Assembly: GCF_007004665.1 (NCBI RefSeq)
Contig: NZ_ML660068.1
Location: 1-57,005, forward strand
DNA length: 57,005 nt
Reading direction: 5' to 3'
DNA from: Denitrobaculum tricleocarpae
Lineage (GTDB): Bacteria > Pseudomonadota > Alphaproteobacteria > Kiloniellales > Kiloniellaceae
Shown here: piece by piece, positions 1 through 57,005 of the stretch
Numbering within the stretch: position 1 is the first letter of the stretch
How the letters are laid out: each line of letters opens with the position of its first letter
Made by a program: the position numbers and the translations under genes
The notes under the pieces: model-generated
What the model was told of the DNA's origin: nothing
Databases searched by the model: none
What the model saw: the letters and a program-made list of their open reading frames with translations, nothing else

Positions 1-48
1 GATCCGAGACCACTCTTCGTCGCTTAGATAAAATAACTTTCTGCCCAT
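1..48 (-). CDS. Transposase N-terminus, probable IS5-family (partial)
   Basis: Only the first 16 codons are in the window; the gene runs off the left edge. The translation, MGRKLFYLSDEEWSRI, has the pattern (aromatic-LSDEEW-x-RI) that opens many IS5-family transposases. The ATG at 46-48 (minus strand) follows a strong ribosome binding site, AGGAGG, read from 53-58 on the minus strand. The family call rests on a short match from memory, so it is moderate. Confidence 0.5.
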   Translation of the reverse strand, partial: MGRKLFYLSDEEWSRI

Positions 49-124
49 CCAAACCTCCTATCATCAGAAAGCTTGAATCACAGTTCCAATGTCACGAAAA
101 GCACCAATTGAGTACAGACCCTAG
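1..124. mobile_element. Possible IS5-type element end with CTAG target
   Basis: The transposase start is followed outward by about 70 bases of non-coding sequence ending near position 120. Read from the outside on the minus strand the end would begin GGGTCTGTACTCAATTGG, which looks like an insertion-sequence terminal repeat. CTAG at 121-124 fits the YTAR target preference of part of the IS5 family. The other end lies outside the window, so neither the inverted repeat nor the target duplication can be confirmed. Confidence 0.35.
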
Positions 125-220
125 AGCTGCCGCGACCGGTCTGCACAGGCGCAGACCGCAAACTATGACCTCCGCGGCGCAGGTATGCCGCGGGATGCAG
201 ATACAGGGAGATAGAGATCT

Positions 221-1234
221 ATGATCCGTTTTTCATGGAAAACAGCAGCTTTGGCGGGCCTTGCCATCACATTCGCGGGTGCAGAGGTCATGGCAGCCAC
301 GACCTGGAACGCCTCGCTATGGGGCAAGCGCCGGGCCTTTACCGAGCATATGGAAAAGCTCTCCGAACTGGTTGCTCAAAAATCCAACGGCGAGTTCCAG
401 ATTAAACTTCACTACGGTGCCGCGCTGTCGAAGAACCGGGAAAACCTTGATGGTATTTCCATCGGTGCCTTCGAAATGGCGCAGTTCTGCGCGGGTTACC
501 ACCGCGACAAAAATCCGACCATTACCGTCCTTGAACTGCCGTTCCTGGGTGTGACGACACTGGAGCAGGAGATCAAGCTCTCCAATGCAGTCTACAGCCA
601 TCCGGCCACCCAGAAGGACCTGGCCCGCTGGAATGCCAAGCTTCTGATGCCCTCGCCGATGCCGCAGTACAACGTGGCCGGCACGGGCGCCGCGCCCACC
701 AGCCTCGCTGACTTCGACGGCATGCGCATCCGGGCGACCGGTGGTATCGGCCAAGCCTTCAAGACGGTCGGCGCGGTTCCAACCTCGGTGACCTCTTCCG
801 AGGCTTATAACGCGCTGGAATCCGGTGTGGTCGATTCGGTCGCTTTCGCACCGCACGCCCATCTGGCGTTCCGGACCGTCGATATCGCCAAGTGGTGGAC
901 GACCAACCTGAACCCGGGGACTGTGAACTGCCCGATCGTCGCCAATATCGATTCATTCGAGGCGCTTTCTGACGAGAACAAAGAGATCCTGATGAGCTCG
1001 ATCCCGGAGGCTCTGGACCACTATCTGGCCAAATACGGCGAGGTCTATGACAAGTGGGGTCCAGTGCTGGAGGAGAACGGCGTTCAGAAAATTGATTTTC
1101 CTCAGGCTGAGATCGATGCTTTCCGCGAGTCCGCGGCGACGCCTGCGCGCGAAGCCTGGATCAAGGATATGGAAGCCAAAGGTGTTCCAGCTCAGGAACT
1201 CTATGATCTGGTTGTTAAAACCCTGAACGAATAG
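221..1234 (+). CDS. dctP: TRAP transporter solute-binding protein (DctP family)
   Basis: Periplasmic binding protein of a tripartite ATP-independent periplasmic transporter. Residues 1-25 form a signal peptide ending AEVMA-A. The protein has the usual DctP length (337 aa) and the conserved FDGMRIRATGG stretch near residue 165-175, whose arginine normally binds the substrate carboxylate. The ATG is preceded by AGGGAGATAGAG. The small and large permeases follow, so this is the first gene of a complete P-Q-M operon. The substrate cannot be read from the sequence. The divergent Lrp and arginine catabolic genes just downstream hint at an amino-acid-related acid, but that is only context. Confidence 0.9.
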   Translation: MIRFSWKTAALAGLAITFAGAEVMAATTWNASLWGKRRAFTEHMEKLSELVAQKSNGEFQIKLHYGAALSKNRENLDGISIGAFEMAQFCAGYHRDKNPTITVLELPFLGVTTLEQEIKLSNAVYSHPATQKDLARWNAKLLMPSPMPQYNVAGTGAAPTSLADFDGMRIRATGGIGQAFKTVGAVPTSVTSSEAYNALESGVVDSVAFAPHAHLAFRTVDIAKWWTTNLNPGTVNCPIVANIDSFEALSDENKEILMSSIPEALDHYLAKYGEVYDKWGPVLEENGVQKIDFPQAEIDAFRESAATPAREAWIKDMEAKGVPAQELYDLVVKTLNE

Positions 1235-1259
1235 TTTGCTTTAGGCAGACATATATCCT

Positions 1260-1283
1260 CGGCCCCTGCTGATGCGGGGGCCG
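1260..1283 (+). terminator. Hairpin between dctP and dctQ
   Basis: CGGCCCC (1260-1266) pairs with GGGGCCG (1277-1283) around a 10-base loop. A weak T-rich stretch follows (ttgcctttt). Its position right after the binding-protein gene suggests partial termination or mRNA stabilisation that lets the binding protein exceed the permeases. Confidence 0.5.
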
Positions 1284-1305
1284 TTGCCTTTTCCGGGGGA
1301 CACTC

Positions 1306-1980
1306 ATGGCCAGCACCACCGTACGGACTGACGATTCGCTGCTCTCCAAAGCGGATCGGCAAATTTTCCGTGTCGAATCGACCCTTAATCTGATGGCCGG
1401 ACTGGTCGTCTTCACGCTGATGATCCTGGCGGTCGCCCAGATCGTCGGGCGCAAAGTCTTCAACCTGCCGATCCCCGGTTTCATCGACTGGGTCGAGCAG
1501 TTCATGGTGGTCTTCGCGTTCCTGGGTGTGGCCTATTGCCAACGGCTTGGCGGGCATATCCGCATGGACATCCTGATCGGCAGGGTGCGTGGCCGTCCGC
1601 TCTGGCTGGCGGAGGTCGTGGGCGTGCTTCTCATGATGATTGCGGTCGGGGCTCTGGTCTACGGTTCCTATCTTCATTTCGAACGGGCCCTCACGATCGG
1701 TGATTCGACCATCGACATCGCACTGCCCACCTGGCCCGCGAAGCTGATGGTGCCGGTTGCGCTGGGACTGCTGTGGCTGCGGTTACTGGTTCAGCTGATT
1801 GGCTACGGGCGGGCATTCATCAACGGCGAAGAGATCCCCATCGCCGTCCCCATGATCGAGGACGCCGCCGCCGTTGCCAAGCGCGAGGCGGAAGAAGCCA
1901 TGGGGCTCAGTCTCGATGAACTCGAGGGACGTGGCAAAGACCCTGATGGAGGTGATAAGGACAAGGGGGCACGGTCATGA
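1306..1980 (+). CDS. dctQ: TRAP transporter small permease (DctQ family)
   Basis: Four-helix small membrane subunit of a TRAP transporter, 224 aa. Hydrophobic segments are visible around residues 28-50, 63-85, 100-125 and 140-165. The C-terminus is long, charged and acidic (rich in E, D, K) and probably cytoplasmic. The start is supported by GGGGGA about six bases upstream. The stop codon overlaps the next gene's start in ATGA (1977-1980), indicating translational coupling with the large permease. Confidence 0.88.
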   Translation: MASTTVRTDDSLLSKADRQIFRVESTLNLMAGLVVFTLMILAVAQIVGRKVFNLPIPGFIDWVEQFMVVFAFLGVAYCQRLGGHIRMDILIGRVRGRPLWLAEVVGVLLMMIAVGALVYGSYLHFERALTIGDSTIDIALPTWPAKLMVPVALGLLWLRLLVQLIGYGRAFINGEEIPIAVPMIEDAAAVAKREAEEAMGLSLDELEGRGKDPDGGDKDKGARS

Positions 1981-3305
1981 CCCCATTTGAGATTGGTCTC
2001 CTCTTTTCAGGTCTGCTGGTCGTTCTGGTCCTGATCGGCGTGCGGGTGGCCTTCGCGGCGGCTCTGATCGGCCTGTTCGGCCTGATCACCATTCAGGCGC
2101 AGCGCCTGGGCTTTGACAAAGGTCTGCTGGTCGCGATCAAGCTGGCGGGCACCATTCCGCATTCCAAGTCCACGACCTATGCCCTGTCGCTGATCCCGAC
2201 CTTCATTCTGATCGGTTATCTCGCCTATTACGCCGGCCTGACCAAGAGCCTCTTTGAAGCCGCCAAGCGCTGGGTCGGCTGGCTGCCGGGCGGGCTGGGC
2301 GTCGCAACGGTCTTCGCCACGGCCGGTTTCGCCGCGGTTTCGGGCGCGTCGGTCGCGACCTCGGCGGTCTTTGCCCGCATTGCGATCCCGGAAATGCTGA
2401 AGGTCGGCTACGACAAAGCCTTCGCCGCCGGCGTGGTTGCCGCGGGCGGGACACTGGCCTCGCTGATACCGCCCTCGGCGATCCTGGTGATCTACGCGAT
2501 CATCGTGGAGCAGTCGGTCGGGCAGCTTCTGCTGGCGGGCTTCCTGCCGGGTGCTGTCTCGGCACTGATCTACGCGGGGATCGTCATCGGCCTCGCCAAG
2601 TGGCGGAAAGACCTCGGGCCGCCGGTCGGCGGCTTCACCTGGCGTCAGCGCTTCGAGAGCCTGCCGGGTGCCATGCCGATTTTCGCAGTGGTCGCGATCA
2701 TCATCTACTGCATCTATTTCGGCTGGGGCACGCCGACCGAAGCCGGCGCATTGGGCGCCTTCGTGGTGCTGGTCATGGCCGTCTGGAAGGGCATGCGCTG
2801 GGGCGAACTCAAGGGCGCCCTGATGGAGAGCGCCAAATTGACGGTGATGATCTTCACCATCATCTGGGGTGTCCTGCTCTATGTGCGCTTCCTGGGTTTC
2901 GCCGGCCTGCCGGAGACCTTCGCGGAATGGATTGCCGGACTGGATCAGCCCCGTATCGTGACCCTGCTGATGATCCTGGCGGCCTATGCGATCCTGGGCA
3001 TGTTCATGGACGCGATCGGCATGCTGCTGCTGACCTTGCCGGTGGTCTATCCCGCGGTGATCGCGCTGGGCTACGACCCGATCTGGTTCGGGATCATCGT
3101 GGTGAAGATGGCCGAGCTCTGCCTGATCACACCGCCCATCGGGCTCAACTGTTTCGTGGTGGCGGGGGTCAGACCGGACATATCGGTGCAGGATGTCTTC
3201 AAGGGGGCATCGCCGTTTTTCATCGCGGACGTTCTGACCGTTGCCGTGCTGATCGCTTTCCCTGAAATCGTGCTGTGGCTGCCGAACAAGATTGCCGGGG
3301 GCTGA
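1977..3305 (+). CDS. dctM: TRAP transporter large permease (DctM family)
   Basis: Ion-coupled translocation subunit, 442 aa, the normal DctM length, hydrophobic throughout with about 12 predicted membrane spans. Characteristic stretches include GASVATSAVFARIAIPEM near residue 125-145, SLIPPSAILVIYAI near residue 160 and ITPPIGLNCFVV near the C-terminus. It starts inside the stop of the small permease (ATGA). The gene ends 36 bases from the end of the convergent Lrp-type regulator. With its partners it imports an unidentified organic acid using a sodium or proton gradient. Confidence 0.92.
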   Translation: MTPFEIGLLFSGLLVVLVLIGVRVAFAAALIGLFGLITIQAQRLGFDKGLLVAIKLAGTIPHSKSTTYALSLIPTFILIGYLAYYAGLTKSLFEAAKRWVGWLPGGLGVATVFATAGFAAVSGASVATSAVFARIAIPEMLKVGYDKAFAAGVVAAGGTLASLIPPSAILVIYAIIVEQSVGQLLLAGFLPGAVSALIYAGIVIGLAKWRKDLGPPVGGFTWRQRFESLPGAMPIFAVVAIIIYCIYFGWGTPTEAGALGAFVVLVMAVWKGMRWGELKGALMESAKLTVMIFTIIWGVLLYVRFLGFAGLPETFAEWIAGLDQPRIVTLLMILAAYAILGMFMDAIGMLLLTLPVVYPAVIALGYDPIWFGIIVVKMAELCLITPPIGLNCFVVAGVRPDISVQDVFKGASPFFIADVLTVAVLIAFPEIVLWLPNKIAGG

Positions 3306-3340
3306 CAGAGAAAGAGGCTGACGGAGAGCGGATCGGATCT

Positions 3341-3829
3341 CTATTGCCGGACAAGGCGTTCGAGCGCGACGCCTTTGCTCTCCTTGGTCGCCTGCAGCAC
3401 CACATGGCTGCTGAGGTTCAGGCCTTCCGGCCCCGTGGCCAGCAGGTGATCGCTGATCGCCGTGTAGGTCCCGATATCGCTGCAGACAAAGCGTAGCAGA
3501 TAGTCGAACTGACCGCTGACCTTGTGGCATTCCACCAGCTCGGGAATGTCCGCGACCGCGGCTTCAAAAGCACCGAACGCCCCTTTTTCGTGGCTTGAGA
3601 GGCTGACGCTGACGAAGACCGTGATCGTCTGCGCGACGCGTTCCAGGTCGATGTGGCAGCTATAGCCCTTGATGACCCCGAGCTTTTCAAGCCGCCTGAC
3701 CCGTTGCAGGCAGGGACTGGGGGACAATCCGACCCTTTCCGAGAGCGCCTGATTGGTGATCCGGCCGTCATCCTGCAGTGTCGCCAGGATCTTGAGATCG
3801 ATCCGGTCCAGTTCATTATGCTGTGTCAC
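3341..3829 (-). CDS. Lrp/AsnC-family transcriptional regulator
   Basis: 162 aa, the typical Lrp size. The N-terminal winged helix-turn-helix (about residues 9-60, ILATLQDDGRITNQALSERV... with LSPSPCLQRVRRLE) is followed by an Lrp-type ligand/oligomerisation domain (about 70-150). The start is GTG with AAGGA seven bases upstream. It is divergent from arginase, separated by 218 bp that holds a 13-bp direct repeat. This suggests it senses an amino acid such as arginine or ornithine and controls the arginase/ornithine aminotransferase genes. It could also control the convergent TRAP operon. Confidence 0.9.
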   Translation of the reverse strand: MTQHNELDRIDLKILATLQDDGRITNQALSERVGLSPSPCLQRVRRLEKLGVIKGYSCHIDLERVAQTITVFVSVSLSSHEKGAFGAFEAAVADIPELVECHKVSGQFDYLLRFVCSDIGTYTAISDHLLATGPEGLNLSSHVVLQATKESKGVALERLVRQ

Positions 3830-3841
3830 TTAGCTTCCTTC

Positions 3842-3888
3842 GCTGAATTCCCAGCGTTTGCGCCCTGGATATTCTGCTGAATTCCCAG
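3842..3888. promoter_or_regulatory. Candidate Lrp-type operator (13-bp direct repeat)
   Basis: GCTGAATTCCCAG occurs at 3842-3854 and again at 3876-3888. The start-to-start distance is 34 bp, about three helical turns, so both copies would face the same side of the DNA. The pair lies just upstream of the regulator's GTG start at 3829, in the gap to the divergent arginase gene. Multiple phased sites near the regulator's own start are typical of Lrp/AsnC autoregulation. Binding is inferred. Confidence 0.5.
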
Positions 3889-4047
3889 AATTATTGGGTT
3901 TTTAATGCTTTCGTAAGTTACAGCAGTTTCTGCTGTCATGCCAGAGCTGTCCGGCAGGTCCTACTTGCAGCCGCAATATCTTCGGCAGCACATGAGCCCG
4001 GGTATCTGGCATCCTTGACCCGGGTTTGAACGATAGGATCGCTTTTC

Positions 4048-5046
4048 ATGGTGGCTGGAACCGAAATTCTGGAGCGTGCGTCCTCTGGCGGCGATGCCGC
4101 GGTCGATACCTCGAGTACTTTATCGGCGGATATGTCGAATCAGATCGGATTGATCGGTGTCCCGACCGACGTCGGGGCCGGTGTCCGCGGTGCCTGCCTT
4201 GGGCCCGAAGCCCTCAGGATCGCGGGCCTTGCCAAGGCCCTGACGGGGCTTGGCCATAAGGTCTCGGATCTGGGCGACCTCGACGGGCCCCCCAATCCTG
4301 ACGAGCAGCCGGGTAACGGCTGCCGCAATCTGCGTGAGGTCAGCACCTGGTGCCGTCTCCTGCGCGACCGCGTGACCGATGTTGCCGGTCAGGGCATGAC
4401 ACCTGTCGTGCTGGGCGGCGATCATTGCATCGCCATGGGCTCTATTGCCGGCATCGCCAAGCACTGCAGCGCCTCTGGGCAGCCGCTCTATGTGCTTTGG
4501 TTCGACGCCCATACGGATTTCAACACGCCCCTGTCGTCGCCCTCCGGCAATGTCCACGGCATGCCGATCGCCGCGCTCTGCGGGCGCATCAAGGACTCCG
4601 AGTTCGATCTGGGTGTCCCGACCCCTGTCGTCGACCCCAGCAGGATCAACCTCTTTGGGATCCGTTCCGTCGATCATATCGAGAAGGCGACCCTGGTCGA
4701 CAGTGGTTTGAAGGTCTTCGATATGCGCGCGATCGACGAGCGCAGCACCTTCACCATCATGCGCGAGATCCTGGACGAGGTGACGGCGGCCAAGGGGCAT
4801 CTGCACGTCAGCCTGGACGTGGACTTCCTGGATCCCAGCATTGCGCCGGGCGTCGGCACGACCGTTCCGGGCGGCGTCACCTACCGCGAGGCGCATCTTT
4901 GCATGGAGATGATTGCGGAGTCCGGGCTGATGGGGTCGCTGGATCTGGTCGAGCTCAATCCGCTGCTCGACGAAAAAAACAAGTCCGCCGAACTGCTGGT
5001 CGATCTGACCGGCAGTCTCTTCGGCAAGGCGACCCTGCACCGCTGA
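4048..5046 (+). CDS. rocF: Arginase
   Basis: Hydrolyses L-arginine to L-ornithine and urea, a cytosolic Mn2+ enzyme. The three ureohydrolase metal motifs are present: GGDHC (about residue 126), DAHTDFN (about 153) and SLDVDFLDP (about 255). The C-terminal ELNPLLDEKN is also typical. The ORF gives 332 aa; arginases are about 300-310, so the first 28 residues are extra. An in-frame ATG at 4132 (MSNQIGLIGVPTD) may be the true start, but it lacks a good ribosome site, whereas 4048 has AGGA upstream. The ornithine aminotransferase gene follows 35 bases later, giving arginine to ornithine to glutamate semialdehyde. Confidence 0.93.
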   Translation: MVAGTEILERASSGGDAAVDTSSTLSADMSNQIGLIGVPTDVGAGVRGACLGPEALRIAGLAKALTGLGHKVSDLGDLDGPPNPDEQPGNGCRNLREVSTWCRLLRDRVTDVAGQGMTPVVLGGDHCIAMGSIAGIAKHCSASGQPLYVLWFDAHTDFNTPLSSPSGNVHGMPIAALCGRIKDSEFDLGVPTPVVDPSRINLFGIRSVDHIEKATLVDSGLKVFDMRAIDERSTFTIMREILDEVTAAKGHLHVSLDVDFLDPSIAPGVGTTVPGGVTYREAHLCMEMIAESGLMGSLDLVELNPLLDEKNKSAELLVDLTGSLFGKATLHR

Positions 5047-5081
5047 AGTGCGGCGCGCCGGCAAATCTTTGGAGATGAGAG

Positions 5082-6290
5082 ATGGAACTGAATCCCAAAC
5101 AACTGGTCGCGGTCGAGGCGGAACTTGGCGCCCATAACTATAAGCCGCTCGACGTGGTGCTCTCCCGGGGCGAGGGGATCTGGGTCTGGGATGCGGACGG
5201 CAAGCGCTACATGGATTGCCTTTCGGCCTATTCAGCGGTCAATCAGGGACACTGCCATCCGAAGATCCGGGAAGCGCTGATCGAGCAGTCCGGACGTCTT
5301 GCCCTGACCTCGCGCGCCTTTCACAACGATCAATTGGCGCTCTTCTATCAGGAGGTCTGCGAGCTCACCAATTCTCACAAGGTCCTGCCCATGAACAGTG
5401 GGGCCGAAGCGGTGGAGAGCGCCATCAAGGCGGTGCGCAAGTGGGGCTATGAGGTCAAGCGTGTTCCGGACAATCAGGCCGAAATCATCGTCTGCAGCGA
5501 CAATTTCCATGGACGGACCATCACCATCGTCGGCTTCAGCACCGACCCGGCGGCGCGCAACCACTTCGGGCCCTTCGCGCCCGGCTTCAAGGTGGTTCCC
5601 TTCGGCGATGCTGAGGCCCTGGAAGCGGCTATCACACCCACCACCGTCGGCTTCCTGGTCGAACCGATCCAGGGCGAGGCCGGCGTGATCATTCCGCCCG
5701 ACGGTTATCTGAAGCAGGTCCGCGAGATCTGCAGCCGGGAAAACGTCGTCCTGATCCTGGATGAGATCCAAACCGGCCTGGGCCGGACAGGCAAACTCCT
5801 GGCCGAGGAACACGAGGAGATCGAGGCTGATCTGACCCTGGTCGGCAAGGCGCTTTCCGGTGGTTTTTATCCGGTTTCCGCCGTGCTTTCGAACTCGGAA
5901 GTGCTGGGTGTGCTCAAACCGGGTCAGCATGGCTCGACCTTCGGCGGCAATCCCATGGCCTGCGCCGTGGCCCGGGCGGCCCTGCGCGTGCTGATCGAAG
6001 AGGGTATGATCGAAAACGCCGAGAAGATGGGAGACCATTTCCTCGACGGCCTGAAGAGCATCCGCAACAACCTGGTCAAGGAAGTGCGGGGCCGCGGCCT
6101 GATGCTTGCGGTCGAATTCCATCGTGAAGCAGGGGGCGCCCGGCAGTACTGCGAAGCGCTCCGCGAATCAGGAATCCTCTGCAAGGAAACCCATGTCGAT
6201 ACCATCCGCTTCGCGCCGCCGCTGATCATCGACAAAGACCAGATCGATTGGGCCCTGGAGCGCATCGCGCCGGTCCTGCGCATGCAATAA
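5082..6290 (+). CDS. rocD: Ornithine aminotransferase
   Basis: Class III PLP aminotransferase of 402 aa converting ornithine plus 2-oxoglutarate to glutamate-5-semialdehyde plus glutamate. [13 protein letters not shown] (about residue 105) and [14 protein letters not shown] (about 225) are PLP-binding blocks. K256 in [17 protein letters not shown] is the Schiff-base lysine. GGAGATGAGAG precedes the ATG. It directly follows arginase, as in other arginase-pathway operons, which makes ornithine the likely substrate rather than another omega-amino acid. Confidence 0.93.
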
Positions 6291-6308
6291 CCGCTATGGC
6301 GCGGAGGT

Positions 6309-6884
6309 TCAGTCCTCGTCGCCGGTAAAGCGGATAATGCGGTGAAAATAGCGGCGCAGCGCCTCGTTGCGTTCCGGCCGGGCGTTGGTGGAAAAGATCA
6401 CCAGGTCCGCATGACGCTCCATCCGCTCGAGCAGGTAGGAGACCTCTTGGTTGGCGTAGCGGTCATGGCTGTCCTTGACCTCTGTGCGTTTGCCGAAGAG
6501 CGCATCCGCTTCGTCGAAGAACAGCAGCCAGTTCTCGGCCTCGGCCCGTTCAAGCAGTTTGCTGAGGTTTTTTTCCGTTTCGCCGATATAGCGTGAGATC
6601 AGATTGGGCAGATCGACATAGACCACGCGGCGGCCGTTCTTTTGACCGAGCAGCAGCGCCGCAAGCGTCTTGCCGGTGCCCGGCGGGCCGGAAAAGAGAA
6701 CGCGGTAGCTCTCCGCTTTGCCCGCACGGCGCAGGCTTTGCTCTTCCTTGCGGAGTTCCGCCAGTTCGACTTTGATCTTCTTGAAAGCGCCGACGTCCTG
6801 CCAGTTCAATTCGGTTGTCAGTTCTCGCGCCGGAAAGGATCTTCCGAAAGCCTTGAGATCATTCGCCTGGATTCTTGGCGTCAT
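6309..6884 (-). CDS. Small orphan AAA+ ATPase
   Basis: 191 aa containing a single AAA+ core. Walker A GPPGTGKT is at 66-73, Walker B LLFFDEAD at about 120-127, sensor-1 asparagine in STNARP at 167 and a paired arginine (RR 177-178) as likely arginine finger. The protein stops at RIIRFTGDED, where family members normally continue into the C-terminal helical lid, and it has no N-terminal substrate-binding domain. It resembles the ATPase module of CDC48-like proteins associated with contractile-injection or phage-tail loci, but no such genes are nearby. It may be a minimal ATPase acting with a partner elsewhere, or a remnant. Its partner and function are unknown. Confidence 0.75.
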   Translation of the reverse strand: MTPRIQANDLKAFGRSFPARELTTELNWQDVGAFKKIKVELAELRKEEQSLRRAGKAESYRVLFSGPPGTGKTLAALLLGQKNGRRVVYVDLPNLISRYIGETEKNLSKLLERAEAENWLLFFDEADALFGKRTEVKDSHDRYANQEVSYLLERMERHADLVIFSTNARPERNEALRRYFHRIIRFTGDED

Positions 6885-7045
6885 ATCACGTCCCCTCTCT
6901 CCATCAAGCGCCGAATGTCTTTTCTCCCCGACTCATCCGCGTCCGAATGCACGTATTCTCGCATGATTGGCCGCGAGTATAGCTCATTTTTTGAGAGATC
7001 CACCAAATTGCGATCTCGGTGCGGTCCGGCGCTGTGTGAGAAAAA

Positions 7046-7072
7046 GAGCCGCCGGATGTGGAATCCGGCGGC
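7046..7072 (-). terminator. Rho-independent terminator of the second TRAP operon
   Basis: GCCGCCGGAT (7048-7057) pairs perfectly with ATCCGGCGGC (7063-7072) around a 5-base loop. On the minus strand the stem is followed by CTCTTTTTC. It lies 31 bases past the stop of the TRAP binding protein, so it ends the minus-strand cluster. Confidence 0.8.
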
Positions 7073-7102
7073 CCATTGAGGTTTTCGACAGGGGTATGAC
7101 CG

Positions 7103-8176
7103 CTATTTCGCGGCTTCTTCGAACTCGGCCGTCAACTTGGCTTCACAGTCGTTGACTGCGGTCTGCGCGGCATTAATCCATTCATTGCCGAAGTTCTTCG
7201 CATACCAGTCCCAGACCGGCTGCGCGGCTTTCTGGAAGGCCGCTTTCTCCTCGGCGGTCGGTGAGTAGATCGTGCCTCCGGCTTCCTTGAAGGTCTCGAA
7301 GGCATCCACGCCCTTGCGCATGGGCAGGACACGGGCCGTCTGCTTCAGGAACTGGAAGCCGTCATAGACGATCCGCTGATGTTCCGGGCTCAAGTCCTGG
7401 AACGCGTCTTCGTTCATCCACCAGAGCGCGGCCATATAGGCGTGGCCATCGAGCGAGATGTACTTGAGGTGATCCTGGAACTTCATGTTCACGATGTCGG
7501 TGATGCCGTTCTTGGTGCCCTCCACGACGCCGGTGCCCAGCGAGGTGTAAACCTCCGGCCAGGCGATCGGGGTCGGGTTGCCGCCCAGGGACTTCACCAG
7601 TTCGATCTGAATATCGGCGCCGATGGTGCGCAGCTTCAGACCGTCGACGTCATCAGGTGTTTTGACCTGTTTGCTGGTGGTCGCGATGTTGCGCCAGCCG
7701 CCGGTGTTGGAGACCACCATCAGTCTGGCCGCACCGACGTCCTGCAGCACCGCGGCTCGGATTTTGCTGACCAGCGGGCCGTCAAAGACGCATTCCGCCA
7801 CCCGGTCGTTGGGCAGCAGATAGGGCAGATCCAGGAACTGGGCAGGCGGGTACCAGCCCGCGAGACCGCCGTTGGTGGTGATGTAAATCTCCAGCCGGCC
7901 ATCCAGCAGAGCTTCCGAGCATTCGTCCGCGTTGGAGCAGAAGCGCCCCGACGGGAAGATCTCGACCTCGATCGCGCCGTTGGAGGCACTCTCGACGTAG
8001 TTCTTAAGCACCAGAGAGCCGTCATAGTCCTCGTCGTCCGGTGAGCCGAGAAACGCGATTTTCAAAGTCGTATCCGCGGCCATCGCCGGGGTGGTATTGA
8101 TCGCTATCCCACTCAGGGCCGCTGCCCCGAAGCCGAAGGCGGCCGTGGTGGCGGCTAGTTTTTTCCAGGTCATCAT
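7103..8176 (-). CDS. dctP: TRAP transporter solute-binding protein (DctP family)
   Basis: 357 aa periplasmic binding protein with a signal peptide of about 33 residues (ends TTPAMA-ADTT). Conserved DctP features include VDGLKLRTIGADIQIE near residue 180, which carries the substrate-binding arginine. GGGAGGTAA precedes the ATG; the second codon is also ATG (8173). It is the last gene of the minus-strand cluster, after large and small permeases, and is followed by a strong terminator. If the cluster handles an anionic sugar (see findings), this protein is the likely receptor, since TRAP receptors usually bind organic anions. Confidence 0.9.
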   Translation of the reverse strand: MMTWKKLAATTAAFGFGAAALSGIAINTTPAMAADTTLKIAFLGSPDDEDYDGSLVLKNYVESASNGAIEVEIFPSGRFCSNADECSEALLDGRLEIYITTNGGLAGWYPPAQFLDLPYLLPNDRVAECVFDGPLVSKIRAAVLQDVGAARLMVVSNTGGWRNIATTSKQVKTPDDVDGLKLRTIGADIQIELVKSLGGNPTPIAWPEVYTSLGTGVVEGTKNGITDIVNMKFQDHLKYISLDGHAYMAALWWMNEDAFQDLSPEHQRIVYDGFQFLKQTARVLPMRKGVDAFETFKEAGGTIYSPTAEEKAAFQKAAQPVWDWYAKNFGNEWINAAQTAVNDCEAKLTAEFEEAAK

Positions 8177-8198
8177 CCCATTTACCTCCCTATTCTTG

Positions 8199-9503
8199 TC
8201 ATTGGATCAAACCAAGGGCCCGAGGCAGAAACAGCGTCAGGTCCTCCACATAGGTGATCAGGAGGATCACCAGCACCTCTACCGCCAGGAACGGCAGCAT
8301 GGATTTTACGATCAGCTCGACGCGCACCTTGGCGACCGACGAGGCGACGAAGAGCACCAGCCCCATCGGCGGTGTCGCCAGGCCGACAGTGACGTTCACG
8401 CACATGATGATGGCGAAGTGGACCGGATCGAGTCCCAGGTCCGTCACGAAGACGCTGCCCAGGATCGGGCCCAGGATCAGGATCGCCGGACCGGCATCCA
8501 GGAACATGCCCACGATGAAGAGCATGATGTTGCAGAGAAATAGCAGCAGCAGCGGGTTCTCCGTCAGCGACAGCAGAAAATCCGACAGCATCTGCGCCGC
8601 GCCGACCTGGTCCGCGACCCAGGAGAAGGATTTGGAAGCCCCGATCAGCAAAAGAATGATGCCCGATGCCACCGCCGCGCGCAGGAAGACCCGGGGCACT
8701 TCGCGCAGCTTCAGGGTGCGCAACACCACCAGGGCAACGAAGAAGGCATAGAAGGCCGCGACACCCGCCGCCTCGGTGGGTGTGAACCAGCCCGAGAGGA
8801 TGCCGCCCAGAAGGATAACCGGCGTCAGCAGCGGCCAGAAGGAAGCGCCCGCGGCCCGCGCGACTTCTCGGGCGGGGGCGCGCTCGTTGGCGACGGGAAA
8901 ATCATGCTTGATGGCGAGAAAATAGGTCACGGCCATCAGCCCGCCGCCGATCATCAGACCGGGAATGAGGCCGGCCGCAAAGAGCGCCGCCGGGCTGACT
9001 CCCATGATAAAGGCGTAGATGATCATGATGCCGCTGGGCGGAATGATCGGTCCGATCACTGACGAGGCCGCCGTCACCGCCGCTGCGAACTGACGGCTGT
9101 AACCGTTTTTCTCCATGGCGGGGATCAGCATCGATCCCAGAGCCGAAGTGTCGGCTACCGCCGAGCCTGACAAGCCGGCGAAAAGAATGGACGACAGGAT
9201 ATTGACATGCGCCAGCCCGCCGCGCACATGGCCGATCAGGGTCTGCGAGAAGTGCACCAGCCGTGCGGTGATCCCGCCTGTGTTCATGATCTCGCCGGCA
9301 AGAATGAACATGGGCAATGCCATCAGCGGCACCGACGACATGCCGGAGAAAAGCTGGCTGAGCAGAGAATTGAGATCGCGCGGTTTAAAGTCGTTGCCCA
9401 GGTCGTTCACCACCGTGACCCCCGAGGCGATCAGCAGCCCGAAGACGACCGGCACACTGACGGCCAGCAGGAGCAGGAAAGTCCAGAGAAAAGCCATTGG
9501 CAT
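8199..9503 (-). CDS. dctM: TRAP transporter large permease (DctM family)
   Basis: 434 aa polytopic membrane protein of normal DctM length. Typical segments are SGSAVADTSALGSMLIPAM near residue 115-130, GPIIPPSGIMIIYAF near residue 150 and GLATPPMGLVLFVASSVA near residue 370. It lies 14 bases after the small permease and 22 bases before the binding protein, so the genes are co-transcribed. It forms the transport channel with the neighbouring small permease. Confidence 0.92.
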   Translation of the reverse strand: MPMAFLWTFLLLLAVSVPVVFGLLIASGVTVVNDLGNDFKPRDLNSLLSQLFSGMSSVPLMALPMFILAGEIMNTGGITARLVHFSQTLIGHVRGGLAHVNILSSILFAGLSGSAVADTSALGSMLIPAMEKNGYSRQFAAAVTAASSVIGPIIPPSGIMIIYAFIMGVSPAALFAAGLIPGLMIGGGLMAVTYFLAIKHDFPVANERAPAREVARAAGASFWPLLTPVILLGGILSGWFTPTEAAGVAAFYAFFVALVVLRTLKLREVPRVFLRAAVASGIILLLIGASKSFSWVADQVGAAQMLSDFLLSLTENPLLLLFLCNIMLFIVGMFLDAGPAILILGPILGSVFVTDLGLDPVHFAIIMCVNVTVGLATPPMGLVLFVASSVAKVRVELIVKSMLPFLAVEVLVILLITYVEDLTLFLPRALGLIQ

Positions 9504-9517
9504 AACGCTATATTCCC

Positions 9518-10150
9518 CTATTCCGCCCGGTTGGCTTCGACTTCCTCGAAGCTCCGCACAGGTTTGACCTGTTCGTTAAAGGGATCGATCAGTCCGAGGA
9601 TGTAACGGAAGATCAGCTCTATGTTGGCCAGCAGCAGCAAGGTCATGCAGATCGGCATGGAGATGTAGACCGCGCGCCAGGGAATGTTGATAACCGGGAT
9701 CATCACCCGGGCCTTGAAGGGCCGGATCGAGGCCAGATCAAGTCCCAACAGCCAGTCCAGGAAGATCTCGGTCGGCATGAAGCGGATACCGACTTTGCGC
9801 AGGGTGAGGTCCAGACCAATCAGGAAGAGCAGCATGAGGATAAGGTGGATGACCAGCAGATGCAGCCGGGCGATGCGCCCGCCGAGCATGTCATGGAAAA
9901 AATCAAGGGACACGTTAGCTGCCCGGCGATAAGCGATCGGCGCGATGACGAAGGCGGAGACCGGCAACATCACGATGAAGGCTTTTTCCGTCCAGGGCAT
10001 GGAAATGCCGGTTTTGCGGCCAAAGACCGAGAGGACCACCGTGATCAGCATGATGGCGATGCCGATCCAGGCAATGGGCTTCAGGACCTCCTCGGCGGCC
10101 CGGTTGACCCGTCGGAGGCCACTGATCACCAGCAGCAAAAGGCTTGTCAT
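9518..10150 (-). CDS. dctQ: TRAP transporter small permease (DctQ family)
   Basis: 210 aa with four hydrophobic segments (about residues 20-45, 55-75, 95-120 and 145-175). The start is placed at the ATG 10148-10150 because GGGAGG sits just upstream; a longer reading from an upstream TTG would run through that ribosome site. It precedes the large permease in a Q-M-P operon and follows the SDR gene by about 65 bases. Confidence 0.87.
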   Translation of the reverse strand: MTSLLLLVISGLRRVNRAAEEVLKPIAWIGIAIMLITVVLSVFGRKTGISMPWTEKAFIVMLPVSAFVIAPIAYRRAANVSLDFFHDMLGGRIARLHLLVIHLILMLLFLIGLDLTLRKVGIRFMPTEIFLDWLLGLDLASIRPFKARVMIPVINIPWRAVYISMPICMTLLLLANIELIFRYILGLIDPFNEQVKPVRSFEEVEANRAE

Positions 10151-10216
10151 TTTTCCTCCCAATCGGATCGCCGGGCGGCGCTTTTTTCCGCGCCTTGCAT
10201 TCCGGTCGATCCCGCG

Positions 10217-10951
10217 TCAGTCGTTTACCTGTCCACCATCCACATTGATTGTTTGTCCCGTCACGTAGCTCGCGTCCTTGCTGAGCAGAAATTTGATCAC
10301 GGATGCAACTTCCTCGGGTTCGCCGAAGCGGCCCAGCGGGATTTCCCGCAGCAGCATGTCGCGCCGCTTTTCGATCACCTTGGCGGGCATCGAAGTTTTG
10401 ATGATTCCGGGCGAAACCGCGTTGACGGTGGCCTTCGTCTTGAAACGCCGGGCGAGGGCGCGGGTCAGTCCGACCAGCCCGCCCTTGGCGGCGGTGTAGG
10501 CGACGTGATCGACAGCCCCCCGGCGGAAGGCGAGCGAGGAAACGAAGACCACCCGGCCGATTTCATCGGCGGGAAAGCGGTTCGTCATGGCGGTTGCCAG
10601 GTCGTAGCCATTGGTCAGATTGTTGGCCAGGGCACGATCCCAGATTCCGTGGTCACGCCCGAGTTGGGGATCTTCCTCGAAGACGCCGGCCAGATGGACA
10701 AAACCGTATATCGGGTCTGAGATGGCGGCGAGTGCGGCTTCGTAGTCGGCGGGTGACGCGGTATCGCGTGCGTCAGCCAGAACCTGTTGCTCTGTCGAGC
10801 TTTGAAGTTCGGACGCTAATTCCATGACGCTGCTGCCGGGCCGGTCGAGCAGCAAGAGACTGTACCCTTTGCCAAGGAAGATCGGACAACAGGCCCGTCC
10901 AATACCACCGGCGGCACCCGTCACGACAATCCATCTGGTGGCAGTATTCAT
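10217..10951 (-). CDS. Short-chain dehydrogenase/reductase
   Basis: 244 aa classical SDR. The NAD(P) loop is TGAAGGIG (about residues 12-19). The catalytic serine is in VVFVSSLAFRRG and the Tyr-Lys pair in YTAAKGG. The C-terminal VTGQTINVDGGQ is standard. The start overlaps the stop of the GH31 gene in ATGA (10948-10951), so it is translationally coupled to the sugar cluster. It could oxidise the free sugar or reduce/oxidise the aldehyde released by the aldolase. In sulfoglycolysis a sulfolactaldehyde reductase or dehydrogenase would occupy this step, though the known ones mostly belong to other families. Confidence 0.85.
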   Translation of the reverse strand: MNTATRWIVVTGAAGGIGRACCPIFLGKGYSLLLLDRPGSSVMELASELQSSTEQQVLADARDTASPADYEAALAAISDPIYGFVHLAGVFEEDPQLGRDHGIWDRALANNLTNGYDLATAMTNRFPADEIGRVVFVSSLAFRRGAVDHVAYTAAKGGLVGLTRALARRFKTKATVNAVSPGIIKTSMPAKVIEKRRDMLLREIPLGRFGEPEEVASVIKFLLSKDASYVTGQTINVDGGQVND

Positions 10952-13017
10952 CCGTCGCCGCCCTCCGGTCCATAAAGCCGCAGCGTTTCAATGCGGTTCG
11001 AGTCATTGAGTGCACCGGTATGCTGGACCACTGGCCCGAGCGGCAGGCGCGCGCCTTCGCGCACGAAAAGCACGGCCTTGCGCAGCGACACGTCGCGCTC
11101 CAGCACCTGACCGCCGGTCACGGGCTCTTCGGTCCAGAAGTCGTACCAGGTGCCCTTGGGCAGGTAGAATCGGACCCTGCCGCCGGGCTGCAACACCGGA
11201 GCCACGAAAAGATCGTCACCGAGCATATACTGCTCATCGAAGGCCCAGGCCGCCGGATCCTCCGGGCAGGCGACCGCCATGGCGCGCATCACCGGCAGTC
11301 CCATCTCCGCCTGATCCGCGCAATCCTCCAGATAAGGGATCAGGCGGTATCGCAATTCGAGCCAGTCGCGGACGATGACTTCGACGTCCTGGCCAAAGGC
11401 CCAGGGCTCGCGCTCGCCGATTCCATGCATCCGGCAGTGGGATGAGAGCACACCGGCCTGAACCCAGCGCACGTAGAGCTCCGGGTCGGGATCGCCGCCA
11501 TAAAAGCCGCCGATGTCATGACTGTAGTAGGGACAGCCGCTCATACCCCAGGACTGGCCGCCCCGGATGCTTGCCGCCAGGCCTTCCCAGCTGACTTCCG
11601 GGTCGCCGCCCCACTGGATCGGTGCGGTTTGACTGCCGCTCCAACCGGACCGCGCCCAGACCATGGCGTCAGCGCCGAAGTGGTCTTGAGTCGCTTCGTA
11701 AACGCAGCGGTTATAGAGCAGGGGATAGACATTATGCAGGCGGCGGCCATCGTCGCCATTGGCCGCGTGCGCATCCCTGGGCACCTGTTCGCCGAAGTCG
11801 CTCTTGATCACATCGATCCCGCTGTCGAAGAGCCCCTGGTGCGCTTTCGCATACCAGGCATAGGCATCGGGATGAGTGAAATCGACAAGGCCGCTCGGTG
11901 GCAAGGGTGTGAGAACCGTGCCGAAGGGGGCCGGATCCCAATGGTAGACGTAAGGCGCGCCATCTTCGTCTTTCAGCAGCCAGTCTCTCGAGGCCAATTC
12001 GGCGAAGAGGGGATGTTTCTGTGAGATTAGCGGGTATTCCCAGACGCAAACCCGCAGTTTCAGGTCCTTGATCTTTTGGGTGAAGGCCTTGGGATCGGGA
12101 TAGCGGTCGGCGTCCCACTCAAAGGCGAAACGCGTAGAGGTGTCGAGCCATGCCCGTCCGTCCAGCGTAAAGACATCGCAGGGCATGCGCTTTTCACGCA
12201 GGGTCTGCGCTGTCGATAGGGCCTCGTCCGCAGTCTTGTAAAAGGCTTTGCTCAGCCAGAGGCCGTAGCTCCAGCGCGGCGGCTTGGCGGGACGTCCTGT
12301 AAGAGCGGTATAGCGTTCGAGAATTTCCGTCGGTCCCTCGGCGGCGATCAGGAAGAGATCCAGTTCGCTGCTCTCGACCTCCAGGCCGTAAGTCCGGTGG
12401 GACCATTGGGGGTAGCCGACACCATGCCGCACGGTGGTCGGCGTGTTGACGAAGAGCCCCCAGCCCGCAGGGCTCCAGGCAAAGGGCGTATTCTTGTAGG
12501 AGATCTCGGCATTCACCCCGAGCGCGTCTTCGTTCTGGCTGACCACCAACTGACCGCGCCGGTTCAACGGACCGTACTTCTCACCCAGACCGAAAACCGG
12601 ATGGCCGCTATCCAGATTGAATGCGGCGAAGAGCCCCCGCTCGGTTTCGGCGAAAGGCGGCAGCCTGAAGGAACGCCGAAAGTGCCGGTCGGTGGTCGAA
12701 TGGAAGATGACCTTCCCGGCTTTGCGCAGAATAAAACAAAGGGGATCGTTCAGCAGATCCAGCTCCAGGTCGCCGGCCGCAAGACAATAGCCGCCTTCGA
12801 CCTTGCCTGTTTTGAGGGCGAGCGCCGGGCCGAGGTCGGCGAGGATCGGATAGTCGGCCCCGTCGGGTTCGCCGAGCCGGATGCGGACGATGCCGGTCAG
12901 CGGAAAGGAAACCTCCAGGGGCTTGCCGCCGACCGAGAAGCGCGCCACGTGCTCATCCGAATCGATCAGGGCGAGGCCTGAAAGCGGGGAGAGGGCATGG
13001 GGCGTTAGCTCGGGCAC
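10948..13017 (-). CDS. Glycoside hydrolase family 31 (alpha-glycosidase)
   Basis: 689 aa GH31 enzyme with N-terminal beta-sandwich, (beta/alpha)8 barrel and C-terminal beta domains. The nucleophile is D407 in IKSDFGEQVP and the acid/base D472 in QWGGDPEVSW, followed by HDIGGFYGG. GTG start with GAAGAGA upstream. The barrel reads closer to alpha-xylosidase YicI (YGLWLSKAF, WEYPLISQK) than to sulfoquinovosidase YihQ. By eye, of the YihQ sulfonate pocket only the Arg301 equivalent (STRFAFEW) remains, while Gln288, Trp304 and Tyr508 correspond to Leu, Phe and Phe. It probably releases the aldose that enters the isomerase-kinase-aldolase route of the same operon. The lack of a signal peptide puts it in the cytosol. 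Confidence 0.88.
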   Translation of the reverse strand: MPELTPHALSPLSGLALIDSDEHVARFSVGGKPLEVSFPLTGIVRIRLGEPDGADYPILADLGPALALKTGKVEGGYCLAAGDLELDLLNDPLCFILRKAGKVIFHSTTDRHFRRSFRLPPFAETERGLFAAFNLDSGHPVFGLGEKYGPLNRRGQLVVSQNEDALGVNAEISYKNTPFAWSPAGWGLFVNTPTTVRHGVGYPQWSHRTYGLEVESSELDLFLIAAEGPTEILERYTALTGRPAKPPRWSYGLWLSKAFYKTADEALSTAQTLREKRMPCDVFTLDGRAWLDTSTRFAFEWDADRYPDPKAFTQKIKDLKLRVCVWEYPLISQKHPLFAELASRDWLLKDEDGAPYVYHWDPAPFGTVLTPLPPSGLVDFTHPDAYAWYAKAHQGLFDSGIDVIKSDFGEQVPRDAHAANGDDGRRLHNVYPLLYNRCVYEATQDHFGADAMVWARSGWSGSQTAPIQWGGDPEVSWEGLAASIRGGQSWGMSGCPYYSHDIGGFYGGDPDPELYVRWVQAGVLSSHCRMHGIGEREPWAFGQDVEVIVRDWLELRYRLIPYLEDCADQAEMGLPVMRAMAVACPEDPAAWAFDEQYMLGDDLFVAPVLQPGGRVRFYLPKGTWYDFWTEEPVTGGQVLERDVSLRKAVLFVREGARLPLGPVVQHTGALNDSNRIETLRLYGPEGGDG

Positions 13018-13028
13018 AGCTTATCTCT

Positions 13029-14390
13029 TCAGGTCAGCTCGATGACGGGCAGGTCGAGCATGGCGGCCAGCCGCCGCAGGGCGGGGCGGTGCTCGCCGTA
13101 AACCAGTCCGGTGTGGTGTTCCAGCCCTTCGCGCATGATGCGCTCCAGCACCTCGCCTGCCGGTTTGTCGAAGCGCACGACGCCGGAGGTGCCGGAGAAG
13201 CTCAGCGGTGCCCGCAGGATCTCCGCGCCGCCCAGCACCAGGCGGATCTCGTTCTTGGCCTGGGTCAGGCGGGCCAGAGTTACCCTCCCGGGCTTCAGGG
13301 CGAATTCGTTCAGCAGGGGCAGTTTGCGGTTCGAGTGGATCGCCGGACCGATCGGGCCTTCCGGATCTGCCATGGAAATAGGCGCCTGCCCGCAGTGCCA
13401 GAAAACCGCTGTGTCGTCCTCGACGTTGACGTCGACCAGATCGGTGTTGAAGGCGGGCTCTCCGGCGGTCCACTGCAGGACCAGGGAACTCAGCGCGCCG
13501 AAGACATCGGCTTCGCAGCCACAGGGCGTGCCGTCCTGATTCATGAAAGCCATGGGGCCGCAGGCCGCGCAACCGAAGTCGGTGAAGAACTCTGGCCAGC
13601 AGCGCACGGCGAGGGCCTGCAGGTTTTCTTCGTCGGCGAGACCGCGCAGCGCGACGTAGACCTTCATGCTTTTCTGCAGGGAGTCCTGATCCAGATCGTC
13701 GAGCGAACCCAGGTCACCCGCGGCCCGTGCGCGAACCGCATCGGCTTTGGCGTCGTCGACAGCCGCCGCCGAGGCAATGAAGCCCCCGATCGGCAAAGTC
13801 TGGGTTTCCACGCCGAAGCGGGATTTCAGTTCCGCCGTATCGTAGGAACAGGTGTCGAAGCCCGCCGGATGTTCGCCGACCACGCCGATCCGGGTCTGGG
13901 TCAGACGCCGTTTCACATAGCCGGCGCGGGCGAGCGCCATGATCTCCTTCAGGGCCTCCGGAGAGTCCGCTTCACGGTGAACGTAATCGAAAGACTGTCC
14001 CGCTTTGCCGAGCGCGTGGGCGGCGAGATTGATACCGCAGAAGCCGTTCAGGCGCAGCCGCCCGCCGCTGCGGGGTTCCGGGAAGGACCAGAGGACCAGG
14101 GGCGCATCGACGGATTTCGCCAGCTCGACCGTCATGGTGGCGTCGGTGAAGGTCACCTGCAGTACGAGCAGCAGATCGAGCGGCTTCTCGGTCAGCGCGC
14201 CGAGGTTCGAGCGCATGGCCTCCGCGTCGAACTGAAGTGCGGTAGAGCCCACGATATCCGCATCCAGGCCTTCAAGCGCCGCCATGGCCGTGGCCAGTAG
14301 CGATTCCGCGTAGGGCACATCGAAGGTCGGTCTGCCGATGGCGACGACACCGATGGAGAGTCTGCGGCTGCCGAGGTTCGCGTTGATCAT
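13029..14390 (-). CDS. L-fucose/L-arabinose-isomerase-like protein
   Basis: 453 aa. The start is set at the ATG 14388-14390 because it overlaps the aldolase stop in ATGA; the reading frame is open further upstream but lies within the aldolase gene. Family marks include AVRCWPEFFTDFGCAACGPM, followed by GTPCGCEADVFGAL (about residues 275-310), which contains the metal-binding Glu/Asp, and a late HCGQAP. Proteins of this fold interconvert aldoses and ketoses. Sulfoquinovose isomerases of the sulfo-TAL and sulfo-EMP2 routes are, as I recall, members of this broad family. Here it would convert the liberated aldose to the ketose for the PfkB-type kinase. Confidence 0.75.
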   Translation of the reverse strand: MINANLGSRRLSIGVVAIGRPTFDVPYAESLLATAMAALEGLDADIVGSTALQFDAEAMRSNLGALTEKPLDLLLVLQVTFTDATMTVELAKSVDAPLVLWSFPEPRSGGRLRLNGFCGINLAAHALGKAGQSFDYVHREADSPEALKEIMALARAGYVKRRLTQTRIGVVGEHPAGFDTCSYDTAELKSRFGVETQTLPIGGFIASAAAVDDAKADAVRARAAGDLGSLDDLDQDSLQKSMKVYVALRGLADEENLQALAVRCWPEFFTDFGCAACGPMAFMNQDGTPCGCEADVFGALSSLVLQWTAGEPAFNTDLVDVNVEDDTAVFWHCGQAPISMADPEGPIGPAIHSNRKLPLLNEFALKPGRVTLARLTQAKNEIRLVLGGAEILRAPLSFSGTSGVVRFDKPAGEVLERIMREGLEHHTGLVYGEHRPALRRLAAMLDLPVIELT

Positions 14391-15433
14391 GCCGCGGTTC
14401 CATCCCCATACATGCGCGGAAATTCTGCCCCGGCCCCGGCGATGCGGTAGCCTTCCGCGAAAGCCGGATGGGCCTGCCAGGGTGTGGCCTCGGCGTCGGT
14501 GAGTTGGTTGATCGATTCCATGTAAGCCACGCTTTCGCTGGTCAGCGCGCGGTCGACGGCGTTCATATCGGGATAGTTCTGCATGGCCTGCCACCAGATG
14601 GCGCGTCCGGCCAGAAAGCCGTTGGCACCGGCGTTATAGGCATAGCGCAAAACGTTTTTGAAAGAGCTTTGGTTGGCGCCGGCGCTGAGCATCACCCAGG
14701 GGCGTGTGGTTGCCTCGCCCAAAGCGTCGAACCATTTCTGGCATTCGGCGGCATCGGGCGACCCCGGGTCGGGCACCTGATCCGCCGGGATCGGGCTTTC
14801 CAGTTTGAAAATATCGACCCCGAAGCGGGGATCGGCGAAGGTGCGCACGGAGTCCACGACATTCTGCGGCCGTTTGAATTGATGCTCGCGGTAGTCTGTC
14901 GTCTGATCCTCCTCGCCGGGCAGCGGGTAGACCAGCATCTCGAAGAGAAAACAGATGTCGTGGCGGGCGCAGGCCTGCCCGACCTCTTCGACGTATCTCT
15001 GTTGATGCGCGCAGATTTCGGGGTCCGCGTCGGGCCGGTACCAGGCCAGAACCTTCACGGCGTCCGCACCCATGCGCTTGATCTTTTCCACGCTCCAGTC
15101 GGTGATGCTGGCTGACTTGCGGCCGCCGCCGGTCTCTTCGAAGCGATGATCTTCCAGGGTGACGATCAGGCCCTGTCCCGGATGAACGTGCCGCACCGCA
15201 TCCGAGTAGGCCCAGATGGGGTCCAGGAGCATGGCCGAGGCCTTGGGCGCCAGATTGCGCGTCAGGGCTTCCTTGACGGCGGAGACCTCCTCGTCCGGTG
15301 CGGACTCACCGCCTTTTTGCGCGGTGATCAGGTTCATGATCGGGGGCCGCTGATCGACGGCCACCATCTTGAAGCGCCCCTGCGTGTCGGCCAGACGGCG
15401 CAGAGACCAGAGTTTGCCTGCGGAAATTTCCAT
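14387..15433 (-). CDS. Class I aldolase, LacD/YihT type
   Basis: 348 aa TIM-barrel aldolase related to tagatose-1,6-bisphosphate aldolase LacD and sulfofructose-1-phosphate aldolase YihT. Landmarks: FKMVAVDQRPP near residue 22, KVLAWYRPDAD with K127, FEMLVYPL near 165, and the likely Schiff-base K210 in VDIFKLESP; WVMLSAGAN and GFLAGRAIWW close the barrel. These lysines sit where LacD has its catalytic pair. The ATG at 15431-15433 was chosen over an upstream TTG. It would split the ketose phosphate into dihydroxyacetone phosphate plus a three-carbon aldehyde (sulfolactaldehyde if the substrate is sulfofructose phosphate). Confidence 0.85.
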   Translation of the reverse strand: MEISAGKLWSLRRLADTQGRFKMVAVDQRPPIMNLITAQKGGESAPDEEVSAVKEALTRNLAPKASAMLLDPIWAYSDAVRHVHPGQGLIVTLEDHRFEETGGGRKSASITDWSVEKIKRMGADAVKVLAWYRPDADPEICAHQQRYVEEVGQACARHDICFLFEMLVYPLPGEEDQTTDYREHQFKRPQNVVDSVRTFADPRFGVDIFKLESPIPADQVPDPGSPDAAECQKWFDALGEATTRPWVMLSAGANQSSFKNVLRYAYNAGANGFLAGRAIWWQAMQNYPDMNAVDRALTSESVAYMESINQLTDAEATPWQAHPAFAEGYRIAGAGAEFPRMYGDGTAA

Positions 15434-15675
15434 GTTGCTTGTCGCGACTCCCAACGCGCTATGACTGCTTCGGCAGTTTTGCTTTGTTATCGGTTGACCC
15501 TGTCTCGGCTGTTACCGTTTCGGCTCTTGGTGCCTGGGCAGGTTGTCCGATTTTCAAATTATACCGCTGTTTTGGAGTATAATGCTCGAATATGGACAAA
15601 AAATTCCATAAGAATTTTCATATTCCAACATTTTTTGGATCGATTTTCAGAAACGCGGCGAAAATCGCCCCTGAT
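15434..15675 (-). promoter_or_regulatory. AT-rich promoter region of the aldolase operon
   Basis: About 240 bp between the DeoR gene and the aldolase start, markedly AT-rich against its surroundings. A TATAAT lies on the minus strand at 15558-15563. GAATATG (15588-15594) is repeated inverted as CATATTC (15619-15625), a candidate DeoR operator. The assignment of exact promoter elements is weak. Confidence 0.4.
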
Positions 15676-16443
15676 TCAGGCCGAATCCGTTGTCATGATT
15701 TCGACGCTGCAGTTGGCGAGAACCTTCTGCATTGCGGGTGGGGGCATACGATCGGTGAAGACGGCGGTGACATCCGACATGCTACCGATCTTGACCGAAG
15801 CGGTGCGCCCGAACTTGGTGTGGTCGGCAGCGACAATCACGTGGCGGGCGTTCCGCATCATGGTTTGGGCCACCATGGTTTCGTTATAGTCGTAATCCAG
15901 CAGGGTGCCGTCGCTGTCGATGGCGCCGACGCTGACGACCGCGAAGTCAACGCGGAATTGCTCCACAAAGTCCAGCGCCGCCGTCCCGACGATACCGCCG
16001 TTGTGGTGGCGGATGCTGCCGCCTGCCACCAGGGTGTCGATGTTCGGCCGGGTATGCAGCACCGTCGCAGCGTGCAGGTTGTTGGTGATGACCCGCAGGC
16101 CCTCGCGGTCGACCAGCTTGCGGGCGACCATCTCCATGGTGGTGCCGATGGTCATGAAGATCGAGCTGTTATCCGGCAGGTAGTCCGCGACCGCGCGGCC
16201 GATGGCTTCCTTTTCCTCCAGGTGCGAGATTTTTCGCAGCGCATAGTCGGTATTGATCACGCTGGAGGGCAGGCCGACGCCGCCGTGGTGCCGGACCAGG
16301 AGTTCCGCGTCGCAGAGCTCGGCCACATCCCGGCGCACCGTCTGGGTGGAAACCCCGAACTCTTTGGCCAGTGTTTCCACGATCCCGACGCCGCGCCGGC
16401 GCACGTGGTCTAAAATCGCTTCGCGGCGTTCGCTGCTTTTCAT
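15676..16443 (-). CDS. DeoR/GlpR-family transcriptional repressor
   Basis: 255 aa. The N-terminal DeoR helix-turn-helix (REAILDHVRRRGVG...FGVSTQTVRRDVAEL, about residues 7-42) is followed by a sugar-phosphate-sensing domain (GTTMEMVARKL, then AVVSVGAIDSDGTLLDYDYNE). It is encoded after the kinase and before the aldolase operon, all on the same strand. By analogy with YihW/CsqR, a DeoR-type regulator of sulfoglycolysis, it probably represses this sugar cluster until a phosphorylated intermediate binds. Confidence 0.9.
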   Translation of the reverse strand: MKSSERREAILDHVRRRGVGIVETLAKEFGVSTQTVRRDVAELCDAELLVRHHGGVGLPSSVINTDYALRKISHLEEKEAIGRAVADYLPDNSSIFMTIGTTMEMVARKLVDREGLRVITNNLHAATVLHTRPNIDTLVAGGSIRHHNGGIVGTAALDFVEQFRVDFAVVSVGAIDSDGTLLDYDYNETMVAQTMMRNARHVIVAADHTKFGRTASVKIGSMSDVTAVFTDRMPPPAMQKVLANCSVEIMTTDSA

Positions 16444-16471
16444 TACGTTTTCTCTCTCACGTCTTCAGACC

Positions 16472-17374
16472 TCAGTTCTCCTGCAGGAATTTCTCCAGCT
16501 CCGCGCGGCTGGGTGTTCCGGCGCGTCCGCCGGGCCGGGTGCACTTCAGGGCTGCGGCGGCGGTTGCGAAGCGCATTGCCTCGGCAAGAGGCTGCCGTTC
16601 CCCCAGGGCGAGAGCAAAGGCGCCGTGAAAGACATCGCCCGCGCCCAGGGTGTCGACGACCGTGACGGGAAAGGCGGGCTGATGGCCGCTGTTGCCCTCA
16701 CCGTCGATCCAGAAGCAGCCCTCTGCGCCTGCTGTCACGGCAACAATTCCCTGGGTCTTGCTGCGCGCGGCCGCCAGTCCTGCCCGCGCATCCTCCTGGC
16801 CGGTAAAGGCCCGCAGCGCGGGTGCGGAGAAGACGACATGACTGGCGGCCTCGACCAGCGGCGCAATGGCCTCTGGCTCCGATGTCAGATCCGCATCCAG
16901 CACCGAGGTCGTTCCGCTTTGCCGCGCGGCCGCCAGGAGGCTTTTTGCGCCCTGCGGCCAACGCAGGTCGGCCAGCACGACATCCGCCGCCGCCACCTGT
17001 TCCAGGGGAAGCCAGGCGGGGTCGCCGTCGAGGCCGGGGTCGCCGGGTGTCACGATCATGCGCTCGCCCGCTGCGTCGATCAGAACGACGGCAAGGCCCG
17101 AGTTTCTATTTGGGAAACGGCGGACATTCGCCGTGTCGACGCCATAGGATTGAAGGTCGGCGAGGATTCTCCGTCCGACGTCATCCTCGCCCACGCGGCT
17201 CCAGAGCGCCGTTTCCGCACCCAGCCGTGCGGCCGCCGCGGCAGCGGTCGCCGCCGGGCCGCCGCCGACTTCGGTAAAGGACTTGGCGAAGTTCTTGCCG
17301 CCGCCGCTCGGTAAGTGTTCAAGCGTAAAAATCTGGTCCCAAACCGCCAGCCCCAGGCAGATCACTTTCGTCAT
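16472..17374 (-). CDS. PfkB-family sugar kinase, YihV (sulfofructose kinase)-like
   Basis: 300 aa ribokinase-fold kinase. It aligns with E. coli YihV without gaps over the first 140 residues as I recall that sequence: EVGGGPAATAA at 35-45, DVVLADLRW at 131-139, and near the C-terminus VVDTLGAGDVFHGA (catalytic Asp, anion hole) and AALKCTRPGGRAG. Of the three residues reported to bind the sulfonate in YihV (Lys27, Asn109, Arg138), K27 and R138 are kept and position 109 is Thr. It would phosphorylate the ketose made by the isomerase, ready for the aldolase. It heads the minus-strand cluster with the DeoR gene 28 bases downstream. Confidence 0.85.
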   Translation of the reverse strand: MTKVICLGLAVWDQIFTLEHLPSGGGKNFAKSFTEVGGGPAATAAAAAARLGAETALWSRVGEDDVGRRILADLQSYGVDTANVRRFPNRNSGLAVVLIDAAGERMIVTPGDPGLDGDPAWLPLEQVAAADVVLADLRWPQGAKSLLAAARQSGTTSVLDADLTSEPEAIAPLVEAASHVVFSAPALRAFTGQEDARAGLAAARSKTQGIVAVTAGAEGCFWIDGEGNSGHQPAFPVTVVDTLGAGDVFHGAFALALGERQPLAEAMRFATAAAALKCTRPGGRAGTPSRAELEKFLQEN

Positions 17375-17506
17375 TCAGGCAGGAGTCCGCGTTGCTTTCT
17401 GTTTCTCGCATTCCCTTCCTAGGATCGCGAAAAATGAGCGAAATGCAACATCGGTTGCGCAAAAACCAACATTGTGGACAGAGCCTTCAACCGGCGCAGG
17501 TGCGGG

Positions 17507-18670
17507 TCAGCTGCTCCCAGACAGGCAGTTTTTCATGCTGGACGCCATGCTGCGGATCAGGTCGAGGTAGAGATCCGGGCCGTCGCCAGCCTGTTCTGTC
17601 CCCAGGGGGTCGAGCACGCCGGAGCGGGCGTTGGTGCCCTCGGTCACCACCTGAACCAGCTTGGGTTCGAACTGCGGTTCCGCAAAGACACAGGTCTCGC
17701 CGAGCGCCCGCACGCGCTCCTGGATCTCCGCGACCCGCTGGGCGCCGGGAATCACCTCGGGGCTGACGGTGATGGAACCTGCGGCCGTCACGCCGAAGCG
17801 GTTTTCGAAGTACTGGTAGGCGTCGTGGAAAACGATAAAGGATTTGGCACGGACCGGTGCCAGATCGGCTGCGACTTCGCTGGTCAGCGCGTCGATGCGC
17901 TTGGCATAGCTCTCGGCATTCGCCTCGTAGGTCGCGGCGTTGGCCGGATCGAGCGCCACGAGGGCTTCTTCGATCTCATGCAGCATGGCCTTGGCGTTCT
18001 CCGGATCGAGCCAGAGGTGCATGTCGATCTCGCCGTGGGCATGCTCGTCATGATCATGCTTGTCATGGTCATGGTCATGGTCGTCGTGGGCATGTTCTTC
18101 GTGAGCATGTTTGTCGTGGTCATGATCGTCGTGGGCATGCTCATCATGATCATGTTTGTCGTGATCATGTTCTTCGTGAGCATGTTCATCATGGTCGTGT
18201 TTGTCGTGGTCGTGATCATCGTGGCCATGCTCTTCATGGCCGTGATCGTGCTTCTCGAAGGGGCCGCCCTCGCGGAACTCCAGTTTGGTCAGATCGTGCG
18301 CTTCGCTCAGGGTGACCAGTTTCGCATTTTCACCCAGGCTTTCGATCGGTTTTTCCAAAAAGGCCTCGAGGTCAGGACCGATCCAGAAGACCAGCTTGGC
18401 GTTTTGAAGATTCCGGGCTTCCGACGGGCGCAGGCTGTAGCGGTGCGGTGAGGCCGCGCCCTTTACGATCAGGCCGGGTTCGCCGACACCCTCCATGACC
18501 GCGCTCACCAGGGAGTGCACCGGTTTGATGGAGGTGACGACGGCGCCTTCCTCGAGGGCGGCGGCAGACGGGATTTTCATCAGGGCGACGACAGAAACCG
18601 TAGCCAGGGCGAGGGCTGTGGATCGCAGATGTCTGTCCGTCAAGCCCTTGAGAAGTCCGTTGATTTGCAT
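17507..18670 (-). CDS. znuA: Zinc ABC transporter binding protein ZnuA
   Basis: 387 aa periplasmic cluster-9 metal-binding protein. A signal peptide (about residues 1-38, ending PSAAALEE) precedes SIKPVHSLVSAV. Ligand histidines are expected at H60ish, in IDMHLWLDP and in FHDAYQYF. Between about residues 138 and 220 lies a very long His/Asp/Glu-rich loop of HDHD/HEEH-type repeats, the zinc-scavenging loop of ZnuA but unusually long. It is divergent from znuC-znuB-zur, with a candidate Zur box between them. It delivers zinc to ZnuBC at the inner membrane. Confidence 0.95.
   Translation of the reverse strand: MQINGLLKGLTDRHLRSTALALATVSVVALMKIPSAAALEEGAVVTSIKPVHSLVSAVMEGVGEPGLIVKGAASPHRYSLRPSEARNLQNAKLVFWIGPDLEAFLEKPIESLGENAKLVTLSEAHDLTKLEFREGGPFEKHDHGHEEHGHDDHDHDKHDHDEHAHEEHDHDKHDHDEHAHDDHDHDKHAHEEHAHDDHDHDHDKHDHDEHAHGEIDMHLWLDPENAKAMLHEIEEALVALDPANAATYEANAESYAKRIDALTSEVAADLAPVRAKSFIVFHDAYQYFENRFGVTAAGSITVSPEVIPGAQRVAEIQERVRALGETCVFAEPQFEPKLVQVVTEGTNARSGVLDPLGTEQAGDGPDLYLDLIRSMASSMKNCLSGSS
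18036..18258 (-). repeat. Histidine-rich coding repeat in znuA
   Basis: Imperfect short direct repeats of catGATcat/GAGcat type encode alternating His with Asp, Glu and Lys. They form the flexible metal-binding loop of ZnuA. The repetitiveness makes the region liable to length changes by slippage and to assembly errors. Confidence 0.85.
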
Positions 18671-18711
18671 TCCTGGCAGCCTTTGTTGAACGTTTCGTCG
18701 TTTGCGTCGAT

Positions 18712-18728
18712 ATGTTATGACATTACAT
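18712..18728. promoter_or_regulatory. Probable Zur box
   Basis: ATGTTATGACATTACAT is a 17-bp inverted repeat (14 of 17 positions symmetric) lying between divergent znuA and znuC. Its ATGTTAT...AT half-site resembles the alphaproteobacterial Zur operator. Zur itself is encoded as the last gene of znuCB-zur, so the site likely represses both directions when zinc is plentiful. Confidence 0.7.
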
Positions 18729-18898
18729 CATATTTGTGAAACGCTATAACCTATGCAATACAGAGACGCAAGCGCGAGTGCGAGCCGGTTCTGTCGAATC
18801 CCTCACGAACGCTGCTCGTCTGCGTTAGTGAGCGGTGGAAACTGCCTGTATTGCCTGAGCAGACGAGTTTTGGTGGCCGCTTGGATATGAAGGATAGA

Positions 18899-19831
18899 AT
18901 GGAACAGGCTGCAGCAGCACCGAAAACGCTGGTTGAGGCGCGCGGGATCGGTTTGCGCCGGGCGGGCCGCTGGCTGGTCAGCGGCGTGGATCTCGCGGTC
19001 AAAGCGGGCGAGATCGTGACCCTGATCGGACCCAATGGTTCGGGCAAGAGCACAACCGCGAAAATCACGATCGGGATCCAGAAGCCGGACAGCGGCCAGG
19101 TGACGCGTGCCAGGGGCCTGCGCATCGGCTACGTGCCGCAAAAGCTCACCATCGACTGGACCTTGCCGCTGACCGTGGCCCGCCTGATGACCCTGACGGG
19201 CCGCTATGGCACACCCGAAGTCACGCAAGCCCTTGAGGAGGTCGGCATAGCCCACCTGGCGCAGGCCGAGGTTCAGCATCTCTCCGGCGGCGAGTTCCAG
19301 CGCGCGCTTCTGGCCCGGGCCATGATCGGCAAGCCCGATCTGCTGGTGCTCGATGAGCCTGTCCAGGGTGTCGACTTCGCGGGCGAGGTCGCGCTCTACA
19401 ATCTGATCCGGGAAATCCGGGACCGGACCGGCTGCGGTATCCTGCTGATCTCCCACGACCTTCACGTGGTCATGGCCGAGACCGACACGGTGGTTTGTCT
19501 TAACGGCCATGTCTGCTGCCGGGGTACGCCGGAGTCCGTCGTGACCAGCCCTGAGTACCTGCAGCTCTTCGGCAGCCGGGCCGCCGAGACCCTCGCGGTC
19601 TACCGCCATCATCACGACCATACACATCTGCCCGACGGCCGGGTGCAGCGCGCGGACGGCGTGATCCTGGGCGACGGGCACGCGCACGGCGACCATGCGC
19701 ATTGTGATCACAGCCAACAGATTCCAGCCGAGCCTCAGACGCTGCCCGAGGCCGGGGCGGGCGTGAGCCCTCTGCCTGAACCGGCGGCCAAGGATCAGAC
19801 CCGGGACCCGGAGGCCGCCAATGCTCGATGA
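18899..19831 (+). CDS. znuC: Zinc ABC transporter ATP-binding protein ZnuC
   Basis: 310 aa. Walker A GPNGSGKST, signature LSGGEFQRALLARA, Walker B LLVLDEP and the switch histidine in LLISHDLHVVMAE are all present. Translation probably starts at ATG 18899 (AAGGAT just upstream); ATG 18887 and TTG 18851 are alternatives in frame. After about residue 250 the protein carries a His-rich tail (RHHHDHTHLPDG..., GHAHGDHAHCDH) and a proline-rich end, longer than the roughly 250-residue core. The tail may bind zinc. The last 11 bases overlap znuB. It powers zinc import with ZnuB and ZnuA. Confidence 0.93.
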   Translation: MEQAAAAPKTLVEARGIGLRRAGRWLVSGVDLAVKAGEIVTLIGPNGSGKSTTAKITIGIQKPDSGQVTRARGLRIGYVPQKLTIDWTLPLTVARLMTLTGRYGTPEVTQALEEVGIAHLAQAEVQHLSGGEFQRALLARAMIGKPDLLVLDEPVQGVDFAGEVALYNLIREIRDRTGCGILLISHDLHVVMAETDTVVCLNGHVCCRGTPESVVTSPEYLQLFGSRAAETLAVYRHHHDHTHLPDGRVQRADGVILGDGHAHGDHAHCDHSQQIPAEPQTLPEAGAGVSPLPEPAAKDQTRDPEAANAR

Positions 19832-20645
19832 TTTCTTCGTTCGCGCGCTGGTCGCCGGTGTTGGGCTGGCTTTGGTCACCGGACCGCTTGGCTGCTTCAT
19901 CGTCTGGCGGCGCATGGCCTATTTCGGTGACACCATGGCCCATTCGGCTCTCTTGGGTGTCGCCCTGGCGTTTCTTTTCGATATCAATCTGATCCTCGGC
20001 GTTTTCCTCGTCGCGGCGCTGGTCTCCGTCGCCTTGCTGCTGCTCCAACGGCGCGGCGTGCTCTCGACCGATGCGCTGCTGGGTATCCTCTCCCACTCGA
20101 CCCTGGCTCTGGGGCTGGTCATGGTCGCCTTTATGACCTGGGTGCGGATCGATCTCATGGGCTTCCTTTTCGGCGATATTCTGGCCGTATCCCGGCCGGA
20201 TATTCTGGTGATCTACGCCGGCGGTACGCTGATCCTGGGGCTGCTGATCTGGATGTGGCGGCCGCTTCTGGCCGCGACGGTCAGTACGGAGCTGGCCGAG
20301 GCCGAGGGCATGCGTCCGGAAGTTTCGCGTGTGGTCCTGATGCTGTTGATGGCCTGCGTCATTGCCATCGCCATGAAGATCGTCGGTATTCTGCTAATCA
20401 CGGCATTGCTGATCATTCCGGCGGCGACGGCAAGACGCTTTGCCGGGACACCGGAACAGATGGCGGTGATGGCGTCGTTCCTGGGTGCCGCCGCCGTCGT
20501 GGGCGGGCTCTTCGGGTCTTTGCGCTTCGACACGCCTTCGGGACCCTCGATTGTGGTCGCGGCCCTGGCTTTCTTCCTCTTGAGCCTTTTATATGGCGGC
20601 AGGCTCAAAGCCCGCCTGACCGCCTCTAACGGGAGTTCCACATGA
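19821..20645 (+). CDS. znuB: Zinc ABC transporter permease ZnuB
   Basis: 274 aa, about eight hydrophobic segments, ABC-3 family. RRMAYFGDTMAHSALLGVAL near residue 32-50 is the family hallmark. GGAGG lies 10 bases before the ATG, inside the 3' end of znuC. The stop overlaps the zur start (ATGA at 20642-20645). It is the inner-membrane channel for zinc uptake. Confidence 0.94.
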   Translation: MLDDFFVRALVAGVGLALVTGPLGCFIVWRRMAYFGDTMAHSALLGVALAFLFDINLILGVFLVAALVSVALLLLQRRGVLSTDALLGILSHSTLALGLVMVAFMTWVRIDLMGFLFGDILAVSRPDILVIYAGGTLILGLLIWMWRPLLAATVSTELAEAEGMRPEVSRVVLMLLMACVIAIAMKIVGILLITALLIIPAATARRFAGTPEQMAVMASFLGAAAVVGGLFGSLRFDTPSGPSIVVAALAFFLLSLLYGGRLKARLTASNGSST

Positions 20646-21043
20646 CGGCGCCGCTTCCCAACCTGACCAAGAATCAGTCGCTCGTGTTCGAAACCCTCGC
20701 CGAAGCCGGCGCGCCCTTGAGCGCCTATACGATCCTCGACCAGCTGCGCGAGCACGGCTTTCGCGCCCCGCTGCAGGTTTACCGCGCTCTCGACAAGCTT
20801 CTGGAGCGCGGGCTGATCCACCGGCTGGAGAGCCTGAACGCCTTTGTCGCTTGCCAGCACAAGCATAGCCACGGTCACCAGGGCGCGACGGTCTTCGTGA
20901 TCTGCGGGACCTGCGGCGACGTGAACGAACTGCACGACCAGGTGATCAACGATCAGATTATGCGCCGGGCGGTCGAACAGAAATTCCAGGTGGAAAGCGC
21001 GATGGTCGAACTGCGCGGCCGCTGTTCGGGCTGTGCGGACTGA
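20642..21043 (+). CDS. zur: Zinc uptake regulator Zur (Fur family)
   Basis: 133 aa Fur-family repressor. The winged helix occupies about residues 10-65 (APLQVYRALDKLLERG). CQHKHSHGHQ follows at 71-80. Structural zinc cysteines come in two CxxC pairs, C88/C91 and C128/C131. It is the last gene of znuCB-zur and translationally coupled to znuB, which identifies it as Zur rather than Fur or PerR. It should bind the palindrome at 18712-18728. Confidence 0.94.
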   Translation: MTAPLPNLTKNQSLVFETLAEAGAPLSAYTILDQLREHGFRAPLQVYRALDKLLERGLIHRLESLNAFVACQHKHSHGHQGATVFVICGTCGDVNELHDQVINDQIMRRAVEQKFQVESAMVELRGRCSGCAD

Positions 21044-21063
21044 GTCTGTGGTGGTGAAACTGC

Positions 21064-22098
21064 TCAGTTAAGCAGATCGAAGGCATCACCCCAGCAGTCG
21101 GCGACCTTATAGCCTTCCGGATAGGGATCGCTCGGGTCGAGACCGATCTGGTGGAAGCCGTGAATCCATCCCCGCCCGGTAATGCGGGGCAGGATCGCGG
21201 CGCGCCCGACCAAAGTCGTAGCACCGGCAATCTCAACCTTGAAACGGCTGTCGATGATCGAGCGTGCGGTAAAGCTGTCGCCGGCCTTGGCCTCACCGCG
21301 CGCCGCCATGACCGCGAGCCGGGCCGAATTGCCGGTGCCGCAGGGGGAGCGGTCGATCCGCCCCGGCGGCATGATGGTCGCGCCCTTGAGTTCGCCTTCA
21401 GCGTTATGGGACACGAACATGACGTAGGAGATCCCCTCCAGGCCCGGAATTTCCGGATGTGAGATCTCGAGCTGCTGGTTGATGGCGCGGTGGATCCGGC
21501 TGCCGGCATCGACCAGATGGCGCGCCGTATCCGGACCGATCTTGGTGTCAATCACCGCCGGATCGACCAGCGCGTAGAAGATGCCGCCGAAAGCAATATC
21601 GACGGAGACCTCGCCGATGCCTTCGACCTCGACCTTTGCGTCCAGCTGATCGGCGAAGCAGGGCGTCATGGCGAGCGACACGCTCTCGCACTTCCCCTCC
21701 CGGCAGGTTGCGGTTGCGGTCACCAGTCCGGCGGCGGTGTCCAGGGTGACGACGGTTTCGGGCTCGTGCATCTCCAGAATGCCGGTCTCCAACAGGACCG
21801 TGACCACACAGATGGCGTTGGAGCCGGACATGGCATGGGCCTTGTCGCCCTGCAGGCAGATGAAGCCGGCATCCGCGTCGGGGTGGCAGGGCGGAAACAG
21901 CAGGTTGGTGCTCATTTGCGCCGTGCCGCGCGGCTCGAAGACCAGGAACTTGCGCAGGGAATCGTCGACTTCGTTCAGATAGCGCAGCTTCTCCAGAATG
22001 CTGTCGCCGGGAACATCCAGAACACCACCGGTGACCACGCGTCCGATCTCTCCCTCGGCGTGGGCTTCCACAAGATTTACCGTTTTCTTCCAACGCAT
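21064..22098 (-). CDS. Proline racemase superfamily enzyme, Ser-Cys type
   Basis: 344 aa member of the proline racemase/4-hydroxyproline epimerase/trans-3-hydroxyproline dehydratase superfamily. The first catalytic position is Ser91 (MSGSNA, where racemases have MCG) and the second is Cys253 (DRSPCGTGNSA). Ser-Cys members are a minority class, distinct from Cys-Cys epimerases and Cys-Thr dehydratases. As I recall they act on hydroxyprolines as 3- or 4-hydroxyproline epimerase and/or dehydratase. GGAAGC precedes the ATG. The gene is divergent from an SDR and a beta-hydroxyacid dehydrogenase across 111 bp. No other hydroxyproline genes (oxidase, deaminase) are adjacent, so the substrate is uncertain. 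Confidence 0.85.
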   Translation of the reverse strand: MRWKKTVNLVEAHAEGEIGRVVTGGVLDVPGDSILEKLRYLNEVDDSLRKFLVFEPRGTAQMSTNLLFPPCHPDADAGFICLQGDKAHAMSGSNAICVVTVLLETGILEMHEPETVVTLDTAAGLVTATATCREGKCESVSLAMTPCFADQLDAKVEVEGIGEVSVDIAFGGIFYALVDPAVIDTKIGPDTARHLVDAGSRIHRAINQQLEISHPEIPGLEGISYVMFVSHNAEGELKGATIMPPGRIDRSPCGTGNSARLAVMAARGEAKAGDSFTARSIIDSRFKVEIAGATTLVGRAAILPRITGRGWIHGFHQIGLDPSDPYPEGYKVADCWGDAFDLLN

Positions 22099-22209
22099 TG
22101 AGAGCTTCCAGTCTTCGGGAAAATTTTCCGATTAAAGCCATCGCCTTTCGCGGGACCTCAACCTACACTCCAGCCTTAACACGAAAACTTTGACGGTTGG
22201 AGGGATTGA

Positions 22210-22950
22210 ATGGGACGTCTGGCGGGAAAGACGGTTGTGATGACGGCGGCGGGCATGGGCATCGGTCGTGCCTGCGCGATTGCCATGGCCGAGGAGGGGG
22301 CCGAGGTCCATGCGACGGACATCGACCAGTCCTCGCTCGACAGTCTGGCGGAGGTCAATCCCAACCTGAAATGCCTGCGTCTCGACGTGACCGACGCCGC
22401 CGCGATCAGGGCGCTCCCGGAGCGGATTCCGGTCCCGGACGTGCTCTTCAACTGCGCGGGCTATGTGCACGACGGGACACTGCTGGATGCGGACGACGCG
22501 GCCTGGGAACGTTCCTTTCAGATCAACGTGCGCTCCCATGCCCGCATGATCGAGGCTTTCCTGCCCGCAATGATCGAGAGAGGCGGCGGCTCCATCATCA
22601 ATATGGCGACGGTGGCCTCCAGCCTGACCGGTGTGGCCAGCCGCTGTGTCTACAGCGCCACCAAGGGGGCGGTCCTGGGCCTGACCAAGTCGATTGCCAA
22701 GGATTATGTGACCGACAGAATCCGCTGCAACGCGGTCTGCCCGGGCACGGTCTTCACGCCTTCGCTCAAGGCGCGCATGGCGGCCAGCGGCGACTATGAC
22801 AAGGCTTACGAGGCAATGCTGGACCGCCAGCCGACCCGTGAAATGACGCATCCGGAAGATATCGCGCCGATCGTTGTCTATCTGGCTTCGGACGAATCGA
22901 AGGTGGCGACGGGACAGTTTTTCGTGGTCGACGGCGGCTGGACGATTTGA
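22210..22950 (+). CDS. Short-chain dehydrogenase (BDH2/DHRS6-like)
   Basis: 246 aa classical SDR with TAAGMGIGRA as NAD loop (about residues 12-22), NCAG, catalytic Ser in NMATVASS and YSATKGAVLGL. The C-terminus ends FFVVDGGWTI. The sequence, with RCNAVCPGTVFTPSL, recalls 3-hydroxybutyrate dehydrogenase type 2 and 2-keto-3-deoxy-L-fuconate dehydrogenase. GGAGGG lies six bases before the ATG. The next gene starts 30 bases after its stop and is probably co-transcribed. A role in sugar-acid or deoxy-sugar-acid oxidation fits best but is not proven. Confidence 0.87.
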   Translation: MGRLAGKTVVMTAAGMGIGRACAIAMAEEGAEVHATDIDQSSLDSLAEVNPNLKCLRLDVTDAAAIRALPERIPVPDVLFNCAGYVHDGTLLDADDAAWERSFQINVRSHARMIEAFLPAMIERGGGSIINMATVASSLTGVASRCVYSATKGAVLGLTKSIAKDYVTDRIRCNAVCPGTVFTPSLKARMAASGDYDKAYEAMLDRQPTREMTHPEDIAPIVVYLASDESKVATGQFFVVDGGWTI

Positions 22951-22979
22951 CGGCTTTTGAGAAGCGAGAGGGACGCGGG

Positions 22980-23855
22980 ATGCAGGTGGGTTTTATCGGC
23001 TTGGGTGCGATGGGCTTTGGGATGGCTGCAAATCTCCTGGCCAAAGGCTTCGGTCTTTCTGTGATCGCCAACCGGAACAGGCAACCTGTCGAAGCCTTGC
23101 TGGCGCTGGGTGCCAGCGAGTCAAAAAGCTACGAGGAGCTTGCGGCAGCGAGCGACGTTGTAATCCTCTGCCTGCCGGATTCCGACGTGGTCGAGCGGGT
23201 TGTCGCCGTGTTGGAGCCAGAGCTGCGCAAGGGACAGATTCTCATCGACACCGGAACCTCTTCACTCGCGTCGACCGCAAAGCTGGCGGGCCGGATGGAG
23301 GCGATCGGAGTTTCCTTCGCCGAGGCACCGCTGACCGGCGGCACCAGGCAGGCCGAGGCGGGTGAGCTTGGTGCCTTGGTCGGCGCCGAGGACGCGGTGT
23401 TCGAGCGCATAGAGCCAGTGCTGAGGGCCTTCTGCGCGGCGGTTCAGCATTTTGGCCCGGTGGGCGCGGGCGGCCGGGCCAAACTGGTGAACAACTACAT
23501 GGTGCTCGGCATTGCCGCTTTGGTGCTCGAAGCCTTCCATGCCGCGGACGTGGCCGGCGCCGATTGGGCGAAGCTTTACGACGTGGTCATCCGCGGGTCG
23601 GGCGATTCCGGTGTATTCCGGCGCATGATCGGCGGCGCGCTGGAGGACGATTTCAAAGGATATGTCTTCTCTGTGAAAGCGGCCCACAAGGACCTGCGTT
23701 ACATCGCGGAAATGAACAAAGAGTTGGGTCTGGCAACGCCTTTGAACAAGGCGGTGCTTGATATCTTCGCGCGGGCCGAAGCGCAGGGTTACGGCGAGCT
23801 CATGATCAGTGAACTGCTGCGCGGTGATATTCGAAAGCGGCTGGGAGCCGGTTAG
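22980..23855 (+). CDS. Beta-hydroxyacid dehydrogenase (3-HIBADH family)
   Basis: 291 aa NAD(P)-dependent enzyme of the 3-hydroxyisobutyrate/tartronate-semialdehyde reductase family. GFIGLGAMGFGMAANL is the Rossmann motif, PLTGGTRQAEAG replaces the substrate-binding PVSGG block, KLVNNYM contains the catalytic lysine and AHKDLRY lies near residue 235. The ATG at 22980 (GAGAGGGAC upstream) is preferred to an in-frame TTG at 22947. It follows the SDR. Possible jobs are reduction of tartronate or malonate semialdehyde or oxidation of a hydroxyacid. Malonate semialdehyde made by the adjacent inositol genes is one conceivable substrate. The gene ends facing the inositol genes. Confidence 0.85.
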   Translation: MQVGFIGLGAMGFGMAANLLAKGFGLSVIANRNRQPVEALLALGASESKSYEELAAASDVVILCLPDSDVVERVVAVLEPELRKGQILIDTGTSSLASTAKLAGRMEAIGVSFAEAPLTGGTRQAEAGELGALVGAEDAVFERIEPVLRAFCAAVQHFGPVGAGGRAKLVNNYMVLGIAALVLEAFHAADVAGADWAKLYDVVIRGSGDSGVFRRMIGGALEDDFKGYVFSVKAAHKDLRYIAEMNKELGLATPLNKAVLDIFARAEAQGYGELMISELLRGDIRKRLGAG

Positions 23856-23876
23856 ACTCCGCGTCGCTCGCCGCTT

Positions 23877-24710
23877 TCATGCTTCAGGTCCTATGTTTTG
23901 AATGACCTGGATGGTGGTATCGCGCACGGCGGGGATGGTCGGCTTGAGAATCTCCAAACGGTCGAAGATCTCGCCGTGTTGCCGAAGGTTCTCTTTCAGC
24001 GCCTGTCCAAAGGCCATGCGCAATTCAGTGCCGATGTTGAACTTCGAGACCCGGGTCTCTCGTGCCAGTTTCCTGCGGGTTTCGAAGGGAATGCCGCTGC
24101 CCCCGTGCAGCACCAGGGGAATCGAGGTCGCCGCCTCCACGGCGGCCAGGGCTTTGAAGTCGATCCCGGCGGTTTTTTCCGTCTGCAAATGAACGTTGCC
24201 GACCGAGATCGCCATGGCGTCGGCGCCGCTCTCCTTCTCAAAGCGTCCCGCTTCGGCAGGATCGGTCGTTGCCGAGGCCGCCCCTTGGGCATAGCCGACG
24301 AAACCCACTTCGCCCTCGACCGAAACACCGGCGGCATGCGCCTTCTCGACGATCCGGGCGGTGATCTCGATGTTCTCGGCGATCGGTAGTTTCGAGCCGT
24401 CGAACATCACCGAGGTAAAGCCGTGGTCGATGCCCTCCAGGCAGTCTTCCGGCGCGTAGCCGTGATCGATGTGGCAGACGACGGGCACGCGGGCCTGGTC
24501 CGCCAGATGCCGGAACATCTTGCCCAAAACCGCAACCGGTGTGTGTTTGCGGCAGCCGGGACCGGCTTGCAGGATGATCGCCATTCCGGCTTCCTCCGCC
24601 GCTTCCACATAGGCGCAGGCGTCCTCCCAGCCCAGCACCACAAGTCCGGCGACCGCATAGCCGCCGGACATCGCGTCCCGAAGAACGGAGCTGAGCGTCG
24701 CCGCCGTCAT
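23877..24710 (-). CDS. iolJ: Class II aldolase, probable DKGP aldolase IolJ
   Basis: 277 aa class II (zinc) aldolase related to FbaA, GatY and IolJ. Zinc ligands and active-site blocks are VVCHIDHG (about residue 80), SVEGEVGFVG (about 135), LVLHGGSGIP (about 205) and KFNIGTELR (about 230). The start overlaps the stop of iolB in ATGA (24707-24710). That context, with iolB, iolC and iolD immediately upstream, points to cleavage of 2-deoxy-5-keto-D-gluconate 6-phosphate into dihydroxyacetone phosphate and malonate semialdehyde. Fructose bisphosphate as the main substrate is less likely. Confidence 0.82.
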   Translation of the reverse strand: MTAATLSSVLRDAMSGGYAVAGLVVLGWEDACAYVEAAEEAGMAIILQAGPGCRKHTPVAVLGKMFRHLADQARVPVVCHIDHGYAPEDCLEGIDHGFTSVMFDGSKLPIAENIEITARIVEKAHAAGVSVEGEVGFVGYAQGAASATTDPAEAGRFEKESGADAMAISVGNVHLQTEKTAGIDFKALAAVEAATSIPLVLHGGSGIPFETRRKLARETRVSKFNIGTELRMAFGQALKENLRQHGEIFDRLEILKPTIPAVRDTTIQVIQNIGPEA

Positions 24711-25549
24711 TTGAACTTGGCGATCATGTCCTTGATGCCGGGAATGGTCTCGACCTGATAGGCGTGGGTCGGATGGAAGTACTGCTTAAGGGAGCGCTGG
24801 CTGAGCCCGCCCAGGATCGTGAAGTAGTACATTTCATAGCCCGGCGCGACGACGCAGGGGTGGTAGCCCTTGTCGATGATGAAGGTCGAACCGTCGACGA
24901 TATGAAAGGCCTCGCCGACCTTGTCTTCTTCCGTTTGCAAAAGCTGCATGCCGAAACCGTGCCCCGGCTTAAAGCGGAAGTTGTAGACCTCGTCGTGGCG
25001 GGATTCATCGGGCAGCAGATCGGAGTCATGCTTGTGCGAAGGGAAGCCGGACCAGCCGCCCTGGCCCACGGTGTAAAGCTCGGAGACCAGCAGGCGCCCG
25101 ACCTTGTCGTGATACTTGGTGCCGAAGATGTGCTTGATCTTACGGTGCGTCTTGGTGTCGTCCGAACCGTACTGCACCTTGTCGATATCCGCGGCCCGGA
25201 CCGCGAAGGGCTCGAGCACGTCGTCGTATTTGGCACCGGCAATGAAGACTTCGGCGTCATCGGAAGCGCAGACAAAGTTTGCCTTGGCAGCGGTCGGCAC
25301 ATAGACGCCCTCGGGCTCGCCGTCCCAGACATCGCTGCGGCGCAGGCCGATCCCGGCGTAGGCTTCGCCCTCGACCTCGACATCGACGGTTCCGGTCGCG
25401 GGCACGATGCAGGTTTCGTAGCCGGGAGTCCGGTATTCGAAAGCTTGGCCCTTCTTCAGCTTGACGATGTTGAAGTAGGTGAGGGGAACGCGCGAATCCT
25501 CGAGGTCGATGATCGGCTTGTTGTGGTTATCAAACGGGGCAATGTGCAT
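24707..25549 (-). CDS. iolB: 5-deoxy-glucuronate isomerase IolB
   Basis: 280 aa bicupin-like isomerase converting 5-deoxy-glucuronate to 2-deoxy-5-keto-gluconate in inositol degradation. Family-specific stretches include GGWSGFPSHKHD (metal-binding histidines) near residue 165, RHDEVYNF near 180 and KGYHPCVVAPGYEMYYF near 235. The start lies inside the 3' end of iolC (20-base overlap) and the stop overlaps iolJ. The order iolD-iolC-iolB-iolJ reflects the pathway. Confidence 0.95.
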   Translation of the reverse strand: MHIAPFDNHNKPIIDLEDSRVPLTYFNIVKLKKGQAFEYRTPGYETCIVPATGTVDVEVEGEAYAGIGLRRSDVWDGEPEGVYVPTAAKANFVCASDDAEVFIAGAKYDDVLEPFAVRAADIDKVQYGSDDTKTHRKIKHIFGTKYHDKVGRLLVSELYTVGQGGWSGFPSHKHDSDLLPDESRHDEVYNFRFKPGHGFGMQLLQTEEDKVGEAFHIVDGSTFIIDKGYHPCVVAPGYEMYYFTILGGLSQRSLKQYFHPTHAYQVETIPGIKDMIAKFK

Positions 25550-26555
25550 GGTGCTCTCCGGGGGCAGTGGTTTCTTGAGAAGATAGGATGGGATGGGCCG
25601 ACACGAAGTCGGCCAGCTCTTTGGGATCGGGCATGGCGGTGGAGCAGGAAACCCGGGTCACGACAATCGCGGCAGACGCGGAGCCCTGTCGAACGGCGTC
25701 CTTCGGTGAGAGGCCGTCCGCCAGTCCCGCCAGAAAACCGCCCATAAAGGCGTCGCCTGCGCCCGTCGGCTTGAGTGCCCGAACGGGATAGATACCGGTC
25801 TCGAAGCTTTCCGTAGCGGTAAAGGTGACGGAGCCGCGCTCGCCCATCTTGTAGACGACCAGCGAGGGGAAAGCCTGGAGCAGGGACCGCGCATGTTCGA
25901 AGCCATCCTGCCCGGGCCCGGCGGCGACATTGAACTCGACATCGTTGCCGATCACCAGGTCGCAGTGTTCGATGGCGCGGGTGTAAACCTCGGCGGCCTC
26001 TTCCTGCGACACCCAGGAGTAGGGCCGGTAGTCCATGTCGATGATCACGGGTGTTCCGGCGGCGCGGGCAAGTTCGATGGCGCGGAAGATGGCCGAACGC
26101 GAGGGTTCGGCGGCGAGCGCGGTCCCCGAGAGGATCACACCGCCTGCGGCGGCGTAATCCAGGGACTCCACATCGCCGGGGCCCATATCGAAGTCCGCCG
26201 CGCCGTTGCGGTAGATCACCGACTGGCAGTTTTCCAGCCGGGTTTCGACCACCGCGAGGCTGTTGCGGGCTTCACCAGCCACGCTGCGGCAGTACTTCGT
26301 GCCGACCCCGAACCTGGCGAGCCGCGCCGTCGCAAAACGTCCGACCGCGTCATCCGAGACGCAGGTGACCACCTCCGCGCCGCAGCCCAGCCTGGCAAGG
26401 GCGACCGCCGTGTTGGCCGCCGATCCGCCGACATGAGCCGAAAAGCTGTCCGCCTCTTCCAGGACGGTACCGGGCGGCTCGGCATAGAAATCCATGCCGG
26501 CCCGGCCAACGACGAGGAAGCTCCTCCGCTTCAGTTTGTCGATGAGCTTTTCCAT
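25530..26555 (-). CDS. iolC: 5-dehydro-2-deoxygluconokinase IolC
   Basis: 341 aa PfkB-family kinase phosphorylating 2-deoxy-5-keto-D-gluconate. VGGSAANTAVALARLG (about residue 35) and PTGAGDAFMGGFLAGL (about 275, catalytic Asp and anion hole) are present. The start is the ATG 26553-26555; the frame is open farther upstream but there it overlaps iolD and lacks kinase homology. A His-rich tail (EHHAHCPV) ends the protein inside iolB. The iolD stop is only five bases upstream. Confidence 0.94.
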   Translation of the reverse strand: MEKLIDKLKRRSFLVVGRAGMDFYAEPPGTVLEEADSFSAHVGGSAANTAVALARLGCGAEVVTCVSDDAVGRFATARLARFGVGTKYCRSVAGEARNSLAVVETRLENCQSVIYRNGAADFDMGPGDVESLDYAAAGGVILSGTALAAEPSRSAIFRAIELARAAGTPVIIDMDYRPYSWVSQEEAAEVYTRAIEHCDLVIGNDVEFNVAAGPGQDGFEHARSLLQAFPSLVVYKMGERGSVTFTATESFETGIYPVRALKPTGAGDAFMGGFLAGLADGLSPKDAVRQGSASAAIVVTRVSCSTAMPDPKELADFVSAHPILSSQETTAPGEHHAHCPV

Positions 26556-26560
26556 GATTG

Positions 26561-28432
26561 TTAGACGCCTTGCCTCTGCTTGCGGCGGCTTTCTTCGGAG
26601 TCCTTGCGTGCGGCATCGATTTCTTTTCTGTCGGTCACCGCCGGAATGCCGGTCTCCCACCAGGTGTGCCCCTCCTGGGTCCAGCCTTCGAAGGCATCGA
26701 CTTTCAGGGAGATCACGTAGGTGCGGTCCGAGGTCTTGGCCCGCTCGAAAGCCTCCTTGAGCGCAGCAATGGACTCAACCGTTTCCGCATTCGCGCCCAT
26801 GGCCCTGGCGTGGGCTTCGAAATCGACCGCGAAGGGCTCAACCGCCAGATTGCAATCCTTGATCAGGTTGTTGAAGGAGACGTTGCCGGTGTTGTTCTGC
26901 AGCTTGTTGATCACCGCGAAACCGCCGTTGTCGCAGACAACGACAATCAGCTTCTTGCCCGACAATACCGAGGAATAGATGTCCGAATTCAGCATCAGGT
27001 AGGAACCGTCACCGGTGAAAATGATGGTCTCGCGCTCCGGCTCGTCTTCCTGTTGCGCGATGCGTGCACCCCAGCCGCCCGAAATCTCGTAGCCCATGCA
27101 GGAAAAGCCGAATTCCACATCGACCGTTCCCAGCGACTTTGTGCGCCAGTTCGCTGTCACCTCGGCGGGCAGGCCTCCGGCGGCGGCAACCACCCGGTCG
27201 CGCGGGTCGCAGAGTTCGTTCACCACGCCGATGACCTGGGCGTAGGACATGGGGCGGTTGCCGGGCCGGATGTTCTCATCGACATAGTGGTTCCAGGCCG
27301 CACGCTCGTCCGCCGCGAAGCCGCTCCAGCTTGAGGACGCGGCGTGATCGCCGAGCGCCGCAGACAGCAGGCGCAGCGAGAGCTTGGCATCGCCGACCAC
27401 CGGCAGGGAGAGGTGCTTGCTGGCGTCGTGGCGCCCGACATTGAGGCCGATGATCCGGGCCTCCTGATCGAAGGCGGTCCAGGAGCCGGTGGTGAAATCC
27501 TGCAGCCGCGTGCCGACCGCCAGGATGACGTCGGCCTTTTCCGCGAGCTGATTGGCGGAGTTCGAGCCCGTCACGCCGACCGGGCCGCAGTTGAGCGGAT
27601 GCTCGAACAGCAGGTTGGCACGCCCGGCGATGGTCTCGACCACCGGGATGTTGTGCTTCTCGGCGAAGGTGGCCAGCTCGGTGGTGGCCTTGCTGTATTG
27701 CACGCCGCCGCCCGCGATGATGACCGGGCGTTCGGCGGCGGTTAGCATTTCGGCGGCCGCGGCGATTTCCTCCTGATCCGGAGTCTGCCGCCGGATACGG
27801 TGCACGCGCTCCTCGAAGAAGGCGAGCGGATAGTCGTAGGCCCAGCCCTGGGTGTCCTGCGGCAAACCCAGGAAAGCCGGGCCGCAGTCCGCGGGATCCA
27901 GCATGGTGTTGATGGCGGCGGGCAGGGACTGAATGATCTGCGCCGGATGGGTGATGCGGTCCCAGTAGCGGGAGACGGACTTGAAGGCGTCATTGACCGA
28001 GAGACTCGGATCGCCGAAGTGTTCGACCTGTTGCAGCACCGGGTCGGGCAGGCGGGTCTGGAAGGCATCGCCCGCCAGCATCAGCAGCGGCAGGCGGTTG
28101 GTGTGGGCGATGCCCGCCGCGGTCAGCATGTTGGTCGTGCCGGGGCCTGCGGACGCGGTGGTGAACATGAAACGCTGCCGGAGTTTCTGCTTGGCGTAGG
28201 CGATGGCGGCCATGGCCATGGACTGTTCGTTCTGCCCGCGCCAGAGCGGCAGTTCCGTGCGATGGTTGTAAAGGGCCTCGCCCAGGCAGGTGACGTTGCC
28301 ATGACCGAAGATTGCAAAACCGCCGCCGCAGAGCCGGGTTTTCTCCCCGTCGATCATGATGAACTGGTTCGCAAGGTGCCGGACCAGCGCCTGGGCCATG
28401 GTAAGCCGGACGGTTTTTCCCCTGCCGGACAT
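26561..28432 (-). CDS. iolD: 3D-trihydroxycyclohexane-1,2-dione hydrolase IolD
   Basis: 623 aa thiamine-diphosphate enzyme opening the diketo-inositol ring to 5-deoxy-glucuronate. It has the normal IolD length. The N-terminal domain carries GHGNVTCLGEAL (about 48-60) and RGQNEQSMAMAAIAYAK; the central domain has GVTGSNSANQLAEKADV; the C-terminal ThDP site is FTGDGSYLMLNSD (GDG about 475) with the Asn about 25 residues later. It is the first gene of iolDCBJ. Its promoter region holds a 22-bp palindrome shared with the transporter promoter. Confidence 0.96.
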   Translation of the reverse strand: MSGRGKTVRLTMAQALVRHLANQFIMIDGEKTRLCGGGFAIFGHGNVTCLGEALYNHRTELPLWRGQNEQSMAMAAIAYAKQKLRQRFMFTTASAGPGTTNMLTAAGIAHTNRLPLLMLAGDAFQTRLPDPVLQQVEHFGDPSLSVNDAFKSVSRYWDRITHPAQIIQSLPAAINTMLDPADCGPAFLGLPQDTQGWAYDYPLAFFEERVHRIRRQTPDQEEIAAAAEMLTAAERPVIIAGGGVQYSKATTELATFAEKHNIPVVETIAGRANLLFEHPLNCGPVGVTGSNSANQLAEKADVILAVGTRLQDFTTGSWTAFDQEARIIGLNVGRHDASKHLSLPVVGDAKLSLRLLSAALGDHAASSSWSGFAADERAAWNHYVDENIRPGNRPMSYAQVIGVVNELCDPRDRVVAAAGGLPAEVTANWRTKSLGTVDVEFGFSCMGYEISGGWGARIAQQEDEPERETIIFTGDGSYLMLNSDIYSSVLSGKKLIVVVCDNGGFAVINKLQNNTGNVSFNNLIKDCNLAVEPFAVDFEAHARAMGANAETVESIAALKEAFERAKTSDRTYVISLKVDAFEGWTQEGHTWWETGIPAVTDRKEIDAARKDSEESRRKQRQGV

Positions 28433-28490
28433 TGAGTTCTCCCGAAGTCGAAATGATGCTTGACGCTTTACGCTAAAACGAGCTTAGTTG

Positions 28491-28512
28491 TTTTTGCAAC
28501 CGGTTGCAAAAA
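28491..28512. promoter_or_regulatory. LacI-type operator, copy 1 (iolD / idh promoter)
   Basis: A perfect 22-bp palindrome lies between divergent iolD (start 28432) and the dehydrogenase gene (start 28537). Its central 20 bases are TTTTGCAACCGGTTGCAAAA, with the central CG of LacI-family operators. The same 20 bases recur at 32884-32903 next to a lacI-type gene. Probably bound by the regulator encoded at 31780-32781. Confidence 0.85.
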
Positions 28513-28536
28513 AGAATCTCTTCTTCGGGAACGATC

Positions 28537-29655
28537 ATGCGGAATTTGGGTATCGGCATCGTCGGTGGCGGCTATATGGGCAAGGCGCATGCCGTGGCCC
28601 TGCAGGCGGTCGGCGCGGTTTTCGATACGGCGTTGCGGCCGGTGTGCGAAATGATCTGCACAACCACGGAAGAAGGCGCGAAAGAGAAGGCGCGGGCACT
28701 GGGCTTCAAGCGCTCGACCGCCGCTTGGCGGACTCTCGTCGAGGATCCCGTAGTAGAGGCGATCGTCATCGCGTCGCCGCAGGCCTTCCATCGGGACATC
28801 GCTCTGGCGGCCTTCGAACGCGGCAAGCCGGTCTTTTGCGAAAAACCTCTGGGGGCCGGGCTGGAGGACAGCCGGGTGATGGTGGCGGCGGCCGAGCGCA
28901 GCGGCTGTGCCAACATGACCGGTTTCAACTACATCCGCACGCCTGCGTCCCAGCTGGCGCGGCAAATCATTGCCTCGGGTGAAGTCGGCGAGGTCACCTA
29001 CTTTCGCGGCGAGCATACCGAAGACTTTCTGTCCGACCCTGAAGCGCCGGCCAGCTGGCGCACCCAGGGACGCGCCAACGGCACCATGGGGGATCTGGCG
29101 CCGCACATGATCAATGGCGCCCTGGCGCTGATGGGGCCGATCGAAAGCCTGATGGCGGATATCGAGACCGTGCACGGATCGCGCCCCGATTCCGGCGGTT
29201 CGCCGGAGACGGTTACCAACGACGACCATGGCCAGTTCCTCTGCCGCTTCGAGAACGGGGCCATGGGTATGCTCTACTTCAGCCGGATCGCGACCGGCCG
29301 CAAGATGGGCTACGCCTATGAGGTCTTCGGCACGAAGGGCGCGCTGCGCTTCGATCAGGAAGACCAGAACGCCCTCTGGCTTTACAAGGGCGATGCGGCG
29401 GGTGACCGGCAGGGCTACACCAAGATCCTGACCGGTGCCGAGCATCCGGATTACGTCCATTTTTGCCTGGGACCGGGCCACGGAACCGGGTATCAGGATC
29501 AGATTATCATCGAGGCGCGGGATTTCCTGCGGGCGATCGAGACCGGTGATGCCGTTTGGCCCACTTTCCGGGACGGGATGGAGGTCAATCGGGTGATCGC
29601 GGCGGCCTGGGCTTCGCAGGAAGAACGAAGATGGGTCTCGCTGAACTCCATTTGA
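28537..29655 (+). CDS. Gfo/Idh/MocA oxidoreductase, probable inositol 2-dehydrogenase
   Basis: 372 aa. GIVGGGYMGKAHA (about residue 8-20) is the NAD(P) loop, VFCEKPLGAGLEDS (about 108) carries the EKP motif and the GDLAPHMINGALALMG block near residue 185 carries the catalytic Asp/His. The ATG at 28537 is preferred; a frame from 28504 would run through the operator. It is the first gene of the operon divergent from iolD and is followed by an iolE-like gene and a second dehydrogenase. It likely oxidises myo-inositol or an isomer to the keto-inositol. Confidence 0.86.
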   Translation: MRNLGIGIVGGGYMGKAHAVALQAVGAVFDTALRPVCEMICTTTEEGAKEKARALGFKRSTAAWRTLVEDPVVEAIVIASPQAFHRDIALAAFERGKPVFCEKPLGAGLEDSRVMVAAAERSGCANMTGFNYIRTPASQLARQIIASGEVGEVTYFRGEHTEDFLSDPEAPASWRTQGRANGTMGDLAPHMINGALALMGPIESLMADIETVHGSRPDSGGSPETVTNDDHGQFLCRFENGAMGMLYFSRIATGRKMGYAYEVFGTKGALRFDQEDQNALWLYKGDAAGDRQGYTKILTGAEHPDYVHFCLGPGHGTGYQDQIIIEARDFLRAIETGDAVWPTFRDGMEVNRVIAAAWASQEERRWVSLNSI

Positions 29656-29697
29656 ACAGCGGTCCATTACAAGAAACTCAAAGAAAACAGGAAGACG

Positions 29698-30591
29698 ATG
29701 TCGATCAGAATTGGAAATGCACCCTGCTCCTGGGGTGTTGAGTTCGCGGGCGATCCACGCAATCCAAGCTGGACCCGGGTTCTGGATGAGTGCAAGGCGG
29801 CGGGCTACAAAGGCATCGAACTGGGGCCGATCGGCTTCATGCCCGAGGATCCGCAGGAGCTTGGCGAGGCCCTGGCTGAACGGGAGCTTGAGCTGATCGG
29901 TGGCGTTGTCTTCCGGCCCTTCCACGACCCCGAGAAGTGGGAAGAAGTTCTGGACGGTGCGACCCGCACCTGCGCCGCCTTGAAGGCGCACGGGGCTGAG
30001 CATCTGGTATTGATCGATTCCATCTCACCGCGCCGGGCGCCTACGGCGGGCCGGCCCGACGAAGCCGAGCAGATGAGTGCCGACGAATGGAAGGGCTACG
30101 TTGAGCGGATCCGCCGGATCGCCAGGATCGGCAGCGAGGACTACGGCCTGACCGTGGCGATCCATCCCCATGCTGCGGGCTTCATGGATTTCGAACCCGA
30201 AGTCGAACGCCTGCTATCCGAGGTCCACGAAGACCTGCTGAAGATCTGCCTGGATACCGGCCACGCGCGCTACGCAGGCTTCGATCCCCTTGCTTTCATG
30301 CAGCGCCACATGGACCGCATCTCCTATATGCACTTCAAGGACATCGATCCGCAGGTGAAGACGGACGTCATCGCCAAGCGGACGGATTTCTATAAGGCCT
30401 GCGGACAGGGCATCTTCTGCACCCTGGGCAAGGGCGAGACGGATTTCCCGGCGGTGCATAAGTACTTGAACGATGTCAGCTTTACCGGCTGGTGCACGGT
30501 CGAGCAGGACTGCGATCCGGAGATCCGTGACACCGCATTGGCTGACGCCCGCGCAAACCGCGAGTATCTTGAATCCATTGGCTTCGCCTGA
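29698..30591 (+). CDS. iolE: Inosose dehydratase-like TIM-barrel protein (IolE family)
   Basis: 297 aa AP-endonuclease-2-fold sugar isomerase/dehydratase. It opens with IGNAPCSWGVEF, a form typical of IolE-like proteins. Metal-binding positions are E41ish (GIELGPIG), HPHAAGF (about 162), CLDTGHARYAG (about 190), HFKD (about 217) and a late WCTVEQD (about 270). In this inositol cluster it is the best candidate for dehydrating 2-keto-myo-inositol, the step between the dehydrogenases and IolD. An IolI/IolH-type isomerase is the alternative. Confidence 0.8.
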   Translation: MSIRIGNAPCSWGVEFAGDPRNPSWTRVLDECKAAGYKGIELGPIGFMPEDPQELGEALAERELELIGGVVFRPFHDPEKWEEVLDGATRTCAALKAHGAEHLVLIDSISPRRAPTAGRPDEAEQMSADEWKGYVERIRRIARIGSEDYGLTVAIHPHAAGFMDFEPEVERLLSEVHEDLLKICLDTGHARYAGFDPLAFMQRHMDRISYMHFKDIDPQVKTDVIAKRTDFYKACGQGIFCTLGKGETDFPAVHKYLNDVSFTGWCTVEQDCDPEIRDTALADARANREYLESIGFA

Positions 30592-30617
30592 GCCTGAGCT
30601 ATAGCGGGAACGGACTT

Positions 30618-31775
30618 ATGACCAAGCTGAAGTGGGGCATGATCGGCGGCGGCGAGGGCAGCCAGATCGGCCCGGCGCACCGTCTCGGCGCGGGCCTGGA
30701 TGGCCTCTTCGAGTTGACTGCCGGCGCGCTGGACGCCGATGCGAAAAAGGGCCGCGCCTACGCCCGGCGCCTGGAGATTGCCCCCGATCGCGCTTACGGC
30801 GACTGGCGGGAGATGCTGGCCGGAGAATCCGCGCGGGAGGACCGGATCGATCTGGTTACCGTCGCGACGCCTAATTCGACGCACTTCGAAATCACCAGGG
30901 CCTTTCTGGAACAAGGCTTTGACGTGCTCTGCGAAAAGCCCATGACCATGACCGTGGAGGAGGGCGAGGAGATTGTGGCGCTGGCGGAAAAGTCCGGGCG
31001 GATCTGCGCGGTGAACTACGGCTACAGCGGCTATCCTCTGGTCCGTCACATGCGGGCCATGGTGGCGCGGGGTGACCTCGGGCAGGTGCGTCTGGTCAAA
31101 GCGGAGTTCGCCCACGGCTTCCACGCGGATGCCGCCGACGCGGATAACCCGCGTGTCCGCTGGCGCTACGATCCGGCCCAGGCCGGTGTCTCCGCCGTCA
31201 TGGCCGATTGCGGGATTCACGCGCTGCACATGGCCTGTTTCGTCACCGGGCAGGAGGTGACGAGCCTCTCCGCCGATTTCGCCTCTTGCATCGAGCGCCG
31301 CACTCTGGAAGACGACGGCATGGTCTCTTTCCGCATGACCGGCGGCGCGGTTGGCAGGCTCTGGACCAGCGCCGTCGCCGTGGGCCGGATGCACGGACTG
31401 AATATCCAGGTCTTCGGCGAAAAAGGTGGTCTACGCTGGGCACAGGAATGGCCGAACCAGCTTTACTGGACGCCTCTGAACGAGACCACCCGCACGCTTG
31501 AGCGTGGCGGGCCGGGGCTTTCGCCGGAGGCGGACCGTGCCTCACGGGTGACCATCGGTCATGCGGAGGGGATGCCTCTGGCCTTCGCCAACATCTACGC
31601 GGATCTCGCCGAGGTGATCACCGCGCGCAAAGAAGGCCGGGCACCCGATCCCGCCGCCACGCACACTCCGCGCGCCATTGACGGGCTGAATTCCATGGCG
31701 GCGGTCTATGCGGCTGTGGAGTCCGCGGGCAACGGCAGCCGCTGGACCGAAGTGCGGCCGCCTTCGCGGCGGTGA
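30618..31775 (+). CDS. Gfo/Idh/MocA oxidoreductase (second, IolW/IolU-like)
   Basis: 385 aa. The NAD(P) loop is modified to GMIGGGEGSQIGPAHR, as in several scyllo-inositol dehydrogenases and related enzymes. VLCEKPMTMTVEEGE has the EKP motif and MADCGIHALHMACFVTG the catalytic Asp/His region. It ends the idh-iolE-idh operon, four bases before the end of the convergent lacI-type gene. Having two dehydrogenases suggests use of more than one inositol isomer (for example scyllo- or D-chiro-inositol) or a sugar entering the same route. Confidence 0.85.
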   Translation: MTKLKWGMIGGGEGSQIGPAHRLGAGLDGLFELTAGALDADAKKGRAYARRLEIAPDRAYGDWREMLAGESAREDRIDLVTVATPNSTHFEITRAFLEQGFDVLCEKPMTMTVEEGEEIVALAEKSGRICAVNYGYSGYPLVRHMRAMVARGDLGQVRLVKAEFAHGFHADAADADNPRVRWRYDPAQAGVSAVMADCGIHALHMACFVTGQEVTSLSADFASCIERRTLEDDGMVSFRMTGGAVGRLWTSAVAVGRMHGLNIQVFGEKGGLRWAQEWPNQLYWTPLNETTRTLERGGPGLSPEADRASRVTIGHAEGMPLAFANIYADLAEVITARKEGRAPDPAATHTPRAIDGLNSMAAVYAAVESAGNGSRWTEVRPPSRR

Positions 31776-31779
31776 CTGG

Positions 31780-32781
31780 TTAGCCCTCGATTGGTTTCAG
31801 GGTGCCGCGCTCCACGACTGAGCAGGGGAAGAGGCGCACTTCCGGCGCTCTTTCCGGGGTGTCGAGCATGGAGACCACCAAATCCACCGAGCTCAGGATG
31901 ATCTCGCTGGTCGGCTGGCGGATCGTGGTCAGGCTGTAGGCCTGCCAGGCCGCCATGTTCATATCGTTGAAGCCGATAAAGCCGACATCCTGAGGGATCG
32001 ACAAACCTGCATCCCGGGCGGCATCCATGGCCCCCATGCAGATCAGATCGTCGCCGCAGAAGACCGCTTCGAATCTGCGGTCATTCAGGAGTTCGCGCAT
32101 CGCCTGCTGGCCGGAATTGTATGCGTAGGCATCGGCGTAGAGACTGGAAACGATTTCAAGCCCGATTTCTTTTGCGCGCCGGGTAAAGCCGGCCGCCCGG
32201 TCCTGGGCGGAGGTCGCGCTCTGCGGACCGCCGAGGAAGGCGACGCGTTTGTAGCGGTGTTTCTGCAGGGTTTCCGCCGCCAGCGCGCCGCAATGCTCGT
32301 TGTCGATGCCGACAATATGGATGTCCGGTGTCGAGGCGAAACGTCCGAAGGCATGGACAACCGGAACCTGCGCCTCCTTGAAGGCATGGGCGAAGAGGGG
32401 CGGCAGGGTCGAGGAGGCGACGATCACGCCGTCGACACTGTACTGTTTGAGAAGCTGAACCGAGGCCGAAGGGTCGGTCTGATCGGTCAGATTGACCAGC
32501 AGCGGGCGCAGATTGCGCTCCTGCAGCGCGCGGGTATAGAGATCGAAGACCTCCAGAAAGACCGGGTTCTGAAAATTGTTGGCGATCAGCCCGATCAGCT
32601 TGGTGCGGTTGGTCGCCAGGCTGCGCGCGATCAGGCTGGGCGAATAGCCGAGGTCGCGCGCCGCCTTCTCCACCTTTTTGCGGGTTTTGGCCGAGACGCT
32701 GGCGCCCTGGGTAAAGGTCCGGGAGACCGCCGAGCGGGAAACGCCGGCGCGCTCCGCGACTTCTTTGAGTGTGACTGCCAT
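31780..32781 (-). CDS. LacI-family transcriptional repressor
   Basis: 333 aa. The helix-turn-helix TLKEVAERAGVSRSAVSRTF (residues 4-23) and hinge helix SPSLIARSLATNRT are followed by a periplasmic-binding-protein-like sensor ending CSVVERGTLKP. It is divergent from the ABC binding-protein gene and sits between the two copies of the palindromic operator. It probably represses both the iol genes and the transporter, with inositol or a derivative as inducer. Confidence 0.93.
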   Translation of the reverse strand: MAVTLKEVAERAGVSRSAVSRTFTQGASVSAKTRKKVEKAARDLGYSPSLIARSLATNRTKLIGLIANNFQNPVFLEVFDLYTRALQERNLRPLLVNLTDQTDPSASVQLLKQYSVDGVIVASSTLPPLFAHAFKEAQVPVVHAFGRFASTPDIHIVGIDNEHCGALAAETLQKHRYKRVAFLGGPQSATSAQDRAAGFTRRAKEIGLEIVSSLYADAYAYNSGQQAMRELLNDRRFEAVFCGDDLICMGAMDAARDAGLSIPQDVGFIGFNDMNMAAWQAYSLTTIRQPTSEIILSSVDLVVSMLDTPERAPEVRLFPCSVVERGTLKPIEG

Positions 32782-32883
32782 TCGCTATTCTGCACCGACG
32801 CCGCGTGAGTGGGGCGCGCTCCGGCTCAGGTTTAGCTGAGTGAAACGCGTCCGGCCAAGGAAATGATGACCTCTTGTGGAAAA

Positions 32884-32903
32884 TTTTGCAACCGGTTGCA
32901 AAA
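32884..32903. promoter_or_regulatory. LacI-type operator, copy 2 (ABC transporter promoter)
   Basis: TTTTGCAACCGGTTGCAAAA, a perfect 20-bp palindrome identical to the core of 28491-28512. It lies 78 bases upstream of the ABC binding-protein ATG and about 100 bases upstream of the divergent lacI start, so it may serve both the transporter and autoregulation. Confidence 0.85.
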
Positions 32904-32980
32904 AACAACGATCTGTGGTTTATGGAAACTGTGGGTTGTCAGCGCTTGCCGTTGGCCCTGAATTACGGGAGGAAAAACAA

Positions 32981-33922
32981 ATGAAAAAACTACTCTGTGC
33001 TGTGGCCGCCGCCGCAGCCTTCGTAGGAGCAAATATTTCCACTGCGTCGGCCGAAGGCGAGAAATTCATTCTGGTAAGTCATGCGCCGGATTCCGACTCC
33101 TGGTGGAATACCATTAAAAACGCCATGGCGCTCGCCGGCGAGCAGGTCGGGGCCGAAGTGGAGTACCGCAATCCGCCGACAGGCGACATCGGCGACATGG
33201 CGCGGATCATTTCCCAGGCCGCCGCGTCCAATCCCGACGGCATCATCACCACGCTGGCCGACCCTGACGTCCTGCGCGGCCCGATCGAGGATGCGGTCGC
33301 GAAAGGCATCCCGGTCATCATCATCAATTCCGGCACACCGGAGCAGGCCGCCGAGGTGGGCGCGCTGATGTATATCGGCCAACCCGAATACGACGCGGGC
33401 CTTGCCGCCGGCATGCGCGCCAAGCGTGACGGCGTTGGTTCCTTCCTCTGCGTGAACCATGTCGTCTCCAATCCGGTGGTGGGTGAACGTTGCCGCGGTT
33501 TCGCCGATGGGCTAGGTGTTGATCTCGGCAAGTCGATGATCGATTCCGGCCAGGACCCGGCGGAAATCAAGAACAAGGTGAAGGCCTATCTCTCCGCCAA
33601 CCCTTCGACCGAGGCGGTCCTGACCCTCGGCCCGACATCGGCGGGTCCGACCATCGAGGCGCTGAAGGAAAACGGCATGGCCGGCAGCCTCTACTTCGGC
33701 ACCTTCGATCTGGGCACCGAGATCGTCAAAGGCATCAAGGACGGCACGATCAAATGGGGGATCGACCAGCAGCCTTTCCTTCAGGCCTACATGCCCGTGA
33801 TCATTCTTGCCAACTATCAGCGCTTTGGCGTGCTGCCGGGTAACAACATCAACTCGGGCCCGGGCTTTGTCACCAAGGAAGCCCTGGAGAAGGTTGAAAA
33901 GTATGCGGGCGAGTACCGCTAA
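32981..33922 (+). CDS. Sugar ABC transporter binding protein (FrcB-like)
   Basis: 313 aa periplasmic binding protein of the ribose/xylose type. The start is the ATG at 32981 with GGGAGG nine bases upstream; the frame extends back through the operator but that part is not coding. The signal peptide is residues 1-23 (ends STASA-EGE). The mature start FILVSHAPDSDSWWNTIKN resembles fructose-binding FrcB of rhizobia. In this inositol neighbourhood an inositol transporter like Caulobacter IbpA is equally plausible. A strong hairpin after the gene separates it from the permease. Confidence 0.9.
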   Translation: MKKLLCAVAAAAAFVGANISTASAEGEKFILVSHAPDSDSWWNTIKNAMALAGEQVGAEVEYRNPPTGDIGDMARIISQAAASNPDGIITTLADPDVLRGPIEDAVAKGIPVIIINSGTPEQAAEVGALMYIGQPEYDAGLAAGMRAKRDGVGSFLCVNHVVSNPVVGERCRGFADGLGVDLGKSMIDSGQDPAEIKNKVKAYLSANPSTEAVLTLGPTSAGPTIEALKENGMAGSLYFGTFDLGTEIVKGIKDGTIKWGIDQQPFLQAYMPVIILANYQRFGVLPGNNINSGPGFVTKEALEKVEKYAGEYR

Positions 33923-33950
33923 CCCGGGCTGCGCGCTCTGAAGCGAAAAT

Positions 33951-33985
33951 CCCCGGGCAGCCATTTTTTGCCCGGGGCGCTTTTC
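33951..33985 (+). terminator. Hairpin terminator/attenuator after the binding-protein gene
   Basis: CCCCGGGCA (33951-33959) pairs with TGCCCGGGG (33969-33977), followed by cgcttttcaacttttt. Flanking AAGCG and CGCTT extend the stem. It lies about 30 bases past the stop and about 130 bases before the permease, so it likely limits permease/ATPase expression relative to the abundant binding protein. Confidence 0.75.
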
Positions 33986-34117
33986 AACTTTTTATCCGTC
34001 TGTACTTTCATCAACGCCAAGAGTCTGCCGACCCGTTGCCTGGCCGTCCGGTCAGCGACCAACGGACAGCCGTAAGCAAATCATAAGAAAAATCGGCTTG
34101 TCGGTGGGGAGGAAGAT

Positions 34118-35272
34118 ATGACTGCGACAAAGGCAGAACCAGACCCGTCACCTGCTCCACGATCCGGCGCGCCGGAAAAAGACGAGCGGGTCAAGGAGAT
34201 TTCAGGTTTCCGCAAGGCCATGATCCGCCCCGAGCTGGGTTCGATCTGCGGCACGATCCTGGTTTTTGTTTTCTTTCTTCTGGTCGCCCGGGATTCGGGC
34301 ATGTTTTCCGCCGAGGGCGTGCTGAACTGGGGGGTCGTTTCAGCGCAGTTCGCGATCATCGCCGCCGGCGCCTGCCTTCTCATGATCGCCGGTGAGTTCG
34401 ACCTTTCAGTCGGTTCCATGATCGGCTTTTCCGGGATCGTCATCGCGCTGATGTCCGTGACCTGGGACTTCCCCATGTGGGTCGCCATCATCACCGCCTT
34501 CATCGTCGCTGTCGCGATCGGCTGGCTGAACGGTTACCTGGTCATCCGCACCGGCCTGCCGTCCTTCATCGTGACGCTGGCGTTTCTCTACATCCTGCGC
34601 GGCCTGACCATCTTCGCGGCCATCGCGACCACCAACAAGACCATCATCGGGGGAATCCGCGACAAGGCGGAGGGCGATTGGCTTGCCGCCCTGTTCGGCG
34701 GGAAGATTCTCAACGGCCTCTTCGTCTGGCTGGCCGACTTGGGCCTGATCGGAAAGTTCGTCGCAGGCAGCCGTGCGGGACAGCCGATTGTCGACGGCGT
34801 GCCCATGCTGATTGTCTGGGCGTTGATCCTGATCGTCTTTGCCCATGTCTTGCTGACGCGCACCCAGTTCGGCAACTGGATTTACGCCTCGGGCGGCGAT
34901 GCCCAGGCGGCGCGCTATACCGGTGTGCCGGTCGATCGGGTCAAGATCCTGATGTTCATGTTCACCGCCTTTTGCGCCACGGTTTTCGCGACCTGCCAGG
35001 TGATGGAGTTCGGCTCCGCCGCCGCCGACCGCGGTCTGCTGAAGGAATTCGAGGCGATCATTTCCGTGGTCATCGGCGGCGCGCTGCTGACCGGCGGCTA
35101 CGGCTCGGTGATCGGCGCGGCGCTCGGGGCGCTGATCTTCGGCGTCGTGCAGCAGGGGCTCTTCTTCGCGGGCGTTGAATCTTCGCTCTTCCGGGTCTTC
35201 CTCGGGGGTATCCTGCTGCTCGCGGTGATCCTCAACACCTATATCCGCAGAATCATCACGGGGGAACGCTGA
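34118..35272 (+). CDS. Sugar ABC transporter permease (FrcC/RbsC-like)
   Basis: 384 aa, hydrophobic with about ten membrane segments after a charged cytoplasmic N-terminus of some 40 residues. Family blocks are [16 protein letters not shown] (about 87-102), [17 protein letters not shown] (about 145-162) and [18 protein letters not shown] (about 260). GGGGAGGAAG precedes the ATG. The ATPase gene starts two bases after its stop. Confidence 0.93.
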
Positions 35273-35273
35273 T

Positions 35274-36053
35274 ATGTCCACGCCCTTGATCGAACTCCGC
35301 GATATCGAAAAGCACTTCGGGGCCGTCATTGCCCTGGCCGGCGTTTCCCTCTCGGTTCATCCCGGCGAGTGCCATTGCCTGTTGGGAGATAACGGCGCGG
35401 GCAAATCGACCTTCATCAAAACCATGTCCGGTGTCCATGCGCCCTCCAAGGGTCAGATCCTGATGGGCGGATCCGAGGTCAAGTTCGGCGGCACCCGTAA
35501 CGCGATCGAGGCGGGCATCGCCACGGTCTACCAGGATCTGGCAATGATCCCGCTAATGTCGGTCACGCGGAATTTCTGGATGGGCCGGGAGCCGAAGAAG
35601 CGGGTGGGTCCGCTCAAGTTCATCGACTTCGAGACGGCGAACCGGGTGACAATGGAGGAGATGGCGAAGATGGGCATCCGTCTGCGCGAGCCGAATCAGG
35701 CCGTGGGCACGCTCTCCGGCGGCGAGCGGCAGACCGTCGCCATCGCCCGGGCCGTCCACTTCGGGGCCAAGGTGCTCATCCTCGACGAGCCGACCTCCGC
35801 CCTGGGCGTGCGCCAGACCTCGAACGTCCTGGCGACCATCGACAAGGTCCGCAAGAAGGGCATCGGTGTGGTCTTCATCTCGCACAATGTCCGCCATGCC
35901 ATGGCGGTGGGCGACCGCTTCACGGTTCTGAACCGGGGACAGACCCTGGGCACCGCCAAGCGTGGTGAAATCTCACCCGAAGAGCTTCAGGAAATGATGG
36001 CCGGCGGCGAGGAACTCGCGGAACTGGAGGGTTCGCTCGGCGGTACGGTTTGA
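35274..36053 (+). CDS. Sugar ABC transporter ATP-binding protein (FrcA-like, single domain)
   Basis: 259 aa with one nucleotide-binding domain: Walker [10 protein letters not shown] (about 40), signature [14 protein letters not shown] (about 145), Walker [13 protein letters not shown] (about 165) and switch HN in VVFISHN. Sugar transporters of this class usually have a 500-residue double-domain ATPase. The single-domain form matches FrcA of rhizobia. It completes a binding protein-permease-ATPase operon controlled by the LacI operator upstream. Confidence 0.92.
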
Positions 36054-36069
36054 TGTGCTGAGACCCGTT

Positions 36070-36138
36070 CCGGCCCGCTCCCCCTCCCGGCCACCCATAT
36101 GATCATGCCGTGGGTGGCCGGGAGGGGGAGCGGGCCGG
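36070..36138. terminator. Perfect 28-bp inverted repeat between convergent genes
   Basis: Arms 36070-36097 and 36111-36138 are exact reverse complements, very GC-rich, around a 13-base loop containing TATGATCAT. It sits 17 bases past the ABC ATPase stop and 22 bases before the end of the convergent SorC gene. That position suggests a bidirectional terminator. It lacks a T-run on the plus side, which reads GTGCCGCACTC. Confidence 0.75.
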
Positions 36139-36159
36139 TGCCGCACTCAAACAAAAAGA

Positions 36160-37134
36160 CTAATCTAAAAGCGCCCGCGCGGTGTTCTGATCGGTGACAA
36201 GCCCGGTCAGCAGACCCTGGTCCAGGACCGCGCGCAGGGCCGTGACCTTGTTCTCGCCGCCAGAAATCATGATGCGCTGCTTGATCTTGGCGAACTCGCG
36301 GGGCCTCAGACCGATCACCCGGCGATTGACCGGGTGGTCGATCACTTCGGCGTCGCGTCCGATGTAATAGCCCAGGAAGTTTCCGATCGCGCCTGCCGAG
36401 CGGACGGAGGCGAAGTCTTCCTCGTTCACGAAATCGACCCGCCGGATGGTGGCGCTGTTCAGGCCGCCGATGCTGACGACGGCCAGTTCCGACTGCATCG
36501 CGCGCTTGTAGATGTCCTGCAACAGGGGTTGCTGGAAGAGGATATCGCGGCTTTCCGCCGTGTCGCAGACGATGGGGCCGGGCAGGTAGAGGCATTCGGC
36601 GCGCAGCTTCCCCGCCAGTTGGGTCGTGGCTTCGAAGGCGTTAATCGACGAGCGCCGGGTGAGCGAACCCAAGAGGGCGACCACTGAGACATCGCGCATG
36701 GGCGTTTCCGGGACGGCGTCGGCGAATTCCTTCAGGGTGACGCCCCAGCCAAGACCAATGGTCATGCCGTTTTTCAGGCGCCGCAGCACCGGTTCGCAGG
36801 CCGCCGCGCCGACGATGCGGGAGAGCTCGTCCTCGTCGGTTGCGTAAGCCAGGGTGACCTCCGCCAGGTCCAGCCTGTAGCGTTCGGCCAGGGCTTCGCC
36901 GAGCTCCACGTTCTCGGTCAGTTTCGAATTGATCGAGATACTGACCACACCCCGCCGGCGCGCCTCGGCCAGAAGCCGGATCACGCGCGTGCGGTTGACG
37001 CCGACCCGGGCCGCGATCTCCTGCTGCGTCATGCCCAGTACGTAGTAGCACCAGGCAATCCGGACCGCGAGTTGCTCGGGCCAGTCCTGCTGGTCGCTGC
37101 TCTCGCGCACGTCACTGTTACTGATCGAAACCAT
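36160..37134 (-). CDS. SorC/DeoR-type sugar-binding transcriptional regulator
   Basis: 324 aa. The N-terminal helix-turn-helix LGMTQQEIAARVGVNRTRVIRLLAEAR (about residues 33-58) is followed by the SorC sugar-phosphate-binding domain (GLGWGVTLKEF about 125, LPGPIVCD about 185, IGLRPREFAKI and RIMISGGENK near the C-terminus). It is divergent from the ABC/FGGY operon across 409 bp that contains a tandem operator. The family (like EryD, SorC) usually controls polyol or sugar catabolism and is induced by a phosphorylated intermediate. Confidence 0.9.
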   Translation of the reverse strand: MVSISNSDVRESSDQQDWPEQLAVRIAWCYYVLGMTQQEIAARVGVNRTRVIRLLAEARRRGVVSISINSKLTENVELGEALAERYRLDLAEVTLAYATDEDELSRIVGAAACEPVLRRLKNGMTIGLGWGVTLKEFADAVPETPMRDVSVVALLGSLTRRSSINAFEATTQLAGKLRAECLYLPGPIVCDTAESRDILFQQPLLQDIYKRAMQSELAVVSIGGLNSATIRRVDFVNEEDFASVRSAGAIGNFLGYYIGRDAEVIDHPVNRRVIGLRPREFAKIKQRIMISGGENKVTALRAVLDQGLLTGLVTDQNTARALLD

Positions 37135-37543
37135 GTCCCCACCAAACCATCGGCTACCGTGGCGTCTATGCTTTCGCCACGGGAATACCGGCTCTTTTCA
37201 ACTTCTGGCGCGTCCGGCGCACTTCGCCGACTCGAACACCACACCCCCTTTGAGGGCGTAGGGATAACACTTCAACTGCGAGACCTAAAGCGGGGAGACG
37301 GCGGTCCCGGAGGCCTCTTCGGGCACCTGACTGGAAGCCCTCAGATCGTCAATGTAACAAATGTTATTGCGTGTGAACATTTGTTATGTCACGCTTCCTG
37401 TCAACAAAAGGGGCCGGATCCGTGAAAGCGGGCGCTGTGTGAGCAGACGTTGCGCAGGCGGTGATCGGCATAAAAAGAGTCCAGGGAGGTTCATTCGTGC
37501 GTGTTCGGCGTCTGTCATGCTTGTCTGAACCACGGTTGTAACG
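37135..37543. other. Intergenic promoter region, SorC regulator / polyol operon
   Basis: 409 bp without a credible gene. It holds the tandem TAACA-TGTTA operators at 37355-37386 and, presumably, divergent promoters for the regulator and the nine-gene operon. About 160 bp lie between the operators and the first permease start. Confidence 0.7.
37355..37386. promoter_or_regulatory. Tandem SorC-type operator
   Basis: TAACAAATGTT (37355-37365) and AACATTTGTTA (37376-37386) are exact inverted copies around a 10-base spacer. The first unit read one base further (TAACAAATGTTA) is itself a palindrome of TAACA and TGTTA. Two sites about two helical turns apart would suit binding by a SorC tetramer. 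The regulator encoded at 36160-37134 is the obvious candidate. Confidence 0.7.
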
Positions 37544-38434
37544 ATGGCGTCGCTTTCGCTCCGGGCACCGCGCGTTTTCATTTCCGACCGCCCTTTGCCG
37601 TGGCTGCTGCCTCTGATCCTCATCCTGGTCGTCTTTGCGCTCTATCCCTTTTTCTACAACATCTATCTGAGCCTGCATGAGTTCGTGCCGCGGAAACGCG
37701 AGCTGGTTTTTGTCGGTGTCGAGAACTGGGCGAACCTGTTCCAGGACGGCCGCATGTGGGGGTCCCTCTGGGTTACCCTGCTCTACACCGGGATCTGTCT
37801 CGCCGTTCAGCTCGTGCTGGGCATGGTCATTGCCCTGCTGATCGATTCCGATGACCCGGGGTTCGGCATTCTGCGCGGTCTTCTGACCCTGACGCTGGTG
37901 ATCCCGCCGGCGATCACCGGCATGATGTTCCTGCTGATGGAGGACGCCCAGTTCGGGGTGATCACCTATTTCCTTGAATCCCTGGGTTTCCTGACCGAAG
38001 GCTCGATTCTGGGCAGCAGCGATACAGCCCTCATGGGCGTGATGCTGGCCGACATATGGCAATGGACGCCCTTTATGGTGTTGATTTTCGTTGCCGGACT
38101 GCGCGCCCTGCCGCCCGACCCCTTCGAATCGGCGATGATCGACGGCGCTTCGAGCTGGCAGATCTTCCGCCGCCTGACTCTGCCGATGATGAGCAAGGTG
38201 ATCGCCATCGCGGTTCTGATCCGCGGCATCGATCTCTTCCGGACCTTCGACTATGTCTATGTCATGACGTCGGGCGGTCCGGGCACCTCGACCTACACAC
38301 TCAGCCTCTACGCCTGGCAACAGACCTTCAGTTTCATCAAGTGGGGCTACGGCGCCACCATCAGTCTTTTCGCGCTCTTTGTGATCCTGATCGCCGCCAA
38401 CATCTTCGTCAGCCTGACAAAGACGAGGTGGTAG
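37544..38434 (+). CDS. Sugar ABC transporter permease (MalF/UgpA type)
   Basis: 296 aa with six hydrophobic segments, first at about residues 17-40. The ABC permease EAA loop is seen in FESAMIDGASSWQIFRRLTLPMM (around residue 195-215). No clear ribosome site precedes the ATG, so the start is less certain than the rest. It is the first gene of the operon controlled from the SorC intergenic region; the partner permease follows three bases after its stop. Confidence 0.9.
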   Translation: MASLSLRAPRVFISDRPLPWLLPLILILVVFALYPFFYNIYLSLHEFVPRKRELVFVGVENWANLFQDGRMWGSLWVTLLYTGICLAVQLVLGMVIALLIDSDDPGFGILRGLLTLTLVIPPAITGMMFLLMEDAQFGVITYFLESLGFLTEGSILGSSDTALMGVMLADIWQWTPFMVLIFVAGLRALPPDPFESAMIDGASSWQIFRRLTLPMMSKVIAIAVLIRGIDLFRTFDYVYVMTSGGPGTSTYTLSLYAWQQTFSFIKWGYGATISLFALFVILIAANIFVSLTKTRW

Positions 38435-38437
38435 GCG

Positions 38438-39313
38438 ATGCTGCTCAGTCCCACCCAACGCGTATTGCGCGCCTTTGCCGCCTGGGCCGTCGTCGCGCTT
38501 TTTGTTTTCCCGATCTATTACTGGATCACCGTCGCCTTCAAAGTGGAACGCGAGATCTTTTCCCTGCCCCCGAAAGTCTTTCAGTTTACTCCCAGCTGGA
38601 AATCCTTCGAGGAGGTCTTTGGCGTTTCCTTGGGGTTTGAGAACGGCCTGGAAGTGATTCCGGGCGGCGGTAATTTTTACATGACCCCGCGTCTGGTCGA
38701 CAGCATCGTGGTGGCGTTTTTCTCCACCATACTTGCCGTTGCGATCGCGGTGCTCGCGGCCTACGCCCTCTCGCGCATGCGCATCAAGGGTCAGCATCAT
38801 TTCGTCTTCTGGATCCTGTCGACCCGGATGATGCCCCCGGTGGCCGTCGCAATCCCGATGTTCTTTATCTACAAAAACTTCGGCCTGCTCGACACCCACG
38901 TCGGGATCATCCTGATCCACGCGCTGATGAACCTGCCGCTCGCGGTCCTGCTGCTGAAGAGTTTCTTCGACGATATTCCGACCGAGATCGACGAAGCCGC
39001 CCTTATCGACGGCGCCTCGCGTTTTCTGATCTTTCGAAAGATCGTCCTGCCCATGGCCATGGGCGGAATCGCGGCGACGGCGGTGCTTTGCTTCATCTTC
39101 AGCTGGACCGAATTTCTCTTCGTCCTGACCCTCACGCAAACATCCCTGAAAACCGTACCGGTGGTCTCCTCGACCTTCGTGACCTCCACAGGGACGGCCT
39201 GGGGCAACATGGCGGCACTGGGCACGGCGGCCATGCTGCCCGCCTTCGTCTTCATTCTACTGGTTCAAAAGAATCTCGTGCGCGGTCTCACACTGGGATC
39301 ACTGAAACAATGA
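38438..39313 (+). CDS. Sugar ABC transporter permease (MalG/UgpE type)
   Basis: 291 aa with six hydrophobic segments. The EAA loop is IDEAALIDGASRFLIFRKIV around residues 185-205, ending in the typical RGLTLGSLKQ C-terminus. With the preceding permease it makes the membrane channel of a MalFGK-type importer whose binding protein follows and whose ATPase is encoded at 44674. Confidence 0.92.
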   Translation: MLLSPTQRVLRAFAAWAVVALFVFPIYYWITVAFKVEREIFSLPPKVFQFTPSWKSFEEVFGVSLGFENGLEVIPGGGNFYMTPRLVDSIVVAFFSTILAVAIAVLAAYALSRMRIKGQHHFVFWILSTRMMPPVAVAIPMFFIYKNFGLLDTHVGIILIHALMNLPLAVLLLKSFFDDIPTEIDEAALIDGASRFLIFRKIVLPMAMGGIAATAVLCFIFSWTEFLFVLTLTQTSLKTVPVVSSTFVTSTGTAWGNMAALGTAAMLPAFVFILLVQKNLVRGLTLGSLKQ

Positions 39314-39410
39314 CCGGAGCGTTAACCCACCTTGGAACGACCACACCGCGCAGAGAAGTCAAGGTTCTGAGACTTCCGGCACATAAGCCATGACATGGGA
39401 GGAAAACTCT

Positions 39411-40925
39411 ATGAATCCGATAGATAAAAAACTGTATCTTGCATCGATCACCGACCGCTATGTGAAGGGCAAAATGGACCGCCGCAGTTTCCTGCGCGCG
39501 GCTGGCAAACTCGGTCTGGGCGCCGGTGTCCTGGGTCTCAGTTCCATGATGCCGTTCGGCAGCCGGGGCGGTTTTATCTCACCGGCCGCCGCGGCGGAGA
39601 TCGAGCCCGATGCGGAGATGATGGCCTGGCTGAAAGACGTGGCCAAACCCTTTGCCGGTCAGACCGTCCGCCTGGCAACGGAATCCACGCCACCTTCGAA
39701 TGCCATCAACTCGGCGCTGAAGCCCTTCTTCGAGGAGGCGACCGGAATCAATGTCGAGATCGAAGTTCTGCCGCTGGAGCAGGTTCTTCAAAAGCTGACC
39801 CTGGACGTGGCGTCCGGGCTGGGCACCTACGATCTCTATTATATCGACCAAAGCTGGATGGCGAGCTTCTCTGGCGACGTGATCGATCCGCGTGAAAAGT
39901 ACGCGGCGAACAAAGATCTCGCGATGCCCAACTACAACATGGACGACTTCCTGCCGGCTCTGGTCGACGGTATTTCCATGTACGAGGACACTATGGTCGG
40001 TGTGCCGTACGATATTCCGATCTTCATCACCATGTACCGCAAGGACATCTATGATGAGTTGGGACTGAAGGTGCCGACCACCATGGACGAGTACCTGGCC
40101 AACGCGGTCGCGATCCATGAGGCCAAGCAGCCCGAAATCTACGGCACCAACGGGCAGATGAAGTCCGGTCACTACAGCCTGGAATGCGATTGGACCGCAT
40201 GGCTCTGGTCCCACGGTGGCTCGATCTTCGGTCCCGACGGCAAGTTCACCGGCAATGACGAAGCCGGTCTCGAGGCCATGGACTATTGGGTCAAGCTCTT
40301 CGCGAACATGCCCGAAGGTGTGACCACCTGGACCTGGGACGGGCAGGGCCAGTCCATGGCTCAGGGCATCGTCGGGCAGACCCTCAGCTGGGGCGAATTC
40401 TTCCCCTTCTGGGACAACCCGGAAGCCTCGAAGGTCTCGGGCCTGATGGAAGCCGCGGTTCCCCCGGCGCCGAAGGCTCCGCTCAGGACCACGGAGCAAA
40501 CCGGCTTTGGCGAGATCCCCGGCGTCGGCCATCAGGGCGGCTCTTCCCTCGCGGTTTCCAAGTATTCCAAGAACCAGGATGCTGCCTGGCTCTTCGCGCA
40601 GTGGGCGACCTCCTACGATACCCAGGTGTACATCACGACACTGGGCGGCGGCACCGGCCCAACCCGCGAGAGCGTCTACGACGACCAGCGGGTCAAGGCA
40701 AACGCCATCAAAGGCATCGGCGGTACGACCCGTCACCTGGATGCAGTGCGGGAAACCATCGCAAACCACATGGGCTCCGAGCCGGATCTGCCGGAATGGG
40801 CGGAACTTTCCAACGACACCATTCCGGTCGAGTTGGGCCGCTTCTGGGCAGGCGATTACGACTCGCCGAAGGCCGCCATGGACTCGATTGCCGAGAAGGT
40901 GGATGCCATCGTCGATCGCGGCTGA
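39411..40925 (+). CDS. Extracellular solute-binding protein, Tat-type signal
   Basis: 504 aa family-1 binding protein, large as usual for polyol/disaccharide systems. The ATG at 39411 has GGGAGG nine bases upstream. The N-terminal region carries a twin-arginine motif, DRRSFLRAAGKLGLGAG (about residues 25-42), so it is probably exported folded by the Tat system. VRLATESTPPSNA starts the mature domain. It lies third in the operon, after its permeases. Its size and pairing with FGGY kinase and polyol-phosphate-type dehydrogenases suggest a polyol or sugar ligand. Confidence 0.9.
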   Translation: MNPIDKKLYLASITDRYVKGKMDRRSFLRAAGKLGLGAGVLGLSSMMPFGSRGGFISPAAAAEIEPDAEMMAWLKDVAKPFAGQTVRLATESTPPSNAINSALKPFFEEATGINVEIEVLPLEQVLQKLTLDVASGLGTYDLYYIDQSWMASFSGDVIDPREKYAANKDLAMPNYNMDDFLPALVDGISMYEDTMVGVPYDIPIFITMYRKDIYDELGLKVPTTMDEYLANAVAIHEAKQPEIYGTNGQMKSGHYSLECDWTAWLWSHGGSIFGPDGKFTGNDEAGLEAMDYWVKLFANMPEGVTTWTWDGQGQSMAQGIVGQTLSWGEFFPFWDNPEASKVSGLMEAAVPPAPKAPLRTTEQTGFGEIPGVGHQGGSSLAVSKYSKNQDAAWLFAQWATSYDTQVYITTLGGGTGPTRESVYDDQRVKANAIKGIGGTTRHLDAVRETIANHMGSEPDLPEWAELSNDTIPVELGRFWAGDYDSPKAAMDSIAEKVDAIVDRG

Positions 40926-41019
40926 GGCAGGGCAATCTGACGGTTGGGGCGGTGCAGGTAGTGCCGCCTTTCGACCCTCCAGTGCGCCGTAAAGAGTCGA
41001 AGATAAAGGAGATTTCTGG

Positions 41020-41742
41020 ATGGAAAAGCCGCTCGTCGTCATCACCGGGGCCAGCTCCGGCATAGGCGAAGCCACGGCTAAGGCCTTTGCGAAAGCCGGT
41101 CATCCGCTGTTACTGCTTGCTCGCCGGTTGGAACGGATGGAAGCCCTGGGTTTGGACAATTGCCTCTGCCGCAAAGCTGACGTGCGCGACCGCGACGCCA
41201 TCACAGCGGCGGTGAAAGAGGCCGAAGCTCTCTACGGCCCGGCGGACTGTCTCTTTAACAATGCCGGCATCGCCCGTCTGGCGGATATCGGCGAGCAGAA
41301 CCCGCTCGAGTGGGACGAGACCATCGATATCAACACCAAGGGCGTCATGAATGCCCTGCACGCCGTGATGAACGGCATGAAGGAACGCGGTCACGGCACC
41401 ATCGTCAACATGAGTTCCATCGCCGGACGCAAGGTCTATCCGGATCACACGGTTTACTGCGGCACGAAGTTCTTCGTGCATGCGATTTCCGAGAGTATCC
41501 GCGGGTATCTGGCGCCCCACAACGTGCGTGTGGTGGTGATCTCGCCCGGCATTATCGAGACCGAGGTGCTGGACCACGTCACCGACGAAACCACCCTGAA
41601 GAACTACAAGGACAACAAGGTCCGTATCGGCGGCGGCATCTCCGCCGATCACGTGGCCGATATGATTCTCTTCGCCTACCAGATGCCCCAGAACGTCCTG
41701 ATCCAGGAAATGGTCGTGACGCCGACACGTCAGGAATTCTAA
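41020..41742 (+). CDS. Short-chain dehydrogenase
   Basis: 240 aa classical SDR: TGASSGIGEA (about 10-19), NNAGIA (about 85), catalytic Ser in NMSSIAG and YCGTKFF (about 147-153). AAGGAG precedes the ATG. It lies between the ABC binding protein and the FGGY kinase in one operon. It may oxidise the imported polyol to a ketose before phosphorylation, although later phosphate dehydrogenases in the operon argue that the kinase could act first. Confidence 0.87.
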   Translation: MEKPLVVITGASSGIGEATAKAFAKAGHPLLLLARRLERMEALGLDNCLCRKADVRDRDAITAAVKEAEALYGPADCLFNNAGIARLADIGEQNPLEWDETIDINTKGVMNALHAVMNGMKERGHGTIVNMSSIAGRKVYPDHTVYCGTKFFVHAISESIRGYLAPHNVRVVVISPGIIETEVLDHVTDETTLKNYKDNKVRIGGGISADHVADMILFAYQMPQNVLIQEMVVTPTRQEF

Positions 41743-41746
41743 CCGG

Positions 41747-43285
41747 ATGTCCAAGGCTTCCGACAGCTTGGTGATCGGGCTCGACAGTTCCACACAAAGC
41801 ACCAAGGCGATTGCCTGGACTGCGGCGGGAGAGGCTGTGGCCGAGGGGCGTGCGCCGATCCCCCTCTTCAATCCGCGGCTGGATTGCTTCGAGCAGGATC
41901 CGCTGGATTGGTGGGAAGGCTGCGTGACGGCCCTGACGGACTGCGTGGCGCAGGTGGGGGCGGAACGCATCGAAGGGCTCGCCATTTCGAACCAGCGCGA
42001 AACCATCGCCTTTCTGGACGCTGCCCATGAGCCGGTTTATCCGGCGATCACCTGGCTCGACGAGCGCTCCCGTGCGCAGGTGGCGAGCTTCTCCGAGAGC
42101 TTTGGCGCGGAACGTATTCACCGGATCACCGGGCGGCCTGTGGATATTACGCCCTGCCTCTACCGTCTGGTCTGGATGCGGGAAAACGAGCCCGAGATCT
42201 ATGCCCGCACCGCGCACTTTGTCGATGTGCAGAGCTATCTGGTGCAACGGCTGGCCGGCGGCCCTTACAGGACCGGCTGGACCTCCGCCGATCCCATGGG
42301 CCTGTTCGATATGGAGGCCAAGTGTTGGTCTGCGGAGCTGCTGAACGCGCTTGAGATCGATGTCGCCCAGTTGCCGGAAGCCCATCCACCAGGCACGGAA
42401 TTGGGGCGCATCACATCCGAAGCCGCCGCGGCAACCGGCTTGAAGGCAGGGACTCCGATTTACGCGGCGGGCGGTGACGGCCAGTGCGCGGGACTGGGGA
42501 CCAACTGCGTCCAGCCCGACCGCGCTTACATCAACCTGGGGACGGCGGTGGTATCGGGTGTCTGGTCGCCGGACTATCGTGTCGGCCCGGCCTGGCGCAC
42601 GGAGATCGCGGCGCAGGGTGAAGGCTACATCTTCGAGAATTGCCTGCGCTCCGGAACCTTTCTGGTCGACTGGTTCGTCGACCGCTTCATGCCGGGCGGC
42701 CGAAGCGATCCGGAGATCTTCAGCCGTCTGGAGGCGGAAGCTCTGGAGGTGCCGATCGGATCCAACGGTTTGCTCATTCAGCCCTACTGGTCGGGGGTGA
42801 TGGATCCGCACTGGGACACCGAGGCGCGCGGGGTCATCCTGGGGCTCAGCGGCAGCCACGGCGCCGCGCAGATTTACCGCGCGATCCTGGAGGCCATCAC
42901 TCTGGATCAGGTGATGCGGACGCGGGAGACCGAGCGCGCCCTGGGACATCCGATCTCACACTACGTTGCCATCGGCGGCGGCGCCGCCAGTCCGCTCTGG
43001 CGTCAGATGCTGGCCGACGCCTCGGGCAAGCAGGTGCGGATCAGCGACACGGTCGAGGCCTCGGCCCTGGGCGCGGGGATGACGGCCGCTTACGGGGCTG
43101 GCTGGTATCCCTCCATCGTCGCCGCGGCAGAGGCCATGTCCGGCGAGACGACCGCGATCGAACCGGATGCCGAAAAGGGCGCGCGCTACGGCGCGCTGCT
43201 CGACATCTATCGTGATCTTTATCAAGCCACATCAAGCATCAACAGGCGGATGGTGCAGTTTGCAGAGGAAGGAACATCTGCGTGA
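41747..43285 (+). CDS. FGGY-family carbohydrate kinase
   Basis: 512 aa two-domain kinase. The N-terminal phosphate-binding loop is IGLDSSTQSTKA (about 9-20); ISNQRETIAFLD (about 85) and TWLDERS (about 105) are xylulokinase/glycerol-kinase-like. The C-terminal ATP site is IGGGAASPLWRQMLADASG (about 406-424). FGGY kinases act on trioses to heptoses, including glycerol, erythritol and xylulose. The substrate here is unknown, but neighbouring proteins similar to glycerol-phosphate dehydrogenases suggest a short polyol or ketose. The stop overlaps the GTG start of the next gene. Confidence 0.9.
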   Translation: MSKASDSLVIGLDSSTQSTKAIAWTAAGEAVAEGRAPIPLFNPRLDCFEQDPLDWWEGCVTALTDCVAQVGAERIEGLAISNQRETIAFLDAAHEPVYPAITWLDERSRAQVASFSESFGAERIHRITGRPVDITPCLYRLVWMRENEPEIYARTAHFVDVQSYLVQRLAGGPYRTGWTSADPMGLFDMEAKCWSAELLNALEIDVAQLPEAHPPGTELGRITSEAAAATGLKAGTPIYAAGGDGQCAGLGTNCVQPDRAYINLGTAVVSGVWSPDYRVGPAWRTEIAAQGEGYIFENCLRSGTFLVDWFVDRFMPGGRSDPEIFSRLEAEALEVPIGSNGLLIQPYWSGVMDPHWDTEARGVILGLSGSHGAAQIYRAILEAITLDQVMRTRETERALGHPISHYVAIGGGAASPLWRQMLADASGKQVRISDTVEASALGAGMTAAYGAGWYPSIVAAAEAMSGETTAIEPDAEKGARYGALLDIYRDLYQATSSINRRMVQFAEEGTSA

Positions 43286-44631
43286 CCGTTAAACCGGAAA
43301 TGTCGAGCCCAGACGGCGTGAGTATCGAGAGCTACGGCGGTGTTCTCGACCAATTGGTTGCCGGAGACTGGGTAAACCCGAAAACCGGCGAGCGGCACGG
43401 GATCCCGCCCAAGGCCATGGTGATCGCGGCCAGCCTGGATGGGGCGGAAGCCGACCTGATCGCCGCCCGCCACCGGGGCAAGTCGATCATGGTGGTCAGC
43501 GACAGCTTCACCCGCGAGGCCTTGGGGCGGCGCGTCTTCGAAGCCCTCAAGCCACTGGGCAACGTCACGGAGTACGTCTGGGCAAAACCCAGCTGTTCGG
43601 AAGACGGCGTGAAGCAACTCCAGGAAGACACCCGTGGCGCCGAGGTTCTGATCGCGGTGGGCTCGGGCACGGTCAACGACAGCATCAAGTACGCGACGTA
43701 TCTTGACGGGCGCGACTACTCGGTCTTCGCGACCTCGCCCATGAATGCCTATTCAACCTCGACCGCGTCGGTCTCCTTCGGCGGTTTCAAGAAATCGATC
43801 CCCTGTCACGGGGCGAAGGGCATCTACTACGACCTCAGCGTGATCGCCAAGTGTCCGCCGCGGCTGATCTCGGCGGCCTTCGCCGATGTGATCTGCCGCA
43901 CGACCGCTCAGGTCGACTGGCTGATGTCGCACATTCTCTTCGATACGCCCTATTCGGACACGCCTTACGTCCTGTTGAATTACGACGAGGGGGACATGAT
44001 CGCCAACGCGGACAAGATGCTCTCCGGCAGTGTCGAATCCCTGGCCATGCTTACTCGGATCTCCGCCATCATGGGGCTGGGCACGTCTTTTACCGGCACG
44101 ACCCACTGCGGCAGCATGGCCGAGCATATGATCTCGCACTACATCGACATGTTTGCCGGCGAGGCGCACCCGCGCACGTCGCACGGCGAACAGGTCGGGG
44201 TGGCCACCCTGTCTCTGTCCAAGCTGCAAAACAGGCTTCTGAACGCGGATCATCCGCCGGTGATGCGCCCGACGGTCATTCCCGAGGCGGAGCTGCACGC
44301 GAAGTTCGGCGCCGACTACGCCAACATGATGATCGAGCAGACCCGGCTCAAGGCGCTCGATCAGCGCGAGGCCGACCGCCTGAACCAGCTCTTTGCCGAT
44401 GACTGGGACGGCTTCGCGGATCAGCTGCGCGCAGTGATGCTGCCTTACGAACGGGTGAAGTCGGCGATGGAAGCCGCGCACTGTCAGCTTACCGGCGAAG
44501 AACTGGGACTCCCGGCGGGCTTCTATTCCGACGCGGTGCGTTATGCGCGCTTTATCAGGGAGCGCTTCAGCGCGCTCGACCTGGCCGACGACAGCGGGCA
44601 GCTGGAGAGCTACGCGCAGAGCTGCGTCTGA
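43282..44631 (+). CDS. Glycerol-1-phosphate-dehydrogenase-like protein (iron-type ADH fold)
   Basis: 449 aa, related to the AraM/EgsA sn-glycerol-1-phosphate dehydrogenases. LIAVGSGTVNDSIKYATY (about residue 132-150) is the nucleotide loop with its NDS signature; metal-ligand regions are FADVICR (Asp), THCGSMAEHMISHY (His) and PRTSHGEQV (His). The GTG start overlaps the kinase stop (GTGA) with GAGGAAGG upstream, so the two are coupled. It is longer than EgsA/AraM (about 350-400). In this operon it may oxidise a phosphorylated polyol or reduce a ketose phosphate. Confidence 0.85.
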   Translation: MTVKPEMSSPDGVSIESYGGVLDQLVAGDWVNPKTGERHGIPPKAMVIAASLDGAEADLIAARHRGKSIMVVSDSFTREALGRRVFEALKPLGNVTEYVWAKPSCSEDGVKQLQEDTRGAEVLIAVGSGTVNDSIKYATYLDGRDYSVFATSPMNAYSTSTASVSFGGFKKSIPCHGAKGIYYDLSVIAKCPPRLISAAFADVICRTTAQVDWLMSHILFDTPYSDTPYVLLNYDEGDMIANADKMLSGSVESLAMLTRISAIMGLGTSFTGTTHCGSMAEHMISHYIDMFAGEAHPRTSHGEQVGVATLSLSKLQNRLLNADHPPVMRPTVIPEAELHAKFGADYANMMIEQTRLKALDQREADRLNQLFADDWDGFADQLRAVMLPYERVKSAMEAAHCQLTGEELGLPAGFYSDAVRYARFIRERFSALDLADDSGQLESYAQSCV

Positions 44632-44673
44632 TCGCGAAGACGCAGATAAGATCAGAATTGAGGACATTCAGGT

Positions 44674-45741
44674 ATGGCGACCGTTGAATACGACGGGATT
44701 GGAAAAAGCTTCGGTCCGGTGAAGGTGATGGAGAACATTTCCTTCACCATCGATACGCAGAAGTTCGTGGTGCTGCTCGGCCCGTCGGGCTGCGGCAAGA
44801 CCACTCTGCTGCGCATGACCGCCGGCCTGGAGACGATCTCCGCCGGCGAGATCCGCATGGCCGGTGAGCGGGTCAACGAGATCCATCCGCGCGACCGGGA
44901 TATCGCCATGGTCTTTCAGACCTATGCGCTCTATCCGACCATGACGGTTTTCGACAACATCGCCTTCAGCCTGCAGGTGCGCAAGGTGGCGCCCGAGGAG
45001 ATCAAGCGGCAGGTCGAGGAGGCCGCCGAGATCCTCAACCTGACCGACTATCTGAAGCGCTATCCCAAAGCGCTCTCTGGCGGCCAGCGGCAGCGGGTGG
45101 CCATGGGCCGGGCATTGGTACGTCATCCCAAGGTCTTTCTCTTCGACGAGCCGCTGTCCAATCTGGATGCCAAGCTGCGCGGCCAGATGCGTTTCGAGAT
45201 CCGGCGCATCCACGACCGGCTGAACACGACGACCATCTACGTCACCCACGATCAGATCGAAGCCATGACCATGGCCGACGAGATCGTGGTGATGAACGGC
45301 GGCAGGATCGAGCAGATCGGCACGCCGGAAGAAATCTACGACCGTCCGGCAAACTGCTTTGTCGCCGACTTCATCGGCTCGCCCTCCATCAACCTGCTGA
45401 AGGGGATCGTCGAACGTCAGGACGGCAGGGCTGTGATGCGGGTCGGCGAGAGCGGCCTGCATCTGCCGGAGAATACTTCGGCGCGCGAAGGGCAGTCCCT
45501 CGTTTACGGCATGCGGCCGCTGGACATCGAGGTCGGCGACAGCGGCGAGGCCTCGGGGACGGTCGAGTTCGTCGAGAACACCGGCGCGGAAACCCATCTG
45601 CACATCAACTTCGACGGACACGACATCCGCGCCGTCGCACAGGGCCGCCTGCGGGTGAAGACCGGCGACCGGCTGAACTTCACCATCAATCCGGAGAAGG
45701 TGCACCTCTTCGATCAGACCAGCGAAAAGCGGATCGACTGA
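44674..45741 (+). CDS. Sugar ABC transporter ATP-binding protein (UgpC/MalK type)
   Basis: 355 aa. Walker A GPSGCGKTT (about 36), signature LSGGQRQRVAMGRA (about 134), Walker B VFLFDEPLSNLDAKLR (about 153) and switch histidine in YVTHDQIEAMTMAD; the last 110 residues form the TOBE/MalK regulatory domain (GMRPLDIEV). It serves the permeases and binding protein encoded at 37544-40925. Its stop overlaps the next start by one base (TGATG). Confidence 0.94.
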   Translation: MATVEYDGIGKSFGPVKVMENISFTIDTQKFVVLLGPSGCGKTTLLRMTAGLETISAGEIRMAGERVNEIHPRDRDIAMVFQTYALYPTMTVFDNIAFSLQVRKVAPEEIKRQVEEAAEILNLTDYLKRYPKALSGGQRQRVAMGRALVRHPKVFLFDEPLSNLDAKLRGQMRFEIRRIHDRLNTTTIYVTHDQIEAMTMADEIVVMNGGRIEQIGTPEEIYDRPANCFVADFIGSPSINLLKGIVERQDGRAVMRVGESGLHLPENTSAREGQSLVYGMRPLDIEVGDSGEASGTVEFVENTGAETHLHINFDGHDIRAVAQGRLRVKTGDRLNFTINPEKVHLFDQTSEKRID

Positions 45742-46823
45742 TGGCAAAAATTCTCATCCTCGGCGCCGGTGTCATGGGCAGCTCGCTTTCGGTTCCCGCT
45801 CTGGATAATGGGCACGAGGTTCTCCTGGCCGGGACTCATCTGGACGTGGAGATCATCGATGCGCTGAAAGCGGACAGAAGCAAACACCCGACCCTGCGGG
45901 CGCCTTTGCCTACAGAGGTGATCCCGCTTCAGATCGGGGAAGTCGGACCGGAACAGGGCGCCGCAGCCGATGTGATTGTGGTCGGGGTCAGCAGCCCGGG
46001 CATTGACTGGGTGATCGGGCAGCTCATCCGGCTGGTCGACCGGCCAAAGCCGATTGCGCTGGTCACCAAGGGTCTGGCTGAAACCGGGCATGAAAAGCCC
46101 GGCGCCTTTACCGACCGGGTCCGCAACGCTCTGGGCGCCAAGGGCCTTGGCGATTGCGCCCTGATCGGAATCGGCGGGCCCTGCATTGCCCGTGAGTTGG
46201 CATTGCGCCAACCGACCTCGGTGGTTTTCGCGTCTGACGAGCTCTCCGTCGCGGCCGATTTCGCACGCATGATGCAGACCGAATACTACCGCGTGCATAC
46301 CAGCGACGATCTGCTGGGTGTGGAGGCCTGCGCGGCGCTCAAGAATTTCTACGCGATCGGGGTCAGCGCGATGATCAGCCGCTACGTCAACCCCGACAAA
46401 GCCGAACCCGCGCCCGCAAAAAACCCGACCGCCGCCGTGTTCAATCAGGCGATCCAGGAAATGGCGCGGCTGGCCGCCTGGATCGGCGGCCGGCGCGAGA
46501 CTGCCTTCGATCTGGCGGGGGCGGGCGATCTGCATGTGACCGTCGGCGGCGGCCGCAACAGCAAACTGGGCAAGCATCTGGGGGCAAACCTCGCCGTCAC
46601 GCAGGTGATGGAAGGGCCGCTGAAGGGCGAAACCGTGGAGGGGCTCGACACGGGCCGCAGCCTGGCACCCGGGCTCTTCAGCGCTTTCGAGCGCGGCACG
46701 CTCAATCCGGGGGCCTTTCCGCTCGCCTGCGCGCTGCTCGACGCAATCCTCAAAAACAAGCTCTTCGCCTTCGACCACGGCAGTCTGGGAACGGCACTTT
46801 ATCCAATGGAGACGACATCATGA
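45741..46823 (+). CDS. Glycerol-3-phosphate-dehydrogenase-like protein (GpsA family)
   Basis: 360 aa. The Rossmann loop is ILGAGVMGSSLSVPA (residues 6-20). VTKGLAETG and the ALKNFYAIGVSAM block with its catalytic lysine (about 200) match GpsA-type enzymes, as does AGAGDLHVTVGGGRNSKLG in the C-terminal domain. The essential housekeeping gpsA is usually elsewhere, and this copy sits between an ABC ATPase and an RpiB-like isomerase with overlapping ends. It is therefore more likely a catabolic dehydrogenase for a phosphorylated polyol. Confidence 0.85.
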   Translation: MAKILILGAGVMGSSLSVPALDNGHEVLLAGTHLDVEIIDALKADRSKHPTLRAPLPTEVIPLQIGEVGPEQGAAADVIVVGVSSPGIDWVIGQLIRLVDRPKPIALVTKGLAETGHEKPGAFTDRVRNALGAKGLGDCALIGIGGPCIARELALRQPTSVVFASDELSVAADFARMMQTEYYRVHTSDDLLGVEACAALKNFYAIGVSAMISRYVNPDKAEPAPAKNPTAAVFNQAIQEMARLAAWIGGRRETAFDLAGAGDLHVTVGGGRNSKLGKHLGANLAVTQVMEGPLKGETVEGLDTGRSLAPGLFSAFERGTLNPGAFPLACALLDAILKNKLFAFDHGSLGTALYPMETTS

Positions 46824-47287
46824 CGGACAGCGGCATCAAGGTTAAAAAGCTGGGCATCGGCTGCGATCATCTTGGTCTGGCCATGAAGAACGATCTGCGT
46901 GACCACCTGGCGGCCCAGGGGATCGAGGTCGTCGATCTGGGGGTGCATGACGAAACGCCGGTCGATTACCCGGATATGGGATCGGGCCTGGCCCGGGAGC
47001 TGGCCGCGGGTGCCTTTGAACGCGGGATCCTGATCTGCGGCACCGGCGCGGGCATGGCGATCGCCGCCAACAAAGTGCCCGGCGTGCGCGCGGTCTGTGT
47101 CACCGATCCCTATACGGCCGAGCGGGCGATCGCCAGTAACGACGCCCATGTGGTGACCTTTGGGGCGCAGATCACGGGGCTCTCGGTTGCCCGGATGCTG
47201 GCGGATATCTTCATCCGCAACAGCTTTCAGGGCGGCCGCTCCGCGCCCAAGGTCGCCAAACTCGCGGCCCTCGACGAGGCGCGATAA
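46820..47287 (+). CDS. RpiB/LacAB-family sugar-phosphate isomerase
   Basis: 155 aa. GIGCDHLGLAMK (about residues 12-23) and ICGTGAGMAIAANKVPGVRA (about 72-90, active-site Cys and anion loop) are the family signatures. Its start overlaps the stop of the GpsA-like gene (ATGA). In erythritol and related pathways RpiB homologues isomerise tetrose phosphates, and in others ribose or allose phosphate. In this operon it is the last enzyme and could feed the product into the pentose-phosphate pathway or glycolysis. Confidence 0.9.
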   Translation: MTDSGIKVKKLGIGCDHLGLAMKNDLRDHLAAQGIEVVDLGVHDETPVDYPDMGSGLARELAAGAFERGILICGTGAGMAIAANKVPGVRAVCVTDPYTAERAIASNDAHVVTFGAQITGLSVARMLADIFIRNSFQGGRSAPKVAKLAALDEAR

Positions 47288-47757
47288 GGTCGTAGCAGGC
47301 CAGAGCCGCAGGACAAGCGGCCTGCAGCTCTCGGCTGACGGTCTTGGCGATGGACCCCTCACGGATTTGTGACAGAGGGTCGGATCCTGGCTCTCACGCG
47401 GTCCGGCAGCGGCCATGCTGCTGGAGGACGGCAATCTGCCGCTCTCGGTTAAGGATAACGGCCCCGATTCCGCTCATTTCCAGGGCGTCATGCCGGCTAC
47501 GCAGGGAAAACGGCGTTAAAAATTATAGTTAATAATGATTATCAATTGCATAAATTCTCGACATCGTTATCTTGCAGTCTCCGGCGCGAAGCTTACTTAA
47601 AGCTTTTCCTCTGTCCGCACTGCGCTTAAAACAGCGCGCCGCGCTGACGAGAGCGTGATCACAAGCTATAGAGACTGACCAGCGATTTTCACGGGATCTG
47701 TGAGAATCGGCCGGGTTCTCGATGTCGTTTTACTGAGATGGAAACTGGAGTGCTAGG
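47288..47757. other. Intergenic region upstream of ferredoxin reductase
   Basis: 470 bp. The left half is GC-rich and contains a 34-codon open stretch from ATG 47415 to TAA 47519 (opening MLLEDGNLPLSVKD) that could be a gene remnant; I do not recognise it. From about 47520 the DNA becomes AT-rich, carries the Fur-like box at 47531-47547 and leads to the fpr promoter. Confidence 0.5.
47531..47547. promoter_or_regulatory. Possible Fur-type iron box
   Basis: AATAATGATTATCAATT, centred on the palindrome ATAAT-G-ATTAT, resembles the Fur consensus GATAATGATAATCATTATC. It lies about 210 bases upstream of the fpr GTG start and 245 bases after the isomerase gene. Iron or oxidative control of ferredoxin reductase is plausible, but the distance is long. 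Confidence 0.4.
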
Positions 47758-48552
47758 GTGAGTACAGAATCTGCGCAGCTACCGAAATCGGTGACCTCTG
47801 AACGGGTTATTGACGTGCGGCATTGGACGGACCGTCTCTTTTCCTTCCGGATCACCCGGCCCGCGAGTTTCCGCTTCCGTTCCGGCGAGTTCGTGATGCT
47901 CGGCCTGATGAACGGTGAGAAACCGCTGCTGCGGGCCTATTCCATCGCCAGCCCGGCCTGGGATGATGCGCTGGATTTCTTCTCCATTAAAGTGCCCGAA
48001 GGTCCGCTGACCGGGCGCCTGCAGTCCATTCAGGCGAACGACAACCTTCTGCTGGGGCGCAAGCCGACCGGGACCCTGGTTCTGGATGCCCTGCGGCCGG
48101 GCAAAAACCTCTATCTCCTCTCGACCGGAACCGGCATCGCGCCCTTCGCCAGCATCATCCGCGATCCGGACACCTATGCGAACTTCGAGCGGGTGATCGT
48201 CACCCACACCTGCCGCGAAATCGCCGAGCTGGCCTACGGCCAGAAACTCGTCGATGACGTCAAGGAAGACCCCCTGGTGGGCGAGGAAGCGACCGCACAG
48301 CTTGAGTACTTCGGCAGCGTCACCCGCGAGGACTACGTCAACATGGGCCGGATCACCCATCTGATCGAGAACGGCCACTTCTTCAAGACGGTCGGGACCG
48401 AGCCTTTCGATCCGGAGCGCGACCGGGTGATGATCTGCGGCTCCATGGGTATGATCCGGGACGTCCGCGCACTGGTCGAGAATGCCGGCTTCATCGAGGG
48501 CGCGAACTCGAAACCCGGCGATTTCGTGGTCGAGAAGTCTTTCGTCGATTAA
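47758..48552 (+). CDS. fpr: Ferredoxin-NADP+ reductase
   Basis: 264 aa FAD-binding reductase. LRAYSIASPAWDD (about 60-72, FAD binding), LSTGTGIAPFASIIRDPDTY (about 120-140, NADP binding) and ICGSMGMIRDVRALVENAGF (about 225-245) are classical; the C-terminal FVVEKSFVD matches bacterial Fpr, whose terminal residues stack on FAD. GTG start with GGAGTGCTAGG upstream. It exchanges electrons between NADPH and ferredoxin or flavodoxin in the cytosol, often in oxidative-stress defence. Confidence 0.95.
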   Translation: MSTESAQLPKSVTSERVIDVRHWTDRLFSFRITRPASFRFRSGEFVMLGLMNGEKPLLRAYSIASPAWDDALDFFSIKVPEGPLTGRLQSIQANDNLLLGRKPTGTLVLDALRPGKNLYLLSTGTGIAPFASIIRDPDTYANFERVIVTHTCREIAELAYGQKLVDDVKEDPLVGEEATAQLEYFGSVTREDYVNMGRITHLIENGHFFKTVGTEPFDPERDRVMICGSMGMIRDVRALVENAGFIEGANSKPGDFVVEKSFVD

Positions 48553-48606
48553 GGCTGGCGTGTAGCTTTACACCGCCGCTTAAATTACGACACGACGGGT
48601 TTGACG

Positions 48607-49212
48607 ATGGATACAGCAACGGGCTCAGAAGCCAACTCCACCCTGGAGCTTTTGCGCAAACGCCGCTCTGTGGTGGCAAACAACATTGGCGAACCCGGTC
48701 CGACGCGCGCGGAGCTGGATCTGATCCTGGAGGCGGCCATCCGCGTGCCGGATCACGGTAAGATCGGCCCCTGGCGTTTACAGGTTCTGAGCAAGGCGGC
48801 ACAGGCCATGCTCGGCGATGTGCTGGCGGCGGAATTCAAGGCGCGCATTCCCGAGGCCAACGATAAGCAGGTGGAATTCGAGCGTCAGCGCCCGCAGCGT
48901 GCGCCGGTCCTGATCGTGGTCAGCAGCAACGTGAACCGGGAGCACTCCGTGCCCGAGTCCGAGCAGATGCTCTCCTGCGGCGCGGTCTGCATGAACCTGC
49001 TGAATGCTGCGGTCGCCATGGGTTACGCTGCCCAGTGGTTGACCGAATGGCCCGCTTACAACGACACTGTAAAGCAGGCGCTGGGCGTATCCGCCGATCA
49101 GCATATCGTAGGCCTGATGTACGTCGGCACCGCCGCCGAGGCGCCGGGCGAGCGGGTTCGCCCCGACCTTGCAACGGCGGTGAGCTATCCGGAAGTGATC
49201 CCGGTTCCCTGA
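48607..49212 (+). CDS. Nitroreductase family protein (YdjA-like)
   Basis: 201 aa FMN-dependent oxidoreductase. LLRKRRSVVANNIGEPGPT contains the N-terminal FMN-phosphate-binding arginines, AAIRVPDHGKIGPWRL (about 42-57) matches the YdjA subgroup and VGLMYVGTAAE the C-terminal FMN site. The ATG at 48607 is favoured over a TTG two codons earlier; no strong ribosome site is seen. It follows fpr by 54 bases and may be co-transcribed. Physiological substrate unknown. Confidence 0.9.
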   Translation: MDTATGSEANSTLELLRKRRSVVANNIGEPGPTRAELDLILEAAIRVPDHGKIGPWRLQVLSKAAQAMLGDVLAAEFKARIPEANDKQVEFERQRPQRAPVLIVVSSNVNREHSVPESEQMLSCGAVCMNLLNAAVAMGYAAQWLTEWPAYNDTVKQALGVSADQHIVGLMYVGTAAEAPGERVRPDLATAVSYPEVIPVP

Positions 49213-49318
49213 ACAGACTGCTTTCCGATTTCTTAAGCCCACCCTCAAGATCAGATCAAGTTGAGATGGAATCGCCGACGGCGATTGATCGGGCTTGTGA
49301 ATCCGGTCTCATTCTAAG

Positions 49319-49400
49319 GTCTAGAACGGATTCACATCTTTTGACGGTACCACAAAGTGGCTCCGTCAAAAGATGATCCGGTCTAGCGGTGGGCTTTTTT
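49319..49400 (+). terminator. Long stem-loop, probable terminator after the nitroreductase gene
   Basis: CATCTTTTGACGG (49335-49347) pairs perfectly with CCGTCAAAAGATG (49363-49375); CCAC/GTGG pair inside the loop, and flanking CGGAT/ATCCG and TCTAG pairs extend the stem outward with bulges. GGGCTTTTTT follows at 49391-49400. It ends the fpr-nitroreductase transcript and separates it from the sigma operon. Confidence 0.7.
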
Positions 49401-49476
49401 GTTGTCCGGTTTTTATTCACGGGGCTTCTTATCCGTTATGCGCTGGCGGTTTCGGCGATTTTGCAGGAAAATCCGT

Positions 49477-49500
49477 GAACTCTTTTCGGGTGGCCTCGTT
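49477..49500 (+). promoter_or_regulatory. ECF sigma-type promoter (GAAC-N16-CGTT)
   Basis: GAAC at 49477-49480 and CGTT at 49497-49500 are separated by exactly 16 bases, as in the alphaproteobacterial ECF consensus GGAAC-N16-CGTT (here TGAAC). It lies upstream of the ECF sigma gene, so autoregulation is likely. Confidence 0.65.
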
Positions 49501-49614
49501 ATAGCAGGTAGTACCGAAGGACGTTGTTCGTGCCCTTTGGTATAAGAAGGTCAAATCAGCCGAGGCGGCGCCGGTCTTAAGCCGACGTTGATAAATGACC
49601 TGGAGCAAGTTGGG

Positions 49615-50337
49615 ATGGCCATGACGCTGCACGCGAGGCAGGAAGCGTTCGAAGCAATGACGCGGCCCCTACTCGACAGCCTCTACCGCACGGCCTTGCG
49701 CATGACCCATGAACCGCAGGCTGCGGAGGATCTGGTGCAGGATACCTGTCTGAAGGCCTTTCGCGCGCTCCATCGTTACGAAGCTGGCACAAACTACCGG
49801 GCGTGGATCTTTAAGATCATGACCAACACCTGCATAGACCGGCGCCGGGCGCGGCCCGAGCCTCTGGCAATGGACCTGGAAGAATTCCCGGCCGGTGCGG
49901 GGAGCGGTGAAGCGGGCTCTGGCGGATCGCAGGCCACCGGACTGGGAGGGGCAGGCACCGTTCTGCCGTTTCCCGGTTTATCCGGGAGCGATCCGGAGCG
50001 GGATCTTCAGCAGAAGGACTTCCGGACGGCCGCCCTCCGCTCGGTCGAGGCTTTGCCGCAGGAACTCCGCATCGTCGTGCTTTTGGCGATTTTCGAGGAG
50101 TTCTCCTATGCGGAAATTGCTCAGGTGGTGGGCTGTCCCATCGGCACGGTGCGTTCACGCTTGAGCCGGGGCCGGCAGGCCCTGAAAAAAGACCTGAGCC
50201 GATTTGCACGGTCCGACCCGGGCGAGGCTTCCGGCGTCGTAAAGGGGACATCGCAGCGGCGCTCCGCCGAGAATGCCAGAGCAGAGAATGCCAGAGCTGA
50301 GAATGCCAGAGCTGAAAATGCCGGAGAAAGCGACTAG
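49615..50337 (+). CDS. ECF RNA polymerase sigma factor
   Basis: 240 aa. Region 2 (LYRTALRMTHEPQAAEDLVQDT, then NYRAWIFKIMTNTCIDRRR, about residues 20-75) and region 4 (LPQELRIVVLLAIFEEFSYAEIAQ, then GTVRSRLSRGRQAL, about 145-190) are clear. They are joined by an unusually long Gly/Ser/Ala-rich linker of some 65 residues. The C-terminus bears four AENAR-type pentapeptide repeats, atypical of sigma factors. The ATG at 49615 has GGAG nine bases upstream; an in-frame TTG at 49588 is an alternative. An anti-sigma gene follows three bases after the stop. Confidence 0.93.
   Translation: MAMTLHARQEAFEAMTRPLLDSLYRTALRMTHEPQAAEDLVQDTCLKAFRALHRYEAGTNYRAWIFKIMTNTCIDRRRARPEPLAMDLEEFPAGAGSGEAGSGGSQATGLGGAGTVLPFPGLSGSDPERDLQQKDFRTAALRSVEALPQELRIVVLLAIFEEFSYAEIAQVVGCPIGTVRSRLSRGRQALKKDLSRFARSDPGEASGVVKGTSQRRSAENARAENARAENARAENAGESD
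50266..50325 (+). repeat. Four 15-bp tandem repeats in the sigma gene
   Basis: Units start at 50266, 50281, 50296 and 50311, consensus GCNGAGAATGCCAGA. They are in frame and encode AENAR three times and then AENAG. The near identity at DNA level points to recent expansion by slippage. Confidence 0.9.
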
Positions 50338-50340
50338 AGA

Positions 50341-51177
50341 ATGGCGAATTCAAACTGCGATAAACTCAGCGATGCTCTCTCGGCCTACGCCGACGGCGAG
50401 CTGTCGCCTCAGGAAACCACGCTCATCGAAGCGCACCTTGAGAGCTGCGCAGTCTGCCGGGGCGCACTGGCGGCCCTGAAAACGACGGACCGTCGCCTCA
50501 AGGCGCTGCGCCAGGAGGAGCGGGCGCCGGAGGACCTCTGGGGTAAGGTGATGACATCGGTCGCCACCATGGATCGTGATGCATCGGAGCAGGATGACGA
50601 GGCTGCGGCTGATTCCGTCTGGGGCGCGTCGCGATTCGGGCGCCGCCAGAGCCTGGGCATCGCAGCGGGTGTCCTGCTGACACTCGGGGTCGGTCTCTCG
50701 TCACCTTATTGGAGTCGCCTCGGCGGTAAAAATCCCCTGATCGTCGAGCCGGTGAACGACTTTATCACCTTCAAGGTCAGCGAGCGCCCGCTCGATATGG
50801 CCGCTTCGGACCCCGTCGCGCTGAAAGAGTGGTTTCAGGGCAAGGTGGATTTCCGCTTGCCGCTGAAGGGCGCCGAGATCGACGGCTACCGCCTGGTCGG
50901 CAGCCGCCTGTGTTACTTCCTCAAACGGCGGCTCTCCGCTTTGATGTACGAGCGATCCGGTGCGCGGATTTCCCTTTACGTCATGACCGGCGAAAATCTG
51001 GAGGTTCCGGAAGGCACCTGGGAGCCTGCTGCCAGCCGGGAAATCGCCAGCTTTGCGGTCGAAGACTACCGGAACCTGATCTGGCAGGATGGTGGTCTGG
51101 TCTACGCCCTGGTGTCCGATCAGCCGAAAGACGACATGCTGCGCTTTGTGGCCGGGCTGCATCTCGACAGCGCGTAG
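50341..51177 (+). CDS. Membrane-anchored zinc-finger anti-sigma factor
   Basis: 278 aa. The N-terminal anti-sigma domain has LSAYADGELSPQETTLIEAHLESCAVCRGAL (His-x3-Cys-x2-Cys zinc motif at about 31-38). One membrane segment lies at about 103-120 (SLGIAAGVLLTLGVGLS). The rest would be periplasmic, with no domain I can name. It directly follows the ECF sigma gene and should hold that factor inactive at the membrane until an envelope signal releases it. Confidence 0.9.
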   Translation: MANSNCDKLSDALSAYADGELSPQETTLIEAHLESCAVCRGALAALKTTDRRLKALRQEERAPEDLWGKVMTSVATMDRDASEQDDEAAADSVWGASRFGRRQSLGIAAGVLLTLGVGLSSPYWSRLGGKNPLIVEPVNDFITFKVSERPLDMAASDPVALKEWFQGKVDFRLPLKGAEIDGYRLVGSRLCYFLKRRLSALMYERSGARISLYVMTGENLEVPEGTWEPAASREIASFAVEDYRNLIWQDGGLVYALVSDQPKDDMLRFVAGLHLDSA

Positions 51178-51268
51178 GTCCGGTGTCCGCTGAGGACAAG
51201 CTGCCAGAGATATCGCCCGGTCGAACCCGGCGTGCCGACCCACAGGGGCAGCGGGTTCGACCGCGATT

Positions 51269-51880
51269 TCAGGCTGCGTTGCCGGACTTCAGTTTACTTG
51301 CGATCGTAGCGACATGACGGCCCTGATCGCGGGCAAGTTTGAGTTCGATATCCGTCGGTGTGCGCGAGCCATCCGCACCGGCGAGCGTCGCGGCGCCGTA
51401 GGGTGAGCCGCCCCGGACCTGTGAGACGTCGGTGAGCTCGGCCGAGGAGTAGGGCAGGCCGACGATGATCATACCGTGATGCAGAAAGGTGTTGTGTGTC
51501 GAGGTCAGGGTCGTCTCACTGCCGCCCCCGGTGCCGGTCGAGGTAAAGGCGGATGCGACCTTGCCGATCAGCGCGCCCTGCGCCCAGGCGCCGCCGGTCT
51601 GATCCCAGAAGTTCCGCATCTGGCTAGCCATGTTGCCGAAGCGGGTGGGGGTGCCGACGATGATGGCATCGTAGTCGGCCAGTTCCTTCGGTTCGGCGAG
51701 GGGGGCATCCTGATCGAGTTTGGCCCCCGCGGCACGGGCAACATCCTCGGGCATCAGTTCGCGCACGCGTTTGGTCGCGACCGTGACGCCGCTCACCTCG
51801 GCGGCGCCCGCCGCGACGGCGGCCGCCATGGCTTCGATATGTCCGTAGGTCGAGTAGTAAAGCACCAGTACTTTGGTCAC
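51269..51880 (-). CDS. wrbA: NAD(P)H:quinone oxidoreductase WrbA
   Basis: 203 aa flavodoxin-like FMN enzyme. [13 protein letters not shown] (about 7-19) and [22 protein letters not shown] (about 77-98) are WrbA signatures, as is [14 protein letters not shown] (about 113). GTG start with AAGGACG upstream. It performs two-electron quinone reduction in stress defence. It is convergent with the anti-sigma gene. Confidence 0.95.
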
Positions 51881-51994
51881 GTAGGATCGTCCTTTCGTCT
51901 CACTGTTGGGCCGTTTTTGGAATGTGGCGTAAGCGGGTTGGCCGCACCCGCTGCCTCACCGGGGTGAGACAACGCGCGGCTATTTCTTCAGACT

Positions 51995-54226
51995 CTAGGC
52001 CAGGGCCGTTTGAACCCGGTCCGGGATAAAGGGCAGATGGCGCAAACGCCTCCCGGTCAAGGCATGGAAAGCGTTTGCGACCGCGGCGGCAACCATCGGG
52101 GTTCCAACCTCACCGATGCCTGTGGGCCGCGCCTCGCTTTCTTCCAGATGGATCTCGATCTCCGGTACTTCGTTGGCCCGCAGGATCTCATAGTCGTAGT
52201 AGTTCGACTGCTCGACCTCGCCGCCGCTGATGGTGACGCGCTCCTTGAGGCTGCTGCTCAGCCCGAAGACAATACCGCCCTCGATCTGGGCCAGGGCATT
52301 GTCGGGCGAGACGATCAGCCCCGCGTCGACGGCGGTCCAGAAGTGCTGGACCGTGATGACCCCACTCTCCCGGTCCAGCGCGATTTCAGCTATGCCGGCA
52401 GCCATGGAGTCGCCGTAACCGGCGAAGGAAACACCGAGCGCGGTTTCCTCCCGCGGGCTGTTCCAGTCCGCCATCTCGGCGACCCGCTTCAGGAGCTTTT
52501 GGCCGCGCGGATTGGAGGCCAGCAGCGCCAAGCGAAAGTCGATGGGATCGCTGCGCGCCTCCAGGGCCAGTTCGTCCATGAAGGCTTCGGCGGCAAAGCT
52601 CGTGTAGCTGGCGCCGATTCCGCGCCAGGGGGCCAGGGGGGCATGGCGCTCGGTCAGAATGTGTTCCGCGCGCATGTCGGGAAAGCCGTAAAACTTGCTC
52701 TCCGAGCCGCGCATGGAGATGATGTCCTTGGGCCGCACCTGTTCCCAGCGCAGCGCGTTGAAGTAGGCAATCACCGACGGCGTGGCGACCCGGTGTTCCC
52801 AGCCGGACAGCGCGCCGTCGGCGGTCAGTCCGGCCCGGAGTCGCTGTGCCGCCGCGGGCCGCAGGCGTCCGTTCTTGACGTCGTCCTCCCGCGTCCAGAC
52901 CAGTTTGACCGGACGTCCCATTTCCTTCGAGATGAGCAGCGCATCGCTGACATACTCCTGTTGCAAAGCCGTGCGCCGTCCGAAGCTGCCGCCCATGGTC
53001 AGGGCATGGAGCCGCACGCGGTCCGCCGTGGTTCCTAGAGTTTCCGTGATCGTCCGTGTCGTCCAGCTCTGGGTCTGCGTACCGACCCAGACCTCCGCAC
53101 CCAAACCGTCGGGGTCCACCGAGGCCACGGCGGCCATGGGTTCGATCTGTGCGTGATAGGCGTAGTCGGAGAGATACTCCGCTTCGACAACCCGATCGGC
53201 GGCGGCAATGGCCGCGTCCGTGTCGCCGGCCTCGCTCCAGACCGCACGTTCGGCTGTCGGGTTCTTCAGGGCCGCTGAGTAATCCGAGAGCGTCATCTCG
53301 CTGTCGGACGCCAGTACGCCTGTCGCGCCCGTCCAGTCGACCTGCAGGCGGTCTTTGCCGGCCAGGGCCGCTTCCAGCCGCTCGGCGACCACGGCGATCC
53401 CCTCCGGCAGAGTGAGGACGCGCAGGACGCCTGGGACGGCCAGGCTCTCGCTGTCCTCGACCCCGGCGGCAGAGACGCCTTCGACAGGCGCGCGCAGCAC
53501 GGCCGCGAACAGCATGTCCGGAACCTGAACGTCGATGGCGTAGGTCTCACGTCCCGTGCTTTTGGCCGGAATGTCGCGGCGCGGCAAATCAGATCCGATG
53601 AGGCGGAAGCTGGACGCGGGTTTCAGATCCGTCTCGGTCACCTCGGGTACCGAGAGATCGTCTATGGGCAGGGCTGCGATTTCACCGAAAGTCATACGCC
53701 GGTCCGAAGCTTCGTGCAGGACGACGCCGGGTTCTGTCGTCACTTCGGTCATGGGCACGTCCCAGGACTTGGCGGCCGCGCGCATGAGAATCCGCCGGGC
53801 CTGTGCGCCCGCGATTCGAAGGCTGTCGAAATAGCCGTATACGGCGGTGCTGCCCGCCGTGTAGAGAATGTTTCCGAAGATCGGATTGCCGAAGCTCCGG
53901 TCGTCGCGGTCGAGCTGATCGATCTCCACCTTGTCCCAGTCGGCGTCGAGTTCCTCGGCGAGAATCAGCGGTAACGCGGTTGAGCTGCCCTGGCCCATCT
54001 CGGTCGAGGGAAAGACCAGGTGCACGCGGTCGTCCGTGCCAATCCGCACCCAGGCCGTGATCTCGGTTTCGGCGGCTTCTTGCGTGGTCTCATTTGCGCC
54101 CGCCCGAGAGACGGTAACGAGGCCGGCGCTCCCGATGGCGAAGGTCAGGGCGGAGGCGGATTGCAGGAAGCGCCTGCGGGTGAGCGGTGCAAGCGCTTCG
54201 GATGGTGTGGCTGAATGATTCTGCAT
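51995..54226 (-). CDS. Molybdopterin subunit of a xanthine-oxidase-family hydroxylase (IorB-like)
   Basis: 743 aa. The N-terminus has a twin-arginine signal, TRRRFLQSASALTFA (about 17-31), so the enzyme is exported folded to the periplasm. MGQGSSTALPLILAEE (about 75) and TMGGSFGRRTALQQEY (about 420) are molybdopterin-binding blocks, and PTGIGEVGTPMVAAAVANA near the C-terminus carries the active-site glutamate region. Its electron partner, the small 2Fe-2S subunit, is encoded directly upstream. The layout matches isoquinoline 1-oxidoreductase and aldehyde dehydrogenases that pass electrons to cytochrome c. No FAD subunit is present. The substrate is probably an aldehyde or N-heterocycle. Confidence 0.93.
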   Translation of the reverse strand: MQNHSATPSEALAPLTRRRFLQSASALTFAIGSAGLVTVSRAGANETTQEAAETEITAWVRIGTDDRVHLVFPSTEMGQGSSTALPLILAEELDADWDKVEIDQLDRDDRSFGNPIFGNILYTAGSTAVYGYFDSLRIAGAQARRILMRAAAKSWDVPMTEVTTEPGVVLHEASDRRMTFGEIAALPIDDLSVPEVTETDLKPASSFRLIGSDLPRRDIPAKSTGRETYAIDVQVPDMLFAAVLRAPVEGVSAAGVEDSESLAVPGVLRVLTLPEGIAVVAERLEAALAGKDRLQVDWTGATGVLASDSEMTLSDYSAALKNPTAERAVWSEAGDTDAAIAAADRVVEAEYLSDYAYHAQIEPMAAVASVDPDGLGAEVWVGTQTQSWTTRTITETLGTTADRVRLHALTMGGSFGRRTALQQEYVSDALLISKEMGRPVKLVWTREDDVKNGRLRPAAAQRLRAGLTADGALSGWEHRVATPSVIAYFNALRWEQVRPKDIISMRGSESKFYGFPDMRAEHILTERHAPLAPWRGIGASYTSFAAEAFMDELALEARSDPIDFRLALLASNPRGQKLLKRVAEMADWNSPREETALGVSFAGYGDSMAAGIAEIALDRESGVITVQHFWTAVDAGLIVSPDNALAQIEGGIVFGLSSSLKERVTISGGEVEQSNYYDYEILRANEVPEIEIHLEESEARPTGIGEVGTPMVAAAVANAFHALTGRRLRHLPFIPDRVQTALA

Positions 54227-54227
54227 C

Positions 54228-54680
54228 TTACACCTCCCTGGCGGCGCGCTGAACAGCTTTGACGATGCGGTTGTAGGTCCCGCAGCGGCAGAGGTTCGGG
54301 CTCATGTAGTCGAGGATCTCCGCGCGTTCGGGACTGTCGTTTTCCGCCAGAAGGGCGGCGGCGCGCATGATCTGGCCGGACTGACAGTAGCCGCACTGGG
54401 GAACCTGCTCGGCGACCCAGGCGCGCTGCAGGGGGTGGCCTCCATCCGGGGACAGCCCCTCGATCGTCGTGACCTTCGCGCCCTCAAGGCTGTCGATGGA
54501 GGTCAGGCAGGAAAAGGAAGGCGTGCCGTCGATGTGTACCGTGCAAGCGCCGCACATGCCGGCGCCACAGCCGAACTTGGTGCCGGTCAGGCCGAGATGC
54601 TCGCGCAGCACCCACAATAACGCCGTATCCGGCTCCGCATCGGTCTCGATCTCTTCATTGTTGACGTTCAATCGGATCAT
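54228..54680 (-). CDS. 2Fe-2S subunit of the molybdenum hydroxylase (IorA-like)
   Basis: 150 aa. The plant-type cluster is [13 protein letters not shown] plus FSCLTS (about 37-61) and the second cluster [10 protein letters not shown] with [10 protein letters not shown] (about 98-140). The start is the ATG 54678-54680 with GGAG upstream. It lies one base before the molybdopterin subunit. It lacks a signal peptide, as expected if co-exported with the Tat-bearing large subunit. Confidence 0.94.
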
Positions 54681-55045
54681 CGAAGTCTCCTGAATGTCGG
54701 CAAAGGGATAACCAGAACCTGTTGAGCATCGGCTCAACAGACCCGGGACCGGAGTCGACAAACTGCCGATGGCTATGGCGAGGGGATGGGCGTAGAGCTC
54801 CGGGCGCGCTCGAATGGCTTAGACCCCGGCGCTGCGCCGGGTGGCAACATTCTGGACGGCATGTATGGGCGTACGCGGTTCAGTTCATGGGCCTCGCAGC
54901 CTGTCATGGGGTCTTGAAAGGTTAACTTGGTGCGAGGGTCCGATATTCCAAGGCCGCGGTTTCAATATCACGCTCAGTTGTTCCGGCGAGTCCTGTTGCG
55001 GACTCAGATTTGGAATGCGGGTTGTTTGGAAGCTGTGCTTCAAAA

Positions 55046-55080
55046 AGCACGAAGGCGGGAGGGATCCTGCCTTCGTTTTT
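55046..55080 (+). terminator. Terminator-like hairpin, copy 1
   Basis: ACGAAGGC and GCCTTCGT (55049-55076) form the stem, with an imperfect inner part (GGGAGGGATCCT), followed by TTTTT. An almost identical element lies at 56841-56877. No gene reading into it is visible on the plus strand. Confidence 0.6.
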
Positions 55081-55202
55081 ATCGTCGCTGCTGTTGGCAG
55101 CTTTTGGGCCCGGACTCTTTGGCGAGAAGGCGCCCTCCGAATAGCGTCGCGGCGGAAGGCTTCGCCCTCCTGGTGCAGGATCACACTAGATTCGATGATG
55201 TA

Positions 55203-55253
55203 GTGTCCCGTTGAATCTGAAATTCAAGGAAGTGAATTTCAGATTCGGGACAC
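55203..55253. repeat. Long imperfect palindrome
   Basis: GAATCTGAAATTCA (55213-55226) is exactly inverted as TGAATTTCAGATTC (55233-55246) around a 6-base loop. Outer GTGTCCC (55203-55209) and GGGACAC (55247-55253) extend the stem, with a 3-base bulge on the left arm. It is AT-rich in its core and has no T-run, so it looks less like a terminator than like a mobile-element relic or a folded RNA. Confidence 0.7.
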
Positions 55254-55315
55254 TGGATGATGGTCGCTACATCGCCCCCCGGAATCACAGGTGGTCGTCG
55301 CTGCACGACTCTTGA

Positions 55316-55927
55316 TCATCTCGGCGGCCTGTCAACAATTGCGTAGATTATCTCGAAAAGTTCATCTCGCGCCTGAACGGAAGTCAGTTCGCCGGTCGCA
55401 GCCGCATGAGAGAGAGATTCGGCGGCGCCAATTATTGCCCAGAGCCCAGCCGATGATATCGAACCTGTCCGGGCGAAAGGAAGAAGTGCGGCCCTGCATC
55501 TTTCGATGAACCCGATTTGATATTCGCGTTTAATCGCCTCGAGTTCCGGGGACCCGGCAAGCGCGGCAATTACGCCCGGAATTTCGCGTCCCTGAAGCAG
55601 AATGCACTCGACATAGGAGGACGCGATTACTCTGGCTCTGCCCGCCAAGCTCGAGGCGCTTGTCTTCAAGGCCGCCTCCATGAGTGCATTCTGACGCGCG
55701 TCGTATTCCCTGTACAATTCGGCAAGCAGCCCGGACCGCGATCCGAAATGATCGTAAACCACCGGTTTCGTTACGCCTGCTTTCTCGGCCAAGCGACCGA
55801 GCGTAAGCGCTTCCGTTCCTTCCTCTCGAATTATCCTCCAGGCAACGTCAAGAAGCTGGCGAAATCGATCCGCTCTTGCCAAACGCTGCCTTCGGGGAGG
55901 CTTCCCATCCAATTTTTTCCGGACCAC
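55316..55927 (-). CDS. TetR-family transcriptional regulator
   Basis: 203 aa. The helix-turn-helix (RFRQLLDVAWRIIREEGTEAL... with LAEKAGVTKPVVYDHFGSRSGLLAELY, about residues 21-70) is standard. GTG start (TTAGTAA-rich operator 11 bases upstream). It is divergent from a quinone reductase gene across 82 bp that is almost filled by a palindrome, so it most likely represses that gene and itself. The ligand is probably a quinone or other electrophile, by analogy with similar pairs. Confidence 0.92.
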   Translation of the reverse strand: MVRKKLDGKPPRRQRLARADRFRQLLDVAWRIIREEGTEALTLGRLAEKAGVTKPVVYDHFGSRSGLLAELYREYDARQNALMEAALKTSASSLAGRARVIASSYVECILLQGREIPGVIAALAGSPELEAIKREYQIGFIERCRAALLPFARTGSISSAGLWAIIGAAESLSHAAATGELTSVQARDELFEIIYAIVDRPPR

Positions 55928-55937
55928 TTGATATCTT

Positions 55938-55968
55938 ATATACCATTAGTAAGTTACTAATAGTATAT
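55938..55968. promoter_or_regulatory. TetR-type operator palindrome
   Basis: ATTAGTAA (55945-55952) and TTACTAAT (55954-55961) flank a central G. Beyond one mismatched pair, ATATAC (55938-55943) mirrors GTATAT (55963-55968). The 31-bp site has only one mismatched pair and lies between divergent tetR and the reductase gene. Confidence 0.85.
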
Positions 55969-56009
55969 TATTTTTAGCCAAGAAACAACGCGTAAGAAGG
56001 AACTCTTGC

Positions 56010-56618
56010 ATGCACGCCCTCATCGTCTTTGCCCACCCCGATCCCAAATCCAGGACGCGCAGCGTCGCCGCTCGCGTTGCGGAAGGGATCGTCGATTCAG
56101 ATCATGGGCATTCCTTTGAAATCGCGGACCTGGCCGCAGAGGGGTTTGATCCGAGGTTTATTTCATCGGATATCGCCGCTCACCTGCGCGCATCGCCTCC
56201 TTCGGCCGATGTTACCGCGGAGCAAGACAGGATCGATCGCGCCGACGCTCTTGTACTTGTGTATCCCGTTTACTGGTGGTCTATGCCGGCGCTTTTGAAA
56301 GGCTGGATAGATCGGGTTTTTGCCAATGGGTGGGCTTACGATGAAGCTCCAGGCCTCAAGCTGAAAAAAAACCTTCAACACCTTCCGGTTCACTTGATCG
56401 CAATTGGTGGCGCAAGCGAACGAACCTATGCGCGGCACGGATATTTTGGTGCGATGAAGACGCAGATCGACCACGGCATCTTTGACTATTGTGGCGCGCC
56501 CGTAAAAACCTCAGAGCTTCTGCTGGATTCCGAAACGCAGGATCCGAAATCACTCATGGACGCCGCCCACAGCATTGGTGCAAACGTCTTCTCGCTATCG
56601 GAACAAAAAGTGGCGTAA
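56010..56618 (+). CDS. Flavodoxin-fold NAD(P)H:quinone reductase (NQO/MdaB/KefF-like)
   Basis: 202 aa. VFAHPDPKSRTRSVA (about 6-20) is the flavin-phosphate loop, YPVYWWSMPALLKGWIDRVF (about 89-108) the central family motif and IGGASERTYARHG near 130 the FAD-site loop. The first loop reads SRTRS where relatives usually have SFN. It is divergent from tetR and probably induced by electrophiles or quinones through that repressor. It lowers quinone toxicity by two-electron reduction. Confidence 0.92.
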   Translation: MHALIVFAHPDPKSRTRSVAARVAEGIVDSDHGHSFEIADLAAEGFDPRFISSDIAAHLRASPPSADVTAEQDRIDRADALVLVYPVYWWSMPALLKGWIDRVFANGWAYDEAPGLKLKKNLQHLPVHLIAIGGASERTYARHGYFGAMKTQIDHGIFDYCGAPVKTSELLLDSETQDPKSLMDAAHSIGANVFSLSEQKVA

Positions 56619-56840
56619 CCAAAGCATCGACTGCGGCGCGTCCGCCAACGTCATTGGCGACAGCGACCAGGTCTCGATCTGCAGAGGAAAGCATCCTTTG
56701 CAACGCCAAACACTTTCAGGATAAGTCGGGCAGGAGGAGTCAGGTTGTTCGCCCCTGAAGACTTGCGCTCTGAGCGAAGATGTCAGTCTGCGGCGAGGGG
56801 CTGTCAGTCCCGGTTTTGGCTTTCAGCGGAATTGTTTCTA

Positions 56841-56877
56841 AAAGCACGAAGGCGGGAGTGATCCCGCCTTCGTTTTC
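56841..56877. terminator. Rho-independent terminator, copy 2
   Basis: ACGAAGGCGGGA (56846-56857) pairs perfectly with TCCCGCCTTCGT (56862-56873) around GTGA, with TTTT on one side and AAAA (minus-strand T-run) on the other. It lies between the quinone reductase gene and a convergent gene entering from the right, so it can stop transcription from both sides. Confidence 0.8.
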
Positions 56878-56915
56878 CCGTCTATACGAATTGCCCCTTT
56901 AGAGGCTCGGCCCCT

Positions 56916-57005
56916 TTAAAGAGAAGGTTGGGGCCGCATGTCCTTGGGGTCGATGCCCGCGACGGCGACCGGCTTCTTCATGGCGTCGCGCCGGAAGGGC
57001 TCGCC
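56916..57005 (-). CDS. C-terminal 29 codons of an unidentified protein (partial)
   Basis: Read on the minus strand from the right edge, 29 codons end in TAA at 56916-56918; the C-terminal part reads VAGIDPKDMRPQPSL. Codon use is GC-rich like the real genes here and a terminator follows 40 bases later. The frame assumption cannot be tested further because the rest of the gene is outside the window, and I do not recognise the protein. Confidence 0.45.
   Translation of the reverse strand, partial: GEPFRRDAMKKPVAVAGIDPKDMRPQPSL

Follow-up and report, generated by a model that had tools for sequence, protein, structure and literature searches.

Results

The window, the whole 57,005-nucleotide stretch of Denitrobaculum tricleocarpae DNA that was analysed, contains nine collinear genes on the minus strand, encoding a kinase, a regulator, an aldolase, an isomerase, a GH31 glycosidase, a short-chain dehydrogenase/reductase (SDR) and a three-part TRAP transporter (Table 1). 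A first-pass annotation had outlined this one-strand cluster, and its coordinates were confirmed and the families borne out by Pfam and NCBIfam. The aldolase gene starts with TTG (alternative ATG at 15433), 4-nt overlaps occur at two of the eight junctions (aldolase/isomerase and GH31/SDR), and the widest intergenic gap, 221 nt, lies between the regulator and the aldolase. Homology queries for TRAP-Q spanned 9518-10147, one codon short of the ATG at 10150. Three relatives (L001-L003) have the same gene order, with identities of 71-89% for the kinase, 87-96% for the isomerase and 82-95% for the GH31 protein, and the nine-gene run is therefore not due to chance.

Table 1. Genes of the cluster, with predicted roles, in window coordinates
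Product	Coordinates	Strand	Family or feature
PfkB-family kinase, predicted 6-deoxy-6-sulfofructose kinase (YihV-like)	16472..17374	-	PF00294
DeoR-family regulator, predicted CsqR-type sulfosugar sensor	15676..16443	-	DeoRC and HTH_DeoR domains
Class I LacD/YihT-type aldolase (DeoC/LacD), predicted sulfofructose-1-phosphate aldolase	14387..15454	-	PF01791
SqvD/SftI-type isomerase, predicted sulfoquinovose-sulfofructose isomerase	13029..14390	-	Fucose_iso_C, PF02952
GH31 glycosidase, YicI-like group, predicted alpha-sulfoquinovosidase	10948..13017	-	GTG start
Short-chain dehydrogenase/reductase (SDR)	10217..10951	-	PF13561
TRAP small membrane subunit DctQ	9518..10150	-	PF04290; ATG at 10150
TRAP large membrane subunit DctM	8199..9503	-	PF06808, E 2.5e-115
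TRAP substrate-binding protein DctP, predicted sulfosugar/glycoside binder	7103..8176	-	PF03480

The kinase is 48.5% identical to Escherichia coli YihV over 297 aa, and its best PDB match is the sulfofructose kinase 7ag6 (286 bits), ahead of the uncharacterised 2rbc (213 bits) and ribokinase (115 bits). An alignment of 14 kinases, window kinase and YihV included, shows Lys27 in 13 of them and Arg138 likewise in 13 (YihV numbering), and position 109 is variable, YihV Asn109 being Thr in the window kinase; we take these positions to have a sulfonate-related role. With E. coli CsqR the regulator shares 47.6% identity across 250 aa, and its best NCBIfam model, PRK10906, scores 268 bits, below the cut-off of 331. 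The aldolase, 27.5% identical to YihT and nearer to LacD-type models, passes PRK12858 (tagatose 1,6-diphosphate aldolase; 360 bits, cut-off 184), and its Lys217 aligns with the Lys at YihT 193, presumably the Schiff-base residue. Only one NCBIfam model, that for sulfoquinovose isomerase SftI, matches the isomerase (E 2e-89; 300 bits, below the cut-off of 700). The predicted structure of the isomerase (AlphaFold, pLDDT 92) resembles L-arabinose and L-fucose isomerases, with TM-scores, by query, of 0.72-0.84. None of the nine proteins matches the YihS-type isomerase (PF07221) at E 1e-3. By homology, isomerase, kinase and aldolase come from both the sulfo-EMP and the sulfo-EMP2 set, and the cluster is a hybrid sulfo-EMP, not a sulfo-EMP2, system.

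The GH31 protein is 39.4% identical to YicI and 26.5% to YihQ, and family models call it an alpha-xylosidase. Both enzymes also have Asp at the positions aligned to its Asp407 and Asp472, which we take to be catalytic. The site of YicI Cys307-Phe308 is Gly-Arg-Ala in the window protein, with a second Arg close by, and these arginines (R288 and R296, near the active-site strand) are kept in 17/17 members of the GH31 group that have the stretch, window included; the group motif reads 'DGRAW...R'. The protein is not of the YihQ type, whose sulfonate motif we take to be QQRWY or KERWY: no Arg aligns with YihQ Arg301 and its tree position is apart from the YihQ branch. Equivalence of R296 with Arg301 was considered and rejected, as pairwise and multiple alignments place R296 on YihQ Met303, and we therefore do not equate any residue with one of the YihQ sulfonate site. 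The AlphaFold model of the GH31 protein was poor (pLDDT 66) and was left unused.

In a first GH31 tree (23 rows, L070 omitted as a fragment) the trunk was open and the isomerase-bearing rows were spread over more than one group (3 changes). The second tree, of 22 rows with a midpoint root, dropped L082a, L069, L072 and L070 and added L084 and L086; here the 17 two-arginine rows fall together (support 94/100; present in 92% of 200 bootstrap trees), separate from both the alpha-xylosidase YicI and the sulfoquinovosidase (SQase) YihQ, with which they share the GH31 family. Members of the group were seen in Alphaproteobacteria, SAR324, Desulfobacterales, Chloroflexota and Deinococcus. The group is not tied to this pathway, since five genomes of the class (L073, L074, L076-L078) carry it without an SqvD-type isomerase.

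DctP, DctQ and DctM are encoded together. DctM is 59-66% identical to TRAP-M of L004, L005, L017 and L027, and DctP is 47-58% identical to the binding proteins of these four loci and L079 but only 23% identical to the other TRAP binding protein of the window. DctP is also a distant relative (112 bits) of IseP and keeps the residues aligned to IseP Arg156, Arg177 and Asn217, which bind isethionate; the available part of the IseP report indicates that arginines of this type also occur in carboxylate-binding TRAP proteins (PMC11668362). TRAP genes are found in 9/12 kinase-bearing loci and 0/11 transaldolase loci. The three kinase-bearing loci lacking them are L084 and L087, which have ABC genes, and L075, where neither reference importer type is visible; at the strict threshold there were 10 kinase-bearing loci, nine with TRAP, and L084 and L087 came in when the search was loosened.

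Two SQase types, GH31 YihQ and GH188, have been described, and SQase genes are treated as diagnostic of sulfoquinovose (SQ) clusters (PMC10755693, available part). Over 36 loci, 11 hold the present GH31, 11 GH188, one YihQ and 13 no visible SQase, and two types never occur together, the last two results hinging on the flank length of the loci. Nor are the loci independent: L006/L026 and L008/L019 come from the same two genome bins, and L001-L003 are closely related. L006, L019, L022 and L026 are short or end close to the isomerase. Sister loci with the same isomerase type hold GH188 or YihQ in the SQase place; SqgA (GH188) homologues occupy it in L004 and L079-L081, where isomerase, kinase and TRAP genes are present as well, and the L079 protein matches SqgA structures 8QC2 and 8QC3 (E 8e-113 and 9e-115). 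A search of seven genomes, with no positive control, found no GH188 in any of them, the D. tricleocarpae genome included. L023 and L028 have in common ROK (87%), TauE (92%), M24 (79%) and transaldolase genes, but the present GH31 and ABC genes in L023 correspond to YihQ and an MFS gene in L028.

L017 (SAR324) combines, within about 17 kb, TRAP, suyB, suyA, suyR, kinase, aldolase, isomerase and GH31 genes with slcC, comC and genes for a CysK-like protein, a GabD-like dehydrogenase and an exporter of the YeiH type (under cut-off). L017 suyB is 81% identical to the copy in the D. tricleocarpae genome, which lies on a separate contig (C2), in one run that comprises a GntR regulator and the genes that we take to be suyA, suyB, slcC and comC (suyA-suyB-slcC-comC, L045 8550-12187). 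In NCBIfam, SuyA and SuyB reach only the galactarate dehydratase model, SlcC only that of phosphoglycerate dehydrogenase and ComC, below cut-off, that of L-sulfolactate dehydrogenase; the gene names lean partly on the L017 context and partly on the available text of PMC12421959.

Among 289 genomes of the class, SuyB is present in 5/7 with the GH31 group versus 20/282 others, the Fisher test being blind to kinship and genome size. Nine genomes gave a GH31 match at E 1e-60; of these we omitted G004, which lacks the motif, and G122, in which that stretch is unreadable. Counting G122, SuyB is present in 6/8. G131 and G247 have the GH31 and no close SuyB. Eight of nine further genomes with GH31 and isomerase carry SuyB; the genome of L023 has no SuyB at E 1e-60. 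As for the SqvD-type isomerase, 3/6 class genomes bearing it have SuyB and 2/6 the GH31 group (1/5 with the D. tricleocarpae genome removed, p 0.10).

The nine genes include neither a sulfolactaldehyde dehydrogenase nor a mutarotase gene. A GabD-like candidate (C3:507488-508933) is 68% identical to the L017 enzyme and also passes the plain succinate-semialdehyde dehydrogenase (SSADH) cut-off. The search for Xsc gave matches only below cut-off, from a family matching in all 14 controls, and a search for PF07071 matched none of its controls and is uninformative. The SDR is found in the same slot of L001-L003 (85-95% identity) and was not seen in that slot in the clusters beyond them; elsewhere only SDR matches of about 27-30% were seen.

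Discussion

Gene order, homology and co-occurrence point to a cluster that probably serves uptake and hybrid sulfo-EMP breakdown of SQ or SQ glyceride; all of the reactions, the imported cargo and the specificity of the GH31 enzyme are predictions. The TRAP Q-M-P system would import an anionic glycoside or the free sugar, and the GH31 enzyme, presumably cytoplasmic, would free SQ. The SqvD-type isomerase would then convert SQ to sulfofructose, the YihV-type kinase sulfofructose to sulfofructose-1-phosphate, and the class I aldolase sulfofructose-1-phosphate to DHAP and sulfolactaldehyde, with the CsqR-like regulator sensing a pathway metabolite. Sulfolactaldehyde would be oxidised, perhaps by the GabD-like dehydrogenase outside the cluster, and sulfolactate may be epimerised by SlcC/ComC and split by SuyAB. 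Pyruvate and sulfite are the likely end products. Sulfoglycolysis with TRAP import, as first proposed, is well supported by the YihV/CsqR kinship, SuyAB/SlcC/ComC and the GH188 homologues in sister loci, and the end product, which had been left open, is largely answered at the level of prediction by the suyA-suyB-slcC-comC run and the L017 gene set. The SftI match and fold of the isomerase, the SQase types never sharing a locus, the TRAP genes of kinase-bearing loci and the SuyB counts also favour this reading. Against it speak the SftI score below cut-off, the GH31 sequence closer to YicI than to YihQ, GH31-group genomes that lack the isomerase or a close SuyB, kinase-bearing loci devoid of TRAP, Thr at YihV position 109, a cluster that has neither dehydrogenase nor mutarotase gene, a GabD-like candidate that passes the SSADH model, and binding-protein arginines of a type also found in carboxylate binders.

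The alternative that survives best retains the SQ pathway but has the GH31 enzyme act elsewhere, for example on an alpha-xyloside, as a passenger in the cluster. Its YicI kinship and the five group members in genomes without the isomerase would fit, but we judge this unlikely given that 0/36 loci combine the group with GH188 or YihQ and that L023 and L028, which share several genes, pair this GH31 with ABC genes in one and YihQ with MFS in the other. Less probable still is the same chemistry on sulfofucose (6-deoxy-6-sulfo-D-galactose), by GH31 release and via sulfotagatose and sulfotagatose-1-phosphate to DHAP and sulfolactaldehyde through a tagatose-bisphosphate-type aldolase. The aldolase does pass the tagatose 1,6-diphosphate aldolase model, a GH31-group locus (L076) has sulfofucose-ED enolase and SDR families with ABC genes, and such an EMP-like route was considered for Paracoccus wurundjeri, whose cluster has PF00294, PF01791 and SlcC/ComC/SuyAB; however, the available text reports that kinase and aldolase were uninduced there and sulfotagatose was not seen (PMC12421959), and the window kinase and regulator closely resemble the SQ proteins YihV and CsqR, with GH188 or YihQ homologues in sister clusters.

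A route for breaking down a carboxylated hexose, uronic or other, would suit the SDR in the cluster and the GH31 arginines, which could serve a carboxylate too; glucuronate, for example, would pass through fructuronate-1-phosphate to DHAP and tartronate semialdehyde, and the SDR would be the reductase. TRAP binding proteins mostly bind carboxylates, but sister loci hold sulfolactate lyase, sulfolactate dehydrogenase, SQase homologues and sulfite-type exporters, and the SDR is not seen in that slot outside L001-L003, making this reading very improbable. An ordinary alpha-xyloside or isoprimeverose pathway, in which the GH31 enzyme, nearest YicI, frees xylose for isomerase, PfkB kinase and aldolase via a pentulose-1-phosphate, is equally improbable given the Gly-Arg-Ala and second Arg in place of Cys307-Phe308, the YihV-like kinase, the association of this GH31 with SuyB, and a neutral sugar being an odd TRAP cargo.

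Returning to the preferred reading of SQ breakdown, we lean, with rather less assurance, towards a broader joint proposal: that the 'DGRAW...R' GH31 enzymes are a third sulfosugar glycosidase lineage, arisen on the YicI side independently of YihQ, and that TRAP systems of this DctP kind bring SQ or its glyceride into marine bacteria in which hybrid sulfo-EMP and sulfite release take place in one cell. Searches of an open-licence library found neither a third SQase lineage nor a TRAP sulfosugar importer. If the proposal is true, YihQ- or SqgA-seeded searches would miss the lineage, which is only 26% identical to YihQ and which family models call alpha-xylosidase; the TRAP importer would newly mark SQ uptake, and the link to SuyAB predicts that single marine cells break SQ down to sulfite. 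The list of organisms recycling SQ, the sugar head of plant and algal sulfolipid and an abundant sulfur compound, would also grow longer.

Compared with known systems, the cluster shares with E. coli sulfo-EMP (yihO-yihV, csqR) the kinase, the regulator, a YihT-kind class I aldolase and a GH31, whereas the isomerase is fucose-isomerase-like instead of YihS, the GH31 lies on the YicI side, and a TRAP system stands in for YihO and YihP, the nine genes also encoding no YihU or YihR homologue. The first-pass label of sulfo-EMP2-like would fit the predicted SqvD-type isomerase, a kind used by Bacillus urumqiensis and Megamonas, but not the other two enzymes: the kinase (PF00294) is PfkB and the aldolase (PF01791) class I, where in sulfo-EMP2 the kinase is PfkA-type (PF00365) and the aldolase class II (PF01116; PMC9594981, available part), and sulfo-EMP2 membership was rejected because these families differ. 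In the GH31 place, SqgA is from another family, GH188, and works by an NAD+-dependent oxidoreductive mechanism (PMC10755693, available part). IsePQM imports a sulfonate by TRAP, namely isethionate (PMC11668362, available part), while for the present system we predict a C6 sulfosugar or a glycoside as cargo. P. wurundjeri, in what is accessible of its report, has the same SlcC/ComC/SuyAB module leading to pyruvate and sulfite, but its upper route is ED-like on sulfofucose and an ABC importer is proposed (PMC12421959). The Vibrio mediterranei hybrid likewise mixes sulfo-EMP and sulfo-EMP2 enzymes, but there, as far as the available text describes, the aldolase (SqiA) is swapped and the product is DHPS (PMC13372026), whereas in D. 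tricleocarpae the isomerase is swapped and the genome carries predicted sulfolactate lyase genes.

Cluster architecture and enzyme relationships

The genome (6.4 Mb) comprises 34 contigs, of which contig 17 carries the cluster; two of the eight gene junctions in the cluster are 4-base overlaps. Its order is retained in all three of the closest relatives by isomerase identity, two uncultured Kiloniellaceae bacteria (96 and 93%) and Pelagibius sp. Alg239-R121 (87%). Among the loci compared, only the window and L001-L003 have the SDR in this slot, and the window cluster contains no mutarotase.

Coordinates of the clusters and neighbouring features
Location	Coordinates	Strand	Features
Window	7103-17374	minus	nine genes in order: kinase, regulator, aldolase, isomerase, GH31, SDR, TRAP Q, M, P
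Window	221-3305	plus	second TRAP system
Window	221-1234		binding protein of the second TRAP system
Window	4048-6290		arginase-like and ornithine-aminotransferase-like genes (named by eye), adjoining the second TRAP system
L045, contig 2 of the same genome	7570-12187		GntR regulator, SuyA (95 aa), SuyB, SlcC, ComC in one run
L083, Zymomonas mobilis ZM4 plasmid pZZM402	128-11361		class II aldolase, epimerase, SqvD-type isomerase, GH188 homologue, two MFS, TonB receptor, SSADH in a row; no kinase annotated
L084, Deinococcus peraridilitoris plasmid pDEIPE01	394-11118		SSADH, ABC importer, distant SqvD-like isomerase, PfkB, PRK12858 aldolase, GRAW-type GH31
L085, Candidatus Chlorohelix allophototropha plasmid	1440-16002		SqvD-type isomerase adjoining diphosphate-dependent phosphofructokinase homologue, nitrite/sulfite reductase, siroheme genes, SSADH
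L027	2803-5145		lactate-racemase (LarA) homologue and HIBADH-family reductase adjoining hybrid sulfo-EMP genes
L086, Halomicrococcus gelatinilyticus plasmid	1-9398		archaeal YicI-like gene without the GRAW motif, adjoining two UxaA-family genes, enolase-family protein, 2-hydroxyacid-dehydrogenase-like protein, ABC genes

The kinase and regulator are 48.5% and 47.6% identical to E. coli YihV and CsqR, and the aldolase is 27.5% identical to YihT. The top solved relative of the kinase is sulfofructose kinase (7ag6, 286 bits), followed by an uncharacterised Sugar kinase (2rbc, 213) and ribokinase (115). Sulfoquinovose (SQ) isomerase SftI is the sole NCBIfam match of the isomerase (E 2e-89, 300 bits, cut-off 700); a sequence search up to E 1 turned up no solved structure for it, and its AlphaFold model (pLDDT 92) matched L-arabinose and L-fucose isomerases.

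A YicI-like GH31 as a proposed sulfoquinovosidase

The GH31 glycosidase shares 39.4% identity with YicI, a xylosidase, and 26.5% with YihQ, a sulfoquinovosidase. Its predicted role as a sulfoquinovosidase is argued mainly from its replacement of GH188 or YihQ in sister loci. An isomerase scan of species genomes gave 28 loci, and eight more from the class sample (L075, L079, L080, L081, L087) and plasmid records (L083-L085) brought the sum to 36. A window-like GH31 was found in 11, a GH188 homologue in 11, a YihQ homologue in one and none of these, within the DNA covered, in 13. No locus held two types; the chance of zero GH31/GH188 overlap would be 0.007 for independent loci, which these are not. 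The L079 protein matches the SqgA structures 8QC3 (E 9e-115) and 8QC2 (E 8e-113), and the other GH188 assignments follow from homology to it. Such a replacement is seen in two Anaerolineae loci that share genes for a ROK protein (87%), TauE (92%), an M24 protein (79%) and transaldolase: L023 has a YicI-like GH31 with ABC genes, whereas its counterpart L028 has YihQ with an MFS gene.

R288 and R296, the arginines of the 'DGRAW...R' (GRAW) motif, are invariant in an alignment of the window GH31 and nine relatives (10/10), and occur also in six class-sample members and a Deinococcus peraridilitoris protein, i.e. in all 17 proteins having the stretch. They are missing from YicI and the homologues L082a, L082b and L086; L069 and L072 have an Arg close to the second position and lack GRAW, while YihQ and L028 have different residues there. 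The R288 stretch aligns with that of YicI containing Cys307-Phe308, residues that line the xylose-binding subsite. The 17 two-arginine rows cluster together in a 22-row tree (support 94/100), whereas the trunk stayed open in a previous tree that included more distant rows.

Five of the 17 (L073, L074, L076, L077, L078) come from genomes without an isomerase match at E 1e-40. The neighbours of L076 (enolase-type dehydratase, SDR, ABC genes), L078 (HpcH aldolase, epimerase) and L074 (epimerase, SDR) include families of the sulfo-ED and sulfofucose-ED routes (PMC12421959), so the substrates of the group may comprise several sulfosugars, or sugars of another kind.

Several further loci were observed alongside. 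On contig 17 of class-sample genome G035, a GRAW-type GH31 with ABC genes, an enolase-family dehydratase and an SDR shares the contig with SuyAB/SlcC/ComC homologues (L076 and L090), possibly a sulfofucose route. L083, from a model organism that produces ethanol, is likely a cluster for sulfoquinovose, its isomerase being 49% identical to the window's and its GH188 homologue 45% to that of L079. L085, with an isomerase scoring 343 bits to SftI, perhaps combines a PPi-driven sulfo-EMP with sulfite assimilation, and in L027 the LarA homologue may racemise sulfolactate and the HIBADH-family protein may reduce sulfolactaldehyde.

Predicted TRAP import

A YihV-like kinase is present in 12 of the 36 loci, and a window-like TRAP accompanies it in nine. 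No such TRAP occurs in the 11 transaldolase loci, and ABC genes occur in five of them. Of the other three kinase loci, L084 and L087 have ABC genes, and in L075 no importer matching either the TRAP or the ABC reference was seen. L005 (Desulfobacterales) has TRAP, isomerase and GH31 and no kinase within the 11.6 kb covered. Four of the nine TRAP and kinase loci have GH188 in place of GH31, a link between TRAP and SQ that does not depend on how the GH31 is interpreted. Binding proteins of L004, L005, L017, L027 and L079 are 47-58% identical to that of the cluster; the window's other TRAP binding protein is 23% identical to it.

The isethionate-binding protein IseP is the third-best solved relative of the cluster's binding protein, which keeps the residues aligned with IseP Arg156, Arg177 and Asn217. 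These are described as holding the sulfonate, although such arginines bind carboxylates too (PMC11668362).

As read from its genes, the L084 plasmid locus (GH31 48%) would follow the window's scheme but with ABC import.

Predicted fate of the sulfonate

NCBIfam gave no passing model for the proteins of the contig 2 run: SuyA and SuyB matched a galactarate dehydratase model (36 and 128 bits), and ComC an L-sulfolactate dehydrogenase model (198 bits, cut-off 500). The names SuyA, SuyB, SlcC and ComC hence lean on the gene context of L017 (SAR324), where suyB, slcC and comC (81, 62 and 59% identical to our copies) share a single stretch with kinase, aldolase, isomerase, GH31, a CysK-like protein, a YeiH-type exporter and a GabD-like dehydrogenase, TRAP adjoining. 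A GabD-like protein on contig 3, 68% identical to the L017 enzyme, is a candidate sulfolactaldehyde dehydrogenase, but it exceeds the cut-off of a plain SSADH model.

SuyB (E <= 1e-120) occurs in 25 of the 289 class-sample genomes and in five of the seven that carry a member of the GH31 group (p 6e-5 by Fisher's test), or four of six with our own genome excluded (p 5e-4), both values ignoring kinship and genome size; G131 and G247 are the two without it at that threshold. At E <= 1e-60 it is present in eight of ten further genomes behind the compared loci, and missing from the genome of L004, a locus with GH188, and from that of L023.

From the presence, order and co-occurrence of these genes we infer the following route. 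TRAP would import the substrate and GH31 would then free SQ, to be isomerised, phosphorylated at position 1 and aldol-cleaved to DHAP and sulfolactaldehyde; oxidation, epimerisation and C-S cleavage would convert the latter to pyruvate and sulfite.

Comparison with known pathways

Among open-licence papers, the matches for TRAP with sulfoquinovose concern, by title and abstract, taurine, cobalt resistance and Bilophila, and none of the matches for a YicI-like sulfoquinovosidase is recognisable as such by title or abstract; 'TRAP' is absent from two reviews in which the word was sought (PMC9594981, PMC12890257). Before GH188, one GH31 subfamily is described as the sole sulfoquinovosidase class (PMC10755693). 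Sulfo-EMP, sulfo-EMP2 and hybrids are already known (PMC9594981, PMC12890257, PMC13372026), and the tandem sulfolactate lyase end is already known from the sulfofucose pathway (PMC12421959).
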